A stretch of DNA of 64,000 nucleotides from Candidatus Saccharimonadota bacterium. Its GTDB lineage: Bacteria > Patescibacteriota > Saccharimonadia > Saccharimonadales > Saccharimonadaceae. Below are positions 1 to 64,000 of this stretch, piece by piece (positions within the stretch are counted from its first letter, which is position 1; the number at the start of each line of letters is the position of its first letter). Location of the stretch: contig JAACVZ010000002.1 in NCBI GenBank assembly GCA_009992235.1, forward strand, positions 1-64,000, given 5' to 3'. The position numbers and the translations under genes were made by a program. Below the pieces are notes generated by a model. The model had not been told where the DNA came from. It did no database searches and saw nothing but the letters and a program-made list of their open reading frames with translations.

Positions 1-971
1 ATATGTGGGGAGAAGTCAGGAATTTGATCCCAGCTTAATGCTGCCGAGGTGTAGCCAGCGTCTGGTGTCACGGTAAAGTTTGAAACTGCACGCGTATTAG
101 TATCTGATTGTACCGGGTACGAAAGACTTGCAGTATCCCAGGCGCTCGCAGTATTGCTTCCATCTATATACCGAAGTCGGTATTCAAAGGTCTGCCCGGT
201 TGATTTAGGTACGCCGGTAGTAGCATCAGTCCAGTTAAGCGAGGTAATCGTATTTGCAAGCTCTGATGAGAAGCTGCTGTTTCCCGTATTAAGGGTGCCG
301 CTTCCGCCACTCGGAACGGTACGGTACTGCCAACTATTCGCAGATGAGCTGAGGCTGTCTGGATTACGAGATTGCACTTCGTAGCGTTGCGCTCCAGCTT
401 GAGCCGTCCAACTAATCTCTGCCGTATCCCACTCTTGCCCAACGTGCACCGTCAGGCCAAGCGCACCATTGCCGTGTACGGTTTGTTCAAAGTTAAACGT
501 TTCAGGTACAACGGGACCATCGGCTTCGTTATAATCACCAATAACACTTGCGGCAACCACGTCGCCGGCACATAGGCCAGATTGGAGCACAAGGGTTTGA
601 TCAACGTGCCACTGAACATCCGTATAGCCCTTCGCAGTAGCATTTGCACAAAACTCTTGAGAGCTAGAGACTACCGTAAGCGCCAGCCCAACACCCGATA
701 CCGGTATAATATCGGCGGGGAATTGGGATGGATACGCACCTTCGCGTATTTTACTGGTTTCAAACTTCTTTGCAACAGTCTGTAGCGTTGACTGGGCGAC
801 ACTGTCAACGGCACGTTTTTTAATTCCTCCGTAAGACGCAACCGCAAGACTTGCCAAAATCGCAATAACCACGACCACAATAAGAAGCTCGACAATAGTG
901 AACGCGGATAATACCCGCTTTTTGTTTGTGTTCGTGTGAAAATAAGAGTATAGACTGCGCCAAACGTTCAT
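1..971 (-). CDS. Type IV pilin-like protein with fibronectin III-like repeats (3' end beyond window)
   Basis: The reading frame starts at the ATG at 971 and stays open to the left edge, so at least 323 residues are visible and the C-terminus is missing. Residues ~17-45 hold a class III (prepilin) signal: a basic KKR stretch, then A|FTIVELLIVVVVIAILA, with the conserved Glu at +5 and a hydrophobic helix. The residue before the cut is Ala, not the usual Gly. After a pilin-like region with two Cys (EFCANA and GLCAGD) come two beta-rich segments with ISWTAQAGAQRYEVQ- and LSWDQIP-type strands typical of fibronectin type III domains. A minor pilin or pseudopilin displaying an adhesive stalk is the likely role; the exact partner is unknown. 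Confidence 0.8.
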   Translation of the reverse strand, partial: MNVWRSLYSYFHTNTNKKRVLSAFTIVELLIVVVVIAILASLAVASYGGIKKRAVDSVAQSTLQTVAKKFETSKIREGAYPSQFPADIIPVSGVGLALTVVSSSQEFCANATAKGYTDVQWHVDQTLVLQSGLCAGDVVAASVIGDYNEADGPVVPETFNFEQTVHGNGALGLTVHVGQEWDTAEISWTAQAGAQRYEVQSRNPDSLSSSANSWQYRTVPSGGSGTLNTGNSSFSSELANTITSLNWTDATTGVPKSTGQTFEYRLRYIDGSNTASAWDTASLSYPVQSDTNTRAVSNFTVTPDAGYTSAALSWDQIPDFSPH

Positions 972-1093
972 AGATCTAGCATAGCATAAGTTTTTTTGCG
1001 CGATAATTATAGAGCTATTCTATTATAGAATATGATCTCTGCGCACTTAGTCGCAAAACAAGCGGGGTAAAGACTATCTGTACCACGCAAGTA

Positions 1094-1119
1094 CTTGGCT
1101 GGGGCTAGTAGATGTGTTT
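1094..1119. repeat. tRNA-3'-end-like repeat, copy A
   Basis: First of three near-identical direct repeats (others at 1443-1473 and 1845-1875). The core is TGGCTGGGGCTAGTRGATG followed by TGTTT. Its left part matches the 3' end of the intact tRNA-Gln gene at 3189, read in the same orientation (TGGCTGGGG then GGAT). It may be an old integration scar. Confidence 0.75.
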
Positions 1120-1132
1120 AACGAACTTAGAG

Positions 1133-1390
1133 TTAAATAGTCTTGTGTTTTGCGACTAATGCAAAAACACCCAAAACAACAATAATGGAGCTGAGAAAAA
1201 TGAGACCATTAAGTAGAGATTCTCTGCCTAACGAAAAGGCATCGAAGCCAAAAAGCATTATTCCGCTAGATAGGATTGCTATCCCAGTTAGGCCAAGTAC
1301 AGCCCAACCGGCTAGAGAAACGGGAATCCATCCCCATCCTAAGTCTTTAGTATTTAGTCCACGACGTTTTCGAAACCAGGCATTATTCAT
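1133..1390 (-). CDS. Small membrane protein, 85 aa, function unknown
   Basis: The protein has a short basic N-terminus (FRKRRGLNTKD), a tryptophan-rich entry (LGWGWIP) and two hydrophobic segments at about residues 24-48 and 60-80, ending with a basic AKHKTI tail. Both ends are therefore probably cytoplasmic. The ATG at 1390 has no Shine-Dalgarno sequence, but a TATAGT -10-like hexamer ends 8 nt upstream, as in the leaderless genes elsewhere in the window. It sits alone between repeat copies A and B, so it may be cargo of a small inserted segment. No family was recognised. Confidence 0.6.
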   Translation of the reverse strand: MNNAWFRKRRGLNTKDLGWGWIPVSLAGWAVLGLTGIAILSSGIMLFGFDAFSLGRESLLNGLIFLSSIIVVLGVFALVAKHKTI

Positions 1391-1442
1391 ATGCTACCAC
1401 TATAGCATAAAGACTCGCTACCGAGTTCTTAAGCATAATCAT

Positions 1443-1473
1443 TTTGGCTGGGGTTAGTGGATGTGTTTCAGGA
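1443..1473. repeat. tRNA-3'-end-like repeat, copy B
   Basis: Second copy of the direct repeat. It shares TTGGCTGGGG, TAGTGGATGTGTTT and the extension CAGGA with copy C, and differs from it at one core base (GTTAG for GCTAG). Confidence 0.78.
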
Positions 1474-1604
1474 CAAACCACAATCACCCGTTCTAACTGT
1501 CAATGGATATGGAGACACCCTCATCCGAGGGGCTCCATCTTTGGTGCATCTCATCTCGTGAGGGTGTATTAGTTGGGCAAACATGCCCTCTGATCGATGT
1601 AGGG

Positions 1605-1757
1605 CTACATCGGGTTGTCAGGTCCAGCCATGATGAGCTCGCGGGCTTGCCTGCGAGCCTCCTTGTCGTGGATCGGTCCACCGCACGTAGCGATGTACCA
1701 GCTGACCATGCGCTCCAGCCGAATGCGTCGAATCGGCCAACTCAGAATTCTGAGCAT
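1605..1757 (-). CDS. Small basic protein, 50 aa, unknown
   Basis: ATG at 1757 is preceded by a good ribosome binding site (AAAGGTG, 7 nt upstream), and the frame runs 50 codons to TAG at 1605. The peptide is Arg-rich (IRRIRLERM, KEARRQARELIMAG) with a WYIATCGG core, which suggests an amphipathic helix pair. GC and AGG/CGC codon use are higher than in neighbouring genes, suggesting foreign origin. A 14-bp inverted repeat (CCTACA-AG-TGTAGG, 1793-1806) lies upstream near a possible promoter and could be an operator. Repeats B and C flank the gene. Function unknown; the good ribosome binding site is the main reason to call it real. Confidence 0.45.
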   Translation of the reverse strand: MLRILSWPIRRIRLERMVSWYIATCGGPIHDKEARRQARELIMAGPDNPM

Positions 1758-1844
1758 GTCACACACCTTTCGTAGTACAAATCCGGATCAATCCTACAAG
1801 TGTAGGTATAAATATTTTAGCATGATTGTATATTAATGTCAATG

Positions 1845-1875
1845 CTTGGCTGGGGCTAGTGGATGTGTTTCAGGA
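1845..1875. repeat. tRNA-3'-end-like repeat, copy C
   Basis: Third copy, nearly identical to B across 31 bp. It lies just before the metallopeptidase-like gene, and the reading frame of that gene is open through it without a convincing start codon there. Confidence 0.78.
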
Positions 1876-1932
1876 AGAAATCATAGTTTCCCTAAATTGC
1901 CCTACAGCATAAAGAGTAGTACATTATTAGTA

Positions 1933-2910
1933 GTGCAAATAGATATAACCATCAGCAAAGAAGCTTGTTTTTACTACTGGCTACAGGTAGTATCACACTG
2001 GGACGACACTCCGCCAGAGCCGTCCAGTTATTTATATTATCAAGAAAATCTCATCAACCGAGGCCTGACAGATAGTCAACAGCTTTCCCTAGAAGCAATC
2101 AAAGATACTTTATCAAAGTCTGTCGACCCCAGAAGAACTTTAGCTGAATTGTATGAAGATAGTCCAAAATCTACAGAAGCTCTTTATATCTCAAAAACTT
2201 CCGCCTCACTACGCAGTGCTTTTGAAGATGTCTGGATAAGAGAATACCCGACTCTCAAGCAACAACGTGAATCGATTAAGCAAATGGACCTCGATCAATT
2301 CACACCACATCTAGATAAAATTATTCATTTCTTCAACTCTTCCTTTGATACGAACAAACAAATAACAATCTACTTACTCCTAAATCCGCCAGGGCACGGC
2401 TCTGGTGGACATGCAATCAACGATACTTCCTTCATGCTATTACACCCATCTCGCCTTGACGATAAACCTAACGATATCCTGACATTGAGCACGCTAGTCC
2501 ATGAATACATTCACCTTATTGAGTTCGAGTCATCTGTTTCGCGGACTCTCTACAAGCAAGCCTACGAGAATAGCATCAAACCTTACAACATTGAAATACC
2601 TGGCTATACGTGGAAAATGGTATTCGTAGAGACGATGGTGTACTGTTTTGCGAACAGAATCACCGGTGGTCTTCTGAGGCCAGAAACGTTCGGCAAATCG
2701 ATACCGACTCTTAGCGAAATGAAGGGTGGTTTTAATACTCTTGTCGCGAAAAACGAGTTGTCATCAAACCAATTAATCGCTTGGGTCGCGTTAAATATTT
2801 TACCTCAGGTTCAAACATACTTGAGCGTCGATAGGGTTATTGATCAGGAACTCACCGAGCAAATTGCTCTGCATTATAAAAACCTTCTATTGACAAAAAG
2901 ACAATCTTAG
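1933..2910 (+). CDS. Putative zinc metallopeptidase (HEXXH), ~325 aa
   Basis: The central motif TLVHEYIHLIEFE contains HEYIH, the gluzincin zinc site, and about 40 residues later WKMVFVETMVYCF provides a Glu that could be the third ligand. The N-terminal ~140 residues are helical with no signal peptide, so the enzyme is probably cytoplasmic or carried by another route. The frame is open back to 1846, but that part is repeat C. I prefer the GTG at 1933; TTG at 1897 is an alternative, and neither has a strong ribosome binding site. The general layout (helical N-domain, HEXXH, later acidic residue) resembles the C-terminal half of the protein at 20256-21335. The substrate is unknown. Confidence 0.6.
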   Translation: MQIDITISKEACFYYWLQVVSHWDDTPPEPSSYLYYQENLINRGLTDSQQLSLEAIKDTLSKSVDPRRTLAELYEDSPKSTEALYISKTSASLRSAFEDVWIREYPTLKQQRESIKQMDLDQFTPHLDKIIHFFNSSFDTNKQITIYLLLNPPGHGSGGHAINDTSFMLLHPSRLDDKPNDILTLSTLVHEYIHLIEFESSVSRTLYKQAYENSIKPYNIEIPGYTWKMVFVETMVYCFANRITGGLLRPETFGKSIPTLSEMKGGFNTLVAKNELSSNQLIAWVALNILPQVQTYLSVDRVIDQELTEQIALHYKNLLLTKRQS

Positions 2911-2995
2911 TTTGTTCTACAAACATCAACCACACAACGTGGATTGATGGGTTGATGCAACCCAAAAATAGCATCACTTACCATCGGAGACCATT

Positions 2996-3097
2996 ATGAT
3001 GGATCGCGACTGGGACAACGGCGCTGCTGGAGAGCAGGGCAACGACAGTGGATCTGGTGACGGAGCCGGCTTCGACAACGACGGCGGCAACGGCTAG
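2996..3097 (+). CDS. Gly/Asp/Asn-rich microprotein, 33 aa
   Basis: A Shine-Dalgarno sequence (CGGAGA, 2984-2989) precedes ATG at 2996, and the frame closes at TAG 3095-3097. The product is almost wholly Gly, Asp, Asn, Ser and Ala with single Trp and Phe residues (MMDRDWDNGAAGEQGND...), hence very acidic and probably disordered. A 13-bp perfect hairpin starts 12 nt after the stop. The ribosome binding site, short frame and hairpin together look like a discrete expressed unit. No homologue was recognised. Confidence 0.4.
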   Translation: MMDRDWDNGAAGEQGNDSGSGDGAGFDNDGGNG

Positions 3098-3108
3098 GTA
3101 CACGGTCA

Positions 3109-3139
3109 GGGGTGTGGCGCCTAATAGGCGCCACACCCC
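3109..3139 (+). terminator. Strong hairpin after the microORF
   Basis: GGGGTGTGGCGCC, loop TAATA, then GGCGCCACACCCC form a perfect 13-bp stem. No T-tract follows directly, so it may act as an RNA-stabilising element instead of a terminator. Confidence 0.55.
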
Positions 3140-3162
3140 AACTCAATAACTGAATCAAAAAA

Positions 3163-3186
3163 GACGAGCAAATGCTCGTCGTTTTT
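3163..3186 (+). terminator. Rho-independent terminator
   Basis: GACGAGCA, loop AA, TGCTCGTC followed by GTTTTT; an A-tract precedes the stem, so it can work in both directions. It separates the microORF unit from the oppositely transcribed tRNA-Gln. Confidence 0.8.
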
Positions 3187-3188
3187 CA

Positions 3189-3263
3189 TGGCTGGGGATG
3201 AGGGATTCGAACCCCCGAATGCATGGACCAAAACCATGTGCCTTACCACTTGGCCAATCCCCA
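3189..3263 (-). tRNA. tRNA-Gln (anticodon TTG), CCA encoded
   Basis: Acceptor TGGGGAT pairs with ATCCCCA, followed by discriminator G and an encoded CCA. The anticodon stem CATGG/CCATG encloses loop TTTTGGT, giving TTG (Gln). The T-arm carries GGTTCGAATCC. Its 3' end faces the repeat-bearing accessory patch, consistent with use as an integration site. Confidence 0.96.
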
Positions 3264-3318
3264 GTACGCACGAGGGTATTGTACACTAGTTAGGCGTTTG
3301 CCTCAAGGGGAGGCGGAA

Positions 3319-3882
3319 CTATTTGGTCTTTGTTGTCTTGCGCTTTTTGACACCTGCCGACTTCTCGACATGGGCAAATTCACCGCGAATCTCGAACAGG
3401 AAGTACACCGCAATAGCCAAGAAAATGGTTCCGAAGATTAACGTACCTATGAGACCGAATATGTTTAGCGTCAGGACGCTAACTAAGAGGTTAACAGCAA
3501 ACGATAGAGCGCTTAGCAACCATAGAATGAAAAGGAACGTCCACCCCTTCTTCTGAGACTCTTTTAGCGGGTTCACGGCAAGACCAAGGACGACGGCGTC
3601 AAGCACTGCAAAAGTTAGCGCGATAGCGTTAGTAATGAGAACCCAACCCGCAAAGGCTCCTACATACCAAGACGCACTAATTGGCGCAGCCAGAGCACCT
3701 AGAGCCATCATAAAGCCAAAAATAAGCGACACAGCCGATAGTGCCGATAGCACCGCTAGGGCCGCAGCCATCCACCAGACGTTATCTCCTACCCATGTAC
3801 GGAGACCTTTTGGAAGCTGTGGAAGCTTCAGCGCCTTTAACTGATCGTATACAAATGCTTCAAGTTTTGCGACTGCTTCCAT
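3319..3882 (-). CDS. Integral membrane protein, 187 aa, unknown
   Basis: After an amphipathic N-terminal ~30 residues, four to five hydrophobic segments follow (about residues 36-60, 62-82, 84-104, 117-140, 143-165), ending in a Lys-rich tail KKRKTTKTK. A ribosome binding site (AAAGGAG) lies 6 nt before ATG 3882. Polytopic proteins of this size are common in Saccharibacteria, but no functional family was recognised. It stands alone between tRNA-Gln and another membrane protein on the same strand. Confidence 0.7.
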   Translation of the reverse strand: MEAVAKLEAFVYDQLKALKLPQLPKGLRTWVGDNVWWMAAALAVLSALSAVSLIFGFMMALGALAAPISASWYVGAFAGWVLITNAIALTFAVLDAVVLGLAVNPLKESQKKGWTFLFILWLLSALSFAVNLLVSVLTLNIFGLIGTLIFGTIFLAIAVYFLFEIRGEFAHVEKSAGVKKRKTTKTK

Positions 3883-3940
3883 AGTAACTCCTTTACCTGT
3901 TAGCTATATCATACCCGCCCTAGCGACATCTGGCAATGTC

Positions 3941-4411
3941 TTACCGACGCCGACCAGGCCATAAACCCCACGAAGCCCAACCACCAAGAATGCCGAGTGC
4001 GATACTCATAAACACAGCCCACCAAACGGGTGTCATCAGCACGGTTCCAAGCATTCCAATAGACTCAATGGTCGAACCCGATACAATTATCCATACCGAC
4101 ACAACCAACCACAGCCCTGCAACCGCCCAGGAACACACCATGCTTACCCACCGAAACGCCGTCGAGAGAGGAAGCTGTAGAAGAAACGGTAATGCAAACA
4201 CTTCGCTCACCACTATAATGCCCGCTAGAATGTAAGCGGCCAACATACTCATCGGTAGCCCAAAGGTTGATAATAGCGACAAGAAGCCTTCGAATTCAAA
4301 TAGCTGTGCAGTTGCCATGACGACAAGAAGGCCAGCAAGTAAGCGCGAGATAACCAGCGAGCGAGGTGTTCGTGGCTTTTTAGCAGCGGTGGCTTCGGCG
4401 AATATACTCAT
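3941..4411 (-). CDS. Membrane protein, possibly DoxX/MauE-like, 156 aa
   Basis: About four transmembrane segments follow a basic N-terminus (AAKKPRTPRS). The first, RLLAGLLVVMATAQLFEFEG then a loop with FGLP, and the second, AAYILAGIIVVSEVFALPFL, resemble the first two helices of the DoxX/MauE superfamily; this is a weak resemblance. I chose ATG 4411 over an upstream in-frame GTG at 4426 because a TATACT -10 hexamer (4418-4423) lies 6 nt before it, implying a leaderless transcript. The C-terminus is a short basic PGRRR. Confidence 0.6.
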   Translation of the reverse strand: MSIFAEATAAKKPRTPRSLVISRLLAGLLVVMATAQLFEFEGFLSLLSTFGLPMSMLAAYILAGIIVVSEVFALPFLLQLPLSTAFRWVSMVCSWAVAGLWLVVSVWIIVSGSTIESIGMLGTVLMTPVWWAVFMSIALGILGGWASWGLWPGRRR

Positions 4412-4586
4412 GCTATAAGTATACACTCATGGGGGCTCAACCAAACAATATGTTGTTATTTTTGCTATTTCGCTTGTGCTTTGCCCGTACAAGTTGTACA
4501 GTAACTCCAAGCGAAAGTTACAAAAACAAACACACCACAAAAACTGTGACCGATCGCTCTACGAAATCCACCACAACAACAATAGA

Positions 4587-4610
4587 ACCGTCCTCTTTAC
4601 CGAGGGCGGT
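4587..4610 (-). terminator. Hairpin downstream of trmD
   Basis: A 9-bp stem (ACCGTCCTC / GAGGGCGGT with one G-T pair) lies 7 bp past the trmD stop. The following sequence on the minus strand is only moderately T-rich, so efficiency is uncertain. Confidence 0.45.
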
Positions 4611-4616
4611 CTCTCT

Positions 4617-5270
4617 TTAGTCAGATTTTAATGAATTCTCTTGGCGCCATTTGGCGATTTCAGCGTGGTTGCCACTAAGTAGCACGTCAGGCACGCGCAG
4701 GTCTTCAAACTCTGCTGGTTTAGTGTACTGTGGGAATTCTAATGTCTCGCCGTCAGAGAAGCTTTCAATTTCAGCACTAGCTTCGCCGCCCAAAACACCT
4801 GGAATCAGCCGCACAACACTATCAATAATTGCCATAGCTGGTATTTCGCCGCCAGTTAAGACATAGTCACCAATACTCACCTGTTTGTCGACAAGCGTCA
4901 CGATACGCTCGTCATAGCCCTCGTAGCGTCCGCAAATAAAAATGTAGCCATGGTCCACCTGCGACCATTCACGCGCAACAGACTGCTTCCAGCGCTCGCC
5001 GCGCGGGGTCATAAGGACAACTTTCGCCGTCGGGTCGTTCTGCTTAGCCTTCTTTACCGCCGCAAATAGCGGTTCTGGCCTAAGAAGCATGCCGTCTCCC
5101 CCACCGTATGGCGTGTCATCCACCTGTTGACGTGGGCCAACACCAAACTCACGAAGATTAATTAACTCGAACGACACCAGGCCTTCTTTTTGGGCTTTCC
5201 ACATCATCGAGCTATTCAGAACACCTTCAAGCATTTCGGGAAAAAGAGTTATCACTTGGAATTTTTTCAT
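4617..5270 (-). CDS. trmD: tRNA (guanine-N1)-methyltransferase TrmD
   Basis: TrmD methylates G37 of tRNAs reading CNN and some other codons, using S-adenosylmethionine, and so protects the reading frame. The family hallmarks are present: ITLFPEML at the N-terminus, PYGGGDGMLLRPEP, ICGRYEGYDERI and the SAM-knot segment IGDYVLTGGEIPAM. At 217 residues it is slightly shorter than most family members (~230-250), mainly at the C-terminus. A TACACT -10 hexamer (5278-5283) ends 7 nt before the ATG and there is no classical ribosome binding site, so it is probably leaderless. It belongs to the trmD-KH-rpsP neighbourhood, but a plus-strand gene is inserted between trmD and the KH gene. Confidence 0.97.
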   Translation of the reverse strand: MKKFQVITLFPEMLEGVLNSSMMWKAQKEGLVSFELINLREFGVGPRQQVDDTPYGGGDGMLLRPEPLFAAVKKAKQNDPTAKVVLMTPRGERWKQSVAREWSQVDHGYIFICGRYEGYDERIVTLVDKQVSIGDYVLTGGEIPAMAIIDSVVRLIPGVLGGEASAEIESFSDGETLEFPQYTKPAEFEDLRVPDVLLSGNHAEIAKWRQENSLKSD

Positions 5271-5354
5271 CTCTACCAGTGTACATGCTATTGACTTATT
5301 TGTCTATATCTGGCAATATATAGGCAGTGTTGTCCCCTATCAAAGGAGCCAGTG

Positions 5355-5954
5355 ATGACATCGCACACAAGAAAAAGGCTCGGTCCCGTTGAAATTGAGG
5401 CGCTTATCAAAGCCGCTTCACCGCGAACAAAGGAGCTTGCTAAAAAGCTACGAGAAGACGCGCCTGAACTGCTGAAAGCTGCCATCATCGAGGGCAAAAC
5501 TCAGCTAATCCCCATAACAGCTAGGTTTAACGTTAGTATGGAGGAGGCTTACAGAGCAGTCTCCTTCAACATCCTCGTTAACCGTCTTGGGTTCTACAAG
5601 CGAGCTGCGAGATACGCTGCCGCTTCGGAGATAAACAGGTCTCCAAGCCCCACGCCTGCGCTCGTGCTCATTACGCTGAAGAACATTTCAAGTCTTCAGC
5701 CAGGCGACACGATCATGTATAACGGAGGAAGGCCCTTGAACCAGCCGACCAAAGGCAAGGCCAGGAATCAGATTGAACATATCCTCGACGACGCCCCCTA
5801 CTGCGGTAGGCACGAGGATAACAGGTTCTGTACGTGTTCGCCCAGGCAGCCAAACACGATTGACATTGTGTTAGCTAAGGGCAGCAAAACCGTCATTAGG
5901 GTCGACGTCGAAAATAAGGCCGCCTACTGGCGCCAAATAACATCAACCCCCTAG
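5355..5954 (+). CDS. Unknown protein with Cys/His cluster, 199 aa
   Basis: The N-terminal half is helical and basic, with a possible helix-turn-helix (ITARFNVSMEEAYRAVS); the C-terminal half begins with LQPGDTIMYNGGRP and contains C-G-R-H, then C-T-C within 15 residues (YCGRHEDNRFCTC), a possible metal site, followed by NTIDIVLAKG and a beta-rich end. ATG 5355 is chosen because AGGAG (5344-5348) is 6 nt upstream; the GTG at 5352 is too close. It is transcribed opposite to all neighbours, interrupts the usual trmD-KH-rpsP order, uses AGG codons more than its neighbours and has its own terminator. It looks like an acquired gene; function unknown. Confidence 0.6.
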   Translation: MTSHTRKRLGPVEIEALIKAASPRTKELAKKLREDAPELLKAAIIEGKTQLIPITARFNVSMEEAYRAVSFNILVNRLGFYKRAARYAAASEINRSPSPTPALVLITLKNISSLQPGDTIMYNGGRPLNQPTKGKARNQIEHILDDAPYCGRHEDNRFCTCSPRQPNTIDIVLAKGSKTVIRVDVENKAAYWRQITSTP

Positions 5955-5957
5955 AGG

Positions 5958-6006
5958 AACCCCCCTGTCGAGCAATAGCTCCGGGCGCGGCCCTTCAGGG
6001 GGTTTT
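5958..6006 (+). terminator. Terminator of the 199-aa gene
   Basis: AACCCCCCTG and CAGGGGGTT pair around a 28-nt loop and are followed by TTTTCTCTTT. It lies just after the stop codon. Confidence 0.7.
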
Positions 6007-6020
6007 CTCTTTGAAAAGAC

Positions 6021-6048
6021 AAAAGACCACCTAAAAAGGGGGTCTTTT
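6021..6048. terminator. Bidirectional terminator
   Basis: AAAAGACC-A-CC, loop TAAAAA, GG-G-GGTCTTTT: the stem carries A- and T-tracts on both sides, so it can serve both the plus-strand gene and the oncoming KH-gene transcript. Confidence 0.75.
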
Positions 6049-6139
6049 GATCACATAAGCTCTCAACAAATGTGGTGATTTGTCGCTCGCAATGAGCTTT
6101 CTCGCAGTTCAAAGATGTGTATTGTTGAACTGTTAATGA

Positions 6140-6577
6140 TTATATATCAAGATCGTCGAGTTCTGCAAGCTCTGCCCGAGTCTTTTTTGTGTAGTCCGAG
6201 CTGTTGTCCACAGGTGTCTCTGTTGATGTTTCCACAACCGCTTCTTCGACCGTCTCTTGAGGTTCGTTTGATGCTGATGCTTCTGCTGTGCGAACATCTT
6301 CACTTGAGCTTTCGCGTGGGCTGACGTAACCGTCGTTGTTAACGATTTTCAAATTATATCGAGCATCATTTTTTGTACCAAGCGCACGTAGTAGTGTGCG
6401 AAGACTCTGCGCCGTAACACCGCGCTTGCCAATAACTCGGCCAAGATCTTCTGGGTTAACAGTCAGCGTTAGTAGAACACCCTTTTCGTCGATAATTCGT
6501 TCAATTGAAACATCGTCAGGATGTCCAACGACAGATTTTACGATATACTCTATGAATTGCTGGTCAATGGTCGACAT
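6140..6577 (-). CDS. khpA: KH-domain RNA-binding protein (KhpA-like)
   Basis: A small type II KH protein that binds RNA in the cytoplasm; in Firmicutes the KhpA/KhpB pair influences cell division and sRNA activity. Residues ~1-85 carry the KH fold with the loop VIGKRGVTAQSLRTLLRAL (GxxG = GKRG). The frame continues with an acidic, Ser/Thr/Glu-rich tail of about 60 residues, which the usual ~75-80-residue family members lack. I start at ATG 6577, which has GGAGG 7 nt upstream; an in-frame ATG at 6619 would add 14 residues but has no such site. It follows rpsP in the same direction, past a hairpin. Confidence 0.9.
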   Translation of the reverse strand: MSTIDQQFIEYIVKSVVGHPDDVSIERIIDEKGVLLTLTVNPEDLGRVIGKRGVTAQSLRTLLRALGTKNDARYNLKIVNNDGYVSPRESSSEDVRTAEASASNEPQETVEEAVVETSTETPVDNSSDYTKKTRAELAELDDLDI

Positions 6578-6655
6578 ATGCCCCTCCTTCGGTCGCGTGT
6601 CAATGTATCGTGCTTTCATTGTATCATAAGCACAACCGGTTGGAATAAATCAACA

Positions 6656-6682
6656 ACCCCGGGGCCATTACGGTCCCGGGGT
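6656..6682 (-). terminator. Terminator downstream of rpsP
   Basis: ACCCCGGG-GCC, loop ATTA, CGGT-CCCGGGGT; on the minus strand it is followed by TTGTTGATTTATT. It probably reduces read-through from rpsP into the KH gene. Confidence 0.7.
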
Positions 6683-6704
6683 GCATTATTTTCTGGAAAT
6701 AGTA

Positions 6705-7106
6705 CTATTCTTTTTCTGCTGTTTCTTCAGCTGGCTCTTCGGCTGGTGCTTCAGGCGCCTCGGGCGCTACTTCTTCAACAGCCTCTTCTTTTGGCTGATT
6801 CTTGCGGAGCTTATCGGCGTGACGAATAGTCTTCTGCTTGTCTGTTGCAGGCTGTTTCACCCAGCTTGGAAGTTTTACTCCAGCGTCTTTGAAGAGACGA
6901 ACAACACGAGGAGTTGGCTGTGCGCCGTTATCGAGATATTTCTGAGCAAGTTCAACCTGAACGGTTGATTCTTTGGTGTGCGGGTTGAAGCTACCAACAT
7001 AGGCAACTACCCGGCCACTCGATGGGTGACGTTGTGACTCTTGGACGGCAAGACGATAGGTAGGGTATCCTGCGCGACCGACACGTTGCAAACGAATTGC
7101 GAGCAT
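6705..7106 (-). CDS. rpsP: 30S ribosomal protein bS16
   Basis: bS16 is an early-assembling protein of the small ribosomal subunit. The N-terminus MLAIRLQRVGRAGYPTYRLAV with following SSGRVVAYVGSFNP is diagnostic. The core is about 80 residues; after PSWVKQPAT the protein continues with a basic segment and then a ~40-residue Glu/Ala/Pro-rich acidic tail, giving 133 residues against ~80-100 in most bacteria. AAGGA lies ~9-10 nt before the ATG. Neighbours rnc upstream and the KH gene downstream fit the usual translation cluster. Confidence 0.97.
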   Translation of the reverse strand: MLAIRLQRVGRAGYPTYRLAVQESQRHPSSGRVVAYVGSFNPHTKESTVQVELAQKYLDNGAQPTPRVVRLFKDAGVKLPSWVKQPATDKQKTIRHADKLRKNQPKEEAVEEVAPEAPEAPAEEPAEETAEKE

Positions 7107-7208
7107 AAAAACAATATTTCCTTTACGTAAACTTAACTTGATGTTTCAATCTGATTTATTCTACACCATATCACCTCGAGAGTCAATCTGTTCGAGGCGA
7201 TTTAGCTA

Positions 7209-7916
7209 CTATTCTTCGCCGTAAATGCCTAGAGCCTTACGAGCCGCTTCTTGCTGAGCAAATTGCTTGCTTGGGCCGGTACCCTTGGAGACAAGTTTTC
7301 CACCAGCATACACGCCAAGCGTAAAAATCTTGTCGTGGTCCGGACCAACCTCTTCAATGACTACGTATCGTGGAGTAACGCCGTCAATGCGCTGCATAAC
7401 TTCCTGTAAATGCGATTTTGGATCTCGCCACGAACCTTCGTCTAAAATGCTGTCAAGCTTGTTGATGATGTTTTTGGTAATGAAAACCTCAGCCTGCTCA
7501 TAGCCTTTCTCAAGATAAATTGCACCAATTAAAGCCTCAAAGGCGTTCGCTAAAATTTGCATACGTGCTCGATCCGAGCCCTGCTTCTCACCCTTGCTCA
7601 TCCGAACCAACGGTTCATACCCAAGGGCCGCACCAGACTCACCAATACTTTCAGTCCGCACCAAGGCGGCTCGCCATGAGGTTAAAATGCCTTCGGCTTC
7701 ATCATAATTTCGAAAAAGATAGTCAGTGACTACCAGCTCAAGTACAGCATCGCCCAAAAACTCGAGGCGCTCGTTATGGTTACTGACACTTTTTCGATGT
7801 TCATTGACGTACGAGCGATGCGTTAGAGCCGTAATAAGCAAATCGATATCTTCGAACTCAAAGCCCAATGTCTCACGCGAAAATTTTTGGTACGGTTCTG
7901 TTTGCATCCCGCTCAT
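7209..7916 (-). CDS. rnc: Ribonuclease III
   Basis: RNase III cleaves double-stranded RNA and processes rRNA precursors. Residues 48-56 form the signature NERLEFLGD with the metal-binding Glu and Asp; the second acidic site appears as NAFEALIGAIYLEKG. The C-terminal ~70 residues, from DPKSHLQEVMQ to KQFAQQEAARKALG, form the double-stranded-RNA-binding domain. The length (235) is normal. Its ATG overlaps the Nudix gene stop as TAATG, so translation is coupled to the upstream gene. Confidence 0.98.
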   Translation of the reverse strand: MSGMQTEPYQKFSRETLGFEFEDIDLLITALTHRSYVNEHRKSVSNHNERLEFLGDAVLELVVTDYLFRNYDEAEGILTSWRAALVRTESIGESGAALGYEPLVRMSKGEKQGSDRARMQILANAFEALIGAIYLEKGYEQAEVFITKNIINKLDSILDEGSWRDPKSHLQEVMQRIDGVTPRYVVIEEVGPDHDKIFTLGVYAGGKLVSKGTGPSKQFAQQEAARKALGIYGEE

Positions 7917-8407
7917 TATAACTTCTCCTGACGAATTCGCTTCATGGCAAGCAACATTAATTTTCCAATATCTTCATATTCAATAGCATCGAGGGCATCG
8001 TTAAAACTAAACCATTTAATGCCATTCATCCATTCTTCTTTCTGAATGGCGTTGGTATCGCCCTTGGCGCGCACCAGGTAAATTTGAGTAGTCATGAGGA
8101 CGAGTTTATCGACTCGGCGGTAACGAAAATGAATCTTACCAAGCCACCCAAGCATATCGACGTCCTTAAGGCCAGCTTCCTCGCCAATTTCTCGCCGAGC
8201 AGTCTGCTGAGCCGACTCGCCTTCTTCAATATGCCCCTTTGGAATAGTCCAACGGTCTTTGGCGTCTTGAATGAGCAATATCTCAATACCGTCTTTACCG
8301 CGGCGAAATACAATACCGCCCGCGGTTGGTTCGCGAACTATTTCCTGAATTGATGGTTTCTTTCGAGCGAAATAATGTTTAAATTTATCAAACTGTGGTG
8401 TCGCCAT
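7916..8407 (-). CDS. Nudix hydrolase
   Basis: The Nudix box spans residues 58-80: GHIEEGESAQQTARREIGEEAGL, a full match to GX5EX7REUXEEXGU. The surroundings (PTAGGIVFRR..., WTIPKG before the box, a KWFSF segment after it) resemble the Ap4A/diadenosine-polyphosphate or RNA-pyrophosphohydrolase-type branch, but the substrate cannot be read from sequence. Located between nusB (20-nt overlap) and rnc (TAATG), it is part of one translation/RNA-processing operon, which makes a nucleotide-housekeeping or RNA 5'-end role plausible. Confidence 0.9.
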   Translation of the reverse strand: MATPQFDKFKHYFARKKPSIQEIVREPTAGGIVFRRGKDGIEILLIQDAKDRWTIPKGHIEEGESAQQTARREIGEEAGLKDVDMLGWLGKIHFRYRRVDKLVLMTTQIYLVRAKGDTNAIQKEEWMNGIKWFSFNDALDAIEYEDIGKLMLLAMKRIRQEKL

Positions 8408-8849
8408 TGCTCTCGGCTCCCCCTAGAAGCGTGCGAAAAGCAGTACCAAGTACTCCGTTCACAAACTTACTCGAGTTATCCGAACCAAACGCTTTAGCAA
8501 GCTCAACCGCCTCATTGATTACAACCTTTGGCGGAACGACGTCTGCCTGGTGCAGAAGCTCGAACATACCAATACGAAGAATGTTTCGATCGACACGGGC
8601 GATTTGTTCAATTGGCCAGTCTGGAGCAATCGGCTGAAGCGTCGTATCTATTGCTTCCTGCTCTTTGAGTACTCCGTCTACCAATGTCTTAACAAAATCA
8701 GTATCGTCAATAGCCGTCTTGTAGCGCTCAATATTGCGCTCCATAATGTTATGGGCGGTTGCTGAGGTGTCGCTAGCTTGCACACGGAATTCATACTCAT
8801 AGAGAGTCTGGAGTGCGACGATGCGGCCGAGATGACGATTAGATGCCAT
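8388..8849 (-). CDS. nusB: Transcription antitermination factor NusB
   Basis: NusB binds boxA RNA together with S10 (NusE) to allow complete rRNA transcription. The all-helical fold is recognisable from HLGRIVALQTLYEYEF at the N-terminus, VDRNILRIGMFELL and the PPKVVINEAVELAKAFG segment followed by FVNGVLG. At 153 residues the length is typical. It follows rpmF by 37 nt and overlaps the Nudix gene, a compact operon order. Confidence 0.96.
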   Translation of the reverse strand: MASNRHLGRIVALQTLYEYEFRVQASDTSATAHNIMERNIERYKTAIDDTDFVKTLVDGVLKEQEAIDTTLQPIAPDWPIEQIARVDRNILRIGMFELLHQADVVPPKVVINEAVELAKAFGSDNSSKFVNGVLGTAFRTLLGGAESNGDTTV

Positions 8850-8886
8850 AATGCGTTGGTTCTCTTTATTTATTGTTAATGTGTCG

Positions 8887-9036
8887 TTATTTTGCTGTCA
8901 CTTTACCAGTTTCGCGACGAGTTGTGCGAACTTTCACCGGTGATGAACCGTTGACGCGACGAGCAAGCGTTAAACGCAAGTGGCTCCGCCGTAGTCCCGT
9001 TTTGCGGGGGCTCGTCTGTTTCTTTGGCTGTCCCAT
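8887..9036 (-). CDS. rpmF: 50S ribosomal protein bL32
   Basis: A 49-codon frame begins MGQPKKQTSPRKTGLRRSHL and continues LRLTLARRVN, matching the bL32 pattern (M-x-x-PK-x-x-TS...R-x-x-RR-x-H...L). The Cys pairs that form the zinc ribbon in many bL32 proteins are absent, so it is a zinc-free form. AGGAG lies 7 nt before ATG 9036, and a TATAAT hexamer occurs further upstream, so it leads the rpmF-nusB-Nudix-rnc operon. Confidence 0.9.
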   Translation of the reverse strand: MGQPKKQTSPRKTGLRRSHLRLTLARRVNGSSPVKVRTTRRETGKVTAK

Positions 9037-9149
9037 GGAAAGAACTCCTTTTCTTAGGTGTTATATAGCTTGGTACTAATTATACTATCTTTTGCCCCTG
9101 TACTCAATAGATTGATGTTTTAGCGTTAACGTGATGTAATGAAAGTAAT

Positions 9150-9770
9150 ATGAGCGAAATAGAAACATTCACCCCACTTGAACGACCAGACCCGAGCGAG
9201 GGAAACCCATTTGTCAAACCTGCTCAGCAGGAACTGCCCACACAGCATGATCGTGAGACTGAAATGGCAACCCGCCTTGTCCGTAAAGGCCGCCTGGCCT
9301 ACGAAAAACGACCAGTGTCTCCTCGTTCCGAAAAATATATAGATCAAGATCCGCCAAAGAAGTACACCCCAATGCAAAAAGCAGTTACAGCAGGAATCGG
9401 TCTTGTACTAGGAGCGGGCATCGGCACTGCTGGAAAAGAAGCATATCATGGCATTGCTGAAAAGTTTGAGCACGAAATAGTCGCCGAAGGAATAGCAGTT
9501 GTCGACCAAGATAGTACGGTTATCAACGCAGTCAACGAAACGATTGCGGCACTCGCTGCCGAAGAAGACATCCCGCGAGAGCTCATACCTTCTGCCGTAA
9601 CTGAAAGTCAAGAGGCTCAAAGTGAGCTTTTCGCAACAACCGGTGAACGATACGTGCAGCCTGGAACGGGGTTCAAGGTTGAGATATCAGAAAATGACTT
9701 CAATTACTCTGTAAACGTAAGCCCCATCATCACCAACTCACCTGACGTTCCAGAAACCGAAACCGCCTAA
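9150..9770 (+). CDS. Single-pass membrane protein, 206 aa, unknown
   Basis: Residues ~1-75 are hydrophilic and probably cytoplasmic; a glycine-rich hydrophobic stretch (about residues 76-96, AVTAGIGLVLGAGIGTAG) is followed by an acidic ~110-residue domain that would be outside. The layout suggests a bitopic surface protein. A TGTAAT hexamer (9135-9140) lies 9 nt before the ATG, consistent with a leaderless transcript. It is the only plus-strand gene here and its stop overlaps the convergent leuS stop by 4 nt. No family recognised. Confidence 0.6.
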   Translation: MSEIETFTPLERPDPSEGNPFVKPAQQELPTQHDRETEMATRLVRKGRLAYEKRPVSPRSEKYIDQDPPKKYTPMQKAVTAGIGLVLGAGIGTAGKEAYHGIAEKFEHEIVAEGIAVVDQDSTVINAVNETIAALAAEEDIPRELIPSAVTESQEAQSELFATTGERYVQPGTGFKVEISENDFNYSVNVSPIITNSPDVPETETA

Positions 9771-12196
9771 ACAACAACGCTAACCAACCGACCTTGTACG
9801 TAAATTACCTTCTTCGGCTCGGTTGTTACGAATCGGGCTACGTTCTCGTGCGCCAATGCAGCCGCTTTTACCGTCTCGGCGTCAGCATCGCGGGCAACTG
9901 AAATTTCACCGCGCAATTTTCCGTTCACCTGTACGGCAATAGAAATCGTCTCTTCAACAATAAGTGCTGCATCCCACTGCGGCCAAGCATTGTGTTGAAC
10001 AAGCCCCTCGCCACCAAGTTGCTGCCAGAGCTCTTCGGATATATGCGGTGCAAACGGAGCAAGCAATTGTGCGATGGTCATCAGCGCCTCACGCCAAACT
10101 TCATCGGAAAATCCATCGACTTTGTATTTGTAAAGTTCGTTCGTATATTCCATAAGGCCAGATACGGCAGTGTTCAAACTGAGTCGTCGAATGTCGTCGG
10201 TTACTCGTCGGACCGTTTTGTGTTGCGCCACACGAATGGCATCGTCGTTCTTCGTGACACTACGGTCAGTTGCATCGACGTACTGTTGAGCTACCGTCCA
10301 AACACGGTTTAAGAATCGGTAAACGCCAGCAATACCCTTAGGGTTCCAGGCAGCGTTTAGTTCAATTGGCCCCATGAACATTAGGTAAGTACGTAAAGAA
10401 TCGGCACCGTAGCCTTGGTCAATGACATCAAGCGGATCGATAACATTGCCTTTACTCTTACTCATCTTAGTACCGTCTTCAGCGTTTATGTAACCGTGGT
10501 AAATGAGCTTCTTAATTGGCTCTTTAAAGTTTACCAACCCCATGTCTTGGAAGACGTGAGTCCAGAAACGAACGTACAGCAAGTGAGCCACTGCGTGGTC
10601 GCCACCAACATAATAATCAAGCGGGTTCCAGTAATTCACAGCCTCAGAGTCCCACGCCTTCTCAGTATTGTGCGGGTCACTGTAGCGAAGCAGGTACCAA
10701 CTCGAGCAGGCGTATCCATCCATAGTATCGGTTTCACGAAGCGCCGGGCCGCCACAAGTTGGACAAGTCGTTTTCACCCAGTCTTCGGCATGCGCCAAGA
10801 CAGATTTTCCATCACCTTTTGGTGCAAAGTCTTCAATTTCTGGTAGAACTACTGGAAGTTGGTCTTCAGGCACCGAAACTGCACCATGTTCAGGACAATG
10901 AATAATTGGGATTGGCGCGCCCCAATAACGCTGTCGGCTAATTAGCCAATCACGCATTTTATAGGTGGTTTTTTCGGTTGCCTCACCATGCTCGGCTAAC
11001 CATTCAACAATTTTCTCGCGCATATCAGCGCTAGACATACCATCGAATTCACCGGAGTTTTGCATAACGCCCTCAGCACCATACGAAGGGTCGTCGTCGC
11101 GCTCTTCGGTGTAAATAACATCAATAATTGGCAGATTAAATTTCTCGGCAAAAGCATAATCTCGCTCGTCGTGCGCCGGTACCGCCATAATTGCACCGGT
11201 TCCATAACCGCCAAGCACGTAGTCTGCTACCCAAATTGGCACTTTTTCACCATTCGCCGGGTTAATAGCGTAGTTGCCGGTAAAGACACCAGTTTTTTCG
11301 CGCGATTCGTTCATGCGGTCGACTTCGGAACGCTTAATTGCATCTTTGACGTACTCTTCAAGTGACTCTTTATAATCACCGACGCCAAGTTCAGCAACTA
11401 AAGGATGCTCAGGCGCCAAGACGAGAAAAGTTGCCCCAAAAATCGTATCGGGCCTTGTCGTAAACACTGAAATTGAATCGTCACGTTCAGAAACGGCAAA
11501 TGAGATTTCTGCCCCCACCGACTTACCGATCCAATTCGTCTGCGCAGTTTTAATTTTCTGTGGCCAGTCGAGATCTTCAATTCCATCAAGCAAGGCATCA
11601 GCATAATCGGTAATTTTGAAGAACCATTGCTTCATAGACTTCTTCTCAACCTGAGTGCCGCAGCGCCAACAAGCGCCTGCTTCAACTTGTTCGTTAGCAA
11701 GAACCGTCTTATCTACCGGACACCACCACTGCAAGCTCTCTTTTTGGTACGCCAAGCCGCGTTCGTGCAATTTCGTAAACACCCACTGAGTCCACTTATA
11801 GTAGTCGGGGTCGGAGGTGCTGATTTCGCGCGACCAGTCAATTGAAACGCCCATCCGGCTAAACTGTTTTTTAAAATTCTCAATATTCTGGGCCGTCGCT
11901 ACTGCTGGAGAGACGCCTGTTTTTATGGCATAATTCTCGGCCGGAAGCCCGAAAGTATCAAAACCCATCGGGTTGAGAACGTTGTAGCCGTGCTGCCGAT
12001 AAAATCGCGCCAAAGCATCGGTAATGGAATAACTAAATGCGTGGCCCGTATGCATGCCCGCTCCGGACGGATACGGAAACATACCGGAAACATACATCTT
12101 CGTTTTTGATGCATCAACCGTGACCTCGTTGGCTTTTTGGTCCTCCCAGACCTGCTGCCACTTCGGCTCAATCTCCGATGGATTATAGCGCTTCAT
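9767..12196 (-). CDS. leuS: Leucyl-tRNA synthetase
   Basis: A class I aminoacyl-tRNA synthetase that charges tRNA-Leu. The start MKRYNPSEIEPKWQQVW and the HIGH-type motif HTGH at residues 49-52 are typical; the editing (CP1) domain has STVTTRPDTIFGATF-like TTRPDTIFGATFLV and GTGAIMAVPAHDERD; KMSKSKGNVIDP is the ATP-binding KMSKS loop. A zinc-type cluster (WWCPVDKTVLANEQV...CWRCG) is present. Length 809 is normal. An extended -10 (TGTTATAAT, hexamer 12206-12211) ends 9 nt before ATG with no ribosome binding site, so it is probably leaderless. Confidence 0.98.
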   Translation of the reverse strand: MKRYNPSEIEPKWQQVWEDQKANEVTVDASKTKMYVSGMFPYPSGAGMHTGHAFSYSITDALARFYRQHGYNVLNPMGFDTFGLPAENYAIKTGVSPAVATAQNIENFKKQFSRMGVSIDWSREISTSDPDYYKWTQWVFTKLHERGLAYQKESLQWWCPVDKTVLANEQVEAGACWRCGTQVEKKSMKQWFFKITDYADALLDGIEDLDWPQKIKTAQTNWIGKSVGAEISFAVSERDDSISVFTTRPDTIFGATFLVLAPEHPLVAELGVGDYKESLEEYVKDAIKRSEVDRMNESREKTGVFTGNYAINPANGEKVPIWVADYVLGGYGTGAIMAVPAHDERDYAFAEKFNLPIIDVIYTEERDDDPSYGAEGVMQNSGEFDGMSSADMREKIVEWLAEHGEATEKTTYKMRDWLISRQRYWGAPIPIIHCPEHGAVSVPEDQLPVVLPEIEDFAPKGDGKSVLAHAEDWVKTTCPTCGGPALRETDTMDGYACSSWYLLRYSDPHNTEKAWDSEAVNYWNPLDYYVGGDHAVAHLLYVRFWTHVFQDMGLVNFKEPIKKLIYHGYINAEDGTKMSKSKGNVIDPLDVIDQGYGADSLRTYLMFMGPIELNAAWNPKGIAGVYRFLNRVWTVAQQYVDATDRSVTKNDDAIRVAQHKTVRRVTDDIRRLSLNTAVSGLMEYTNELYKYKVDGFSDEVWREALMTIAQLLAPFAPHISEELWQQLGGEGLVQHNAWPQWDAALIVEETISIAVQVNGKLRGEISVARDADAETVKAAALAHENVARFVTTEPKKVIYVQGRLVSVVV

Positions 12197-12205
12197 ATCA
12201 AACAG

Positions 12206-12211
12206 ATTATA
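12206..12211 (-). promoter_or_regulatory. Extended -10 element of leuS
   Basis: TG-T-TATAAT on the minus strand, 9 nt before the ATG at 12196. Transcription would begin at or within a few bases of the start codon. No consensus -35 is seen at 17 bp. Confidence 0.7.
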
Positions 12212-12274
12212 ACAGATTGGCGACCGACATGAAATGAGTCAATAACTATTCAAATTCAGCTCGCTATAGTCAGC

Positions 12275-12626
12275 ATGGTGAAATCTGGAATATTCATCCC
12301 CTCCGACCTGAAGCCGTACCCAAAGAATCATGAAATTCTTTCAGCACGGGCACTGGCAAAGGCGTGAAGACGGCCGATATTCTACTTAACGGAACCCCTT
12401 ATGAGATAAATGCGCCGACCGGAGTACTAAAATCGGTCGAGCGAAGCTTAAAGAGAGCCTACCGTCAGTCACCTTATATAGTTTTGATTGCTGAAGGATG
12501 AAAGTAAATCGCTCAAGTGTCGTCCAGCGAGGGTTGGGCTACCAGTATAAGCGGCAAGTCGTCATCAAATCTTTACTTTTTATTGACAGACACGGGAATG
12601 TCATTGACCTCACCAAAAACCGTTGA
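12275..12626 (+). pseudogene. Decayed toxin-like nuclease gene (CdiA-CT-type domain)
   Basis: Three reading frames in succession encode pieces of one domain. Frame 1 (12275-12367) ends PKNHEILSARALAKA and stops; frame 2 (12367-12501) gives KTADILLNGTPYEINAPTG then SLKRAYRQSPYIVLIAEG and stops; frame 3 (12501-12626) gives RGLGYQYKRQVVIKSLLFID then RHGNVIDLTKNR. Order and motifs (HEI...A...LA; K-T-A/P-D-I-L-x-N-G-x-x-x-E-I-x-A/S-P; S-I/V-x-x-x-x-x-R-A-x-x-Q-S; final LLFID-x-x-G) match the C-terminal toxin domain found in CdiA/polymorphic toxins and stand-alone bacterial homologues. One segment of roughly 15 residues between frames 1 and 2 is missing, so it is a deletion plus frameshift, not a sequencing slip alone. 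Confidence 0.65.
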
Positions 12627-12694
12627 TATCATGAATCTGCTGAGACACACAGCGGTGCAGTATGCACGGCTAGTACGTCTTTTGCTTTTTATGA

Positions 12695-13987
12695 CTATTT
12701 CGAAGAGTTGAAACTATCAAAAAACACTTGCTTCTTAGCCATCCACTCAGGCGATTGGCGCACAAGTTTTTCCTGATCGTCGGTCGAATGCAGCACAACC
12801 TTCACGGCTTCCTCGAGGAAGATGCCCCCCTGAGAACCCTTAAACAGCACCACGGCACCGGGTTCAAGCATTTTGTGGACGTAGGCGCCGGCATCAATAG
12901 GGCTCTGGAAGCTCACCACGTGGCACCCACGGGCCCGCGCGACCGGAGCAAGATACTTTTCAGCCTCGAGGCCAACCGTCACCACGTGGTCCAGCTCAAC
13001 AGGGTCACACAACTCACCAAGCTCCGTATGTGCCGACGCAGACAGCTCGCCAAGCTCGTTCATGCTACCAAGTACTGCCATTCGTTGTGGTGCGCCAAAT
13101 TCATACAACGTTCGAAGAGCCGATTTTGCCGCGAGCGGGCTCGAGTTATAAGTGTCGTCAATAATAGTCGAGCCTTCAGCGCCACGAAGTACGTTCATGC
13201 GTCCGCTGACCGCCGTCACTTTTGCAAGGCCTCGAGCAATGTCTTCGCCGCTCATGCCAAGCAAATCACCCACTGCACCAGCAGCAACCGCACCGCGCAT
13301 GCTATGCTCACCCAAAAGCCTCACCGTTGCTGGCACGCCCGCTTCCCATTCGGGAGTAATAAATTCACCGGTGTAACCGTCGTTGGCAACAGTATCAGAC
13401 GTCTGAAAGCGATACTCGGCGCCCTGCGTCATACCGTAAGTGCGCAGGTTAGGGTTGGTGATATATTTCGCAAACGCCCCGTCTATATCATCGCGATTTA
13501 TCAGCGCTTGCTTGCTGTAGTTAGCAATAGATAGTTCTTCGGCGGCGACGGCATCGAGTGTTCCAAAGTATTCCATGTGCTCGTCCGAGACAGCAGTCAC
13601 GACAGCGATATCGGGCGTGGCATACTTCCCAAAATGCGGTACTTGGCCAATACGATCGGTCCCAACCTCTTGAACGATGACATCGACGTCAGTTGGCTCT
13701 TTAATACGCTGACGCATTGCCTTAAAAACGCTTCGCCAATGCTTAACGTTGTGAATGTCTTCAGGGAAAGCAACGCCCAACATTGAAACTGGCGTACTCA
13801 ACTCGGAGTTATAATTGCCCTCATGCAGACGAACCCGATATTTTTCGCTAAGTACGGTCCCGATCGCGACCTTGGTACTTGTCTTGCCGACGCTCCCCGC
13901 AACCGCCACCAATTTTACCTCAGGATGGCGCTTAAAATACTTCTTCACGTAATGCTCGAGCCGTGCCCGAATAATCATCTTAAACAT
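12695..13987 (-). CDS. murF: Mur ligase family protein (MurF-like)
   Basis: ATP-dependent Mur ligases add amino acids or D-Ala-D-Ala to UDP-MurNAc peptides in the cytoplasm. The ATP loop GSVGKTSTK lies at residues ~31-39; VSDEHMEYFG and LGEHSMRGAVAAGAV mark the central domain, and SGRMNVLRG...IIDDTYNSSP and VLFKGSQG the C-terminal domain of the MurF branch. The N-terminal UDP-binding domain of a full MurF (~90 residues) is absent (430 residues in total), so it resembles the short MurF-like ligases. A TACAAT hexamer (13995-14000) ends 7 nt before the ATG. Ddl, the enzyme that makes D-Ala-D-Ala, lies at 38594-39625. Confidence 0.85.
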   Translation of the reverse strand: MFKMIIRARLEHYVKKYFKRHPEVKLVAVAGSVGKTSTKVAIGTVLSEKYRVRLHEGNYNSELSTPVSMLGVAFPEDIHNVKHWRSVFKAMRQRIKEPTDVDVIVQEVGTDRIGQVPHFGKYATPDIAVVTAVSDEHMEYFGTLDAVAAEELSIANYSKQALINRDDIDGAFAKYITNPNLRTYGMTQGAEYRFQTSDTVANDGYTGEFITPEWEAGVPATVRLLGEHSMRGAVAAGAVGDLLGMSGEDIARGLAKVTAVSGRMNVLRGAEGSTIIDDTYNSSPLAAKSALRTLYEFGAPQRMAVLGSMNELGELSASAHTELGELCDPVELDHVVTVGLEAEKYLAPVARARGCHVVSFQSPIDAGAYVHKMLEPGAVVLFKGSQGGIFLEEAVKVVLHSTDDQEKLVRQSPEWMAKKQVFFDSFNSSK

Positions 13988-14008
13988 GAGGTTTATTGTA
14001 CCACGGGT

Positions 14009-17000
14009 CTATGAGCCGGTGAATGTCGGGCCAGGGCCACCGGTCGTGGTGTCGTCACCGTGTGGGATGTTAATAGAATCAGGTTCAACGCCACCGTTCG
14101 CTCCCGAGCCAGCAATTGCCTCAAATAATTCTCGTTTTTCGGGGTTAAGGTCAATATTATTGTTGTCGAGAATTTTCTGTGCCTGAGCTGCATCAATATG
14201 TCCCTTTTTCTTCGCGTTTTTGAGTACATGTATATCCTGCGAAGCGACTTCTCTGTCTTGAAGCCCTTTGATGGTATTTCGTTCAAGAGCTGACGAAATA
14301 CTAGTAACGGTTGGTTGTCCGTTCTCATCAGGAGCACCACCGTAGGCAAATGTATTGACGGCGTTGTTGTACGCCTTCGTTCCCGAACTGAGAATGTCTG
14401 AACGAAGACTTCGGCTTAGTTCTGTATCATAATTTTCGCCAGATATGTAGGATTCCTGCTCCGCTAGCACGCCATCACGCGCCTCTCTACCAAAAGCCGT
14501 CTTCGACAAGAATTTATTTGCCGCTCGCGCCTTCACTATATCACCTGGTTTACCAGATTGAATCGCAGAGATAAGCTGGCTTTTCGCTTCCGCAAGCGCC
14601 GTTTCTGGTGGCTTCGCATCAAGCAGGGTAACTATACTTTCGAGTTCGTCATTAGTTAACTTGCTCTTTGTCGTTACCGCATCTGCCTGAGCATATATAC
14701 TCGCGTGTTTATTGTTCGATACCTTGTCTGCAACATATCCAGCCTCGGACCGCGCAGCAGCTCCAGCATACTCTTTAGACTTGCTTGCTCGTCTGCCGCG
14801 TCCACCAGCCGCCCAACGACCAGCACCGCCGAATGTTCCACCAAGGGCAGCACTTCTTACCTTATTACCCATATTCGCGCGGCCTTGTTTTGCACGCTCA
14901 TTCATACCGCTCTTAAATCCGCCGGTACCTCGATTAAATGCCTTTTGCGCAAAGCTGCCAATTGCCGGAATTGCGTTCAGCGAGCCTTTGAGCATTGGCA
15001 GCACGAGGAAGAGTGGCAGAGTTGATATCGCAACACCCATAACTGCGTTCTCGATACCTGGACCCTGTGCGACAATCGATGCAGCAAGCTTAGACGCCCC
15101 AAACATAGCTGCTATTGCCGGATACACGAGTAGAAGTGCAACAAAAGTCTTCTGCCACTTGCTGTACCACGTCTTCGTATTCGGAAGCAACATGGCAAGG
15201 AAAGCAATTGGAGCGACCACAATTAGCAAAACAACCAGCGCCTTGCGGAGCACTAAGATAAGCAGAACGATAACAACCGCTACCAGCGCGCCCAAAACAA
15301 TAGGAATAAATATTCCGATGCCAGCAAAGTAGACAAGCGAACCAGCGGCTACGGCAGTAGCAGCGCCACCAAGCATGAGTGCCGTAATACCTCCAACCGA
15401 GCCCATATTCGAGTCGCCATTACCTAAGCTATACGTCACTTGCCCCTCTATAGCCGTCTTCAAGGAACCACCTAGTATATTACTTAGATCTACGGCAATT
15501 TGCGCCACGAAATACGACAGGTTGATGAGAATTGCAACAATGACAATTTTTGGCAGTAACTTCTTAACCCCATAGTTGCTTAGGCCAAGACCGGTAATTT
15601 GCGAAAAAATAACAATAAGAAACGCGATAACAAAGCCAACGTTAGCAACATCACGCATATTCTTCCACGCCTCATAGGTGGCGTTGCCATCCTCCGATGA
15701 GTACAGCTCCGTCTCCGTCGCCAGTAAACCGTCAATGGCACCGTACGTCGTATCAACAATCTCGGCCACGAAGTTAAGCGCTGGACAGACAATCCAACCA
15801 ACGCCATCGATGTTGCAGGTGGTGGAAGCGTCGGCGTCTGGGTCAAGTTCGGATTCTCCTGCTACGGGTGCAGCTTCTACGTTCTTATTCTTCCTCCAAG
15901 TATTAAACGACGAGGAATTATCATTCACCGCATTTGCCAACGCCTGACAATCCATAAACTCCATAAACATCTTCTTCGAACTCGATGTATCTTCTTGAAG
16001 ATCCATGCCTCCAAAAATGCCAAAATCTTTAAGACTTTTTCCAGAAGGCGTCGGGTCACCAAGCTGCGCCGCCACAGACGGACCAAACATGTAGGTGTTT
16101 GCAGAAATTCTCGCAAGCGTATTACCAGTATCACCGTCCTTTGTTTCAGGATACTCCGTCCCTATAACTGTTCGGGAGCGGTGTACGGTGCCTCCAGCAA
16201 GAAGCCCCATCGTCGCATAAGCGGGCACGTAGCGTCCCACTTTTTCCGATCCCCTGTCTGCTGGCTGAATAAAGGATTCAAGTGCTAAATCGCTGGTAGT
16301 GTTTGGGTTAAAGTAGTAATCGCGTTTCACCATCTCAAGCTCACCCTCAGTCACCTGCCCTGTCGTTGGAGATTCAAGCCCATTTCTCCCCATAACATTC
16401 AGTGTTGCTTTTGACCAACCGCTTAAGTTAGAGTACGTCTGCGTCGCCCTACAGGTGCCTAGGTCAAGAAACTGAGTAAGGTACATGTAGTAACGAGCGG
16501 CTCCCGAGGGCGACCCATCCCTATTGAGCTTAAAGAAGCCAAGAACGACATCTTCATAATAATCAACTGAGTAGGTGCGATTCTTATCGGGTGTTTCGCC
16601 ACTACCGTCTCTAACGGCGTAATCAAGCGCCCAAAAGCTATATGCTTCGATACCAGGGGTACCTTCTGCGCAAGCAGTATACGCACCGTTTTCATCATGC
16701 ATAAATGAATTGAACTTGCACATAAGGTTTATTGGCGACACACCCGCGTATCCAGCGACGGCGCTCACTAGCCCGTTACAGGACTCCTTGCCCGTTAAGT
16801 AACCAACATAAATTTGAGAATTAGACTTAAACCACTCCCCCCCGGCGGCCTGGCTGTACGTAATCTTCCTATCTCCCGGATCCTGTTCGTTACGATTCAT
16901 ACAGTTTCCGAGGGCGGCAATTCGCGTCACTCGAGTCACTTCATCGTAGAGCTCTTTTGTGTCATCGGTTGGAACAGTGACCGCCGATGCCGACATCGGA

Positions 17001-17095
17001 ATAAAAAATGCAGAAACAACCTGCATAAGAAGGATTAGGCTAAGAAAGCCCGGGAGTATTCTTTTTGCTTTTATACGAAAAATAGACACAAGCAT
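14009..17095 (-). CDS. Giant VirB6/TrbL-like type IV secretion membrane protein, 1028 aa
   Basis: The protein has an N-terminal signal/anchor (IFRIKAKRILPGFLSLILLM), a ~450-residue extracytoplasmic domain with many Cys residues, a central block of about six to seven transmembrane helices (roughly residues 490-745, including VANVGFVIAFLIVIFSQITG and RKALVVLLIVVAPIAFLAML) and a ~280-residue Gly/Arg/Lys-rich, helical cytoplasmic tail. The membrane block has the VirB6/TrbL character; such large versions are known in Saccharibacteria type IV-secretion/pilus loci. No VirB4 ATPase or other component lies in this window, so it is separated from the rest of the machine. Only 21 nt separate it from the Mur-ligase gene downstream. 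Confidence 0.75.
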   Translation of the reverse strand: MLVSIFRIKAKRILPGFLSLILLMQVVSAFFIPMSASAVTVPTDDTKELYDEVTRVTRIAALGNCMNRNEQDPGDRKITYSQAAGGEWFKSNSQIYVGYLTGKESCNGLVSAVAGYAGVSPINLMCKFNSFMHDENGAYTACAEGTPGIEAYSFWALDYAVRDGSGETPDKNRTYSVDYYEDVVLGFFKLNRDGSPSGAARYYMYLTQFLDLGTCRATQTYSNLSGWSKATLNVMGRNGLESPTTGQVTEGELEMVKRDYYFNPNTTSDLALESFIQPADRGSEKVGRYVPAYATMGLLAGGTVHRSRTVIGTEYPETKDGDTGNTLARISANTYMFGPSVAAQLGDPTPSGKSLKDFGIFGGMDLQEDTSSSKKMFMEFMDCQALANAVNDNSSSFNTWRKNKNVEAAPVAGESELDPDADASTTCNIDGVGWIVCPALNFVAEIVDTTYGAIDGLLATETELYSSEDGNATYEAWKNMRDVANVGFVIAFLIVIFSQITGLGLSNYGVKKLLPKIVIVAILINLSYFVAQIAVDLSNILGGSLKTAIEGQVTYSLGNGDSNMGSVGGITALMLGGAATAVAAGSLVYFAGIGIFIPIVLGALVAVVIVLLILVLRKALVVLLIVVAPIAFLAMLLPNTKTWYSKWQKTFVALLLVYPAIAAMFGASKLAASIVAQGPGIENAVMGVAISTLPLFLVLPMLKGSLNAIPAIGSFAQKAFNRGTGGFKSGMNERAKQGRANMGNKVRSAALGGTFGGAGRWAAGGRGRRASKSKEYAGAAARSEAGYVADKVSNNKHASIYAQADAVTTKSKLTNDELESIVTLLDAKPPETALAEAKSQLISAIQSGKPGDIVKARAANKFLSKTAFGREARDGVLAEQESYISGENYDTELSRSLRSDILSSGTKAYNNAVNTFAYGGAPDENGQPTVTSISSALERNTIKGLQDREVASQDIHVLKNAKKKGHIDAAQAQKILDNNNIDLNPEKRELFEAIAGSGANGGVEPDSINIPHGDDTTTGGPGPTFTGS

Positions 17096-17146
17096 AATGC
17101 TGTGTCTATTATTGCATATGAACTATCGATTAGAAAGATTGAGTTC

Positions 17147-17989
17147 TTATATCTTTTCCGTCGTCGTGCTAATAACTCGAACTTCTCCGTCCTCGTTAGT
17201 AAGGTGCCACGTATAATGCTCGTTCTTAAAGTACCCGGCTTCTGGATCAAGCTCATTAACATTTGACGTTGTTCTCACAATCGCTTCGATAATATAGGTC
17301 CCGTCCTCTAACACCGTAAGGGTAGCACCAGGATCAACCGACACATCGTGCTCCAAGTCGAAACTATCAGCAATAGCCTTCGTCTCGAGCGTATACCACA
17401 CATAACAGTCGGTTCCTATGGTATCAATATTTCTTGTGTCTGCAGCGGTGTCAACAGTTGATGCATAATAAGTATCGCTCAGTTTATCGACAACTTTCTG
17501 GCACTGGTCGCGTCTGAAACGGTCCATATCAGCGTTCATGTCCCCTGCGTCAAACATATCTGCGTCCCAAGTATTAGCAAGTTCTATGCCCTCAGGGTTT
17601 GCGAACAAATTCGTAATCTTCTCTTCGCGATCAATAAGTGCTTTGGCTAGCATATCAGGGTTAGGGTCTTCGCCGGATCGAATGACATATTCCTGAGGAT
17701 TTATCTGCTCAATAACGGCATCGTATGGTTTTACTTCAGGAGCTTCAGAAACTTCAGGCGATGGACTCACGGTCGAGTCAACAGACGCCTCGGTATTCAT
17801 CGGACTCGAGCCAGTGGGCTCGGCGGTATCTGTATCGCAAGCTGCAATAGCACCACTCATCGCAAGTAGACCTGCAGTACCGGCGACGAACTTCGCCTTT
17901 CTTCCGTCAAGATCAAACAGTCGCCTTGCTCTTTTCGCCGACTCGGTAACATCGCTTTCTACAGAAGTGATTTCAGGATTCTTTGCCAT
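17147..17989 (-). CDS. Putative lipoprotein, 280 aa
   Basis: A ~30-residue basic, cytoplasmic lead is followed by a hydrophobic segment ending in a lipobox (AMSGAIAAC, Cys at about residue 51). A Thr/Ser/Pro/Glu-rich linker of ~45 residues leads to a mixed alpha/beta domain (from about residue 95), ending with an NTF2/SnoaL-like run of strands (TYIIEAIVRTTS, EHYTWHLTNEDGEVRVIS). It is thus probably a surface-anchored lipoprotein. It lies upstream of, and co-directional with, the VirB6-like gene and may be a partner. The stop is TAA at 17147. Confidence 0.6.
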   Translation of the reverse strand: MAKNPEITSVESDVTESAKRARRLFDLDGRKAKFVAGTAGLLAMSGAIAACDTDTAEPTGSSPMNTEASVDSTVSPSPEVSEAPEVKPYDAVIEQINPQEYVIRSGEDPNPDMLAKALIDREEKITNLFANPEGIELANTWDADMFDAGDMNADMDRFRRDQCQKVVDKLSDTYYASTVDTAADTRNIDTIGTDCYVWYTLETKAIADSFDLEHDVSVDPGATLTVLEDGTYIIEAIVRTTSNVNELDPEAGYFKNEHYTWHLTNEDGEVRVISTTTEKI

Positions 17990-18150
17990 AATGACTATCT
18001 ATTCTCCTCGCATATACATGCAAATCGTAACCATATTGTATGTTTATTATACACCATTTTTGTTTAAATTGCAATACCCTGAGATATTACGTAGCGGTGC
18101 TACTGTTAGTTGTAGCATTTTTTAGGCATAGGCGCAATAGGACAAACCAA

Positions 18151-18177
18151 AACCCGCCCCTAATTTGGAGGCGGGTT
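18151..18177 (-). terminator. Terminator of the ABC-F gene
   Basis: AACCCGCC / GGCGGGTT stem, 11-nt loop, followed on the minus strand by TTTTGGTTTG. The ~130 bp between it and the ABC-F stop holds no convincing gene. Confidence 0.7.
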
Positions 18178-18311
18178 CTGTTGCTGTCTGCGCGCCCACC
18201 CGGGGCGCCCTTTTTGGCGTATGTTTGTGTTAATGCGCGCGTGAGATTGCCCCATGCGCATCAGCATGACCCTAGTATGCCCTGATGTGGGGAAAAACGC
18301 AAGCGCTTTCC

Positions 18312-19688
18312 TTAACGCCCAAGCTCATACCGTTGCGTCACCCCTAGCCTGCCTACGAAATACTCATCGTGGCTCACTACTACCAGCGCACCCCGGTATT
18401 CGCCCAACGCTCGCTCGATATTTTCGCGAGCACGAATATCAATGTGATTAGTTGGCTCGTCGAGGATCACTATGTCGTTTTCCACGAGGAGAAGCTTCAA
18501 AATACCCAGTTTTGTTTGCTGCCCACGCGACAATGCGTGGACGGGCTTAGTCATGTCCAACGGGGACAGATCCATAGTGGAGGCTGCTTTCAGAATCGCC
18601 GCTGCGTCACCATACTCCTCAAGGTTCTCGACACCAGACTGCCGAACGACAAGCCCAAGTACTTCTTGTGAAAGATAGCCCAGTTTGACGCCCGTTGCCA
18701 TAAACCGCTCACCGACATCGGCGTTGAGGTCACCGGTTATTATCTTAAGTAGAGTCGATTTCCCGGACCCGTTTGGACCTGCGATGTGCCACCTATCGCC
18801 AGCGAGTACTTCAAGGTTAATCCCGCTAAACAAGGGTGTATTATACGATTTCCCTACACTACTCAACCGTATCAACAACTTACGACGAGGCGCGTCAGCC
18901 GCAATATTCGCCCGATACGATTTGCGCTCAAACGGTTTATCGACCTGCTCCACCCGGTCGATCTTTGATTTCAAGGCGCTAATCTTTGTCCCGACTCGTT
19001 TTTGCCGTGCATCAGTTGCGCCCTTGTGGCCCTTCGCCCACTCCACATCAACGCCAGCATTCTTGCGAGGAGATTTCTTATGAAATGACGGCTGCATATG
19101 ATCATACGCCACCCGCAATTGACGCTGAAGGCCACGTTTTTCTTGTTGCTGCTTATCATATAGCGCCTCTTGTTGGAAATATTCCTGATTCTTTCTCTCA
19201 AGATACGCCAAGTAGTTCCCTTGAAACAAGCGCAGCGACTGGTCAGCAATCTCAGCCACGCTATCTGCGACTTCATCGATAAACGCTCGGTCGTGACTAG
19301 CGAAAAGAACGATGCCTTGAAAGTTTTTCACCACACGTACCAACCAATCTCGACTCGACTTATCGAGATTATTCGTCGGCTCATCGAGCAATAAAACGCC
19401 CGCTGTGTCTGGGCCATACAACGCCGACTCGATTTCGCGCTGAGTTATCTCACCGCCGCTCTTTGTATCGTCTCGAGTATTCTGACGAACATAGGCAACA
19501 ATACCGCCCGTCGTGACAGTTCCGTTGTCGGGCTTAATCTCGCCAGCAATCAGGCGAAGCAAGGTGGTTTTACCAACACCGTTGTCACCAACCAGCGCAA
19601 TCTTCGCGTTGTTAGGCACATTCAGCGTAACCCGATCAAAAATGATTTTTTCGTCATATACAAATGACATGTTAGAAATTGTAAGCAT
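18312..19688 (-). CDS. ABC-F family ATPase
   Basis: Two ATP-binding cassettes in one soluble chain: NBD1 with Walker A GDNGVGKTT (~residues 34-42), signature KSGGEITQRE and Walker B GVLLLDEPTNNLD; NBD2 with GPNGSGKST, signature LSRGQQTK and IVILDEPTNHID. There is no transmembrane domain. A charged linker (residues ~170-265, rich in Lys/Gln/Arg) between the cassettes is the P-site tRNA interaction motif region. ABC-F proteins bind the ribosomal E site and rescue stalled translation or protect against antibiotics. NBD1 is unusually short between Walker A and the signature, as in Msr/Vga/Lsa-type resistance members. GAGAGGTG precedes the ATG. Confidence 0.9.
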   Translation of the reverse strand: MLTISNMSFVYDEKIIFDRVTLNVPNNAKIALVGDNGVGKTTLLRLIAGEIKPDNGTVTTGGIVAYVRQNTRDDTKSGGEITQREIESALYGPDTAGVLLLDEPTNNLDKSSRDWLVRVVKNFQGIVLFASHDRAFIDEVADSVAEIADQSLRLFQGNYLAYLERKNQEYFQQEALYDKQQQEKRGLQRQLRVAYDHMQPSFHKKSPRKNAGVDVEWAKGHKGATDARQKRVGTKISALKSKIDRVEQVDKPFERKSYRANIAADAPRRKLLIRLSSVGKSYNTPLFSGINLEVLAGDRWHIAGPNGSGKSTLLKIITGDLNADVGERFMATGVKLGYLSQEVLGLVVRQSGVENLEEYGDAAAILKAASTMDLSPLDMTKPVHALSRGQQTKLGILKLLLVENDIVILDEPTNHIDIRARENIERALGEYRGALVVVSHDEYFVGRLGVTQRYELGR

Positions 19689-19761
19689 AAAACACCTCTC
19701 GTAAGGTTAGTATTCCGGGGAGATATGTTTAGTGCTACATCTTGGAAAATATTATACCATA

Positions 19762-20259
19762 TTAAGCTATGTCGTCTATTATTTTTTGGGTTATTTGTTT
19801 TTCAGACATGCTGTCTCCAAAAATATGCTCGCTCCGAATGTCGAGAGTATCATCTTCCAACCACCACTCCCGTAACTTGCTCTCATCAAAATCAGTACGC
19901 TGGTCGCGTAGTCCATGACGTCTGAGCGTTTCTTCGAATGAAAGATCGAAATAATACACAAATGATTCATCGAATTTCTCCATCAGCCCTTCAAGCAACG
20001 AACCGTACTTCTTTTTGGATAATATTCCCTCGAGCAAGACATCATATCCCAAACTTTTACCGTACATAGCGAGCTGTTCAATTAACCCAATCACAGGATT
20101 TCCTTCTCTATCTTCAACCTTTAAAATATCCCTACGAAGAACGTCCTGCTGCAACAGCATCACCTTATCTCCCATTTCAGAACGAACCCGATGAGCTATA
20201 GTTGATTTACCGCTACCAGAATTTCCGCGGATAATGATCAGTTTTGAGCTAGAGTTCAC
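19762..20259 (-). CDS. P-loop kinase, zeta-toxin/nucleotide-kinase-like, 165 aa
   Basis: The Walker A motif is IIRGNSGSGKSTIA near the N-terminus; the later YDVLLEGIL with a following lysine-rich lid region and the LSFEETLRRHGLR segment match small P-loop phosphotransferases of the zeta-toxin/chloramphenicol-phosphotransferase group, which phosphorylate a small molecule or nucleotide sugar. The substrate is not evident. The ATG overlaps the stop of the upstream gene by 4 nt, so it is the last gene of a coupled four-gene run. No antitoxin-like partner is adjacent, which argues against a plain toxin role. Confidence 0.75.
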   Translation of the reverse strand: MNSSSKLIIIRGNSGSGKSTIAHRVRSEMGDKVMLLQQDVLRRDILKVEDREGNPVIGLIEQLAMYGKSLGYDVLLEGILSKKKYGSLLEGLMEKFDESFVYYFDLSFEETLRRHGLRDQRTDFDESKLREWWLEDDTLDIRSEHIFGDSMSEKQITQKIIDDIA

Positions 20260-21335
20260 GACCGTACGCTACCTATATCTTCACGAAGCTTCGCGATAAT
20301 TTCCTCATGTCCGTGTTCATCGACATACTCCCACGCCGCAGCGTAGTCCGGATACTCCGCGACGGACTTTTTATCCAGCGCGACCAGGTCAGGCCGCTTC
20401 AAGTAATCGACATATAGCTTTTTCATAACGGCATGAACCGGAATATGCACGAGTGTATTCTTTGTTACACCATCACCGAACATACTGCGCCACAGCTTCA
20501 CGTAATCGTGTCCGTAGTCGTAAGACTTGTTGTCGGTAAGCAGCCGGTGGATTATTTCGTGAGTTAATACGTTAACGAGAACATCTTTTTCCTTAAATAC
20601 TACGCCTAGGGCCATCGGGCTGCTAAAGGCGTAGAACCACGGAGCAACATGGACATCGATAGTGTTCTGATAAAACTCGAGCCCCGTTATCTCACACAGC
20701 GCCTGCAGAATCTTTTCACCTTCTGGCTCCCACCATTCAGAATATTTTTTCGCAATATCGCAATAGTACTCATATGACCGAAGTGGCGTACCGTCACCCA
20801 GTTTCTCGTTCAAATGAACAGATGCAGCATCGGAGAGTAACCATGCGTAGTCAATTCTTACTTTAGGTAGATGCGTTTTCATCCTCAATATTTCAGCTCG
20901 TTTTTTGGGAGACTCATCCACCTCATCAATCGACCTAGCTAACTGATAAGGAATATAATTTACCGCTTCTTTTGCGAGCAAGTCGATATCTGCAACGACA
21001 ACCTTCTCTTTAAAATAACTTGACTGATCCGCGGTAATATCTATAACGGAGGCAGCCTTCAGTTTATGGTGCCAAACAACCCACACGTGCTTACCGTTTA
21101 TCAGTTCTGTGGAATCTTTATAAACCTTGCCGACCGCTAAGGAGAACTGTTCGCTCGGAAAGTTCTTTCTCAGCTCTTGCCAAAGAATAACCGAACTCGG
21201 ACCGCAGTAGCCCGCTGATTTTGGCGCATCTAATATATGTACATACTTCTCGTAAAGAAGATCAGACGACCAGTGTGGCTCAAGCTTATCGCGCAGTGTT
21301 TCGGTAAACTTTATGATGTCATCCAGAGTACTCAT
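20256..21335 (-). CDS. Fusion of Cys-His-Asp (transglutaminase/protease-like) and HEXXH metallopeptidase-like domains
   Basis: The N-terminal ~130 residues hold GYCGPSSVILWQEL (putative catalytic Cys), GKHVWVVWHH (His) and VIDITADQS (Asp), the order seen in transglutaminase-core and papain-like folds. The C-terminal part contains VNVLTHEIIHRLL (HEIIH zinc motif) about 100 residues before the end, after a helical segment. No signal peptide is visible. It lies between the GNAT gene and the P-loop kinase with 4-nt overlaps on both sides. The HEXXH half has the same general layout as the protein at 1933-2910. Both catalytic assignments are motif-based inference. Confidence 0.6.
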   Translation of the reverse strand: MSTLDDIIKFTETLRDKLEPHWSSDLLYEKYVHILDAPKSAGYCGPSSVILWQELRKNFPSEQFSLAVGKVYKDSTELINGKHVWVVWHHKLKAASVIDITADQSSYFKEKVVVADIDLLAKEAVNYIPYQLARSIDEVDESPKKRAEILRMKTHLPKVRIDYAWLLSDAASVHLNEKLGDGTPLRSYEYYCDIAKKYSEWWEPEGEKILQALCEITGLEFYQNTIDVHVAPWFYAFSSPMALGVVFKEKDVLVNVLTHEIIHRLLTDNKSYDYGHDYVKLWRSMFGDGVTKNTLVHIPVHAVMKKLYVDYLKRPDLVALDKKSVAEYPDYAAAWEYVDEHGHEEIIAKLREDIGSVRS

Positions 21336-21856
21336 AAGGCTATACTCCAGACGTTTAACGTCTTTCCGTCCTCGCCAACTTCCTGACCATCAAGCGTGTA
21401 CCCTGCCTTTTCCGCCACTTTGTTGCTCGCCATATTCTCCGGTACTGCTCGTATAATAACCTCAGGTATATGGAGCTCTCGAAGAGCGAAATCGCTTAAT
21501 GCCTTTGTCGATTGAGTAGTAATACCTTTTCCGCTGTATTCAGATGCAATCCAATATCCAATTTCAGGTCGCTTGTCGTCGTCGAGGTGCATGAGACTTA
21601 TATGGCCGGCTACTTCTCCGTTATACTTGATGCCGTAACCATACTCCTGTTTGTCTTTTCGTTTTTGCAGCATTAACTTTATGAATTCACGCGAGTCGTC
21701 GGCTGTCTTGGTATGTTTCGGCCACGGCAAAAACTCCGATAGACGCTCTCTATCTTTGTCAGTCAATTTAAACAATCGCTCAGCGTCTTCAAATTGAAGC
21801 TGCTCAAGAGACAGCGACTCATCGATTTCTATGATTTCACGACCCAGCACAGACAT
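21332..21856 (-). CDS. GNAT N-acetyltransferase (RimJ/RimL-like)
   Basis: The fold of RimL-type acetyltransferases is visible: LSLEQLQFEDAERLFKL at the start, EVAGHISLMHLDDDKRPEIGYW, the acetyl-CoA loop region IASEYSGKGITTQSTKALSDF (Q/R-x-x-G-x-G/A equivalent SGKGITT) and VPENMASNKVAEKAGY. Such enzymes acetylate protein N-termini or small amines using acetyl-CoA. Stop is TGA at 21332, overlapping the next gene by 4 nt. The substrate is unknown. Confidence 0.9.
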   Translation of the reverse strand: MSVLGREIIEIDESLSLEQLQFEDAERLFKLTDKDRERLSEFLPWPKHTKTADDSREFIKLMLQKRKDKQEYGYGIKYNGEVAGHISLMHLDDDKRPEIGYWIASEYSGKGITTQSTKALSDFALRELHIPEVIIRAVPENMASNKVAEKAGYTLDGQEVGEDGKTLNVWSIAL

Positions 21857-21868
21857 ATACCAATAATA

Positions 21869-22444
21869 TCATTTGTGCCTATGAAATACGTAGGTCGCCA
21901 GCTCATGATAGTTGCTCAGTGGCGTCGCCGTTCTTGAGACGAACGTGAAACCGAAGTTCTCTATACTCATGGTGATATCTTCATCTACGGAGATTCGTCG
22001 GGCTTTTTCTGAGGCCATAGACTTGTTGACTATGACAGGATTTATAATCACCAAGATCCCACCGATATTTAGTAGATTTTTTATTTTTTCAATAACTTCG
22101 CCTTTATTCTGAATGAAAGCAAAGACCAGCTTCATGCTAACGATGTCAAAAGTGCCTAATTCGTCTAGGTCGCTCTTCTCTATGTCTAACTGTTTAAATG
22201 TTATCTCTTTAGATGATAGTTCACGAGCCATATCTATAGCAACGTCTGATAAATCAATACCGGTGACCATAAAGCCAGCCGCATGTAACTGCCGCGCAAG
22301 TTCGCCATCACCACACCCTATGTCGAGAACTGTTTTCGCAGTACTTGGCACAACAGCAACAATGCGCGAAATGTCCTCATCACTAATCTGACGGTACTTC
22401 ACGCCTTCATTGTAACCATCGTTCCAAAATTGTTTCTTGTTCAT
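21869..22444 (-). CDS. SAM-dependent methyltransferase (class I)
   Basis: Motif I is VLDIGCGDGELARQL, motif II region VTGIDLSDVAIDMA, and motif IV-like TFDIVSMKLVFAF, all typical of small class I methyltransferases of the Methyltransf_11/25 group. I start at ATG 22444 (192 residues): a TATAAT hexamer (22452-22457) lies 7 nt upstream, whereas the frame opening at 22492 would place the promoter inside the gene. It starts a four-gene run methyltransferase-GNAT-protease-like-kinase. Substrate unknown. Confidence 0.87.
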   Translation of the reverse strand: MNKKQFWNDGYNEGVKYRQISDEDISRIVAVVPSTAKTVLDIGCGDGELARQLHAAGFMVTGIDLSDVAIDMARELSSKEITFKQLDIEKSDLDELGTFDIVSMKLVFAFIQNKGEVIEKIKNLLNIGGILVIINPVIVNKSMASEKARRISVDEDITMSIENFGFTFVSRTATPLSNYHELATYVFHRHK

Positions 22445-22635
22445 ACGAGATATTATAAGTCCTCTCATAGTAACGCTTATACGAGGACACATTTAGCCGT
22501 ATCGACCATCTTCTTTTCAATCACATCGTTAATATGGCTGTTCCTCCCCATGGATGAAATCGAAGCTATTTTTTAAAAAAACCGAGTCACAGGAAGGTTC
22601 GGCGTTACAGCAATTAACTGTAAACAATTAGCCCT

Positions 22636-23313
22636 CTAGCTCGCAAATTTGGCCAGTCTTTCGCTCCAGCTCTCAGCACCCTCTTCCCTGAAAAGTTCCG
22701 CCAAAAAATCAATCATAATTTTTTGTCTTTTTGCACCTTCTTTCTTTCCGGCTGTTGTCATTAGGATGGTGTTAACAATCAATAACTTATCAAAGAAGTG
22801 TTGCGTAGCGTGCTCATTTTTTGTGCTTATATATTGCGAGGCTGTCTTCTCTTCTGTGGCAGGTGGAGTATTTTTATCAAAAAAGTTATTTCCTTTAAAC
22901 AAATTATACGCATGTGTCCTCAGAATACCCTGTGCGCCTATTGCGTCGCACATATCTGCATCGCTCACGATCATACCCTCGATTGTAGCCGGACGCACAC
23001 CGCCCAAGTACCTTGAATAACCCATACTTTTAATTATATCGAGTACGCGTGTTTGCGTATCCGCGTCAACGGCGTTATCGTCGAGTATCTTTCGGGCGTT
23101 CAATAAACCCTCCGCGTGTGTTGCTCCAAATAGCTTATAGTCATCAACATCATGCAAAAGACTCGCAAGCTCGACAACTTCAATGTTTGCGTTCTCTTGT
23201 TCCGCAAACCGTATCGCCATGCCCCTCACTCGCTCAACATGATCATACCCATGCCCATCGTCACCTTTTAGCAGTTCTTTTACCGTGTCTTCGATCTTTT
23301 CCATGTTTATCAT
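22636..23313 (-). CDS. HD-domain phosphohydrolase, 225 aa
   Basis: The HD metal motif is visible: HGYDHVERVRGMA (first His), ELASLLHDVDDYK (H-D) and later IVSDADMCDAIGA with the fourth Asp, as in YfbR/YedJ-type HD hydrolases that dephosphorylate nucleotides or similar phosphomonoesters. ATG 23313 overlaps the upstream HAD stop as TAATG. It ends the 31.2-22.6 kb gene run; a ~190-bp stretch with no gene follows before the methyltransferase. Confidence 0.9.
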   Translation of the reverse strand: MINMEKIEDTVKELLKGDDGHGYDHVERVRGMAIRFAEQENANIEVVELASLLHDVDDYKLFGATHAEGLLNARKILDDNAVDADTQTRVLDIIKSMGYSRYLGGVRPATIEGMIVSDADMCDAIGAQGILRTHAYNLFKGNNFFDKNTPPATEEKTASQYISTKNEHATQHFFDKLLIVNTILMTTAGKKEGAKRQKIMIDFLAELFREEGAESWSERLAKFAS

Positions 23314-24023
23314 TATGACACACCCTCTTGAAGCATGTGCAATACTTCACCCCAATTCTCTACGAGCAGATGGACTCGCGCTCCCACGTCGCTACCGGCA
23401 AACACTGCGATCACGTCCGAACCTGTCGCACGAGCGGCGGTAACACCCTCCACACTATCCTCGAAAATAACTATTTCACTAGGCTTAACTTCGTATTGCG
23501 CAATAACCTTTTGAAATGTTTCGGGGTGGGGTTTTGGACGATTAACGTCATCGCTTGTGATGATTGTGTCAAAAAAGTCCAAGGGCGATAGATGTTGCGC
23601 GGTTTTTGATTCTTTAGAAGAGAAGTAGCGTATATCCCTCATCTCAGCATTTGTCGCGAGTGCAAGATGTGCATTCGTTTTATCCCTTAGCCATGTAAGC
23701 ACTTCCACGGCACCTTCCCTATACAGAATATTTTTCTGAATCTTTGGCGCCAATGAGTAAAGATTCTTCCATATTGTTTCCATTGGAGTTACACCACTGC
23801 CATACTGCTCATCTAAATAACGAAAATAGCTACTTTCGCCTCCAGGCGGTGTTGCCGCTTTCATTTTTGCTGCAAGTTTCTCAAAGTATACAACCGGCAG
23901 ATTAACACCATAAAATTTCTCCGCATACAATTTGTCCCACGCACTATACGCTTGAGTTGAGTTGACAAGTGTGCCGTCCCAATCAAAAATTATCAGTTTA
24001 TACTTATGTGGTGAAAATTTCAT
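23313..24023 (-). CDS. HAD-superfamily phosphatase/phosphoglycolate phosphatase-like
   Basis: Motif I FDWDGTLVNS, motif II ALATNAEM (Thr), and motif III/IV region KPHPETFQ...IVIFEDSVEGVTAARA are the full haloacid dehalogenase set with an inserted helical cap, typical of beta-phosphoglucomutase/phosphatase (subfamily I) members. Its start overlaps the GT8 gene by 20 nt and its stop is coupled to the HD gene. The substrate is unknown but probably a small sugar or nucleotide phosphate. Confidence 0.9.
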   Translation of the reverse strand: MKFSPHKYKLIIFDWDGTLVNSTQAYSAWDKLYAEKFYGVNLPVVYFEKLAAKMKAATPPGGESSYFRYLDEQYGSGVTPMETIWKNLYSLAPKIQKNILYREGAVEVLTWLRDKTNAHLALATNAEMRDIRYFSSKESKTAQHLSPLDFFDTIITSDDVNRPKPHPETFQKVIAQYEVKPSEIVIFEDSVEGVTAARATGSDVIAVFAGSDVGARVHLLVENWGEVLHMLQEGVS

Positions 24024-24822
24024 TTTGGTACCTTAGATACTCTTTAGAAAAAAATTCGTTCGTCTCGTCACTAATAAACTCGCTGTCCCACGGTTTGTTA
24101 CGAGTGTTAAAGTGCACAATGCACACCTCTCTGTCACTGAGCGTGCGCTCTCGCCTGTCAGAGTCCGTATAGTTATATTTTTTATGAATTCTTTTTATAT
24201 CCTCGCGAAAAGTAATATTGATAATGTCTTGGTCCTGAATCCTTACGATATTCTTTAGTTTTTTTGCATTGACTAACAGTTCCTGGGTCTTACCTAGCAT
24301 TCTAATGCGATATAAATTCATAAGCATTACACCCGAATTGATATAAGTGCTATCTTTTTCTAAGCCAATAGATTCTTTATAACCTGGGAACTGCCTGTTG
24401 ATATATGCCTTGTGCGAACCAGCAATGCAAGTATTCTGCACGTTCGTATTCCATAATTCAGACAAATCGCTGAGAATGAGCACGTCCGCGTCAAGATAAA
24501 GCGCCCTATCTAAATGACCGAAAAGATCCGCGGCAAGAAATCGCCCATAAGCAATGGGAGAGATGTGCTTGATGTGAAGCGGGAACTCCCCGAATAGCCC
24601 TTCGTCCACTACGGCAAAATCAACAGACACACCAGGAAAATCTTTCTCAAGTTGTCTAATCGTACGTTGTTCTTCGTTCGGTATGCCGCCCGTTATGATG
24701 TGAAAGAAAATCTCCTCAAATGTCGTATTATTTTTTATAATCGAATACGCCGCCACAATTAATGGATTTACGTAGAGAGCATCGATGCCAAAGACAATAT
24801 CGATTCTATCGTTCTTTTTCAT
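24004..24822 (-). CDS. Glycosyltransferase family 8
   Basis: GT8 enzymes move hexose or hexosamine from a nucleotide-sugar donor. The start DIVFGIDALYVNPLIVAAYS, the metal-binding DxD in RALYLDADVLIL, INSGVMLMNL and the later IQDQDIINITF are diagnostic. The true start is ATG 24822 (272 residues) with AAGGTG 3 nt upstream; the frame is open further but that part overlaps the HAD gene upstream. It sits between two HAD phosphatases. No transmembrane anchor is seen. Confidence 0.9.
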   Translation of the reverse strand: MKKNDRIDIVFGIDALYVNPLIVAAYSIIKNNTTFEEIFFHIITGGIPNEEQRTIRQLEKDFPGVSVDFAVVDEGLFGEFPLHIKHISPIAYGRFLAADLFGHLDRALYLDADVLILSDLSELWNTNVQNTCIAGSHKAYINRQFPGYKESIGLEKDSTYINSGVMLMNLYRIRMLGKTQELLVNAKKLKNIVRIQDQDIINITFREDIKRIHKKYNYTDSDRRERTLSDREVCIVHFNTRNKPWDSEFISDETNEFFSKEYLRYQNEIFTT

Positions 24823-25480
24823 CCACACCTTCTTTGCCTTGAGCGAGATTAAGCCTGCAAATTTTTGCAATTGCGCTATCGGTATCATCAAACAGGATTG
24901 TTCGCAGGCCCGCGCTTTGTGCCCCTCGAAGATGTTCCTCCTTGTCGTCGATAAACACAATATCTTCAGGCTTCGTCCCGAGCTTTCTCACTGCATGTTC
25001 AAATATTTCTTTATTCGGTTTTAGCATCTCCACTTCCCACGAATATAATATCGGATCAAAGCCGCCCTCTTTACTAATACCCGCTTTCGCCTGTATGTCA
25101 CTATAAATCGCGATTGTATTTGAAAGAATCGCTGTCTTTACTCCGAAAGAGCGTATTTCGCGAAGAAAATCTAAAAATTTTATGTTTGGGCGCACCTGTT
25201 TATCGTAAGCTCTCGCAAAATATGCAAAAATATCTTTTGGCGCCTTGTAGCCTAGATCTTTTTTAAGAGCAGATATGAACGCATCCTCTGAGATAAACTT
25301 TACGTCCATTGTAGTGTAGTGTGCTCGGTTAATAGCCTGAGCAAGCGACACATCTACCCCGAGTTCGTCAGCCAACAACTCCGTAAAACTCTTGTCGCCA
25401 TCTTTCAGAAGAAGCACCTCTCCAATGTCAACAAGAAGCCACTTGATTGCCGACTGACTACCATCTAGCTGCGCAGACAT
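24806..25480 (-). CDS. HAD-superfamily hydrolase, 224 aa
   Basis: Motif I is degenerate but recognisable (WLLVDIGEVLLLKDG, with Asp and Gly in place of DxDGT: D-I-G-E-V), motif II is TAILSNTIAIY, motif III MLKPNKEIFEHAVRKL and motif IV IVFIDDKEEHLRGAQSAGLRTI. This DxGxV form is the hallmark of the epoxide-hydrolase/YihX-type HAD branch. One base separates it from the upstream kinase stop. YihX-like enzymes dephosphorylate sugar phosphates such as alpha-glucose-1-phosphate. Confidence 0.85.
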   Translation of the reverse strand: MSAQLDGSQSAIKWLLVDIGEVLLLKDGDKSFTELLADELGVDVSLAQAINRAHYTTMDVKFISEDAFISALKKDLGYKAPKDIFAYFARAYDKQVRPNIKFLDFLREIRSFGVKTAILSNTIAIYSDIQAKAGISKEGGFDPILYSWEVEMLKPNKEIFEHAVRKLGTKPEDIVFIDDKEEHLRGAQSAGLRTILFDDTDSAIAKICRLNLAQGKEGVDEKER

Positions 25481-25481
25481 A

Positions 25482-26117
25482 TCAATTTTCTCCTTCTCTT
25501 AATCTATCCACTACTCGCGTAAAATCAACGAGCACTTCACCTGGCGGTCTGTCCGCATATATTGGTACCGTCGAGAGACCCGCGCGTCTATAGCAATCGA
25601 GTCGTATTGCATGCCTCCCCATGAGACCGTGATACCTCTCCTCGTACCCCAAGCGCTCTTTCGAAGAAGTAGCTGTTGCAACATCCATACCTCTATCTGC
25701 GTCTCGCTGCTGCATTCTTGCAACGCTCGTTTCTAGGCCGACATTGAGAACGACCGACCCAAGAGGACGTATGCCTTCGTTCGCAATGTTGCGATTGAAT
25801 ATTCTCCAATCACCATAGTCATGTGGAAAGCCGGTAACCATTACCATGTTTGCATGCTCAGCTGCATACCTGATCCGTTCACGCACGATGAGGCTATAGG
25901 AAGCATTCGGCAAGAGCGTCCCCTTTCTTGCTGCTTCCTGCAGGATATCGGCATACTCTGACTCAATATCTCCATCACGTATCCCCGACACAAGCTCTCC
26001 GGTCCCAAAATGATCCGTATACGGATGCTCAGCTCGATACCCCTCTACAACTGTTGTTTTTCCTGCGCCTGGTGGTCCCGTAACAAACACAACATCAATT
26101 TCGCTACGTCCAACCAT
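25482..26117 (-). CDS. Adenylate-kinase-like P-loop NMP kinase (paralogue 1)
   Basis: Walker A GPPGAGKTT and HFGTGELVSGIRDG (equivalent of the AMP-binding segment of adenylate kinase), then VTGFPHDYGDW (in place of DGFPR) and RYHGLMGRHAIRLDCYRRAG (arginines of the C-terminal lid/binding region). The stop is TGA. It shares order and motifs with the gene at 27263-27943 (IRxGxxES, GFPH, Rx-x-x-Y), so the two are diverged paralogues flanking a Nudix-nucleotidyltransferase gene. The canonical LID with DGR..HP is missing, so the acceptor is probably not AMP. Confidence 0.75.
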   Translation of the reverse strand: MVGRSEIDVVFVTGPPGAGKTTVVEGYRAEHPYTDHFGTGELVSGIRDGDIESEYADILQEAARKGTLLPNASYSLIVRERIRYAAEHANMVMVTGFPHDYGDWRIFNRNIANEGIRPLGSVVLNVGLETSVARMQQRDADRGMDVATATSSKERLGYEERYHGLMGRHAIRLDCYRRAGLSTVPIYADRPPGEVLVDFTRVVDRLREGEN

Positions 26118-26136
26118 GACAAATCCTTTCGTTAGT

Positions 26137-27258
26137 TTAAATTTTCTTGCGCTTCTTTGGTGAAACTTGAATACGCTTATCTGCTAACTTTTGAGCGTAC
26201 GGCATATATTCTTCTGGCTTCAGGATACCGTCCTCAACAACGCGTAAATAGATGTCGACCGAACTTCCGCCCTTAAGATACAGGCCGGCCGCTGTTACGG
26301 CTTTCTTGATGTCCACTACCGCATCTTTTTGCTGGTCTGTCATCTGTTCAATCTTTCTTAAGACATCTTGATTAAATGGCGATGCGTTATTACTTTTGTC
26401 AGTTTCATCAAACAAACAAATATCGAAATTCCATAAGCGACCCGCTTTGTTGAACATCTTCAACATTACGAGAATGCATTTGAGGTTTCGCCCATTTTGA
26501 ATATCAGCATTAAATGAGATGAGGTCTCTCGTTTTAATTTCATATACATTGTTAAGGTTGAGCAAATCGCTCATAATACCTTTTTGTGCAACTTTGAGCT
26601 CATCTGGCGCAAGCCACACCTCAGTGTCGATATCGCGATCATACATCGTCCCCCACTCATAACCACCCACAAAACTAGTACGACCGTATTTTTCAAGTAT
26701 AGGGCGCACGATTTCAACCATCCTATCAGCTTCAGCCTTTAGATCTTGCTGGCTTTCTTCACTTGGCGTAAACTTCTCTGATACAAGCTCATAAATGCGC
26801 TCGCCGATTGGATTTTTCCATCCAAGCGCCTCAAGTATTTCGTCAACATCTACAAATTTTGCAGGAACGAGGCTCCCGTCGATATCGATCGTCTCTGACT
26901 GAATGTCCGCTACCTTTGCATACACACGGAGCTGGTTTGCCACCTTGCCTTTAGAGTCGGTACGAATCTGATAACCAATCGGCTCCCATTCAATTACAAT
27001 GCCTCCCGTCTCTTCCGCCAGCTCTCGCCTCAGTGTCGCTTCAATATCTTCGCCCTCTTCAACATGGCCACCGGGGAGGTGATGCATACCAAGCTTATCT
27101 AAATACACCAACACAACCTTGCCGCTATAGTTTGCAATAATATGCACTTGCTTCCATTTAATGTCTGGAACCCTTTTACCTATAAGATCCCGCCACTCGA
27201 TAGTAATTTTTTCACCATCTAGGTTTGACTGTGTATTAAGAATAATATTAGACGACAT
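26137..27258 (-). CDS. Nudix hydrolase fused to a nucleotidyltransferase-like domain, 373 aa
   Basis: Residues ~30-160 are a Nudix domain with box GGHVEEGEDIEATLRRELAEETGG (E-E motif intact). From about residue 185 a second domain begins with RTSFVGGYEWGTMYDRDIDTEVW: G-G-x-x-x-G then D-I-D, which resembles the minimal nucleotidyltransferase (pol beta superfamily) motif. The C-terminal ~160 residues are unassigned and the protein ends in a lysine-rich tail. A fusion of pyrophosphohydrolase and nucleotidyltransferase suggests activation and proofreading of the same small nucleotide metabolite. It sits between two paralogous kinases. Confidence 0.75.
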   Translation of the reverse strand: MSSNIILNTQSNLDGEKITIEWRDLIGKRVPDIKWKQVHIIANYSGKVVLVYLDKLGMHHLPGGHVEEGEDIEATLRRELAEETGGIVIEWEPIGYQIRTDSKGKVANQLRVYAKVADIQSETIDIDGSLVPAKFVDVDEILEALGWKNPIGERIYELVSEKFTPSEESQQDLKAEADRMVEIVRPILEKYGRTSFVGGYEWGTMYDRDIDTEVWLAPDELKVAQKGIMSDLLNLNNVYEIKTRDLISFNADIQNGRNLKCILVMLKMFNKAGRLWNFDICLFDETDKSNNASPFNQDVLRKIEQMTDQQKDAVVDIKKAVTAAGLYLKGGSSVDIYLRVVEDGILKPEEYMPYAQKLADKRIQVSPKKRKKI

Positions 27259-27262
27259 TGAT

Positions 27263-27943
27263 TTATACCTCTCTTACGTTATTAGCTTTCAGGCTAGTAA
27301 TGCCCTGTGTGAATTGGCTCAGCACAATCTGCCTACCTTCTTGGTCTAATATATCTAGATTTGCGTCAATTGACTCGAGTTGCACCCCTCGCGTCATAAG
27401 TATATCAAGAAGTGCACCCTTCGCCTCAAGATACGCACTATACCTACCTGCATAGTATTCTTTTTCGTCTTCGGTTGCCGAGAAGACAGCATTTTTACGT
27501 ACATCCTCACCTCCTCTCATGCCACGATATGACATTCGCGCAACGCAAGTGTCGAAAGTTGCCCCAAGGCATACAGCACCTAAAATTCTTCGTCCTGACT
27601 CACGCAATCTCTCTTGTACGTAATCAAAATCGCCCGAATTATGAGGGAACCCATCAACGAGCGATAAATCAGTAGATTCAGGGGCGCGACTGATCTCTTC
27701 TAACACAATATCTCCGAAGACTTCATCTGGAAGATACTGCCTAGATACTAAACATTCTAGTACCGTTGTGGAATAGGCTGATTCAACTTCACCGGCACGG
27801 ATACTACGGACCTGCTGCCCAGCTGAAATGTGCTGAGTCGTAGGATTCTCGCATATGTAGTGGCTCGACAGGAGCCCTTTCCCTGAACCAGGAGGGCCAT
27901 CTATAATGATAACGTCCGCCAGCCTTTCTGAAGAATTAGACAT
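27263..27943 (-). CDS. Adenylate-kinase-like P-loop NMP kinase (paralogue 2)
   Basis: Walker A GPPGSGKGLLSS, HISAGQQVRSIRAGEVES, LVDGFPHNSGD and a C-terminal region with RYSAYLEAKGALLDIL then VQLESIDAN, which is the order of the adenylate-kinase C-terminal half. ATG 27943 is preferred to the frame opening at 27985, because the latter overlaps the upstream gene heavily; with 27943 the overlap is 8 nt. It is a diverged paralogue of the gene at 25482-26117. Confidence 0.75.
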   Translation of the reverse strand: MSNSSERLADVIIIDGPPGSGKGLLSSHYICENPTTQHISAGQQVRSIRAGEVESAYSTTVLECLVSRQYLPDEVFGDIVLEEISRAPESTDLSLVDGFPHNSGDFDYVQERLRESGRRILGAVCLGATFDTCVARMSYRGMRGGEDVRKNAVFSATEDEKEYYAGRYSAYLEAKGALLDILMTRGVQLESIDANLDILDQEGRQIVLSQFTQGITSLKANNVREV

Positions 27944-29483
27944 AGTAATTATCCCTGATGTATTCATCCATATATCTACTGTCATTTATAATTTCAAATT
28001 TTTCATAATTCAACGAGCTAAACCCAAGTCGATGGTCATCCGTCGATAGCAGTTTGTCGAGAAGTGCGATAAACTCATCATCGTTTCCCCGTAAGCGCGC
28101 ATCCGCAAGCACCTTTTCTTTTCGATTCGGTCCCGGATAAAGTATTAAATACGGAACATCTTTCTTATCTAATTCACTCAAAATGTCCTTCCCGCCGGTT
28201 AGGAAAATGACTTTATACTTTCCTAGATTATCTATCACAGACTGCACATAATTCATAGGATACGCAGGGTTCTTTTTCCAATTAGTCTGCCCTTTAGCTA
28301 CTTCGTCATCCAAATCCCGATCTTCATAAATACGCGCGTGGTGAATTGACTCTATGTCTAAGGCCAATTTTGGGTACTGTTTTGCGAATGTCGTCTTTCC
28401 AAGGCAAGCAAAGGACGCAATAAGTAACGACTCTCCGTCATTAATCTTTTTCTTTACGTTGCCGTTTTGGTCATACACAAGAAAAGTGTAGTCCTGAATA
28501 TTTAATCGAGATAAAGCTTCTTCGGGATCATTTTCACTAAACGCATAGAGCGATGGGCCTAGTGAGCTTACTGCAGAAAATGCAAACTCATTCCTTAGCT
28601 CCTTTAGTACATTTTTCGTGCGATCCGATTGCACATTTTCCTCAAGAGGCTTCGATCCAAGCGTAATATTCTCGTTTAATGCAGCCACAAACGCGTCAAA
28701 ATTTTCTTCAACAATGCCCGGAATAATTGACTCTAACACATTGTAAACAATGCGGTACGAATCCTCGTTTCTGTCTGGGAGCGATGCGGACCAGAAATCT
28801 AATTCGTACTTACCGCTAATTGAAGTGCCCGTTTTTGGAATAGCCACGATAGTGTAAAACGGAAAGTTTCTTATCTTAATAACCGTATTCGCAACTGTCT
28901 CATATTCTTGACTAAGAGATGGGTTCACAAGGGTTCCATCATTTGCGTTTGAAAGCTTACACCCCATTTCAATAATCATTCCTGGATTAAAGATGAGGTT
29001 GAGGCCAAGCGCGGAATAATGGCCAATACCCATCTTGAAAAGGTCATTAATCTTCAATTCTACACCTGAGACCTTCGCGCTGCAGAGATACACCCCACCT
29101 AAAACCTGCGTTGATATGCCAAGCCCTGTATGTTCACGAATTGACCGATTGATATGAACTGTTACTTCATAAAAATCATCTGATTTTATATAGTTTCTAA
29201 GCGCATCAAAATCAATCTTAAAATCGAGATTCGTAAGCCTTATATTGCCCTTAACCCTAACTGAGTCTCTAGGATCTCTACTCTTACTTACGTGAATTTT
29301 AATAGGCATATTAAGCAACGAACGCCCAAGGCTTCCATGCTTTAAAATGCCAGATATAAGAGACAGGTCAAGCGTGAACATATGGAGCCTTGGATAGACC
29401 GCGAGCCCCACCGCGCCGTCCGATATCTTGTAGCTCGGGTTCATATCTCTAGTGTTAATAATTTCCATTGCAGGTTGCATCAT
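27936..29483 (-). CDS. GHMP-kinase-like (beta-RFAP-synthase-like) domain fused to a P-loop kinase-like domain, 515 aa
   Basis: Residues ~1-300 resemble beta-ribofuranosylaminobenzene 5'-phosphate synthase, a GHMP-fold enzyme: HTGLGISTQVLGG (the GLGSGTQ-type loop) and, about 40 residues later, KMGIGHYSALGLNLIF. The C-terminal part (~360-515) carries SFACLGKTTFAKQYP (P-loop lacking the usual first Gly), ALDIES, YKVIFLTGGKDIL and YLILYPG-NRKEKVL, resembling phage-type nucleotide kinases of the GFPGxGKT class. No nearby gene supplies tetrahydromethanopterin steps, so it may use a related phosphoribosyl chemistry. A fused kinase partner is unusual. Confidence 0.6.
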   Translation of the reverse strand: MMQPAMEIINTRDMNPSYKISDGAVGLAVYPRLHMFTLDLSLISGILKHGSLGRSLLNMPIKIHVSKSRDPRDSVRVKGNIRLTNLDFKIDFDALRNYIKSDDFYEVTVHINRSIREHTGLGISTQVLGGVYLCSAKVSGVELKINDLFKMGIGHYSALGLNLIFNPGMIIEMGCKLSNANDGTLVNPSLSQEYETVANTVIKIRNFPFYTIVAIPKTGTSISGKYELDFWSASLPDRNEDSYRIVYNVLESIIPGIVEENFDAFVAALNENITLGSKPLEENVQSDRTKNVLKELRNEFAFSAVSSLGPSLYAFSENDPEEALSRLNIQDYTFLVYDQNGNVKKKINDGESLLIASFACLGKTTFAKQYPKLALDIESIHHARIYEDRDLDDEVAKGQTNWKKNPAYPMNYVQSVIDNLGKYKVIFLTGGKDILSELDKKDVPYLILYPGPNRKEKVLADARLRGNDDEFIALLDKLLSTDDHRLGFSSLNYEKFEIINDSRYMDEYIRDNYYV

Positions 29484-29490
29484 ATTTCTC

Positions 29491-30162
29491 CTAAGTGTGT
29501 ACTGTTCCGCCGGTCATATTGATAGTGGAGTTCGTAATAAACTCATTTTGCACCGCAAAAAGTATCGCATCAGCCATGTCGTCGGACGTACCTAGCCGAC
29601 CAATATAATTACTACTCGCAACCGCCTCTTTTTTGTCTTCGCCCCAATCTGCAATCATTGCGCTTTCAAATGCACTTGGAAGGATTAGATTTATCCTTAC
29701 CTTACCACGAAAATCTCTTGCAATGGTGTGCAATATACCACCAAGTGCAGCCTTTGTGGTTGCATATGGCATTTTCGCACCCAAATGTGCGGCAGCGCTA
29801 CCAACAAGCGTAATCGAACTATTGAGCAAGGGAAGGTGCGCAACATAGCGTGAAAATTCCTCAGATAGTTTCGCGGGTAGATATTCGTTCACAAGATAGC
29901 TTTCACGCCAGTCGTGTGACGAGATACCAGCAACGATAACTAAACTTGCTGATTCAAGATTCTTTGTTGCCTGCATGTCATCTGTAATAGCAGTTAGCAG
30001 GAAATCTACTGACAACTCGTCATCCATACCCTTAAAATTAATAAATTGCTTAAGATTATGTGGGTTTGATCGCCCTATAAACACACACGAGTAGCCATTG
30101 ACCAGACGCGCAAGCGCTTCCGAGATATTGCTAGAACTTCCGATTACATAGATTTTTTTCAT
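29491..30162 (-). CDS. Short-chain dehydrogenase/reductase, 223 aa
   Basis: A Rossmann N-terminus (YVIGSSSNISEALARLV), the NAD(P) contact region SLVIVAGISS in place of NNAG, Ser in SITLVGSAAAHLG and the YATTK (YxxxK) pair at about residues 140-150 make a full SDR active site. The C-terminus ends INMTGGTVHT, usual for the family. It directly follows the Gfo/Idh/MocA gene with 2 bp between, implying joint oxidoreduction of a sugar- or polyol-like substrate. Confidence 0.9.
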   Translation of the reverse strand: MKKIYVIGSSSNISEALARLVNGYSCVFIGRSNPHNLKQFINFKGMDDELSVDFLLTAITDDMQATKNLESASLVIVAGISSHDWRESYLVNEYLPAKLSEEFSRYVAHLPLLNSSITLVGSAAAHLGAKMPYATTKAALGGILHTIARDFRGKVRINLILPSAFESAMIADWGEDKKEAVASSNYIGRLGTSDDMADAILFAVQNEFITNSTINMTGGTVHT

Positions 30163-30164
30163 TA

Positions 30165-31232
30165 TTACCTCAGATTCATCACTTTTCCGCTAGCATGACT
30201 CTTATATATAGCATCGATTGTGCGCATGTTACTCAATTGATCAATAAAATTCTGATCTTTTGTATCAAGTCCCTTGTCTTGCATGCACGCATCGATAAAT
30301 TGATCCAGTTGTTCATCAACCTCATGTTGCTTCGAGTTAAATGAGTGTGATTCAACCTCGTTTGAGTCTTTGTCGTAAAGGCATACCGTCCTTCCATCTA
30401 CTAACACGGAGCCCTCAGAACCGTAAATCCTTATCGACTCGCTCTTCCGATTTGATATCTTTGTAACCGTAACGTTTGCGTTAATCTTCCCATCCGCATA
30501 AGTCATCATCGCCTTCATGGTATCATCAATTGAATAATCACCCCCCAGGCTGTTGTAGCTCAGCTGAGCATAGACCTTATCTGGCGCGCCGAAAACGTAA
30601 GTCAGCAGGTCAATACTATGATAGCCCATATCCAACGCCGCACCACCGCCAGAAACGAGCCTATTCGCGCGCCAGCCACTAGCCATATCATGAGCATTAA
30701 GATTGAGGCTGTATTCTACACTCACCGAGTGTACATTACCGATAGACTCGAGCAGCTTCTTTGTTGTTTCGTAGAGCCTTGAGAAGCGACGCTGTACACA
30801 CACCTGCAAGTAAGTATCGTGTATTTTATAAAGGCTTATAATTTCACTCGCCTCTGCATAGGTAACAGCAAAAGGCTTTTCCTTAAGTGTTGCAATCCTA
30901 TTCGAGGCAAGTATCTCTAGAATTTCAAAATACTGATCGTGTGGCACAGACACAATCGCCAAATCTGGTCTTGTGTCACGAACTGCATCACGTACTTTCT
31001 GAAATGACTTCGTGCCGATCACTTCATTGCATTCACTTAGTACCCTATCGTTATTATCGACAAGTGCAACAATCTCTAGGTCTTTTCGACGAAGAATCGC
31101 AGGTATATGATCTTTTTGAGATTGCACCCCAAGACCAATTACTATAACTCTTAAGACCTTGTCGTGTTTAGCTAGTTTACGGGCATGGCGTGGCGCCGTT
31201 TTAGTAATTGAACTAGGTACGGACTTGCTCAT
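30165..31232 (-). CDS. Gfo/Idh/MocA family oxidoreductase, 355 aa
   Basis: The N-terminal NAD(P)-binding fold is VIVIGLGVQSQKDHIPAIL; the family Lys is in EILEILASNRIATLKEKPFA (EKPF); the C-terminal domain has the typical GGAALDMGYHSIDLLTYVFG (H-S-D helix) and YGSEGSVLVDG. Such enzymes oxidise or reduce hydroxyls of sugars, inositols or biliverdin-like compounds with NAD(P). It appears to be the first gene of the 31.2-22.6 kb run and may therefore head the proposed pathway. The N-terminal ~20 basic residues (ITKTAPRHARKLAKHDK) may be an extension or a later start. Confidence 0.9.
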   Translation of the reverse strand: MSKSVPSSITKTAPRHARKLAKHDKVLRVIVIGLGVQSQKDHIPAILRRKDLEIVALVDNNDRVLSECNEVIGTKSFQKVRDAVRDTRPDLAIVSVPHDQYFEILEILASNRIATLKEKPFAVTYAEASEIISLYKIHDTYLQVCVQRRFSRLYETTKKLLESIGNVHSVSVEYSLNLNAHDMASGWRANRLVSGGGAALDMGYHSIDLLTYVFGAPDKVYAQLSYNSLGGDYSIDDTMKAMMTYADGKINANVTVTKISNRKSESIRIYGSEGSVLVDGRTVCLYDKDSNEVESHSFNSKQHEVDEQLDQFIDACMQDKGLDTKDQNFIDQLSNMRTIDAIYKSHASGKVMNLR

Positions 31233-31317
31233 ATCAGTAACGCTCCTGCCTTTCGACGATTTTATATCGCTATGATAACATAATTGCTACTATTTTGCAA
31301 CAAGCTATTCCCGTCGA

Positions 31318-34352
<3,035 letters not shown>

Positions 34353-34369
<17 letters not shown>

Positions 34370-35228
34370 GCTCACGAAGCCTTTTTATACGATCTTCGAG
34401 GGGCGGGTGGGTGCTAAAAAGTTTTGAGAAAGATCCTTTTTTAAGCGGGTTACTAATGAACAAGTGAGATGTTGCCGTGTTTTGATGCTTCATCGGTTGC
34501 CCGTATTGTCGCAACTTCTCAAGCGCACTCGCCATGCCGTCGGAATCTCGAGTTGTCATAACGCCGGTAACATCAGCCAGGTATTCACGCTGGCGACTGA
34601 CTGCCATTTGCACAATAGCCGCGATAATAGGCGCCAAGACAACCACAATTAGCCCAACGACAATCATAATGGGATTCACATTGCTCTCGCGCCGGTCACC
34701 AAAAATAAACATACGCAACACGATGTCGGAAAGTAATGCAATAGCGCTAACTAGACCGAACGCAATCATACTGACCCGAATATCATAATTCTGCACGTGC
34801 CCCATTTCGTGTGCCATAACAGCTTCAAGTTCGCGGTCATCCATAATATCCATAAGGCCGGTTGTTGCCGCCACAATAGCATGCTTGGGGTTACGACCCG
34901 TAGCGAAAGCATTCGGCGCCGGGTCATCCATAACGTACACCTTAGGCATAGGTATACCAAGGGTAATAGACAGGTTCTCAACAATACGATACAACCTCGG
35001 GTTATCTTTCTTCTGAATCTCTTTACTTCCGGTCATCGCTACAGCAAGCTTGCTCGCCAAGAAATATTGAATGAAAGCGTAAATAGCCGCCCCACTAAGC
35101 ACCCAATAGGTAATAGTCGGCTCACCATAAAACGCGCTGACCACATACCCTATACCAGTAATAAGCGCCACGAATACCGCCATAATAAGGACGGTATTCC
35201 GCTTGTTGGCAGCAATTGCTTTATACAT
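34353..35228 (-). CDS. htpX: HtpX-type zinc metalloprotease
   Basis: HtpX is a membrane-embedded M48 protease for misfolded membrane proteins. Motifs: YVMDDPAPNAFATGRNPKHA, the zinc site AVMAHEMGHVQNYD (HEMGH), the third ligand region REYLADVTGVMTTRD and TSHLFISNPL near the C-terminus. Two N-terminal and two central hydrophobic segments provide the membrane anchor. It is next to lemA, a pairing found in many bacteria. Confidence 0.95.
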
Positions 35229-35249
35229 ACGTGCAGGTAGCCTTAGTTA

Positions 35250-35813
35250 TTAGAACTTTACGTCAACAGCTTTTTCAGCAGTTGCTTGTTCGCTGTCAGA
35301 AAGTTCGAAGAAGTCTCGCTTCTGGAAACGGAACATTGCAGCAATAACATTGCTTGGGAACTGCTCGATTTTAGTGTTGAGTTCAGTCACGCCTGAGTTG
35401 TAAAAACGTCGGGCGCCTTGAATTTTGTCTTCTGTGTCAACCAGTTCTTGTTGAAGTTCTGAGAAATTTTGGTTTGCCTTAAGGTCAGGGTAGGCCTCAG
35501 CAACTGCAAAAAGCGACTTCAAAGCACCTTCGATTTGATTCTCGGCTTTAGCAGTCTCTTTTACACCCTTGGCGCTCATAAGTGATGACCTGGCAGCGGT
35601 TACTTCTTCAAATACCGACTTCTCGTGTTTCGCGTAGCCCTTTACCGTCTCGATAAGATTCGGAATAAGGTCGATACGTCGCTTGAGCTGAACCGTAATG
35701 TCGCTCCAGGCGCTTTCGACACGAATTTTGAGTGTTACAAGTGCGTTGTACATCGCAATAACTGCAATAAGCAGAACTACAGCGACGATTATAATAATCC
35801 AGAATGTTGTCAT
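35250..35813 (-). CDS. lemA: LemA family protein
   Basis: A short N-terminal transmembrane helix (FWIIIIVAVVLLIAVIAMYN) is followed by the LemA helical domain with SAWSDITVQLKRRIDLIPNLIETVKGYAKHE, VTAARSSLM, and FSELQQELVDTEDKIQGARRFYNSGV, all diagnostic. Its role is unclear but it commonly neighbours membrane proteases; here it is 21 bp from htpX. Length 187 is normal. Confidence 0.95.
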   Translation of the reverse strand: MTTFWIIIIVAVVLLIAVIAMYNALVTLKIRVESAWSDITVQLKRRIDLIPNLIETVKGYAKHEKSVFEEVTAARSSLMSAKGVKETAKAENQIEGALKSLFAVAEAYPDLKANQNFSELQQELVDTEDKIQGARRFYNSGVTELNTKIEQFPSNVIAAMFRFQKRDFFELSDSEQATAEKAVDVKF

Positions 35814-35888
35814 GATGCTTCAAAAACCTCGTTTAATTGTACTCTCAGTATAGCAAAAAATCGGCAAAAAGCCGAGTATTTTACTGTA

Positions 35889-35975
35889 TGGTGCGCGGAG
35901 TGGGACTTGAACCCACACGGCCTTTCGACCACGACATTTTAAGTGTCGCTCGGCTACCAATTACGACATCCGCGC
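35889..35975 (-). tRNA. tRNA-Leu (anticodon TAA), CCA encoded
   Basis: Acceptor GCGCGGA pairs with TCCGCGC, discriminator A and CCA encoded. Anticodon stem CGACA/TGTCG encloses CTTAAAA, giving TAA. A long variable arm (type II) with TGGTCGAAAGGCC is present, as expected for Leu. Confidence 0.95.
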
Positions 35976-36029
35976 ATATGGTGCATTATACACTATGTCT
36001 GCAAACGCAAACCATAGTACAATATCAAT

Positions 36030-36473
36030 ATGAAACGTTGCTCAAAATGCCATAAAGACAAAGACTGTGGGGACTTCTTTTTTAGAGATAAGGCTACTGG
36101 AAAACTTCACGCTCAGTGCAAACTATGCTATAGAGCAGTTCGACAAAAAAGCTACAAAGCTCACTATGAAAAATACAAGGAAAATTACAGAGAACGAGCA
36201 AGAGAAAGAAGGGTCGAGAAAAAGACCGAATTCAGAATTAAGATGCTGGAATATCTATCACACAAAGAGTGCGTGCTTTGCGGAGAATCAGATATACGTA
36301 CCTTCGAATTTGATCATCTTGATCCATCGAAGAAAAGTTTCTCGATATCGCAAGCCGTAAAACTTGGCTTTACCTGGGGCGAAGTTGTTCTTGAAATAAA
36401 AAATGCCGCATCCTCTGCGCGAACTGCCACAGAAGGCACAGCACTGAACAATTCGGTTGGTATAAAAGCTTAA
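36030..36473 (+). CDS. HNH-endonuclease-like zinc protein, apparently -1 frameshifted at its C-terminus
   Basis: Two zinc-ribbon Cys pairs (C4/C7, C30/C33), a basic helix, then CVLC (81/84) and the FEFDHLDPSKK signature of HNH-type endonucleases make this recognisable. In frame 0 the protein then runs into a non-conserved tail and stops at 36473. Reading one base back at the A-AAA-AAT heptamer (36398-36404) gives KKCRILCANCHRRHSTEQ instead, restoring the family's CxxC-H end, with TAG at 36479-36481. It may be programmed frameshifting, transcriptional slippage, a mutation or an assembly error. A TACAAT hexamer (36018-36023) ends 6 nt before the ATG. Confidence 0.7.
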   Translation: MKRCSKCHKDKDCGDFFFRDKATGKLHAQCKLCYRAVRQKSYKAHYEKYKENYRERARERRVEKKTEFRIKMLEYLSHKECVLCGESDIRTFEFDHLDPSKKSFSISQAVKLGFTWGEVVLEIKNAASSARTATEGTALNNSVGIKA

Positions 36474-36482
36474 GTATATAGA

Positions 36483-36556
36483 TGGAGGCACGTATGGGAG
36501 TCGAACCCATTTAAAAGCTTTTGCAGAGCTCCGCGTAACCGTTCCGCCAACGCGCC
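36483..36556 (-). tRNA. tRNA-Cys (anticodon GCA), CCA encoded
   Basis: Acceptor GGCGCGT pairs with ACGTGCC; discriminator T73, as expected for Cys; anticodon loop CTGCAAA in stem GAGCT/AGCTT gives GCA. CCA is encoded. It lies 1 bp after the shifted stop of the HNH-like gene, on the opposite strand. Confidence 0.93.
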
Positions 36557-36606
36557 ATTCACGCTCCATTATACATTACCCCGCCTTTTGCGTTATTATA
36601 GAATAC

Positions 36607-37746
36607 ATGAGCGATTTAAATTCACCTAAAGACCATTGGCGACGCGGCTTCTTTGTCCTACTCGTAGTCTCGCTCTCGCTAGGCTCGGTTGGTCTTGGTG
36701 CTGTTGGTAGCTGGTGGCTTTACGACCAGCAAGTTGCTGCGCCAACAGCACTAGAGCCAGGTGTCGACGGCAACACGCTGACGACCGACGAAGAGGTCTC
36801 TATTGCATCGGTTGTAGAAAAAGTTTCACCAGGCGTTGTTTCGATTATCACCTCCAGCGAAGTCCGATCGTTCTACGGCACCATTTCACAAACCGGTGCG
36901 GGAACCGGCATTATTGTCAGCGAAAATGGCTACATTATAACCAATAACCATGTCATTGAAGGCGCCTCAACCGTCCGAGTTGTCGACAATAAAGGCAAGG
37001 TATATGAAGATGTCAAAGTAATTGGGCGCGACCCCCTCAATGACATCGCCTTCCTCAAAGTAAACAGCGGCCTCACATTTAGCCCTATAGAAATTGGCGA
37101 CAGCTCAACTGTACGCATTGGCCAGCAAGTCGTCGCCATCGGCAACGCTCTTGGTCAATATAATAATACCGTCACCAGCGGGATTATTTCGGGCACCAAC
37201 CGCCCTGTTACCGCTTCTGGAAGCGACGGACAGACCGAATCACTCACCGACCTTCTCCAAACCGATGCGTCTATTAACCCCGGCAACTCCGGTGGTCCAC
37301 TTCTTAACATGGCGGGCCAGGTCATTGGCATCAACACAGCTGTCGCAGATGATGCAAACGGTATTGGCTTCGCGATACCAATCGACTCAACGAAGGGGGT
37401 TCTTGCCGAGGTCCTTGAATCGGGAACGATTAGGCGCGCCTACATTGGCATTAACTACCTAGACATTACGCCACAAATTGCCCAGCAATACGAGCTACCT
37501 GTATCTATTGGTTCATATATTTATGCTCAGAATAGTGCCGCCATCATTAAGGGTGGACCTGCCGACAAGGCCGGATTGCAACAAGAAGATATCATTCAAA
37601 AAGTAAACGACCTAACTGTTGGTGAAGATGGTGGCCTGTCGAGTATTATTGGGCGATTCCGTGTCGGCGACACTGTCACGCTTACTGTTCTTAGAGACAA
37701 CACGACCATCACCCGAGACGTTACCTTTGGCGAGTATTCACCATAG
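36607..37746 (+). CDS. htrA: HtrA/DegP-type trypsin-like serine protease with PDZ domain
   Basis: A membrane-anchored protease for damaged extracytoplasmic proteins. One N-terminal transmembrane segment (FFVLLVVSLSLGSVGLGAVG) leads to a trypsin fold with catalytic His in TNNHVIEGA, Asp in DPLNDIAFLKV, and Ser in NPGNSGGPLLN, followed by INTAVADDANGIGFAIPID and a C-terminal PDZ domain (GPADKAGLQQEDIIQKVND). Length 379 is typical of DegS/HtrA forms. ATG 36607 has no ribosome binding site; a TATTAT hexamer ends 7 nt upstream. Confidence 0.96.
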   Translation: MSDLNSPKDHWRRGFFVLLVVSLSLGSVGLGAVGSWWLYDQQVAAPTALEPGVDGNTLTTDEEVSIASVVEKVSPGVVSIITSSEVRSFYGTISQTGAGTGIIVSENGYIITNNHVIEGASTVRVVDNKGKVYEDVKVIGRDPLNDIAFLKVNSGLTFSPIEIGDSSTVRIGQQVVAIGNALGQYNNTVTSGIISGTNRPVTASGSDGQTESLTDLLQTDASINPGNSGGPLLNMAGQVIGINTAVADDANGIGFAIPIDSTKGVLAEVLESGTIRRAYIGINYLDITPQIAQQYELPVSIGSYIYAQNSAAIIKGGPADKAGLQQEDIIQKVNDLTVGEDGGLSSIIGRFRVGDTVTLTVLRDNTTITRDVTFGEYSP

Positions 37747-37799
37747 CCTACTAGCGTGCTACAATATATTCATCTAAGAGCTAAGAGGAGAAGGTAGCA

Positions 37800-38597
37800 A
37801 TGACAACTCACACAGCCAATCACAAACAAGAAGATAACGGAAAAATGAGCAAACTCAAACTTGCGTTTCTTTATACGCTCATAGGTGGTCTGGTCGCCTC
37901 GGCAATCGTCGCCATTGCATCTATTCTAATCGGTGAATTCACCGAAGCGTCACAAAAAGCACTCGGTACTGTCTTTGTATTCGTCACCCATAGCTTGTTC
38001 ATCCTTGGGCTTATTTGGGCAGATACAAAAAATCACATTGGCCGCCGCATCGTTCCGACTACCATACTCGGCGTTTCGTTCGCAAACATAGTAACCTCAA
38101 CCCTTGGAACCTGGGAAGTAATTGAGGGTGAAACTGCATGGCGAGCCTTCCTCTTTTACACTCTCCTCATTGGCTCGGCGTTCATCATATCTGGTATCAA
38201 CAGGCTCATCATCGCACACCGTCCAACCCGAATTCTTCTTCAGTCAACCGCAGGACTAATTGCTGGATGGTCGCTCGCCCTTGCACCATGGGTGTTTGAC
38301 GTTGTCGAGCGGTTCCACCCACTTTACTTCCGAATTATCAGCGCCATCGTTATTCTCATGACAACCACCTTCCTCGTTGCCGTCATTATGCGAAGCATCG
38401 CCCTAGCCAAATCGAAATCACTACGCATCAAGACAGATAAGTCAGACAGCGCCCCAGGTGGACTACTCGCTTACTACATAACTATTGGCGTTATCGCATC
38501 GTTCGTATGGTTCGTTGGTATGTTTGTCTACATTGCCGATGCAGTCAACGACACGCAGCACTACAACCGCTACAACACATCAGAAACACGCGACTAA
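37800..38597 (+). CDS. Polytopic membrane protein, 265 aa
   Basis: A ribosome binding site (GAGGAGAAGG) is 5 nt before ATG 37800. Six to seven transmembrane helices: about residues 21-45, 55-75, 83-101, 115-137, 147-167, 175-200 and 222-245. The hydrophilic tail ends with DTQHYNRYNTSETRD. A polytopic membrane protein of unknown type in this position beside htrA; no transporter family recognised. The stop overlaps the convergent ddl stop by 4 nt. Confidence 0.7.
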   Translation: MTTHTANHKQEDNGKMSKLKLAFLYTLIGGLVASAIVAIASILIGEFTEASQKALGTVFVFVTHSLFILGLIWADTKNHIGRRIVPTTILGVSFANIVTSTLGTWEVIEGETAWRAFLFYTLLIGSAFIISGINRLIIAHRPTRILLQSTAGLIAGWSLALAPWVFDVVERFHPLYFRIISAIVILMTTTFLVAVIMRSIALAKSKSLRIKTDKSDSAPGGLLAYYITIGVIASFVWFVGMFVYIADAVNDTQHYNRYNTSETRD

Positions 38598-39625
38598 CGG
38601 TTCTTCTTTAGCGCTAGCCTAATTAACCTCTCGATAAGTTTCGTATACGATACGCCGCTTGCCTGCCATAGCTTTGGATACATGCTAATATTTGTGAAGC
38701 CTGGAATAGTATTAACTTCATTGACGTAGAGCTTTCCAGCACCTGTAAGAAAGAAATCGACACGTGCCATACCCTCACAGCCTAGTAGTTCGTACACACG
38801 GCTGGCTATTTTTCGAATATGTTCGGCCTGACTCGCCTCAATAACTGCCGGGACAATAACGCCCGACATGCTGGCAGCAGCATACTTGGCGTCGTAGCTA
38901 TAAAAGTCTCCATCTGGGTGTATTTCGCCAACCTTACTAATTTCGTGGCGTGGCGGATTACCAAGGACGGCAACCTCAAGCTCCCGAGCGGTCACGCCCT
39001 TTTCTATAAGCGCCACGCTGTCGTGTTCATGAGCGGCCGCAAGCGCATCGGTCAACTGTTCGGCATGCGCTACACGACTAACCCCAATAGAACTTCCCGA
39101 TCGAGCCGGTTTTACAAACAAGGGAAAACCGAGCCGTTCTGCCAGCGCATCGCCGTCAGGTGTTGGTTGCCCATCGCGGTGCGTTTCGTATGGCACAACA
39201 TCTATACCGTGGTGCGCCAATATAACTTTTGTTGCGACTTTGTCCATGCACAGACTGCTAGCCTCCATATCACACCCGACAATTGGAATATGCAACAACC
39301 TAGCCAGGCCTTGAATCGCTCCATCTTCTCCATTTTTTCCATGAAGAATAGGCAGAATAACATCAGGTCTAATGATTCGATTGTACGGAAGAGTAAGGAA
39401 ACTGGCCGCACCCAGCGCTGGCACTAGCTGGACCGCCCCTTCAAGCGACACCTCTTGTCCAAAACTTTTCAGCAACCACCACTTACCATGACGATCAATA
39501 TACACCGGGTCAACGTGGAATAGCTTGTCGTCTATGGCGGCGTATACATTGCGAGCTGAAGAAAGAGAGATATCGTGCTCTGACGACTCACCACCGAACA
39601 CAAGAAGGACGGATGGACGATTCAT
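38594..39625 (-). CDS. ddl: D-alanine-D-alanine ligase
   Basis: Ddl joins two D-Ala for peptidoglycan precursors. The N-terminus VLLVFGGESSEHDISLSSARN, ATP-grasp motifs FPLFVKPARSGSSIGVSRV and GMARVDFFLTGAGKLYVNEVNTIPGFT, are diagnostic. The start is ATG 39625 (343 residues); the frame is open for another 99 bp, but there a TATACT -10 hexamer (39635-39640) lies 9 nt before ATG, and the longer form overlaps the neighbouring gene. It supplies the substrate for the Mur-type ligase at 12695. Confidence 0.97.
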   Translation of the reverse strand: MNRPSVLLVFGGESSEHDISLSSARNVYAAIDDKLFHVDPVYIDRHGKWWLLKSFGQEVSLEGAVQLVPALGAASFLTLPYNRIIRPDVILPILHGKNGEDGAIQGLARLLHIPIVGCDMEASSLCMDKVATKVILAHHGIDVVPYETHRDGQPTPDGDALAERLGFPLFVKPARSGSSIGVSRVAHAEQLTDALAAAHEHDSVALIEKGVTARELEVAVLGNPPRHEISKVGEIHPDGDFYSYDAKYAAASMSGVIVPAVIEASQAEHIRKIASRVYELLGCEGMARVDFFLTGAGKLYVNEVNTIPGFTNISMYPKLWQASGVSYTKLIERLIRLALKKNR

Positions 39626-39674
39626 GATAGCTTTAGTATACAGCTTATTTTTCACCCTCGATAGAGGCATTCGA

Positions 39675-40250
39675 CTATGAAGCCCTTTTCTCTTGCCGGA
39701 ATCGCGTTGAGACGTCACAAGCATCTCTCACCTGGCACAAATCGCACACCTTATCGGCAAGCCGATTAGCTTGACGTGATCTGACACGAAGAGAAGACGC
39801 TTCAGGCTCATCGTCAGTCTCGCTATTTATCTGCAAACACAGTGCATCGTCATACCAAACCTCCACACCCATAGGCTCTCTTGTAACAAGCCGTTGTGAT
39901 TGAACCGATGAAACTATCGGAGGGAGAGAATGAACGTATTTCACCGCGTCGCCCCATGGCGTCGGCTCCTGCTGCCATGATTCTTCCAATAGGATAAGAT
40001 CGTCTTTCCACGTATTCCCGCACCAAGCTTCAAGACTTTCCTCGGACGCACCGCACAGATAAAGCGCCGCCAACATTCGATCTTTGGGTGTATACACCGT
40101 CATCACTTCTCGAATAAAATAAGGATCCCCCGCACCGATTCTCGACTTCGCAAGATCGTTCATTTCAGGCACCTCTCCGTTTTCACCCTCGAACCAACTA
40201 AACAAAGCTTCTCGAATATCCCGGTCATGCTGAGGGTGCTGTTTTTCCAT
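39675..40250 (-). CDS. Unknown acidic protein with C-terminal Cys cluster, 191 aa
   Basis: The protein is largely helical and acidic (HDRDIREALFSWFEG, TPKDRMLAALYLCGASEE). Its C-terminal end holds VCDLCQVRDACDV (CxxC and a third Cys) after a basic RSRQANRLADK, a possible zinc or Fe-S site for nucleic-acid binding. I start at ATG 40250; a TACACT hexamer (40260-40265) ends 9 nt upstream. It precedes ddl by 50 bp on the same strand and is directly downstream of tRNA-Gly. No family recognised. Confidence 0.6.
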   Translation of the reverse strand: MEKQHPQHDRDIREALFSWFEGENGEVPEMNDLAKSRIGAGDPYFIREVMTVYTPKDRMLAALYLCGASEESLEAWCGNTWKDDLILLEESWQQEPTPWGDAVKYVHSLPPIVSSVQSQRLVTREPMGVEVWYDDALCLQINSETDDEPEASSLRVRSRQANRLADKVCDLCQVRDACDVSTRFRQEKRAS

Positions 40251-40337
40251 GTACAGAGTAGTGTATCGCTTACACAAGTGTGCGTGCAAGCATAAGCAAA
40301 AAAGTCCCTAATTAGGACCTTTTGTGTATTTCGGATT

Positions 40338-40413
40338 TGGTGCGGGTACAGGGACTCTAACCCTGGACCTCGTCCTTGGCAAGGACGCGCTCTAACAGCT
40401 GAGCTACACCCGC
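40338..40413 (-). tRNA. tRNA-Gly (anticodon GCC), CCA encoded
   Basis: Acceptor GCGGGTG/TACCCGC; anticodon stem CGTCC/GGACG encloses TTGCCAA, giving GCC; discriminator A plus CCA encoded. The T-loop has TTAGAGT in place of TTCGAGT, an unusual variation. Confidence 0.92.
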
Positions 40414-40424
40414 ATGTGTATTCT

Positions 40425-40500
40425 TGGTGGCTCCTCCCAGACTCGAACTGGGGACACAAGGCTCTTCAAGCCTCTGCTCTACCAACTGAGCTAAAGAGCC
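40425..40500 (-). tRNA. tRNA-Phe (anticodon GAA), CCA encoded
   Basis: Acceptor GGCTCTT/AGGAGCC; anticodon stem GAGGC/GCCTT encloses TTGAAGA, giving GAA; T-arm GTTCGAGTC; A73 and CCA encoded. Eleven bases separate it from the downstream tRNA-Gly, so the pair is probably one transcript. Confidence 0.96.
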
Positions 40501-40541
40501 ACACGGTTGGACTTTCCCTATTTTACTAGAGGTGAGACTTT

Positions 40542-41753
40542 ATGGCAAGAGACCTTGCAGTGGTGTACCATAAGAGGATGAACGAGAGGATCCCTTTAGC
40601 TGAACGTATGCGCCCTCAAAACCTTAACGATGTTATTGGGCAAACGCACCTGCTTAACGATGGTGAAATTCTAAAACATATCGTCAAAAACCGCGAACCA
40701 GTCAGTCTTATTCTTTGGGGGCCACCAGGAAGTGGAAAAACGACCCTCGCCCGCATTATTGCCAAAGAGGTGGAAGCCGAGTTTATTGAGCTATCCGCGG
40801 TCACGAGTGGTAAAAAAGATGTTGAAAAAGTTATTGAACACGCTCGCCAAAACTGGAACCTCCAGCTTCGAACAATTCTGTTTGTTGATGAAATTCATCG
40901 CTTCAATAAAGCCCAGCAAGATGGCTTCTTGCCACATGTCGAATCCGGTCTCATTACCTTAATTGGCGCAACAACTGAAAACCCAAGTTTTGAGGTAATT
41001 AACCCGCTGCTCAGTCGTACCCGCGTACTCGTGCTTGAACCACTAACAAAAGACGACATCATCGCCATTCTAAAGCGAGCCCTAAAACTAATTAAGGCGC
41101 AGTCCAGAGTCGCACCCGCAGCGCTTGATTACATTGCCGAATTATCTGGTGGTGATGCCCGCGTAGCACTTGGAAACCTCGAGCTGGCGCTTCACGCTGC
41201 CAAGAAAGTCACCGTTAAGGAAGTAAAATCGGTCGCCCAAAAGCGCCTGCCCGGCTACGACAAAGCTGGAGATATGCACTATAACGTTATTAGCGCCTTT
41301 ATTAAAAGCATGCGCGGCAGCAACGTCGACGCCACGCTTTACTACCTCGCCCGTATGATTCAAGCCGGTGAAGATCCGAAGTTCATCGCCCGGCGTATGG
41401 TTATTTTTGCTTCCGAAGATATCGGCCTAGCCGGTAATGGCGCTCTAGGCCTAGCTGTCAATGCGTTTCAGGCTGTCGAACGAATCGGCATGCCGGAATC
41501 CGGCTATGTACTATTCCACGTAGCCACGGCGCTTGCCAAGGCTGAAAAGTCACGAGCAACCACCGACGCCATGGGCCGAGCTATGCAACTAGCCTCACAG
41601 TATTCAGAGGCGCAAGTCCCGCTTCATCTTCGCAACGCACCTACAAAACTCATGAAGGACCTTGGGTACGCCAAGGACTACAAATGGGAAGCCGACTTCA
41701 AGCACGGCAAAGGTTTTTTGCCAGACGAACTAGGCGACCAGAAAATATTCTAA
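40542..41753 (+). CDS. rarA: Replication-associated recombination protein RarA (MgsA) AAA+ ATPase
   Basis: RarA acts at stalled replication forks and is related to clamp loader subunits. It has [21 protein letters not shown] at the start, Walker [26 protein letters not shown] (Walker B), [12 protein letters not shown] (sensor 1), [12 protein letters not shown] and, toward the C-terminus, SGGDARVAL and [22 protein letters not shown]. Length 403 is normal. AGAGGTGAG lies before ATG 40542. The stop codons of rarA and convergent typA abut with no bases between. Confidence 0.96.
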
Positions 41754-43574
41754 CTATTTGTTAGCGCGCTTGCGCTGGTTTGGGTCGAGGTGACGCTTAC
41801 GAAGTCGCAGGCTTTTTGGTGTAACTTCGAGTAGTTCATCATCTTCAATAAAGTCGATAGATTGTTCAAGACTAAGGTCGGTAAACGGCGTTAGCTGAAT
41901 AGTACCGTCACTTGACGAGCTTCGCATGTTAGTCAGCTGCTTGCCGCGACAGACGTTAATGTCGAGGTCGCCAGATCGGTTATATAGGCCAACCACCATT
42001 CCCTGGTACACGGTGACACCGGGACCAACGAACAGCTCACCACGAGCCGCTGCGGCATCGAGTGCGTAGGCTGTGGTTGTACCTGCCTCGTGAGCAACAA
42101 GCGCACCGTTTCGATTCTGTTGCAATTTACCACCAAGTGGCTGATAGCCGTGTGGTAGACTGTTCATAATAACCGTTCCCTTTGTGGCAGTAAGTAGGAG
42201 GTTTCGAAGACCAATCATCGCACGGGTTGGAATATGATACGTTACTCGCGTCGTTCCACTGCTAGTCTGCTCTTGTTTCACGGCAATTGCTCGGCGAACG
42301 CCAAGCTCTTGGCTAACAGCACCAAGGAATTCACCCGATACTTCAATAAGCAGTTCTTCGACAGGCTCCTTGACGACACCGTCTTCTTCGATAGTTACGG
42401 CCTGCGGACGCCCAACTTCAAATTCAAAGTCTTCACGACGCAAGGTTTCAATAAGTACTGAAAGGTGAAGTTCACCGCGTCCAGAGACGATAAAACCAAT
42501 ACCTTCGTCGTGAACACGCAGCGAAACATTCGTTTCAAGTTCTTGCTTCAAGCGATCACCAATTTGTCGGCTGGTATTGTATTTAGCTTCCTTGCCCTTC
42601 ATCGGGCTGGTGTTCGGACCAAGATACATACTAATAGTCGGTGCTTCAATATCAATTACTGGCAATGCCTCGGGTTGATCTTTGTCGGCAAGCGTCTCAC
42701 CAATGTGAGCCTCGGTAACACCGGTTACGGCAACAATATCACCCGCTCCTGCTTCATCAACCTCTTCACGGTTAAGCCCACGATATACAAATAGCTTATC
42801 AATTTTTGAAGGCACGGTTACTTCGTCGCGCTTCATAAGCATAACGCCTTGTCCTTTTTTCAGTGAACCACGACTAATTCGTCCAATGGCATACTTACCA
42901 AGGAACGAGTCATACGCCAGCGAAGTAACAAGCATCTGGAATGGACCGCCTACTTCAACTTGCGGTGAAGGAATGTCGTTAATAATTGCATCAAAAATAC
43001 AACTCAGGTCTGTGTGTTCAGAAGGATTCTCCGGAAGATCCGTCCAGGCTTTTCCGTCTCGGGCAATAGCGTAGTATACCGGATAGTGTAGCTGACTGTC
43101 ATCAACCGCAAGTTCGAGGAAAAGGTCAGACACCTCGTCTTCAACTTCAGCAATACGTCGGGAAGGTTTATCGATTTTGTTGATAATAACGACCGGTTTT
43201 AAACCTAGCGCAAGCGCCTTACTGAGTACAAACTTAGTCTGAGGCATTGGACCTTCTTGAGCGTCAACAACCAATAGCACGCCATCGGCCATGTTGAGCG
43301 TTCGCTCTACTTCACCAGAGAAGTCGGCGTGTCCGGGGGTGTCAATAATGTTAATTTTGTAGTCACCATGATATACGGCGGTTTGCTTGGCAGTAATAGT
43401 GATTCCTCGCTCGTGCTCTTGGTCGCCGCTATCCATAATGAGCGACTGCTCCATTTCAGCCTGGTGCGCACGAAAAGTATTACTTTGTTTCATAAGCCCA
43501 TCAACAAGCGTCGTCTTCCCGTGGTCGACGTGAGCAATAATGGCAATGTTTCGGATGTGTTGTGGGTCTTTCAT
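41754..43574 (-). CDS. typA: Translational GTPase TypA/BipA
   Basis: A ribosome-binding GTPase of the EF-G superfamily, involved in 50S assembly and stress adaptation. It shows G1 [31 protein letters not shown]3 [17 protein letters not shown]4 [12 protein letters not shown], and the C-terminal TypA domain ([20 protein letters not shown]-type: [19 protein letters not shown]). Length 606 is normal. No ribosome binding site lies before the ATG; the leader of about 34 nt from a TATAAT (43615-43620) contains a hairpin. Confidence 0.97.
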
Positions 43575-43645
43575 AAAATATGCCCGTCAGTTACTGAACG
43601 GGTCCAATCTTTCTATTATATCATTCTGGTTTAAATTTGTCAATT

Positions 43646-43732
43646 TGGTGCGCGCGAGAGGACTTGAACCTCCACGGGCTTGCGCCCATAGCCCCCTCAA
43701 GGCTACGTGTCTGCCAATTTCACCACGCGCGC
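43646..43732 (-). tRNA. tRNA-Leu (anticodon GAG), CCA encoded
   Basis: Acceptor GCGCGCG/CGCGCGC; anticodon stem TAGCC/GGCTA encloses TTGAGGG, giving GAG; long variable arm GGGCGCAAGCCC; A73 and CCA encoded. Its 5' 30 bases are also the end of the homing-endonuclease reading frame. Confidence 0.95.
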
Positions 43733-44398
43733 ATCGGGGGTTATTATAGCATTCTTCGCCTCTCTAATAAACCCCTCAAGTTTTGCTCGCTTTCTGGTTA
43801 AAAATAGCCTCGATGCGTCCCGATACATATTCTCTGCAATGATGATAGTATCGCGTTTTGCATAGGATAAAATATATGCACCGTTTGCTATATTGAGTGC
43901 GCCTATTCCAGTCTTAAGATGTTGCACGTTCTTCTCCCGTATGAACTCTAGGAATGGTCTACTCGCACTGGTTATCGTTAGATAGAACATGAAGCTTGAC
44001 CTCCACCTCTTGTCATAATAACCGTAGTAACTACCGTCTCCGTCAAAAACCCCACGAAGAAAATGTACATAGCACCTACTTGGTACGTTCAATCGTGTCA
44101 TTGTTTTGCTCTTGTTCGGCGTAAGTCCGACGAGTAATAGAAAGTCATAAAAAGCAACATCACTAAACTGAACCCTATAGGCAGGTTGCTCATTCGCCTT
44201 CCTCGCCTTCGACTTGCTGCTTATGGGTAATGCTCGCCCCATCCCTTCGCAGAAATTCTCCAACTGCTCATAGTCCACAGATGTCAAATCAATATGACGC
44301 CCGTCTTTCGATAGCGAACCGTCACTTGCGATAAGCCCCACGCAATACGCAATTCCGGGCGACCACTCATAGTATCGTTTCTGCATATACCGTCTCAT
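43703..44398 (-). CDS. LAGLIDADG homing endonuclease, 3' end overlapping tRNA-Leu(GAG)
   Basis: A double-motif LAGLIDADG protein: GLIASDGSL at residues 21-29 and LRGVFDGDGS at 114-123, each with the metal-binding Asp. The size (231) matches monomeric endonucleases. The last residues, ARVVKLADT, are encoded by the 5' half of tRNA-Leu(GAG); the TAG stop lies in the tRNA's anticodon stem. It is not inside an intron: the tRNA is complete. A CATAAT hexamer lies 7 nt before ATG 44398. A free-standing endonuclease whose cleavage site may be the tRNA gene is the likely explanation. Confidence 0.85.
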   Translation of the reverse strand: MRRYMQKRYYEWSPGIAYCVGLIASDGSLSKDGRHIDLTSVDYEQLENFCEGMGRALPISSKSKARKANEQPAYRVQFSDVAFYDFLLLVGLTPNKSKTMTRLNVPSRCYVHFLRGVFDGDGSYYGYYDKRWRSSFMFYLTITSASRPFLEFIREKNVQHLKTGIGALNIANGAYILSYAKRDTIIIAENMYRDASRLFLTRKRAKLEGFIREAKNAIITPDARVVKLADT

Positions 44399-44468
44399 AA
44401 CACTAATTATGACAACCCATAATTAACTTCTCGCAAACTCAATACAGTTCACGCCCATCTCCTCAGCC

Positions 44469-44497
44469 TTGCCCTCTCGAATCTTTTTCGGTATAAT
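44469..44497 (+). promoter_or_regulatory. Sigma-70 promoter of tRNA-Val
   Basis: TTGCCC (44469-44474), 17-bp spacer, TATAAT (44492-44497), predicted start about 44504, just before the tRNA 5' end. Confidence 0.75.
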
Positions 44498-44509
44498 GTC
44501 TCGGGGTAA

Positions 44510-44586
44510 GGGCGCTTAGCTCAGTTGGCTAGAGCATCTCGTTTACACCGAGAGGGTCGGGGGTTCGAGCCCCTCAGCGCCCACCA
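44510..44586 (+). tRNA. tRNA-Val (anticodon TAC), CCA encoded
   Basis: Acceptor GGGCGCT/AGCGCCC; anticodon stem TCTCG/CGAGA encloses TTTACAC, giving TAC; T-arm GGTTCGAGCC; A73 and CCA encoded. It has its own promoter and terminator. Confidence 0.97.
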
Positions 44587-44600
44587 CTACCGATATACTA

Positions 44601-44627
44601 AAAGACTCCATTCGTGGAGTCTTTTTT
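44601..44627 (+). terminator. Terminator of tRNA-Val
   Basis: AAAGACTCCA, TTCG tetraloop, TGGAGTCTTTTTT; stem with T-tract, 14 bp after the tRNA. The A-tract on the other side lets it also stop the converging gene at 44647. Confidence 0.9.
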
Positions 44628-44646
44628 GTTACCTCTCGTGCTTTTA

Positions 44647-46443
44647 TTACGGAGTCTGGAATACCCGACGTTCACCAGAAGACCAGTAAAGAATGTCCGT
44701 GTAGCGGCTCACTGGCGACACAAAATATACATCGTCTGCCGTTGCCGTAACCCCTTGCGTGTGAACGTATTGGGTGGTTGACTGATATAACCCGATAGCC
44801 GGAGCATCCTTCAACCACTGCGTTGCGAAGGTGGCGTATTTAGCGTTACGAAGGTCCATTTCACTTCGCGACCGTGCGCTTACCAACGCCTCGTCACTAA
44901 TAGAGCTACGGTAGTTTGCGAAGTTCAGCCCTGCGCTAGCCTGTGATGAGTGCCAGTAGGCGTAGACATCCGGGTCACCACCAACCGTTAGCCTATACAG
45001 TAGAACGTCATACTGTCGAGGCCTCAAAACATCCTGAGCGACGTTCTGTGTTGGATCGTTAGGATCAACTATATTAGTTGTGATAGTCACGCCCAATTCC
45101 CTCCACTGTGCGGTTAGTGGCACAAGAACCTTCTCGAAGTCGTTATTTTTTGTCGTAACCAACGATAGGCGCAAACTCTCGCCGTCCTTCTTTCGCTCAC
45201 CGTCCACTAACTTCCAGCCAGCCTCATCAAGAAGCGAAGCAGCCCGCTTCATGTCGTACGCTGGCTCCTTTGGCATGTCTTCAGCGTCCAGTCGAACGCC
45301 GATAGTCGGAAGATAAAGCGCCGGAATATCGGTAGACAAACTGTCGCGGAGCGCTTTCGTGTCAGTTGCGGCTTGAAGCGCCAGCCGAACCTTCGTGTCG
45401 CGAAGCACTGGGCTGGCCGTATTGAATATTGCGTACACGCCACTATTCACAGCGTTATACTCTACATCGTAACGGCTACCTTCAAGTAGGCTTGCACCAA
45501 CCACCGAGATATCGCTTACGGCGTTTACCTCTCCAGCTCGAAGCGCGCGAACGATAGCGTCACTATCGCTGTAAACATGGAGTTGAAGCCTGTCGAGCTT
45601 TGCTGCGCCTCTATAGTAATCACTATTTCTAACCAGGTGAAGAACCTTCCTGCCGTTAGTCGCATCAACCTCCTGTAAAGCTCGGACAGCAAATGGCCCA
45701 CTTCCAATCGGCTCTACACTAAAATTATTCTCCGTAAGAGCTTGTGGCTCTACGTCTCTTAGCACATGCTCGGGTAGAACGGGCAACTGCTCAAGTGCAC
45801 TCGCGAACGGGGCATATGGGGCAGGGAGTTCAAACGAGACCGTCAGTGGGTCAACCTCTTTCACTTTAATACCCTCCCATCCAGTTATTGTCGAGTGAGT
45901 AGCTGGGTTATTTATAGTATTTACAGTATAGACAACATCCCTGGCGCGCACGTACAGACCATCCTGCCAACGAGCATCGGCCCGTATGGTCAACGTATAA
46001 GTTTTTCTATCCTCGCTCACTTTCATGCTATCGGCGAGGTCATAGTTCAGTCTACCTGTTTCATCAAACCGAAGTAACTTCGAGAAAATAAGTTCAGATG
46101 CAGATTCTTCAGCGCTACTTTGGGCAAACAACGGGTTTAAGCTATCGAGCGGACCTTGCACTGCCTCGGCATAAGTTCCCCCTTCAGCGGTCACGGTAGT
46201 GCGATAGCCTTCTTGATACCAGTAAAACTGAAGGCCAGTTGCTCCAACGATAAGACCAATAGCGAGAATCCATAGTGCAATATGGCGACGAACATCACGG
46301 AAATTATCGAGACGACGAAACACGAAGCGCCTGGCGTGCTTCACGGTTGCGCCCTCGGCTTTTTTAAGCCGGCGAGAAATATCTTTGGAGCTTACCGTAA
46401 GCTTACGGCGTTCTCGTTCAGGGTTTGGTTCGTTATCCGCCAC
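44647..46443 (-). CDS. Membrane-anchored oligopeptide-binding protein (SBP family 5)
   Basis: A ~50-residue basic cytoplasmic lead and one transmembrane helix (about residues 52-75, IALWILAIGLIVGATGLQFY) replace the usual lipoprotein signal. The rest is the extracellular solute-binding family 5 fold: EAVQGPLDSLNPLFAQ at the start, LTIRADARWQDGLYVRARDVVYTV and the late QYDVLLYRLTVGGDPDVYAYWHS. Family members present peptides or nickel to ABC permeases. No permease or ATPase genes are beside it. A substrate-scavenging function fits an epibiont. Confidence 0.88.
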   Translation of the reverse strand: MADNEPNPERERRKLTVSSKDISRRLKKAEGATVKHARRFVFRRLDNFRDVRRHIALWILAIGLIVGATGLQFYWYQEGYRTTVTAEGGTYAEAVQGPLDSLNPLFAQSSAEESASELIFSKLLRFDETGRLNYDLADSMKVSEDRKTYTLTIRADARWQDGLYVRARDVVYTVNTINNPATHSTITGWEGIKVKEVDPLTVSFELPAPYAPFASALEQLPVLPEHVLRDVEPQALTENNFSVEPIGSGPFAVRALQEVDATNGRKVLHLVRNSDYYRGAAKLDRLQLHVYSDSDAIVRALRAGEVNAVSDISVVGASLLEGSRYDVEYNAVNSGVYAIFNTASPVLRDTKVRLALQAATDTKALRDSLSTDIPALYLPTIGVRLDAEDMPKEPAYDMKRAASLLDEAGWKLVDGERKKDGESLRLSLVTTKNNDFEKVLVPLTAQWRELGVTITTNIVDPNDPTQNVAQDVLRPRQYDVLLYRLTVGGDPDVYAYWHSSQASAGLNFANYRSSISDEALVSARSRSEMDLRNAKYATFATQWLKDAPAIGLYQSTTQYVHTQGVTATADDVYFVSPVSRYTDILYWSSGERRVFQTP

Positions 46444-46457
46444 AAGCGAAGCACCCC

Positions 46458-46685
46458 CTACCGAGGGATAAGTAGTCCGGCGAAGATAGACAGGACAAAG
46501 ATGACCGCCAGAACAATAGTTGCTTCAAATAGGTTCTTATCGATACCACGACGGGTTGTAAAGAGTTCTCCAGAGCTACCAAAACCAGCACCAAGCGTTG
46601 CGCCTCGTTGTTGCAACAGAATAGACAGAACCATAAGGATGCCCGACCCAAGCATAGTTATCTGTAAAATCGTATCAATATTCAC
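46458..46685 (-). CDS. secG: Preprotein translocase subunit SecG
   Basis: SecG is the small auxiliary subunit of SecYEG. Two transmembrane segments (about residues 5-25 and 52-72) with the cytoplasmic loop LLQQRGATLGAGFGSSGELFTTRRG between are typical. The length is 75. It lies downstream of a small membrane protein with stop-start overlap at 46685. Confidence 0.9.
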   Translation of the reverse strand: MNIDTILQITMLGSGILMVLSILLQQRGATLGAGFGSSGELFTTRRGIDKNLFEATIVLAVIFVLSIFAGLLIPR

Positions 46686-47074
46686 TACATACTCCTTGCG
46701 TATCGTCGGCGTATATTAAACGACGTACTTACTATATAGTTTACCAGACTTAGGATGATTCCGGTAAGGATCGAGTTACCAAACGACATCGAGAAACCAG
46801 GCGTTAACATTAGTGAATAATAGACAATCAACCCGTTAAGAATAAGTGTAAAGAGACCAAGGGTTAGAAGGATGGCTGGTAATGAAACGACCACCAGAAG
46901 GGGCTTAATAAATGTCGTCACTGCAGCAAGAATGAACCCGGCAATGAAGAAGCCGCTAAGACCAGAGGTGATCACAAAATCGTCGTACCCGGTACCAAGT
47001 AGACGCACAGCTACCCATAACCCAAGGCTGCTGAGGATCCATCTGGCAAAAAAAAGAGCTACCTGCTTTTTCAT
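46685..47074 (-). CDS. Phage-holin-4-2-like (DUF4 TMS) membrane protein, 129 aa
   Basis: Four transmembrane helices in a short protein starting FFARWILSSLGLWVAVRLLG, then AGFILAAVTTFIKPLLVVVSLPAILLTLGLFTLILNGLIVYY and a final helix, the pattern of the PF04020 family (mycobacterial 4-TMS holin-like, no proven function). Upstream of secG and downstream of pepP on the same strand. Confidence 0.8.
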   Translation of the reverse strand: MKKQVALFFARWILSSLGLWVAVRLLGTGYDDFVITSGLSGFFIAGFILAAVTTFIKPLLVVVSLPAILLTLGLFTLILNGLIVYYSLMLTPGFSMSFGNSILTGIILSLVNYIVSTSFNIRRRYARSM

Positions 47075-47092
47075 ATATTACTCACTATTGTA

Positions 47093-48190
47093 TCACAGTG
47101 CGGTTGCCAGCGACGCGCTGAGAACCTCATTACCATCAGTGGTAACTAAAACATCATCTTCAATTCGAACGCCTATTCCCTCTTCAGGAACATATATACC
47201 AGGCTCTACCGTCAGAACCATGCCTGGCGCAAATTCAGTATATCCGCCAAGGCTCTCGTGGACATCAATGCCGAGTCCATGACTGACTGCGTGAGGGAAG
47301 TATTTCCGGAAATCGTCCGCCTTGTCGTAAAGGTTCACCGACCGAAGCGCCTGCTTCATAATTTCATCGGCTTGCTCCCCATACTCCCGCAACTTCACGC
47401 CTGGACGAATAAGCGCAATTATGTCCTTTTGCGCCTTCTCGACAGCTTTGTGAATTTCCCGCTCGCGGGTTGAAGGAGAGCCGATAGCATAGGTACGAGT
47501 AATATCGGCATTAAAGTAGCTAGCCTGTGCGCCAACGTCAATAAGTACCGTCCCATTTTTCGGCAATGCATCATTATTCTGGCAATAATGCAGCGTGCAG
47601 GCGTTCTTGCCGCTTGCTACGATTGGGTCGTAGGCGTGACCCTGCAACCCGGTCGCTCTAAAAGCTCGATTAAACTCGGCTTCAATTTCATATTCATGGG
47701 AAAACTCGGGTAGCCGACGCTTAACGTCCTCGAACGCCTCGTTCGTCACACGAATGGCCTCCCGAAGCGCCTCAATTTCATGCGGCTGTTTTATGGCTCG
47801 AGCACGAGCAAACGCAACCCGATATTCTTCTACAACTTCCGACGAATGCGGAAGCTCAATGCCCAACTCTTTGAGCAGTTTTGCGCCTTCCTTTGCAGAC
47901 AAAACCTCATCGCAACCACTTATTTTTATAGCCTCAGCCGCCGATAGGCCTCCATCAAAAATACGCTCAATTTCAGTTCTCTCGGGCATAACAAGATACC
48001 GGCGCGCCGGGGTATAGATTGCTGCCCAGTCCGGCTCGCTTATGCCTGTTATGTAAAGGAAATTAGCTTCTTGAACGAATGGAAAAGACATGTCCCCGCG
48101 TCGTGGCTGCAGTGAATTTCCAACAAGCACCAACGGTGCATCCTTCAGGCCGCCTAGCCTTTCATAGTTATGTACAGGAAGATGCGTCAT
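47093..48190 (-). CDS. pepP: Xaa-Pro aminopeptidase (PepP-like, M24)
   Basis: A metalloenzyme that removes N-terminal residues before proline. It has a small N-terminal domain and a pita-bread domain with the metal ligands in TVLIDVGAQASYFNADITRTY (two Asp), HAVSHGLGIDVHE (His), MVLTVEPGIYVPEEG (Glu) and VRIEDDVLVT (Glu). Length 365 is a little short of the usual ~440 because the N-domain is reduced. It overlaps the uvrC stop by one base. Confidence 0.94.
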   Translation of the reverse strand: MTHLPVHNYERLGGLKDAPLVLVGNSLQPRRGDMSFPFVQEANFLYITGISEPDWAAIYTPARRYLVMPERTEIERIFDGGLSAAEAIKISGCDEVLSAKEGAKLLKELGIELPHSSEVVEEYRVAFARARAIKQPHEIEALREAIRVTNEAFEDVKRRLPEFSHEYEIEAEFNRAFRATGLQGHAYDPIVASGKNACTLHYCQNNDALPKNGTVLIDVGAQASYFNADITRTYAIGSPSTREREIHKAVEKAQKDIIALIRPGVKLREYGEQADEIMKQALRSVNLYDKADDFRKYFPHAVSHGLGIDVHESLGGYTEFAPGMVLTVEPGIYVPEEGIGVRIEDDVLVTTDGNEVLSASLATAL

Positions 48191-49776
48191 TATTTCGAAG
48201 TCCTTTCTTGATATACAAGAATTGCTTTTGCAGCACCAATAGCCGCGGTTATTTCCTCCAGCGACGCCTCATTTACTCCACGCATGCTACCGAATGTTCG
48301 AAGTAGTTTTTTGCGGGTGGCTGGGCCAATGCCCGGAATGATATCGAGCGCACTCGCCGTCTGCCTAGTTCCGCGCAGCACCGAATGATAACTAATCGCA
48401 AACCGATGCGACTCATCACGAATACGCTGAATTAGTTTTGTGACATCGCTATAACGTGCTGGAGCGACGTTAGACCCCCGAAGGTTCCTGGCGTGGCCTG
48501 AAGTATGCGTTGAACCAAGGTGAAGATTAACTTGAATATATTCACCGTCTGCACGCACGGCAACGCCTCGGTCTTGAATAGTGCCGTCGATATACGACTG
48601 AAGCGTCTTGAGCCGAGCGCCAGAATGTTCACGATGTACCAATATTTCTTCATTCCGTTTTGCGACGCTGACCACCGCCACACCGCGTACTTCGCGCTCT
48701 TTCATTGCACGAATAGCGGCCTCGAGTTGGCCCTTACCGCCATCGATAAGTACCACTTGTGGCATACCCCAGCTTTTTATGTTCTTCTCGCTAAAGCGCC
48801 TTGCGATTACTTCGTACATATTAGCGTAATCGTCATTTTTCTGTTGGCGCATTTTAAACTTTCGATATTCGGCCCGGTCACTAACACCGTTAGTAAATAC
48901 CACCATACTAGCAACGACATCGGTTCCGCTAATATGGCTAATGTCGTAGCCCTCAATGCGTGAAGGTGTTTTTTCGAGGCCTAGCAAGAAAGCGAGGTCA
49001 CTCAGGGCCCTGTCTTTACTGATATCGAGGAATTCTTTGTCGCCAAACATAATCCGCTGTTGTAACGCCCGTAGGTCACTAAGTTGATTTCGAAACCTAG
49101 CTGCCATTTCAAAGTCTTGGTCGGCTGCGGCTCGTTGCATATGTGTTTCAATATCTTTGATGATTTCTTTGCGCCCACCTTTAATATAGCGGATGAGTCG
49201 ACGAAGCACCTTTTTATAATCGGCAGAAGTCATATCGGGACTAGGGTTCAAGCCAATGTGTGTGTCCAGATCGGTCTTCGCTTTTCCCTTCACTGGCTTT
49301 GTGTAATAAGGGAACACTCGGCGCAAATACCGAAGCGCCTTTTTGATAGCGAATCCGTTATAGTATGGTCCAAAATATTCCGCACCATCGTCGGCCGGAT
49401 TACGCGTGAATCCTACTGTTGGCCATTCGCTTTTCATATCAATCCGCACAAACATCTGCGACTTGTCGTCGCGAAGTAGCACGTTATAGCGCGGCATGTA
49501 GCGCTTCACCATTTCGCTCTCTAGAAATAGGGCGTCCAGCTCGCTCTCGGTTTCTATCCAGTCGGTGTCGTAAATCTCAGCGACAAGCGCCTGGGTTTTC
49601 ACGTCCATATCGCGAGATTTTTGAAAATACTGTCGCACTCGATTCTTCAATACTGCCGCTTTGCCAACATAAATAATTTCGCCGGTCGCCGATTTATGAA
49701 AATAGACCCCAGCCGAACGCGGGAGTGTTTTTAGTTTCTCTTCAAGCTCCTTGTTCACCGAGTAAACCTCACTCAA
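48190..49776 (-). CDS. uvrC: Excinuclease ABC subunit C
   Basis: UvrC makes both incisions of nucleotide excision repair. The N-terminus is a GIY-YIG domain ([20 protein letters not shown]), followed by a UVR segment ([17 protein letters not shown]), the RNase-H-like endonuclease domain ([36 protein letters not shown]) and C-terminal HhH ([15 protein letters not shown]). Length 528 is shorter than the usual ~600. UvrA lies at 53289; UvrB is not in the window. Confidence 0.96.
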
Positions 49777-50662
49777 CTACCGCAGTCTTACATGCCGGTG
49801 TGTGAAAAAGCAGCTCCGGGTTCTTCTTACAGTCTTCGCAAATGAGTACAAGGTCGTTACAGCTATTCAGCGCGCAGTTTTCAAAGTTGCTGGTTTTACC
49901 CGCACAGTGCGTACATTCACCAATAGTCTTCGCCTTGTCCGAGAAGTTAACAGTCATGCGGTCGTCGAAGACTCGCAAGCTTCCTTCCCAAAAACCGTCG
50001 TCGCCATAGGCTTCGCCGTATTTCACAATCCCACCATCAACCTGATACACATCTTTGAAACCACGTTTTTTCATCATGGCGCTAATAACTTCGCAGCGAA
50101 TACCGCCAGTACAGTAAGTTACGACTTTTTTATCTTTAATGTCATCATACTTGTCGCTTTCAAGTTCAGCAATAAAATCGCGAGACGTGTTAGTATTTGG
50201 CACGATGGCATTCTTAAATTTGCCAATCTTTGCTTCGTGCGCGTTGCGACCATCGAAGAAAACAACATCGTCACCATAGGCTGCAATTAATTCGTGCAGC
50301 TGTTTTGGTTTAAGATGCTCACCGCTGCCAATGACGCCATTTTCATCAACCTCAAATTCGTCATCACTATTTTTGAACCCAACAAGCTCACGTCGGTGTT
50401 TCACGCTCATTCTAGGAAAGTCTTCGCGCGACCCCTCACTCCATTTGAATGTTGTACCCTTAAATGCCGGGTAAGCCTTGGTAGATTTTACGTAGGCCTT
50501 AAGATCATCAATATCACCCCCAACCGTCCCGTTAATGCCGTGACGACTCACGATAATCCGCCCGCGAAGGCTCAAGCTGTCGCAAAGTGTTTTTTGCCAT
50601 AGCCTGACCGCTTCAGGGTCGCTAAGCGGGGCAAACATGTAGTAAAGTATGATTTTTTGCAT
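49769..50662 (-). CDS. trhO: tRNA uridine(34) hydroxylase TrhO (YceA), rhodanese-like
   Basis: TrhO makes 5-hydroxyuridine at position 34 of tRNA. The rhodanese domain carries the Cys loop [21 protein letters not shown]; upstream are [18 protein letters not shown] and [18 protein letters not shown]-terminal zinc-like cluster ([20 protein letters not shown]...LICEDCKKN) is typical. It overlaps uvrC by 8 nt. Confidence 0.93.
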
Positions 50663-50684
50663 GTCTTTACGCCCCTAACTGATA

Positions 50685-51389
50685 CTAGGAAGATTTATCA
50701 GATGATTCGTCTGATGACTCTTTTGACTCATCGCCTTCTGCCGTTGCTTCGTCGTCACCTTCAACTTCAACTTCAGATTCGTCTTCTGCGTCACCGGCTG
50801 CGGCTTCGTTGGCTGCTTCAAGTGCTGCGGGTTCGTAAACGTTCGCGATCACGAGGTGTAGATCTTGCTCGGCATCGGCGTATTCAACGCCTTCAGGAAG
50901 CGTCACGTCAGCTAATGTAATTTTGTCGTGGGTCGATTCAAGATTGATTGTTGATATCTCAAGTGATTCGGGAAGATCGGCTGGCTTCGCTTTAACTTCA
51001 ACGGTGTCGAGTGCTTGAAGAATAATCAGACCGGCACGTTCAGCTGGACTTTCACCCTTTCCAGTAAAGACAAGGCTAACTTCAGTTGTAATAACATCGT
51101 CTTGACGGATAGCATGAAACGCAATGTGTCGCACTTGGTGCTTCACTGGGTCAAAATCGACGTCTTTAATAATCGCAAGTTGCTTGCTGCCATCGATAGT
51201 CAACTTAACAGGAGTGTGTCGTCCGGCTTCGTGTACAACCTTTGTTGTCTCAACAACTGCTGACTGCGTTGAAATAGGTTCGTCGTTACCACCATACACA
51301 ACGCTCGGAACAAACCCGTCCTGGCGAAGCTTTGCGACACGCTTACCTGTCACATCTCGTTTTTGCAGTTTCAATGAAATATCGTGCAT
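50685..51389 (-). CDS. rplY: 50S ribosomal protein bL25 (CTC form)
   Basis: bL25 binds 5S rRNA. The N-terminal ~95 residues (LKLQKRDVTGKRVAKLRQDGFVPSVVYG...) are the bL25 domain, followed by the CTC beta domain (AEFRAIRQDDVIT-type: HIAFHAIRQDDVITTEVSLVF, INLESTHDKITLADVTLPEGVEY). The last ~50 residues are an acidic Glu/Ser/Asp tail. Length 234 is on the long side because of it. Confidence 0.95.
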   Translation of the reverse strand: MHDISLKLQKRDVTGKRVAKLRQDGFVPSVVYGGNDEPISTQSAVVETTKVVHEAGRHTPVKLTIDGSKQLAIIKDVDFDPVKHQVRHIAFHAIRQDDVITTEVSLVFTGKGESPAERAGLIILQALDTVEVKAKPADLPESLEISTINLESTHDKITLADVTLPEGVEYADAEQDLHLVIANVYEPAALEAANEAAAGDAEDESEVEVEGDDEATAEGDESKESSDESSDKSS

Positions 51390-51516
51390 TCTCTGTATCT
51401 CCCGTTATATTCTTCCAATACTTTTCTCTATTATACCACTTCTCACCCCTGATTCCTACTGTCGCCTACGGTAGACTTGCCAAAACGCTTGTGTAAATCC
51501 ATACTAGGCACTATAT

Positions 51517-53292
51517 ATGGGGCATCACCGACGACAACTGGGCGCAACGCTACACGACAAAGGTGTCGACTTCGCCGTATGGGCTCCGTTTGCAAAGTCG
51601 GTTTCTCTGCTTCTATTGCTCGACTTTGACTGGGAAGAGCACCCCTTAATTAAGGATGAAGACGGCACCTGGACAATAGAAGATGTCGACGCAAAAGCCG
51701 GCCGATCATACAAATATAAAATTGTTACCCCCGACGGTCGTGAACTCGAGCGCAATGACCCATACGCCAGACAGCTCACCGACTCGGACAACGGTGCCTC
51801 AATTATTACCGTCCGCGACTTCGAGTGGGAGCAGGCCTCGACGTTTACGCCCGTACCGAAAGAACTAGCAGTTATATATGAACTCCACGTTGGCACGTTC
51901 AATAGACCCGATGCTTCAACGCCCGGTACGTTCTTAACCGCCATTGAAAAACTCGATTACCTAAAAGATCTTGGAGTAACGCACATTGAGCTAATGCCCA
52001 TAACAAGTATGGCGTCTAGCCAGGGCTGGGGATATGCCCCAAACTACATATTTTCAGTTGAAAACACGTATGGTGGTCGTCGCGGACTGCTCGACTTCGT
52101 GAAAGCCTGCCACGAAAAAGGCATCGGCATAATTCTCGACGTGGTTTATAACCATTTCGGACCCGGAACCGACTTATGGCAGTTCGATGGCTGGAGCGAG
52201 AATGGCCGTGGCGGCATTTACTTCTATAACGACGAGCGTGGCGATACCCCCTGGGGCGGACGGCCGGATTACGGGCGACCGGAAGTTCGACAATTTATCC
52301 TCGATAACATCACGATGTGGCTGACTGAATTTAAAATCGACGGCCTCCGAGTAGATTCAACAATTTATATGCGAAATAGCAAAGGTTCAAGCAGTGAACC
52401 AGATGCCGACATTCCTGACGCTTGGAGCCTTCTGGCAGATATTACAACCTTAGCGAAGAAAATTAACCCTCGCGCCCTAATGATCGCCGAAGACACTTCG
52501 TCTAATGCCCAGCTTGTCAGCCCGGTTAATGACGGTGGTGCTGGGTTCGATGCACAGTGGGAGCTCGGTTTCCCTCACGTTATACGCGATAGCCTTAATA
52601 TCACCCAGAATCCATCTCAGGGCAGGCTTGACGGTATTGTTTGGGAGCTCAATCACAGCTACACGGGCAATGCGTTCGACAAAGTCATTTTTAGCGACTC
52701 CCACGACACCACTTCAAATGGTTCGGTTCGATTGAATGAAGCTGTATCCCCAGGCAATGCCGAAAGCGTCTCGGCTCGGCACTATGCCCTGCTTGCAAAC
52801 GCCGTCGCGCTGACTGCGCCAGGCATTCCAATGTTGCTACAGGGGCAAGAATTTATGCAAGAAGGCGCCTTCCATGACTGGCAAATGCTTGAGTGGAATA
52901 AAACTGAACAGTTCTCGGGCATTGTCCTCGCCCACAAACATCTCATCAGCCTACGTCACAACTCCTATGACAACACTCGCGGGCTGCTTGGTTCAGGGAT
53001 AAATGTTTTCCACCGCGACAACGACAATAACGTTATCGGCTATCACAGATGGGATAAAGGCGGTCCAAAAGACGACACGCTTATAATTGTTAACTCTGGT
53101 GGTGCCAGGTTTAAGAAATACGACATCACCCTACCTATTGGTGGCGATTGGCGTGTTCGATTTAATAGTAGCTGGAAAGGTTACAGTTCCGACTTTCACG
53201 AAACCAAGGTTGAGGTTGTTCGGGCGAGCGACGATGGCAACGCTGAACTAGTTATTGCTGACTATGGCGTGCTGATTTTGTCAAAAGACTAG
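51517..53292 (+). CDS. GH13 alpha-glucan enzyme (branching-enzyme/trehalohydrolase-like)
   Basis: An N-terminal CBM48-like domain ([16 protein letters not shown]) precedes the GH13 barrel with DVVYNHFGP, the nucleophile in [11 protein letters not shown], the acid/base Glu in LMIAEDTS and the transition-state Asp in VIFSDSHDT; the C-terminal domain ends at ILSKD. The sequence lies between GlgB (branching) and TreZ; the motif set leans to the GlgB side. No glycogen synthase or TreY is in the window. It is the only plus-strand gene between 46 and 64 kb, and its stop overlaps the uvrA stop by 4 nt. Annotation beyond family is uncertain. Confidence 0.85.
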
Positions 53293-56111
53293 CTTTTTTT
53301 GAACATTTCAGCGAGATACTGGCCGGTAAACGAATCTTTTCGAGCAGCCAGCGCCTCGGGCGTTCCCTCGGCAAGTACCATTCCTCCAGCGGCGCCACCT
53401 TCAGGTCCCATATCGATAATGTGGTCAGCTGTTTTGATAACGTCGAGGTTGTGCTCAATAATCACCATACTGTTACCGCCTTCAACGAGCTTTTGCAAAA
53501 TACCAAGCAAGCGCTTCACATCGTCGCTGTGAAGTCCGGTAGTTGGTTCATCGAGAATGTAGAGCGTCTTACCAGTCGATCGGCGCGATAGCTCTGACGC
53601 AAGCTTAATGCGCTGCGCCTCACCGCCACTAAATGTTGTCGCCGGTTGACCAAGATGTATGTAGCCAAGACCAACATCAACAAGCGTTTGTAGCTTACGC
53701 GCAATGGCAGGAATGTTTTCAAAGAACGTGGTTGCCTGCTCGACGGTCATAGCAAGCACGTCGCTAATAGTTGCGCCTTTATACTTAATCTCAAGCGCCT
53801 CGCGGTTGTATCGCTTGCCCTTGCAGACGTCACAAGTGACATACACATCGGGAAGGAAATGCATTTCAATTTTAATCACCCCGTCGCCCTGACAATTTTC
53901 ACAGCGACCACCTTTAACGTTAAAGCTGAATCGTCCGGCCTTGTAGCCGCGAATATTAGCTTCGGGCGTTCCTGCAAACAAATCGCGAATTGCCGTGAAC
54001 ACTCCGGTGTAAGTAGCTGGGTTAGACCGAGGCGTACGTCCAATAGCAGACTGGTCAATAACAATAACCTTATCGAGATGCGAGATGCCTTCAATACTAT
54101 CGTGCGAACCGGGGATATCGTGAGCCCTATGAAGACGCGCCGACAGTTCTTTTGCAAGAATGTCATTAACTAGTGTCGACTTACCGCTTCCACTGACACC
54201 ACTGACAACGGTAAGAGTTCCGAGTGGAATCTTTACGTCGATATTCTTAAGGTTGTTCTCTCGTGCTCCCTTTATCTCAAGAATACGGTCTTTTTGAACC
54301 GGTCGGCGCTTCTTTGGAACATCAATCTTTTCTGTTCCACTCAAATAACGTCCGGTGATGCTGTTCTGGTTCTTGGCGACTTCTTCGGGAGTTCCAGCTG
54401 CAACAACTTCTCCACCCGCAATACCAGCTCCAGGTCCAATATCAAGCAAGTAGTCGGCGTGGCGAATGGTGTCTTCGTCATGCTCGACCACCAGAACGGT
54501 GTTGCCGAGGTCACGAAGGTGCTTCAATGTAGCAATAAGACGATCGTTGTCGCGTTGATGAAGACCGATAGACGGCTCGTCAAGCACATACAGCACCCCT
54601 TGGAGCCCAGAACCAATTTGCGTCGCCAGCCGTATTCGCTGTGCCTCGCCACCAGACAGTGTATTCGCTGCTCGAGATAACTCTAGATAACTAAGTCCAA
54701 CATTGTTCATAAAGCCAAGTCGCGATTTAATCTCTTTCATAATTTGAGCCGCAATAAACGCCTCTTGGTCAGTAAGTTGCAACTTATTCTCAAACAAATC
54801 TAGAGCCTCTTCGACCCCAAGTGTACAAATATCCATAATACTAAGTTCGTGGATTGTCACTGCAAGCACCACGGGCTTCAAGCGCGAGCCGTGACAGACG
54901 TGACACTCACGTTCCCGCATGAAACGTTCGATATCTTTTCGCATAAAGTCACTGTCTGTCTCTTTATAGCGACGTTCGAGGTTAGGGATAACCCCTTCGT
55001 AAACCGCCGAGTAACTGCGGCCATCACCAAGACTAACCTCATAACGGTCACTACCCGTTCCATAGAGAACCTTTTCAATTGCCTCAGGGCTAAGTTCCCG
55101 CACCGGTACCTTCAAGCTAAAACCATGACGGTCGGCAACTGCCGCAAGACGCTTCATGTACCACGCGTCGGCGTTGACGCGGTTATACGGACGAATAGCA
55201 CCCTCTGAAATAGTCAGACTTGGGTTAAACACGAGCTCTGGGTCGACCTCCAACCGATTTCCTAGGCCCGTACAAACAGGGCAGGCACCTTGTGGCGCGT
55301 TGAAGCTAAATAGGCGCGGCTCAAGCTCGGGAATTTCTTCTTCAGGATGGTCCACGCAGGCATAGCGTTGGCTATAAATGTGCGCAGTATCGGCATCAAC
55401 ATCGAGTACTTCAACCACACCATTCGCAAGCTCAAGCGCCTGCTCGACAGATTGCGTTACCCGCCCAATAACATCCTTCGAAAGCGCGATGCGATCGACA
55501 ACCAGTTCCAGGGAGTGCTTATAGTTTTTGTCGAGGTCAGGGAATTCATCAAGCGAATACACAACACCGTCAACCCGAACACGAGCAAACCCAAGGCGCC
55601 TGTACTGTTCAGGAATATGTGCGAATTCTCCCTTTTTACTCTTAGCAATTGGCGCCAGAAGCATGATACGAGAACCTTCAGGAAATTTCATAATTTCGTC
55701 GATAATGTCCTGCGGTGTTCGACGTTGGACCGATTTACCACACACCGGACAGTGCGGCACGCCAATGCGCGCATAGAGAAGTCGAAGATAATCGTATATT
55801 TCAGTGACGGTAGCTACGGTCGATCGCGGATTTCGGCTGGTTGATTTCTGGTCAATGCTAATAGCCGGACTAAGACCGTCTATTTGGTCGACATCAGGCT
55901 TTTCCATAAGCCCCAAGAACTGCCGGGCGTAACTCGAGAGGCTTTCGACGTATCGACGTTGTCCTTCTGCGTAAATAGTATCGAACGCCAGACTAGATTT
56001 ACCCGAGCCGCTAAGCCCGGTAATAACTACCAATTTATCACGCGGAATTTCAACCTGAATATTCTTCAGGTTGTGCTCGCGGGCACCAAAAACACGTATA
56101 CTCTCTGACAT
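53289..56111 (-). CDS. uvrA: Excinuclease ABC subunit A
   Basis: UvrA is the damage-recognition ATPase of nucleotide excision repair. It has two ABC cassettes ([36 protein letters not shown]), zinc fingers ([30 protein letters not shown] with [10 protein letters not shown]), signature [16 protein letters not shown] and [15 protein letters not shown], and Walker [16 protein letters not shown] and [14 protein letters not shown]. Length 940 is normal. A TATAAT (56121-56126) ends 9 nt before ATG, so it is probably leaderless. Confidence 0.98.
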
Positions 56112-56171
56112 ATCTGGACTATTATACGCCGTTCTTCAAGCTTTTTCCAGTCTCTGCACTAAGGATGGCGC

Positions 56172-57584
56172 TTAATCGTCAACCGGAATAATACTCTCCG
56201 CCCACAAATGGAGCTCTTGTAGCATAAATGTCGTTTCTTCACTGGCGCCAACGGATAACTTCTGAATTCGCGCCATAAATGACGGTAGTTGACGCTGCAG
56301 ACGCTTAGCTCGCCACTCCTCCCACGCCTCACGCTCGTCCTGGGCGAGACTTTGCGGATAGTTACGCGCTTTGTAGTGAAGCAGGAGTTCACCGAGCCTT
56401 TCATCGATAAACTCTGGGTGGAGATCTGCCAGCTGAGTGGCGTCGGCACTGCGAATTTTTGCCATTAGCTGACCGTCGGCACTTGGTATGAAACCGTCAT
56501 ATAACTGCGCTTCAGCGTCGGGTGACTTCTTGAACTCTGGTCGATTTTCATATAAGGAACGGATATTCTCTGCAAACGCAGGTGATTCAAGCAGTGTTGT
56601 CTTGTGAGCGGCAATTGTCGCTTCATCGAGCCCTATGCGCGACCAACCATCGCTTTGCGACAAAACACCGAGCGGAGCGACCGCTGGGGAGCGGTTATAT
56701 TGTAGTTCTTTAACCGGTAACGAAACAAAGCCGTCAGCCTTTCGCTCTTCGTACGAGGCGAACATTTGTGCCTCAAGTTCCTTAAGGGATAAGTCCACAA
56801 ATGGCGTCGGGTCATATCGTAAATCGTATACGGCAATATTGCCGTTTCGACTCGACGTTAACGGAAATGCCACCGTTGCACTTTCGTACGTCGAACCATA
56901 GCGGCCGCTAACATACACAAATGGCTGTTTTGTATCGAGATTAACGAGTTTCTTGACCTCGTTCTTGTCACGAAGCTTCAGTAGATATGAAAACAACTGC
57001 GGCTGCTTATCTTTAATAAGCTTCGTCACCGAGATAAGCGCTTCAACGTCGCTAAGTGCATCGTGAGCGTGTTCATGGGCAATACCGTTTTCTTTTGTAA
57101 TATGCTCAAGACGATTAATAGGTTTTCCGTCAACTGTTGGCCATTTGATACCCTCAGGTCGAAGAGCCCTGGTCATGCGCACGACATCAAGCAAGTCCCA
57201 GCGAGACCGACCGTCGCGCCAGCTCCACTCATAGGCATCATAAAAGTTGCGCCAGAACAGCGTTCGAATGAACTCATCGTCAAAATGGATATTGTTAAAC
57301 CCAACCACTATCGTGTCAGGGGTAAATATCTCGTCCATAAGAATTTTTGCAAACTGCGCTTCGGTATACCCCTCTTCGAGAGTCTTTTGAGGTGTGATTC
57401 CGGTCACCATTAAAGCATCAGGGTTCGGAAGCGTGTCGTCGTTTAAGGTTATAAGGATGTTATAAGGGTCGCCTATTGGCTTTAGCTCGGCGTCGGTTCG
57501 AATGCCGGCAAACTGCATAATGCGGTCCTCCCGAGGGTCAAGGCCGGATGTTTCAAGGTCATAAAAGAAAAACGTCTGAGTCAT
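56172..57584 (-). CDS. sbcB: Exodeoxyribonuclease I
   Basis: ExoI digests single-stranded DNA 3' to 5' in recombination and mismatch repair. The DEDD exonuclease motifs are visible: FFYDLETSGLDPREDRIMQF, VGFNNIHFDDEFIRTLFWRN, and HDALSDVEALI near residue 170, followed by an SH3-like and C-terminal helical region. Length 470 equals the E. coli enzyme. A TATAAT (57591-57596) ends 6 nt before the ATG with no ribosome binding site. Confidence 0.94.
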   Translation of the reverse strand: MTQTFFFYDLETSGLDPREDRIMQFAGIRTDAELKPIGDPYNILITLNDDTLPNPDALMVTGITPQKTLEEGYTEAQFAKILMDEIFTPDTIVVGFNNIHFDDEFIRTLFWRNFYDAYEWSWRDGRSRWDLLDVVRMTRALRPEGIKWPTVDGKPINRLEHITKENGIAHEHAHDALSDVEALISVTKLIKDKQPQLFSYLLKLRDKNEVKKLVNLDTKQPFVYVSGRYGSTYESATVAFPLTSSRNGNIAVYDLRYDPTPFVDLSLKELEAQMFASYEERKADGFVSLPVKELQYNRSPAVAPLGVLSQSDGWSRIGLDEATIAAHKTTLLESPAFAENIRSLYENRPEFKKSPDAEAQLYDGFIPSADGQLMAKIRSADATQLADLHPEFIDERLGELLLHYKARNYPQSLAQDEREAWEEWRAKRLQRQLPSFMARIQKLSVGASEETTFMLQELHLWAESIIPVDD

Positions 57585-57590
57585 AGGTCC

Positions 57591-57596
57591 ATTATA
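57591..57596 (-). promoter_or_regulatory. -10 element of sbcB
   Basis: TATAAT on the minus strand, 6 nt before the ATG at 57584. This places the sbcB transcript start essentially at its ATG and separates it from the RNA upstream. Confidence 0.7.
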
Positions 57597-57627
57597 GGTG
57601 AAAAATATTTAATTTCACGGTACCAAA

Positions 57628-57967
57628 AGAAAAACACCCCTCACTAGGAGGGGTAAAACAAGTTGGAAAGGAGGTGCCCAAGAGGCGGAGGACCGATGCG
57701 CTGTACATCGTAATGGTCCTCCGCCCCCGGGCTATTCAGTTGTAGTACGAGATCAGCCGGCGTCAAACGCTTTTGCTTTTCAGCTGGTCAACTCTTGCGA
57801 GTCAAGCATCAGCTCGAAATTAGCGTCTTATAGACTAGCCGAGAGACTCGCCCCTTTTCAGGGATTTTTCATGCGGGCGCACCCTAAAGGGTGCTAACTA
57901 TGTCGCCACTTCATCATGGCTCACCTTCCAGTTTGTTCATCAACGCGCGACAGGTGTCGACGCGAAT
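57628..57967 (-). ncRNA. Candidate ~330-340 nt structured RNA, no known family
   Basis: A perfect consensus promoter and a Rho-independent terminator delimit this transcript; no reading frame longer than ~25 codons with a good ribosome binding site runs through it. The RNA folds as several strong hairpins: GCACCC-TTTA-GGGTGC, ACTC-GCAA-GAGT inside a longer AGCTG/CAGCT stem, an 11-bp stem GGCGGAGGACC/GGTCCTCCGCC with inner GATG/CATC, and TTGG/CCAA closing a loop with CACCTCCTTT. A 7-codon leader-like ORF (MMKWRHS) with a Shine-Dalgarno sequence (GGAAGGTG) lies near the 5' end. I see no tmRNA, RNase P, 6S or SRP landmarks. Confidence 0.6.
57636..57654 (-). terminator. Terminator of the structured RNA
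   Basis: Minus-strand ACCCCTC, loop CTAGT, GAGGGGT followed by GTTTTTCTTTTGG. Confidence 0.85.
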
Positions 57968-57973
57968 GTATGT

Positions 57974-58002
57974 ATTATAGCAAATAATAGCGCGAATGTC
58001 AA
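57974..58002 (-). promoter_or_regulatory. Consensus sigma-70 promoter of the structured RNA
   Basis: Minus strand TTGACA (58002-57997), exactly 17 bp, TATAAT (57979-57974). Both hexamers are perfect. Predicted start about 57967. It overlaps the end of the obg region and is the strongest promoter in this window. Confidence 0.85.
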
Positions 58003-58017
58003 TAGTATTTTATGAAA

Positions 58018-59325
<1,308 letters not shown>

Positions 59326-59327
59326 TT

Positions 59328-59333
59328 ATTATA
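59328..59333 (-). promoter_or_regulatory. -10 element of obg
   Basis: TATAAT, 8 nt (AAGAGAAT) before ATG 59319. The preceding T residues belong to the LysM-CHAP terminator, so terminator and promoter abut. Confidence 0.7.
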
Positions 59334-59337
59334 CTAA

Positions 59338-59365
59338 AGTCGCCCCTGATTTAACAGAGGCGACT
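59338..59365 (-). terminator. Terminator of the LysM-CHAP gene
   Basis: AGTCGCC-CTCTG / CAGGG-GGCGACT type stem, 19 bp after the stop, leading into TTTAG. Confidence 0.65.
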
Positions 59366-59384
59366 TGAAGTTGGACGTTTTTGT

Positions 59385-60578
59385 TTAGTGAATGTACATG
59401 TACTGACCGGCGTATGCTGCTGGAAGAATACGACCAGACACCACGTTATTGGCACCACTCGCTCCGAAGGCGTAGTAGTTCATTTCGCTAAGTTCAAGGT
59501 CACCGTTTGGCAAGACCTTCTCGACTATGGCGACATGTCCCCAGTCCTGAATGACTGCTCCAACAGCTGGCGTGCGGTTAACCACATACCCTGCGTTAAG
59601 TGCGTTCCAGGCCCAGCTACCAGCATTACCCCAGTTCGCTCCAATTGGACGACCTAAGTCTGCTCGGCGGTCAAAGGCATAGGCTGTACAGTTGCCCCAG
59701 GCGTAGTTACCGTTGTTCGGCGTACCAGTTCGTATGCGCCAGACGCTTCCGTTTCCAGCACCAGAGCTGTATCCGGTAATGAAGCTGCTTGTTGATGAAA
59801 CAGGTGCAACATACCCAGGGCGCTCGCTAGTTGGTAGCTCACCGTTAGGAATAACAATCTTAAGTCCGGTATTTAAACCGCTAATTTCAAGGTCATTATA
59901 AGTAGTAATAAGCGCCGCGTTGCCCTTATATTTCTCGGCAATCTTCTCGAGTGTATCGCCGTCCTTGACGGTGTAAACAATACCGTTTCGAGGCAAGATA
60001 TCGAGCACTGTTCCCTCCGTGAGGGTATCATCTGTAGTTAGGTCGTTCGCCCAGCGAATTGTCTCAGCAGACAGACCAAACTTACCAGCAACACTTGCAA
60101 CCGTGTCGCCACTGTTAACGGTGTAGGTTGAGATGTTACGAGTTGCGCTTGAAAGCTCAACAATTGTCGGTTTCGAAATAGAACTTCCGTCGTCTCGTGA
60201 AATGTATTCACTTTGAACTTGGGTTGCAATGGCTAACTCGGCGGCGTTACCAGCAACGGCTAGGTCGGTCACAGAAGCAACCGAGGCGGCAATGTTCGCC
60301 GCAACAACATCATTGGCGCTTGGGCGACCAATAGAAGTCGCAGTTCGTGCGACAACACTCTCTGACGCCATAGCCTGTGTTGACTCTTCGGGAGCCTGGT
60401 AGCCAATGGCGATAACAGAAATAAGAAGCGTAAATATACTTGCGTATATGGCAACAGTTGACGATTTGATGCGATCCTTTTTAAGGGTTCGTCTTTGTCT
60501 CGCAGCTATCGGTTGAGGACGGCTCGCGATGGTCCCACCTTGGGGAAGGGTATTCCCCGACGTAATATCATTACGAAT
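59385..60578 (-). CDS. Membrane-anchored peptidoglycan hydrolase: LysM x2 + CHAP; start codon non-canonical
   Basis: Residues after the anchor: two LysM repeats (TYTVNSGDTVASVAGKFGLS...; VYTVKDGDTLEKIAEKYKGN...) and a C-terminal CHAP amidase/endopeptidase domain with Cys in YAWGNCTAYAFDR and His in DWGHVAIVEK. The first in-frame ATG (60371) lies after a transmembrane segment, AIYASIFTLLISVIAIGYQ preceded by a basic stretch, encoded in the same frame. The frame is open back to TAA at 60668 without ATG, GTG or TTG. I take ATT 60578, which has AGGAG 7 nt upstream, as the best guess; ATC 60470 (after AAGGA) is the alternative. Confidence 0.85.
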   Translation of the reverse strand: MRNDITSGNTLPQGGTIASRPQPIAARQRRTLKKDRIKSSTVAIYASIFTLLISVIAIGYQAPEESTQAMASESVVARTATSIGRPSANDVVAANIAASVASVTDLAVAGNAAELAIATQVQSEYISRDDGSSISKPTIVELSSATRNISTYTVNSGDTVASVAGKFGLSAETIRWANDLTTDDTLTEGTVLDILPRNGIVYTVKDGDTLEKIAEKYKGNAALITTYNDLEISGLNTGLKIVIPNGELPTSERPGYVAPVSSTSSFITGYSSGAGNGSVWRIRTGTPNNGNYAWGNCTAYAFDRRADLGRPIGANWGNAGSWAWNALNAGYVVNRTPAVGAVIQDWGHVAIVEKVLPNGDLELSEMNYYAFGASGANNVVSGRILPAAYAGQYMYIH

Positions 60579-60871
60579 TATCGTTCTCCTGCCGCTCGGA
60601 TTACTCTCGAGGGCGTCTACCTTACTTTGTCTTACTCCCCTAAGGGAAAGGATACATGTCGACCGTTATAAATATTATGTTAGCTTTCGGTATCCGTACG
60701 ACATTTGAGGCAGGCGCATATCGCTCTTAACTCCCACTCGCATATATTGCAGGTTCTGAATATCAGATGCAACACTAGTGATAAGAACACGATATGTGCT
60801 CATAGAAGTATAGCAATACGTAGTCGTAGCGTCAACCCTTTTTTACTAGTTATAAAATAATTACCTAAACC
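60579..60871. other. Leader region of the LysM-CHAP gene and intergenic DNA
   Basis: Contains the open but start-less 5' extension of the LysM frame (to TAA 60666-60668), two Shine-Dalgarno-like motifs and AT-rich sequence with TATAAC/TAATAT -10-like hexamers. A structured 5' leader is possible. No protein-coding gene is evident between 60668 and 60871. Confidence 0.5.
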
Positions 60872-61966
60872 TTACAAGGCCTGACACTGTATCTGACAGT
60901 GTTGAGCCGTGTTGGCCTCGTGCTCTTCGAGTGTTTGCGCAAAATACACAACGCCATCATCACCGTACAGGAAATAGAGGTGGTCGGTTGTTGCGGGGGA
61001 TACAACCGCGCGGAGAGCCAGAAGACCCGGTGAGGCAATCGGACCAGGTGTCAGCCCGGTGTATCGACGAGTGTTGTACGGTGAGTCGAGGTTAATATCG
61101 CGCGCCACCCCTGTTTTATCGGCAATATACTGATAGGTGACGTCTGACCCAAGGGGCATGCCAATTTCAAGTCTAGCGAGGAAAACCTGTGCGATTTTTG
61201 GTTCATCACCTTTAATTGACTCTTTTTGGATAATTGACGCCAAGGTAATACCTTCATACAGGCTCAGCCCTTGCGCTTCGTAGCCTGCAACCAGCCCTTC
61301 TTCTTCAACGATGGCCCAAAAAGTGTCAAAGCTGTGCCGTAAAACTTCTTCCACGGTTGCGTTACTAGCCAGTAAATAGGTTTCTGGGTAAATATACCCC
61401 TCGAGATCGGCCGAATCCGGCCGCCCTTGGAATAATGTCGCGTTATATGCTGAATAATCAGCCTCTAAACCGGCGTCGATCTCTGCTTGACTATAGCCAG
61501 CATTCAATAAGGATGCGGCCACATCTCGCCTATCATCAGCTTCCTTGTCATTGATATTTGCAAGTGTTGCACCAGGATAAAACGTCACTGAACGTGCGGT
61601 AGTTTTACCGTCAACGAGTCGCTCTACTACCTCTTGCGTGCTGTAAGAGGCGAGGAGCTCATATTGCCCGGCCTGTAAGCTACCTTGTACCCCTTCAAAA
61701 TTGGTGTATACCAAAAAGGCAGTATGGCTTCGAATAACACCTTCGTCTTGCAGAAGTTGAGCTATAACACCTGGAGTACTGCCCGATTCTATAGTTACCT
61801 GAACCGGCGAGCTCGCCTGCGTATCGACGGGACGAAGTTGCTGGTAGTACCATATCCACGACGCAATAAAAACGCCTATAGCTACTGTCACAATACCAGC
61901 TAGAATCCACAATAAACGTCGTTTCCACTTAGCTTGCTGCCTAATTGGTGACATAAGTTTATCCAT
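60872..61966 (-). CDS. mltG: Endolytic transglycosylase MltG
   Basis: MltG cleaves nascent glycan strands and terminates chain growth. A basic N-terminus and one transmembrane helix (WKRRLLWILAGIVTVAIGVFIASWI) are followed by a LysM-like region (VTIESGSTPGVIAQLLQDEGVI) and the YceG catalytic domain: GYIYPETYLL, ASIIQKESIKGDEPKIAQVF (catalytic Glu), and YNTRRYTGLTPGPIASPGLL. Length 364 is typical. The ruvX gene lies directly upstream, overlapping by 8 nt. Confidence 0.95.
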   Translation of the reverse strand: MDKLMSPIRQQAKWKRRLLWILAGIVTVAIGVFIASWIWYYQQLRPVDTQASSPVQVTIESGSTPGVIAQLLQDEGVIRSHTAFLVYTNFEGVQGSLQAGQYELLASYSTQEVVERLVDGKTTARSVTFYPGATLANINDKEADDRRDVAASLLNAGYSQAEIDAGLEADYSAYNATLFQGRPDSADLEGYIYPETYLLASNATVEEVLRHSFDTFWAIVEEEGLVAGYEAQGLSLYEGITLASIIQKESIKGDEPKIAQVFLARLEIGMPLGSDVTYQYIADKTGVARDINLDSPYNTRRYTGLTPGPIASPGLLALRAVVSPATTDHLYFLYGDDGVVYFAQTLEEHEANTAQHCQIQCQAL

Positions 61967-62372
61967 GGTGCTCCTCTAAATAATCTTGTAGAATAATTGA
62001 CGCAGCCTGAGCGTCGATATCGGCACGAGTGTACGGTTTTCCCTGTTCCTTCAGGCGCTCTTCGGCCAAAACGCTCGTAAGTGATTCATCCTGGTAGACA
62101 ATTGTAGGGACAATATCTTCAAGTTGCTTAGCAAACTGCTCAACGTACCGTGTTTGGGCTGTGGCCTCACCGGACTGGTTCCTCGGATACCCGACTACCA
62201 ACGTGTCTGCCTGCTCTTCCTCGACAATACGTGCGATTGCCTCTATTTCGCTTCCATCAACCATAATCGTCTCAAAAGGTATGGCGATACGAACCCCTAG
62301 GTCAGCCACCGAAACACCAATTCGCTTCTCACCAACGTCGAGGCTAACTAAACTTCGTCTATTCATCTTCAA
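61959..62372 (-). CDS. ruvX: RuvX/YqgF family Holliday-junction resolvase
   Basis: A small RNase-H-fold nuclease for rRNA maturation or junction resolution. SLDVGEKRIGVSVAD (first Asp), DTLVVGYPRNQSGEATAQ and YQDESLTSVLAEERL then ASIILQDYLEE are diagnostic. Length 137 is normal. It starts within the end of the upstream large gene (14-nt overlap), and ATG 62366 is an alternative. Confidence 0.94.
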   Translation of the reverse strand: MKMNRRSLVSLDVGEKRIGVSVADLGVRIAIPFETIMVDGSEIEAIARIVEEEQADTLVVGYPRNQSGEATAQTRYVEQFAKQLEDIVPTIVYQDESLTSVLAEERLKEQGKPYTRADIDAQAASIILQDYLEEHHG

Positions 62373-64000
62373 CTTCGAATATAACCTTTATCTTGTCTGG
62401 GTCGTTTGGCACCGTTCGCACCCAGAAATATGAAAATTGAACGTCAACGTCTCGAACGCCATCAACTGCCTGAAGCGATGATTGTACTTCACCGTAAATT
62501 TTGCCCTTCGCCTGCTCTTTTACAGCCTCCTCAACGATTTCAGGTCCAACTCGTCCAACAGACGCAACCGTAACAGTCAGCTCTTCGCCCTCTTTACGGA
62601 AGTTACTTAATACGACATCATCAGCACCGGTGCTATACACTTTCCTGGTATCGTCTTCAAACTGATCTTCAAGATAAGTTCGTACATAGGTCTCAAGGTC
62701 AGCTCGCGGGATAGCATAGACGCTGTACGTCGTCGGAACAGCTAGGACGGCCTTTGTACCCTCTGTGATAGCCTCGCCATCCGCCGGACTCGACACTGGT
62801 TTGCCTCGTACTGCTTCAAAGCTACCGTCAATTACCTTCTCGCCACCGGTGAACTGAGCGATTAACGCGGCTTTAGCTTCGTCAGTCGACTGACCGATAA
62901 CTTGTCCACGAGCTCGTTCAATATCTTCAGCTGTTACAACTCGTGCGATTTTCGTAGTTCCACCCGAGGTTGGTCCGCCAAAGGTGCCCTTAGTTCCATC
63001 GGGACCAGTAGCTTCGCCCTCAACACCGTTATATTCGGTTCCGCCATTCTCAGCCTCCACCGTTACTTCGGCTGTTTGCGCACAATAAGTTGGGAAACAG
63101 GGGACACTCGCTGGAATCGTCACAGCCGATTGCGTAATGAATCCGAGGCCATCAGCCGTAAAGCGCGTTCCGGCTGGAACGGTATAATCTGACTGAGAAA
63201 GCCGCCGTATTTCAAGTGTGCCAGTCGCTTTATCGCCAACATTCTTTTGCCCGGTTCCTTCAAACTCAACCTTTACGTCACTCTTTTGTTGCTGCAGTAT
63301 GGATCGAATAATTCCCTCTTCGTAGTTCGTTGCTTCAGTGCCACCAAGTCTTACAGAGGTGCTCACTGGAGCCGGATTGGTGCCTGCCGTCACTATAACT
63401 GTTGCCGCTGGAGCGAATATAAACATCCACACCAGAAGCACAACTAGCGCGATGCCGCCACCGACACCAAGGAAAAGCTTCTTTCGAAACGAGTCAAAGT
63501 TTGGAATTTTTGATAATTTCTTCTTCGCCGACTTCGCATTGCTTTGATTACTGTTTTTGATAGAAACAGGAGATGACGATGCGTCATCTGAGTCGTCAAT
63601 GTTAATATCTACAGCTTCAATGGCCTCGCTACGTGGGCCTGGGTCTTTAGTACCATCGCTTACCTTCACCGATTCGGCGTGATCGCCAACCGGCAGACTC
63701 GAACCATCAATGATGTCATCACCCTCATCAACAGCCAGGGCGGGTATCTCAGCAAGCTCTGGTTTGCTTTGGAGGTTTTTTGCGACCGGAATTTTAGCAC
63801 TGGCAGCAAGCGCAATAAGCGCTGGGCTGTGCGTTACAAGCACGAGATGTTTCTTCTCGTTCTTCGCCATACGCTCAATCAGGCGCAAGTTCACAGCACT
63901 TTGAAGTGCCCCGGCACGCTTTGGTGGCACGAGGGCGACGACTTTCTCTTTTGCTTGTTTCATTTTGCCAATGATAGCCGTTACGTCATCATCGACATCA
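62359..64000 (-). CDS. Large anchored protein (baseplate-J-like), 5' end beyond window
   Basis: The frame is open through the right edge (DVDDDVTAIIGKMKQAKEK precedes the first ATG), so the start is missing. Visible parts: an N-terminal Rossmann-like soluble domain (VVALVPPKRAGALQSAVNLRLIERMA, LVLVTHSPALIALAASAKI), an acidic linker, a basic stretch and one transmembrane helix (LFLGVGGGIALVVLLVWMFI), then a repetitive extracellular beta domain with GxTRFTADGLGFITQ-type and GGTEYNG segments reminiscent of baseplate-J/adhesion proteins. Proteins with this layout are widespread in Saccharibacteria. Function unknown, presumably surface or envelope. Confidence 0.7.
   Translation of the reverse strand, partial: DVDDDVTAIIGKMKQAKEKVVALVPPKRAGALQSAVNLRLIERMAKNEKKHLVLVTHSPALIALAASAKIPVAKNLQSKPELAEIPALAVDEGDDIIDGSSLPVGDHAESVKVSDGTKDPGPRSEAIEAVDINIDDSDDASSSPVSIKNSNQSNAKSAKKKLSKIPNFDSFRKKLFLGVGGGIALVVLLVWMFIFAPAATVIVTAGTNPAPVSTSVRLGGTEATNYEEGIIRSILQQQKSDVKVEFEGTGQKNVGDKATGTLEIRRLSQSDYTVPAGTRFTADGLGFITQSAVTIPASVPCFPTYCAQTAEVTVEAENGGTEYNGVEGEATGPDGTKGTFGGPTSGGTTKIARVVTAEDIERARGQVIGQSTDEAKAALIAQFTGGEKVIDGSFEAVRGKPVSSPADGEAITEGTKAVLAVPTTYSVYAIPRADLETYVRTYLEDQFEDDTRKVYSTGADDVVLSNFRKEGEELTVTVASVGRVGPEIVEEAVKEQAKGKIYGEVQSSLQAVDGVRDVDVQFSYFWVRTVPNDPDKIKVIFEVEDE

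Follow-up and report, generated by a model that had tools for sequence, protein, structure and literature searches.

Within the window, the whole stretch of 64,000 nucleotides analysed here from a tiny bacterium of parasitic type (Saccharibacteria), a single open reading frame joins an RFAP-synthase (RFAPS)/ForT-like domain of the GHMP fold to a phage-type P-loop kinase. The fusion protein is real, unusual and coherent, and it is of the RFAPS/ForT kind, not a methanopterin enzyme. We put at about even the chance that it is a ribotide synthase and kinase in one, producing a nucleotide, probably C-linked, and then phosphorylating it. The gene begins with ATG, has AGGAG upstream, and is organized as follows.

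27936..29483, minus strand: probably bifunctional protein of 515 aa, with an RFAP-synthase/ForT-like domain followed by a P-loop kinase of phage type (ORF, family matches, AlphaFold model)
28461..29417, minus strand: N-terminal RFAPS/ForT-like GHMP-fold domain, residues 23-341 (profile, alignment, tree, structure matches)
27939..28436, minus strand: C-terminal P-loop kinase domain, residues 350-515 (phrog_4182, IMG/VR relatives, model)

Both halves foreseen in the original prediction, an RFAP-synthase-like GHMP domain and a phage-type P-loop kinase in one ORF, were borne out by profiles, and the full-length AlphaFold model has a pLDDT of 88 and a pTM of 0.85. The same fusion recurs in two further MAGs of the same genus, L016 and L017, which are near-identical to each other. 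Because it recurs there with 64% identity across both domains, an assembly artefact is unlikely. Purifying selection acts on both domains (dN 0.30 and dS saturated between the window fusion and the L016/L017 type). The original prediction was also right that the fusion is unusual. It is confined to a single genus, and in other loci the kinase is a separate downstream gene. Homologues keep the fusion in L016/L017, but not in L018 (a MAG titled Alphaproteobacteria UBA3650), L008 (identical to L019, from roe deer gut) or L020 (titled Nomurabacteria, its genome being placed in the same family as the window).

The N-terminal domain belongs to the β-RFAP synthase/ForT superfamily. An NCBIfam search with the fusion protein matched NF040726 (E 7.7e-28) and TIGR00144 (E 1.4e-23) over residues 31-325, and Pfam gave weak GHMP N and C domains only. 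The protein does not score as another GHMP family: no mevalonate, galacto- or homoserine kinase model of NCBIfam reached E<=0.1, so an identity as one of the other GHMP kinases is unsupported. Among solved structures, the formycin C-nucleoside synthase ForT (PDB 6YQQ/8AP0) is the nearest characterised relative by sequence and fold. It was the sole real PDB match by sequence (phmmer, E 2e-14; profile search, E 1e-15) and the best fold match of the full-length model (Foldseek 1.3e-14; VIA Z 23.1, 300 residues, rmsd 4.0), with the next GHMP proteins at VIA Z 19.7 and below. Its domain extent also matches that of the window domain.

In ForT, PRPP is held by Arg19, His99 and its turn, Thr106, Arg135, Ser139 and Ser142, of which Arg135 contacts the 5'-phosphate; Glu211 is the essential catalytic residue, and Lys263 and Gln266 are at the acid (PMC8183095, PMC9832568). 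In the alignment, R32, H118, T125, S157, E227 and K278 of the window protein correspond to ForT R19, H99, T106, S139, E211 and K263, and I153, G160 and E281 stand at the positions of R135, S142 and Q266. The counterparts of R19, H99, T106, E211 and K263 are kept in all five family members, E227 and K278 being invariant. The His99-GxGxxT pyrophosphate loop is present as H118-T-G-L-G-I-S-T125, and the two motifs singled out by the original prediction, GLGISTQ (residues 120-126) and GIGHYSALG (residues 152-160), are indeed there as the RFAPS phosphate loop and second loop. However, the counterpart of Arg135 is absent, with I/V at its place in all five members, and the clade has I/L at the Ser104 position. 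The window family further differs from ForT in having H for S21 and E for Q266, and all five members carry a clade-specific basic residue, K/R217. The change of Ser142 to Gly is not telling, because H4MPT enzymes likewise carry Gly there. The pyrophosphate loop and catalysis are thus kept, with the 5'-phosphate arginine replaced.

PRPP supply bears on the same point. The host genome (691 kb, 96.7% complete) has no PRPP synthetase above the curated cut-off of 113 bits (best match, 23 bits), an absence that is not proof in an incomplete draft, and by the same cut-off the enzyme is also missing from 15 of 16 congeners. Together with the loss of Arg135, this suggests either scavenged PRPP or a different donor. 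One congener, L099, has a full PRPP synthetase over the cut-off (G474:C65:8256-9203), by horizontal gain or contamination, and the other 16 genomes of the genus are without it.

As for the C-terminal domain, residues 353-477 match phrog_4182 (E 2e-12), a phage family of unknown function; the domain also matches phage hypothetical proteins (tblastn), and its profile recovered 31 IMG/VR loci. An alignment with 19 viral relatives showed the GK[ST], D-x-[DE]-S, NPxxPxNY and RG motifs to be common to both sides, the phrog_4182 P-loop kinases included. The Walker A motif of the window protein reads S357-FACL-GKT, and NPxxPxNY lies at 405-412. The P-loop had been described as degenerate; its first Gly is in fact Ser, but the degeneracy is mild (S357-x4-G362-K363-T364), and GK[ST] is kept family-wide. 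Unlike the window kinase, most of the phage proteins seen stand alone. Modelled by itself, the domain adopts an NMP-kinase/PNK-like fold (pLDDT 90), and within the full-length model it matches phage nucleotide/guanylate-kinase-like proteins of a viral structure library. Guanylate kinase, polynucleotide kinase, gluconate kinase and adenylate kinase resemble it about equally (Z 8-9), which is too even for the acceptor to be named, and searching PDB sequences with a profile of the kinase yielded chance matches only.

The RFAPS family is rare. It was found in one of 197 genomes of the order (single-sequence search) and in six of 394 genomes of the family Saccharimonadaceae, one of the six being a remnant; a phylum-wide profile search of a sample of 380 gave no member besides the host genome itself. 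A contig search with a single sequence returned no match, and a two-sequence profile recovered the relatives. Two scans of IMG/VR gave no RFAPS relative in viruses, and none of the papers searched connects RFAPS with Saccharibacteria. Each of the five intact loci has the kinase, either fused to RFAPS or encoded within ~1 kb downstream of it. The kinase family occurs in only eight of 275 genomes of the family Saccharimonadaceae, of which five carry RFAPS or its remnant, and loci L113-L115 have it without RFAPS. The L008 kinase is instead joined to NUDIX, with an intervening GT2 gene, whereas L112 has a degraded RFAPS end followed by a GT2-kinase fusion and then NUDIX. Near recR, the kinase-NUDIX fusion of L114 (5152-6601, without RFAPS) and the GT2-kinase fusion of L112 (6539-8462, with the RFAPS remnant) are modules shuffled between loci. 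Another divergent GHMP/RFAPS-like protein of a Saccharibacterium (L009:681-2685) adjoins a P-loop kinase and a MazG-type pyrophosphohydrolase.

Maximum-likelihood analysis of 15 sequences, none of them from methanogens, gave four separate clades, with no supported order among them. Besides the H4MPT-linked clade (99/99), the window family (100/99) comprises other Saccharibacteria and one alphaproteobacterial MAG, ForT groups with a Mesorhizobium pur-linked protein (98/99), and the Rhizobium/Cupriavidus proteins form a clade of their own (100/98).

In the window, the fusion gene is part of a run of genes transcribed in the order MocA, SDR, fusion, adenylate-kinase-like, NUDIX plus extension, second adenylate-kinase-like, HAD, glycosyltransferase, HAD and HD.

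30165..31232, minus strand: Gfo/Idh/MocA oxidoreductase; the L016 cluster has a homologue at 62% identity (Pfam, synteny)
29491..30162, minus strand: SDR oxidoreductase, upstream in the same gene run; 61% identical homologue directly upstream of the L016 fusion (Pfam adh_short_C2, synteny)
27263..27943, minus strand: adenylate-kinase-like P-loop protein; homologues in the L016, L018 and L020 clusters (Pfam ADK)
26137..27258, minus strand: NUDIX hydrolase; NUDIX conserved in the L018 and L008 clusters (Pfam NUDIX)
25482..26117, minus strand: second adenylate-kinase-like P-loop protein (Pfam ADK, alignment)
24806..25480, minus strand: HAD-family hydrolase (Pfam)
24004..24960, minus strand: glycosyltransferase family 8 (Pfam)
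23313..24023, minus strand: HAD-family hydrolase; a 48% homologue lies directly downstream in L016, and a 28% one in the L018 cluster (Pfam, synteny)
22636..23313, minus strand: HD-domain phosphohydrolase; a 58% homologue ends the L016 cluster (Pfam, synteny)
19500..31250, no strand: segment of low GC (0.42-0.455) within an insertion of ~17 kb (synteny, composition)

The first listed start of the adenylate-kinase-like gene is 27985; read from the ATG at 27943, it shares 8 nt with the end of the fusion gene. The C-terminal extension of the NUDIX protein looks nucleotidyltransferase-like by eye. L016 shares the MocA, SDR, fusion, HAD and HD genes at 48-64%, and the adenylate-kinase-like and NUDIX genes divergently, while L018 shares RFAPS, kinase, adenylate-kinase-like, NUDIX and HAD genes. 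P-loop NMP-kinase-like and NUDIX genes, often with HAD, recur beside the RFAPS family. It differs from ForT in that it comes with a P-loop kinase, fused or linked, and in that its cluster has no pur-type genes.

The cassette lies on an island and is, in our reading, a mobile accessory module. The Mur ligase gene (12695-13987) and ligA (31318-33360) that flank the insertion are ~17 kb apart here and 1.9-3.4 kb apart in three congeners, and GC is 0.42-0.455 at 19.5-31 kb versus about 0.46-0.50 over most of the remaining window. The island DNA has no near match in plasmids. Between the same flanks, the stretch 14009-19688 encodes a 1028-aa membrane protein resembling VirB6 by eye, a lipoprotein-like product and an ABC-F-like ATPase (18312-19688). 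L097:5808-10491 is a related island that lacks RFAPS; it contains a serine recombinase, adenylate-kinase-like, NUDIX and nucleotidyltransferase-like genes and a further gene. At the end of the UBA3650 cluster, L018:8720-9688 encodes a 322-aa protein with no Pfam, NCBIfam or PDB sequence match, whose HAGN and KMGKS motifs by eye suggest a class I aminoacyl-tRNA synthetase-like protein.

According to the ribotide synthase-kinase reading, the N-terminal domain would couple an acid, aromatic or heteroaromatic, with a (5-phospho)ribosyl donor to give a ribotide, with Glu227 acting as the counterpart of the essential Glu211 of ForT and a C-C glycosidic bond probably being formed. Residues and fold support this first step; the identity of the acid, the type of bond and the coupling to the kinase are what we infer beyond it. 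The phage-type kinase domain would phosphorylate the product, the neighbouring adenylate-kinase-like proteins may take it towards the di- or triphosphate, the NUDIX, HAD and HD hydrolases may trim or detoxify it, and the SDR, MocA-type and glycosyltransferase genes may tailor it; substrate, order of steps, product and purpose are all meant in this conditional sense. The likeness to ForT, the residues kept in five members, and the recurrence of adenylate-kinase-like P-loop proteins and NUDIX speak for this reading, as does a kinase family tied to five intact RFAPS genes and one degraded one, yet present in so few genomes; the Rhizobium/Cupriavidus clade shows a similar pairing, and the island location and the mobile or defence genes near the L016 and L018 clusters fit as well. 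Against it stand the clade-wide changes at Arg135 and Ser104, the lack of a PRPP synthetase over the cut-off, and a cluster in which no aromatic-acid pathway genes were identified. In L114 the kinase-NUDIX part exists without RFAPS, so the RFAPS product is not necessarily what the kinase acts on.

The same changes in the phosphate pocket, together with the K/R217 of the clade, speak for a changed donor. The RFAPS fold would then use, in place of PRPP, another ribosyl or sugar (di)phosphate to which a parasite lacking PRPP synthetase has access. It would serve a glycoside or sugar-nucleotide pathway, with the SDR, MocA oxidoreductase, GT8/GT2 and nucleotidyltransferase-like domain, rather than make a nucleotide. 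We consider this rather unlikely but the best placed of the alternatives, as it would also fit the lack of a Prs over cut-off, the glycosyltransferases in the window, L008 and L112 loci, and the SDR and MocA genes of the window and L016. However, R32, H118, T125, S157, E227 and K278 match PRPP and catalytic residues of ForT, and the genes with which the family is repeatedly paired, for NMP-kinase-like proteins and NTP hydrolases, point to nucleotides.

Two further proposals, both improbable in our judgment, concern what a nucleotide product might be for, and these possible defence or antibiotic roles rest on neighbourhood. In an anti-phage module, a nucleotide analogue would poison phage polymerases. 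Prokaryotic viperins, which are radical-SAM enzymes, share with it the proposed production of a modified nucleotide beside nucleotide kinases; the analogy is one of logic only, without homology, as the window protein would be a GHMP-fold ribosyltransferase unrelated to them by descent. A CBASS cyclase (PADLOC E 1.5e-94) and a 2TM effector (L018:2829-4877) lie directly upstream of the UBA3650 cluster, and an integrase-like gene and a HigBA-like pair are close by. The L016 cluster has, a few kb away, a type II restriction-modification pair and a serine recombinase, and the distribution is patchy (6/394 genomes). Yet PADLOC gave no convincing match to the cluster genes, no defence genes were recognised beside the window copy, and island neighbours prove little. 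The likeness to ForT could fit a secreted C-nucleoside-like toxin or antibiotic against the host or competitor bacteria, in keeping with the tailoring-type genes (MocA, SDR, GT, methyltransferase, GNAT, HAD) and the ABC-F-like gene of the same insertion, but no precursor ring pathway was identified, and the ABC-F and methyltransferase genes are not common to the other loci.

The original prediction likened the motifs to the methanopterin-pathway β-RFAP synthase, but a genuine enzyme of this pathway, acquired from archaea or methylotrophs, is effectively ruled out: the best NCBIfam matches bear that name, but the scores fall below both curated cut-offs (TIGR00144, 83.6 versus 113.5 bits; NF040726, 97.5 versus 328 bits), the protein lies outside the H4MPT-linked clade (99/99) in the tree without methanogens, and the pathway marker Mch has no match in the host genome. 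The four relatives score 74.8-110.6 bits on the β-RFAP synthase models. The resemblance is at the family level, comprising the RLHxF..D start motif, the HxGxG loop and an invariant D39 as the counterpart of methanogen Asp19. Arg26, which the methanogen enzyme needs for pABA binding (PMC6787355), is replaced in the five members by L/I/M, as judged from the alignment with ForT, whose R33 is given as its equivalent, and no pathway context accompanies the protein.

As to the ribotide synthase-kinase reading, only a small number of enzymes produce carbon-linked nucleotides, and these enzymes are important to antiviral chemistry. Here a distinct clade with a changed phosphate pocket is physically joined to the kinase that would activate its product, in a group of organisms thought to have almost no biosynthesis. 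More speculatively, and with considerable doubt, one may envisage a new, mobile modified-nucleotide system of ultra-reduced Saccharibacteria in which a fused C-ribotide synthase and phage-derived kinase, using a non-PRPP donor or scavenged PRPP, would provide a nucleotide analogue for conflict with phages or the host bacterium. Our observations suggest that, outside methanopterin, homologues of RFAPS are repeatedly accompanied on mobile DNA by nucleotide kinases and NTP pyrophosphatases.

The plasmid RFAPS proteins of Rhizobium and Cupriavidus (WP_166478860 type) have the same K278/E281 pattern and likewise have P-loop kinase and NTP pyrophosphatase partners, in the form of a Ham1-P-loop fusion, beside a D12 methylase; unlike the window protein they retain R135. 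The tree gives no supported joining of the two clades, and no relatives of the Rhizobium protein were found among phages. The conserved cassette of these plasmids (L021:5167-10397, L056:7195-11592, L057:6954-11644), with a D12 adenine methylase, a membrane protein that is PLD-like by eye, the RFAPS-family protein and the Ham1 pyrophosphatase-P-loop kinase fusion, looks like an undescribed conflict or nucleotide-modification system. In the Mesorhizobium plasmid locus L058:8986-14865, the RFAPS protein that groups with ForT lies near 8-oxo-dGTP diphosphatase, SAICAR synthase and purH genes, and this locus is possibly a formycin-like C-nucleoside cluster in a rhizobium.

Follow-up and report, generated by a model that had tools for sequence, protein, structure and literature searches.

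In the window, the whole 64,000-nucleotide stretch of DNA analysed here, the genes for the GTPase Obg and for exonuclease I (SbcB) flank an interval that holds a structured RNA on the same, minus strand (Table 1). The organism is, to judge from its sequence, a Saccharibacterium near Microsaccharimonas, and the saccharibacterial assignment is supported by a lysM-TM7 RNA (RF03005, 91.3 bits) at 60586-60715 of the minus strand, upstream of a LysM-domain protein (59385-60371). The genus takes in Candidatus Microsaccharimonas sossegonensis and TM7i, with SbcB identities of 65-71% among congeners.

Table 1. Features of the obg-sbcB interval and its flanks in the window.
Feature	Position	Strand	Remarks
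obg (GTPase)	58018..59319	-	upstream flank of the RNA gap
Promoter TTGACA-17-TATAAT with TG extension	57974..58002	-	12/12 consensus matches; in most relatives the gap begins with a promoter of this kind
Structured RNA, predicted transcript	57625..57967	-	about 340 nt; start near 57967, end at the terminator's T-run
5' hairpin P0	57938..57968	-	minimum free energy fold; relatives have a hairpin 5' of the closing stem (inspection)
Closing stem P1, 5' arm (AACAA-AC-UGGAAGG-U-GA)	57921..57937	-	fold and pairing probabilities
Mini-ORF ATGATGAAGTGGCGACATAGTTAG (MMKWRHS, stop TAG)	57894..57917	-	led by a Shine-Dalgarno (SD) sequence; similar short ORFs in relatives
G+C-rich hairpin P3	57676..57732	-	just 5' of the P1 3' arm; G+C-rich hairpins in the same place in relatives (inspection)
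CACCTCCTTTCC string	57665..57676	-	final base of P3, then three bases mostly unpaired, then P1 3' strand
Closing stem P1, 3' arm (UCCUUUCCA-AC-UUGUU)	57657..57672	-	fold and pairing probabilities
Intrinsic terminator hairpin and T-run	57625..57655	-	hairpin 57655-57635
sbcB (exonuclease I)	56172..57584	-	downstream flank; promoter-like site of its own

The RNA in the window

That an independent structured RNA lies in the obg-sbcB gap is well supported by the sequence. A preliminary description of this DNA had reported a perfect promoter driving a strongly folded RNA of about 330-340 nt, and both hold: the promoter agrees with the consensus at every position, and the predicted transcript folds far more strongly than its dinucleotide shuffles (z = -7.1). 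It is from the promoter that strong expression of the RNA is predicted. The RNA also appears to be independent of sbcB, as had been proposed, because sbcB has its own -10 in a promoter-like site (GTGAAA-16-TATAAT, 57618-57591) 6 nt 5' of its ATG. The window copy consists of the promoter, the 5' hairpin, an imperfect closing stem interrupted by an internal loop, the G+C-rich 3' hairpin, and the terminator, and its boxA-like site is weak (GATGAACAAA, 6 of 10 positions by eye). The sole clear ORF of its interior encodes MMKWRHS, with a start region that lies within the closing stem and a small hairpin; because the SD-like GGAAGGTGA of this ORF sits in the 5' arm of the closing stem, translation would require the stem to open. 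A second ORF call behind an SD-like sequence at the 3' end of the RNA (38 codons, GC3 0.46) runs across the 3' hairpin, the closing stem, and the terminator and is probably due to chance.

No Rfam family reached its gathering score at the window RNA, a permissive search gave only weak matches at chance level, and the loci of 17 congeneric genomes gave no match. The familiar RNAs that the preliminary description had itself named as alternatives (tmRNA, RNase P, 6S, and SRP RNA) have no covariance match at the locus. For a divergent tmRNA, ARAGORN likewise found none in the relatives' loci, and the genome's tmRNA is at C2:12261-12665; the genome's RNase P RNA is at C2:15469-15801 (268.5 bits); and 6S and SRP RNA, with no gathering-score match at the locus, are absent from the permissive list as well. 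A search of one literature library found nothing on the obg-sbcB locus. DNA similarity searches of the genus and family returned almost exclusively promoter-like matches, and we therefore compared relatives by synteny.

A conserved frame in the obg-sbcB gap

The order obg-gap-sbcB is present in all 17 congeneric genomes. The gap measures 434-1216 nt in 15 of them and 59 and 118 nt in the two from which the cassette is missing; the 15 long gaps are structured, with mostly unalignable interiors, and most have a consensus-like promoter at the start and a terminator at the end. Elsewhere in the Saccharibacteria, many gaps hold one to three tandem cassettes (e.g., L062, L067, and L103), some are occupied by ordinary genes (L060 and L077), and the gap does not exceed 200 nt in 18 of the 59 loci sampled, which, together with the absence from two of 17 congeners, indicates that the cassette is dispensable. 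The 118 nt gap (L034) is likely a decayed cassette: no promoter or interior is left, but the last part of the 5' leader and a 3' closing-stem arm persist, as in L035. The window RNA shares its position, its strand, a promoter near the obg end, and a terminator before sbcB with the other proposed obg-sbcB cassettes. In a genome-wide hunt for more cassettes, with terminators judged by eye, the relative G002 had a closing stem plus terminator at obg-sbcB alone and the window's own genome, G000, had no other convincing one.

Across the Saccharibacteria the scaffold comprises a consensus promoter, a boxA-like element, a closing stem, and a terminator. In most cassettes the closing stem begins at about +27 to +60 of the predicted start and ends just 5' of the terminator. 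Among 20 single-cassette loci, taken without selection for a stem, local complementarity was 32.7 between the arms of the same locus and 21.6 between arms swapped with other loci (permutation p = 5e-5, the lowest value that 20,000 permutations allow). The test gave no stem for L040, L046, and L072; in L046 the stem is located further in, at +91. The window's own arms scored 26.5, sixth of 20, partly because relatives have the same arm consensus, and arms related to its 5' arm are found in them (e.g., GACAAACTGGATAAAG in L045). A closing stem of the rRNA type is thus a property of the family, with an imperfect copy in the window. Unconstrained duplex energies, tried as a stem test, did not discriminate. 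Matches of at least 8 of 10 to the boxA-like CATTGACAAG overlap the beginning of the closing stem in 15 of 28 cassettes and occur in 2.7% of shuffles; the count is somewhat generous because the scoring consensus was drawn from the same cassettes.

This frame resembles that of rRNA transcription units, with a promoter, a hairpin, a boxA-like site, a long closing stem, and a terminator in the order and spacing of the G002 16S gene, in which TTGACAA runs into a long stem, GAAACTTTGACAATTTAGTAGTGCAAACG pairs with CGTTTGCACTACTAAGTTGT, and a terminator lies 3' of the 3' arm. The 16S leader of G000 is nearly identical to that of G002, a comparison of the leader side, the 3' side being off the contig. 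The cassettes differ from rRNA units in having no rRNA inside and a hypervariable payload, and in the window the boxA is degenerate. The 16S rRNA gene of G002 (G002:C1, about 630074 and about 622495, minus strand) is solitary: it has a closing stem and a terminator to itself, and the 23S gene is several kb away.

Other known systems share single aspects of this arrangement. OLE, GOLLD, ROOL, and similar large structured bacterial RNAs are long and strongly folded, as are the cassettes, but there is no Rfam match in the 17 congeneric loci and the cassette interior is not conserved. Integron gene-cassette arrays also gather exchangeable short genes at a single site, whereas every obg-sbcB cassette has a promoter and a terminator of its own. 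A passage of PMC7862264 citing Stringer et al. 2020 states that boxA precedes long noncoding RNAs and CRISPR arrays; the arrays described there resemble the cassettes in that a boxA-type leader precedes a noncoding payload that varies, but the cassettes show no repeats or spacers, have one folded unit per promoter, and have no adjacent cas genes.

Replacement and coding signature of the payload

In L080 and L085 the scaffold is 83% (5') and 86% (3') identical and sbcB 71%, while the payload is 46% identical, the level of a reversed-sequence control (45%). Across the trio L035-L037, scaffold identity is 73-88%, against 43-60% for the payload. Folding remains strong, with z of -5.8 to -9.5 for 14 cassettes and of -3.8 to -10 for interiors alone.

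Several payloads contain ORFs of 26-204 codons with GC3 of 0.80-1.00 and TGA stops, unlike the saccharibacterial genomes that carry them. The 12 SD-led ORFs of at least 25 codons with GC3 of at least 0.75 have, when pooled, GC1 0.59, GC2 0.50, and GC3 0.88, and all 12 stop at TGA; since GC3 was the criterion of selection, independent evidence comes only from the phase pattern and the uniformity of TGA. GC3 is 0.47-0.50 in native genes (those of G000 and of the initial 280 kb of G002), 12-14% of which end in TGA, and 0.32-0.60 in obg and sbcB from the loci with payload ORFs. In codon scoring with 40 kb of a Rhodococcus plasmid as the single actinobacterial reference, many payload ORFs, though not all, fell beyond 99% of native 35-codon pieces. 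The payload ORFs are divergent beyond the range where selection is measurable, and their proteins matched no family in Pfam or PHROG. A phage or plasmid origin was considered for four payload proteins and rejected, no relatives being found in the searched parts of phages, plasmids, and IMG/VR. The payload proteins of L062, L057, and L127 have Sec-like signal peptides (by eye) and short, cysteine-containing mature parts; the two tested matched no known family.

Shorter reading frames also recur. Basic mini-ORFs like MMKWRHS, preceded by AAAGGA-type SD sequences, encode MKKRHM, MMRKRYI, and MMRRHC in L043, L046, and L048. A second type of mini-ORF ends in SGF(I/E/T) (MFTSGFE, MYTSGFI, MLYWSGFI, MRVIATFNSGFI, and MVRSGFT; the loci are the second cassette of L038, L097, L102, L103, and L058).

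Outside the locus, G002 has eight SD-led orphan ORFs with GC3 of 0.85-0.92 against a genome mean of about 0.50 (G002:C1, positions 76728, 77263, 326794, 363654, 375046, 375217, 477460, and 823096; those at 375046 and 375217 form a divergent pair). Several are preceded by strong, A+T-rich promoters and followed, beyond the stop, by G+C-rich hairpins, with no evident closing stem. SD-led ORFs with GC3 of at least 0.85 were absent outside the locus in G000.

Possible nature of the cassettes

Many Saccharibacteria appear to carry a strongly promoted, folded RNA in which a frame like that of an rRNA gene is kept and the centre replaced. The scaffold, the closing stem, the turnover of payloads, and the coding signature of the larger payload ORFs are computational results, and we read the obg-sbcB gap as a previously undescribed RNA expression platform. 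We lean, with modest confidence, towards a family of RNA cassettes that is specific to the Saccharibacteria, is confined to this one site, and combines a 16S-like scaffold with an exchangeable payload; the window RNA would be one of its short members. The scaffold of each cassette would copy the order of its own genome's 16S gene: strong promoter, 5' hairpin, boxA-like element, long-range closing stem, and terminator. Such a scaffold could let RNA polymerase traverse a strongly folded transcript by Nus/boxA antitermination and could give a nuclease-resistant RNA, probably trimmed by RNase III. The centre would be a swappable payload of SD-led short ORFs and G+C-rich hairpins, exchanged between species, expressed, and presumably translated into fast-changing small products, plausibly for use in the interaction with the bacterial host; in the window, with an RNA of about 340 nt in total, this payload would be small. 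If this is true, ultrasmall parasitic bacteria of a large group maintain one dedicated site on the chromosome for rRNA-style RNAs that are rapidly replaced and bear small ORFs of foreign codon usage. A role of the RNAs or peptides between epibiont and host would then be directly testable: the site is single and small, and the complete TM7i genome has it (L070).

The gap could instead be a hot spot for foreign or orphan genes of G+C-rich bacteria that have settled behind a strong local promoter and terminator, with the structure incidental and ordinary epibiont proteins as the products. The payload ORFs do have foreign codon usage and no relatives that we found, some gaps are occupied by ordinary genes, and the orphan ORFs of G002, some of them with TTGACT-17-TATAAT-like promoters and G+C-rich hairpins, show that foreign codon usage is not specific to cassettes. 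We nevertheless consider a hot spot unlikely, as it leaves unexplained the closing stem, the boxA-like element, and the strong folding of the interiors, as well as cassettes such as that of the window, in which no payload ORF exceeds 7 codons. That same 7-codon ORF behind an SD-like site, and strong folds throughout the cassettes, would suit a purely noncoding, fast-evolving structured RNA (a regulator, decoy, or structural RNA) with SD-led mini-ORFs arising by chance. This seems more doubtful still, since the payload ORFs of relatives show position-specific coding composition and uniform TGA stops and since K/R-R-H mini-ORFs recur behind SD sequences.

A specific noncoding role was put forward in the preliminary description, which placed a C-rich string identical to the core of the 16S rRNA 3' tail in a loop closed by TTGG/CCAA; a trans-acting regulatory RNA of this kind would pair through an exposed CACCUCC loop with the SD sequences of target mRNAs. 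The string is present (Table 1), and the 16S tail of one relative is GGATTACCTCCTTTCT, so that the anti-SD match for this lineage is ACCTCCTTTC. The loop itself is not borne out, the local hairpin having a pairing probability of 0.0000 and the string pairing about 250 nt upstream instead. The partner of UCCUUUCCA in the ensemble is UGGAAGGUGA (57930-57921), near the 5' end of the RNA (most bases 0.7-1.0; 0.86-1.00 for the string against GGAAGG), and the string is therefore mainly the 3' strand of the closing helix; only A57675, C57674, and C57673 within it are mostly unpaired. Nor is the C-rich motif conserved, as ACCTCC/CCTCCT stands 5' of the terminator in just 4 of 20 relatives and the equivalent helix arm in other loci is TTATCCAACTTG, CTGTCGAATTTTC, or GTACCTAGCTAT. 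Besides the match of ACCTCCTTTC to the 16S tail, this reading draws on a likeness to C-rich-loop small RNAs (suhB/mmgR and relatives), which also have a C-rich stretch directly 5' of the terminator. The Rfam similarity of the window RNA to suhB/mmgR, at the same 3' end, is 21.3 bits against a gathering threshold of 41, by which we rejected that family, and the stretch is predicted to be paired. With the string helical, the local hairpin absent from the ensemble, and the motif rare in relatives, we regard an anti-SD loop as very improbable.

Our preferred reading, a 16S-like scaffold with an exchangeable payload, has a bolder variant to which we give hardly any credence: the RNA would be an mRNA delivered to an actinobacterial host, with the fixed scaffold and hairpins protecting swappable ORFs in the host's codons, the RNA or its product acting in the host, and the window carrying a reduced member with a seven-codon ORF. 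Several relatives have TGA stops and GC3 that reaches 1.0, and these features, the tight folding, a boxA-type leader that fits an RNA untranslated at home, and the growth of cultivated Saccharibacteria mostly as epibionts on Actinobacteria (PMC10633639) agree with delivery, but no export route is known, the window copy has no such ORF, and two payload ORFs with TGA have GC3 of only 0.63-0.67 and another of 0.65 ends in TAG. The similar G+C-rich ORFs of G002 lie outside the locus and without the scaffold, and thus speak more for recent acquisition of G+C-rich genes than for host delivery.
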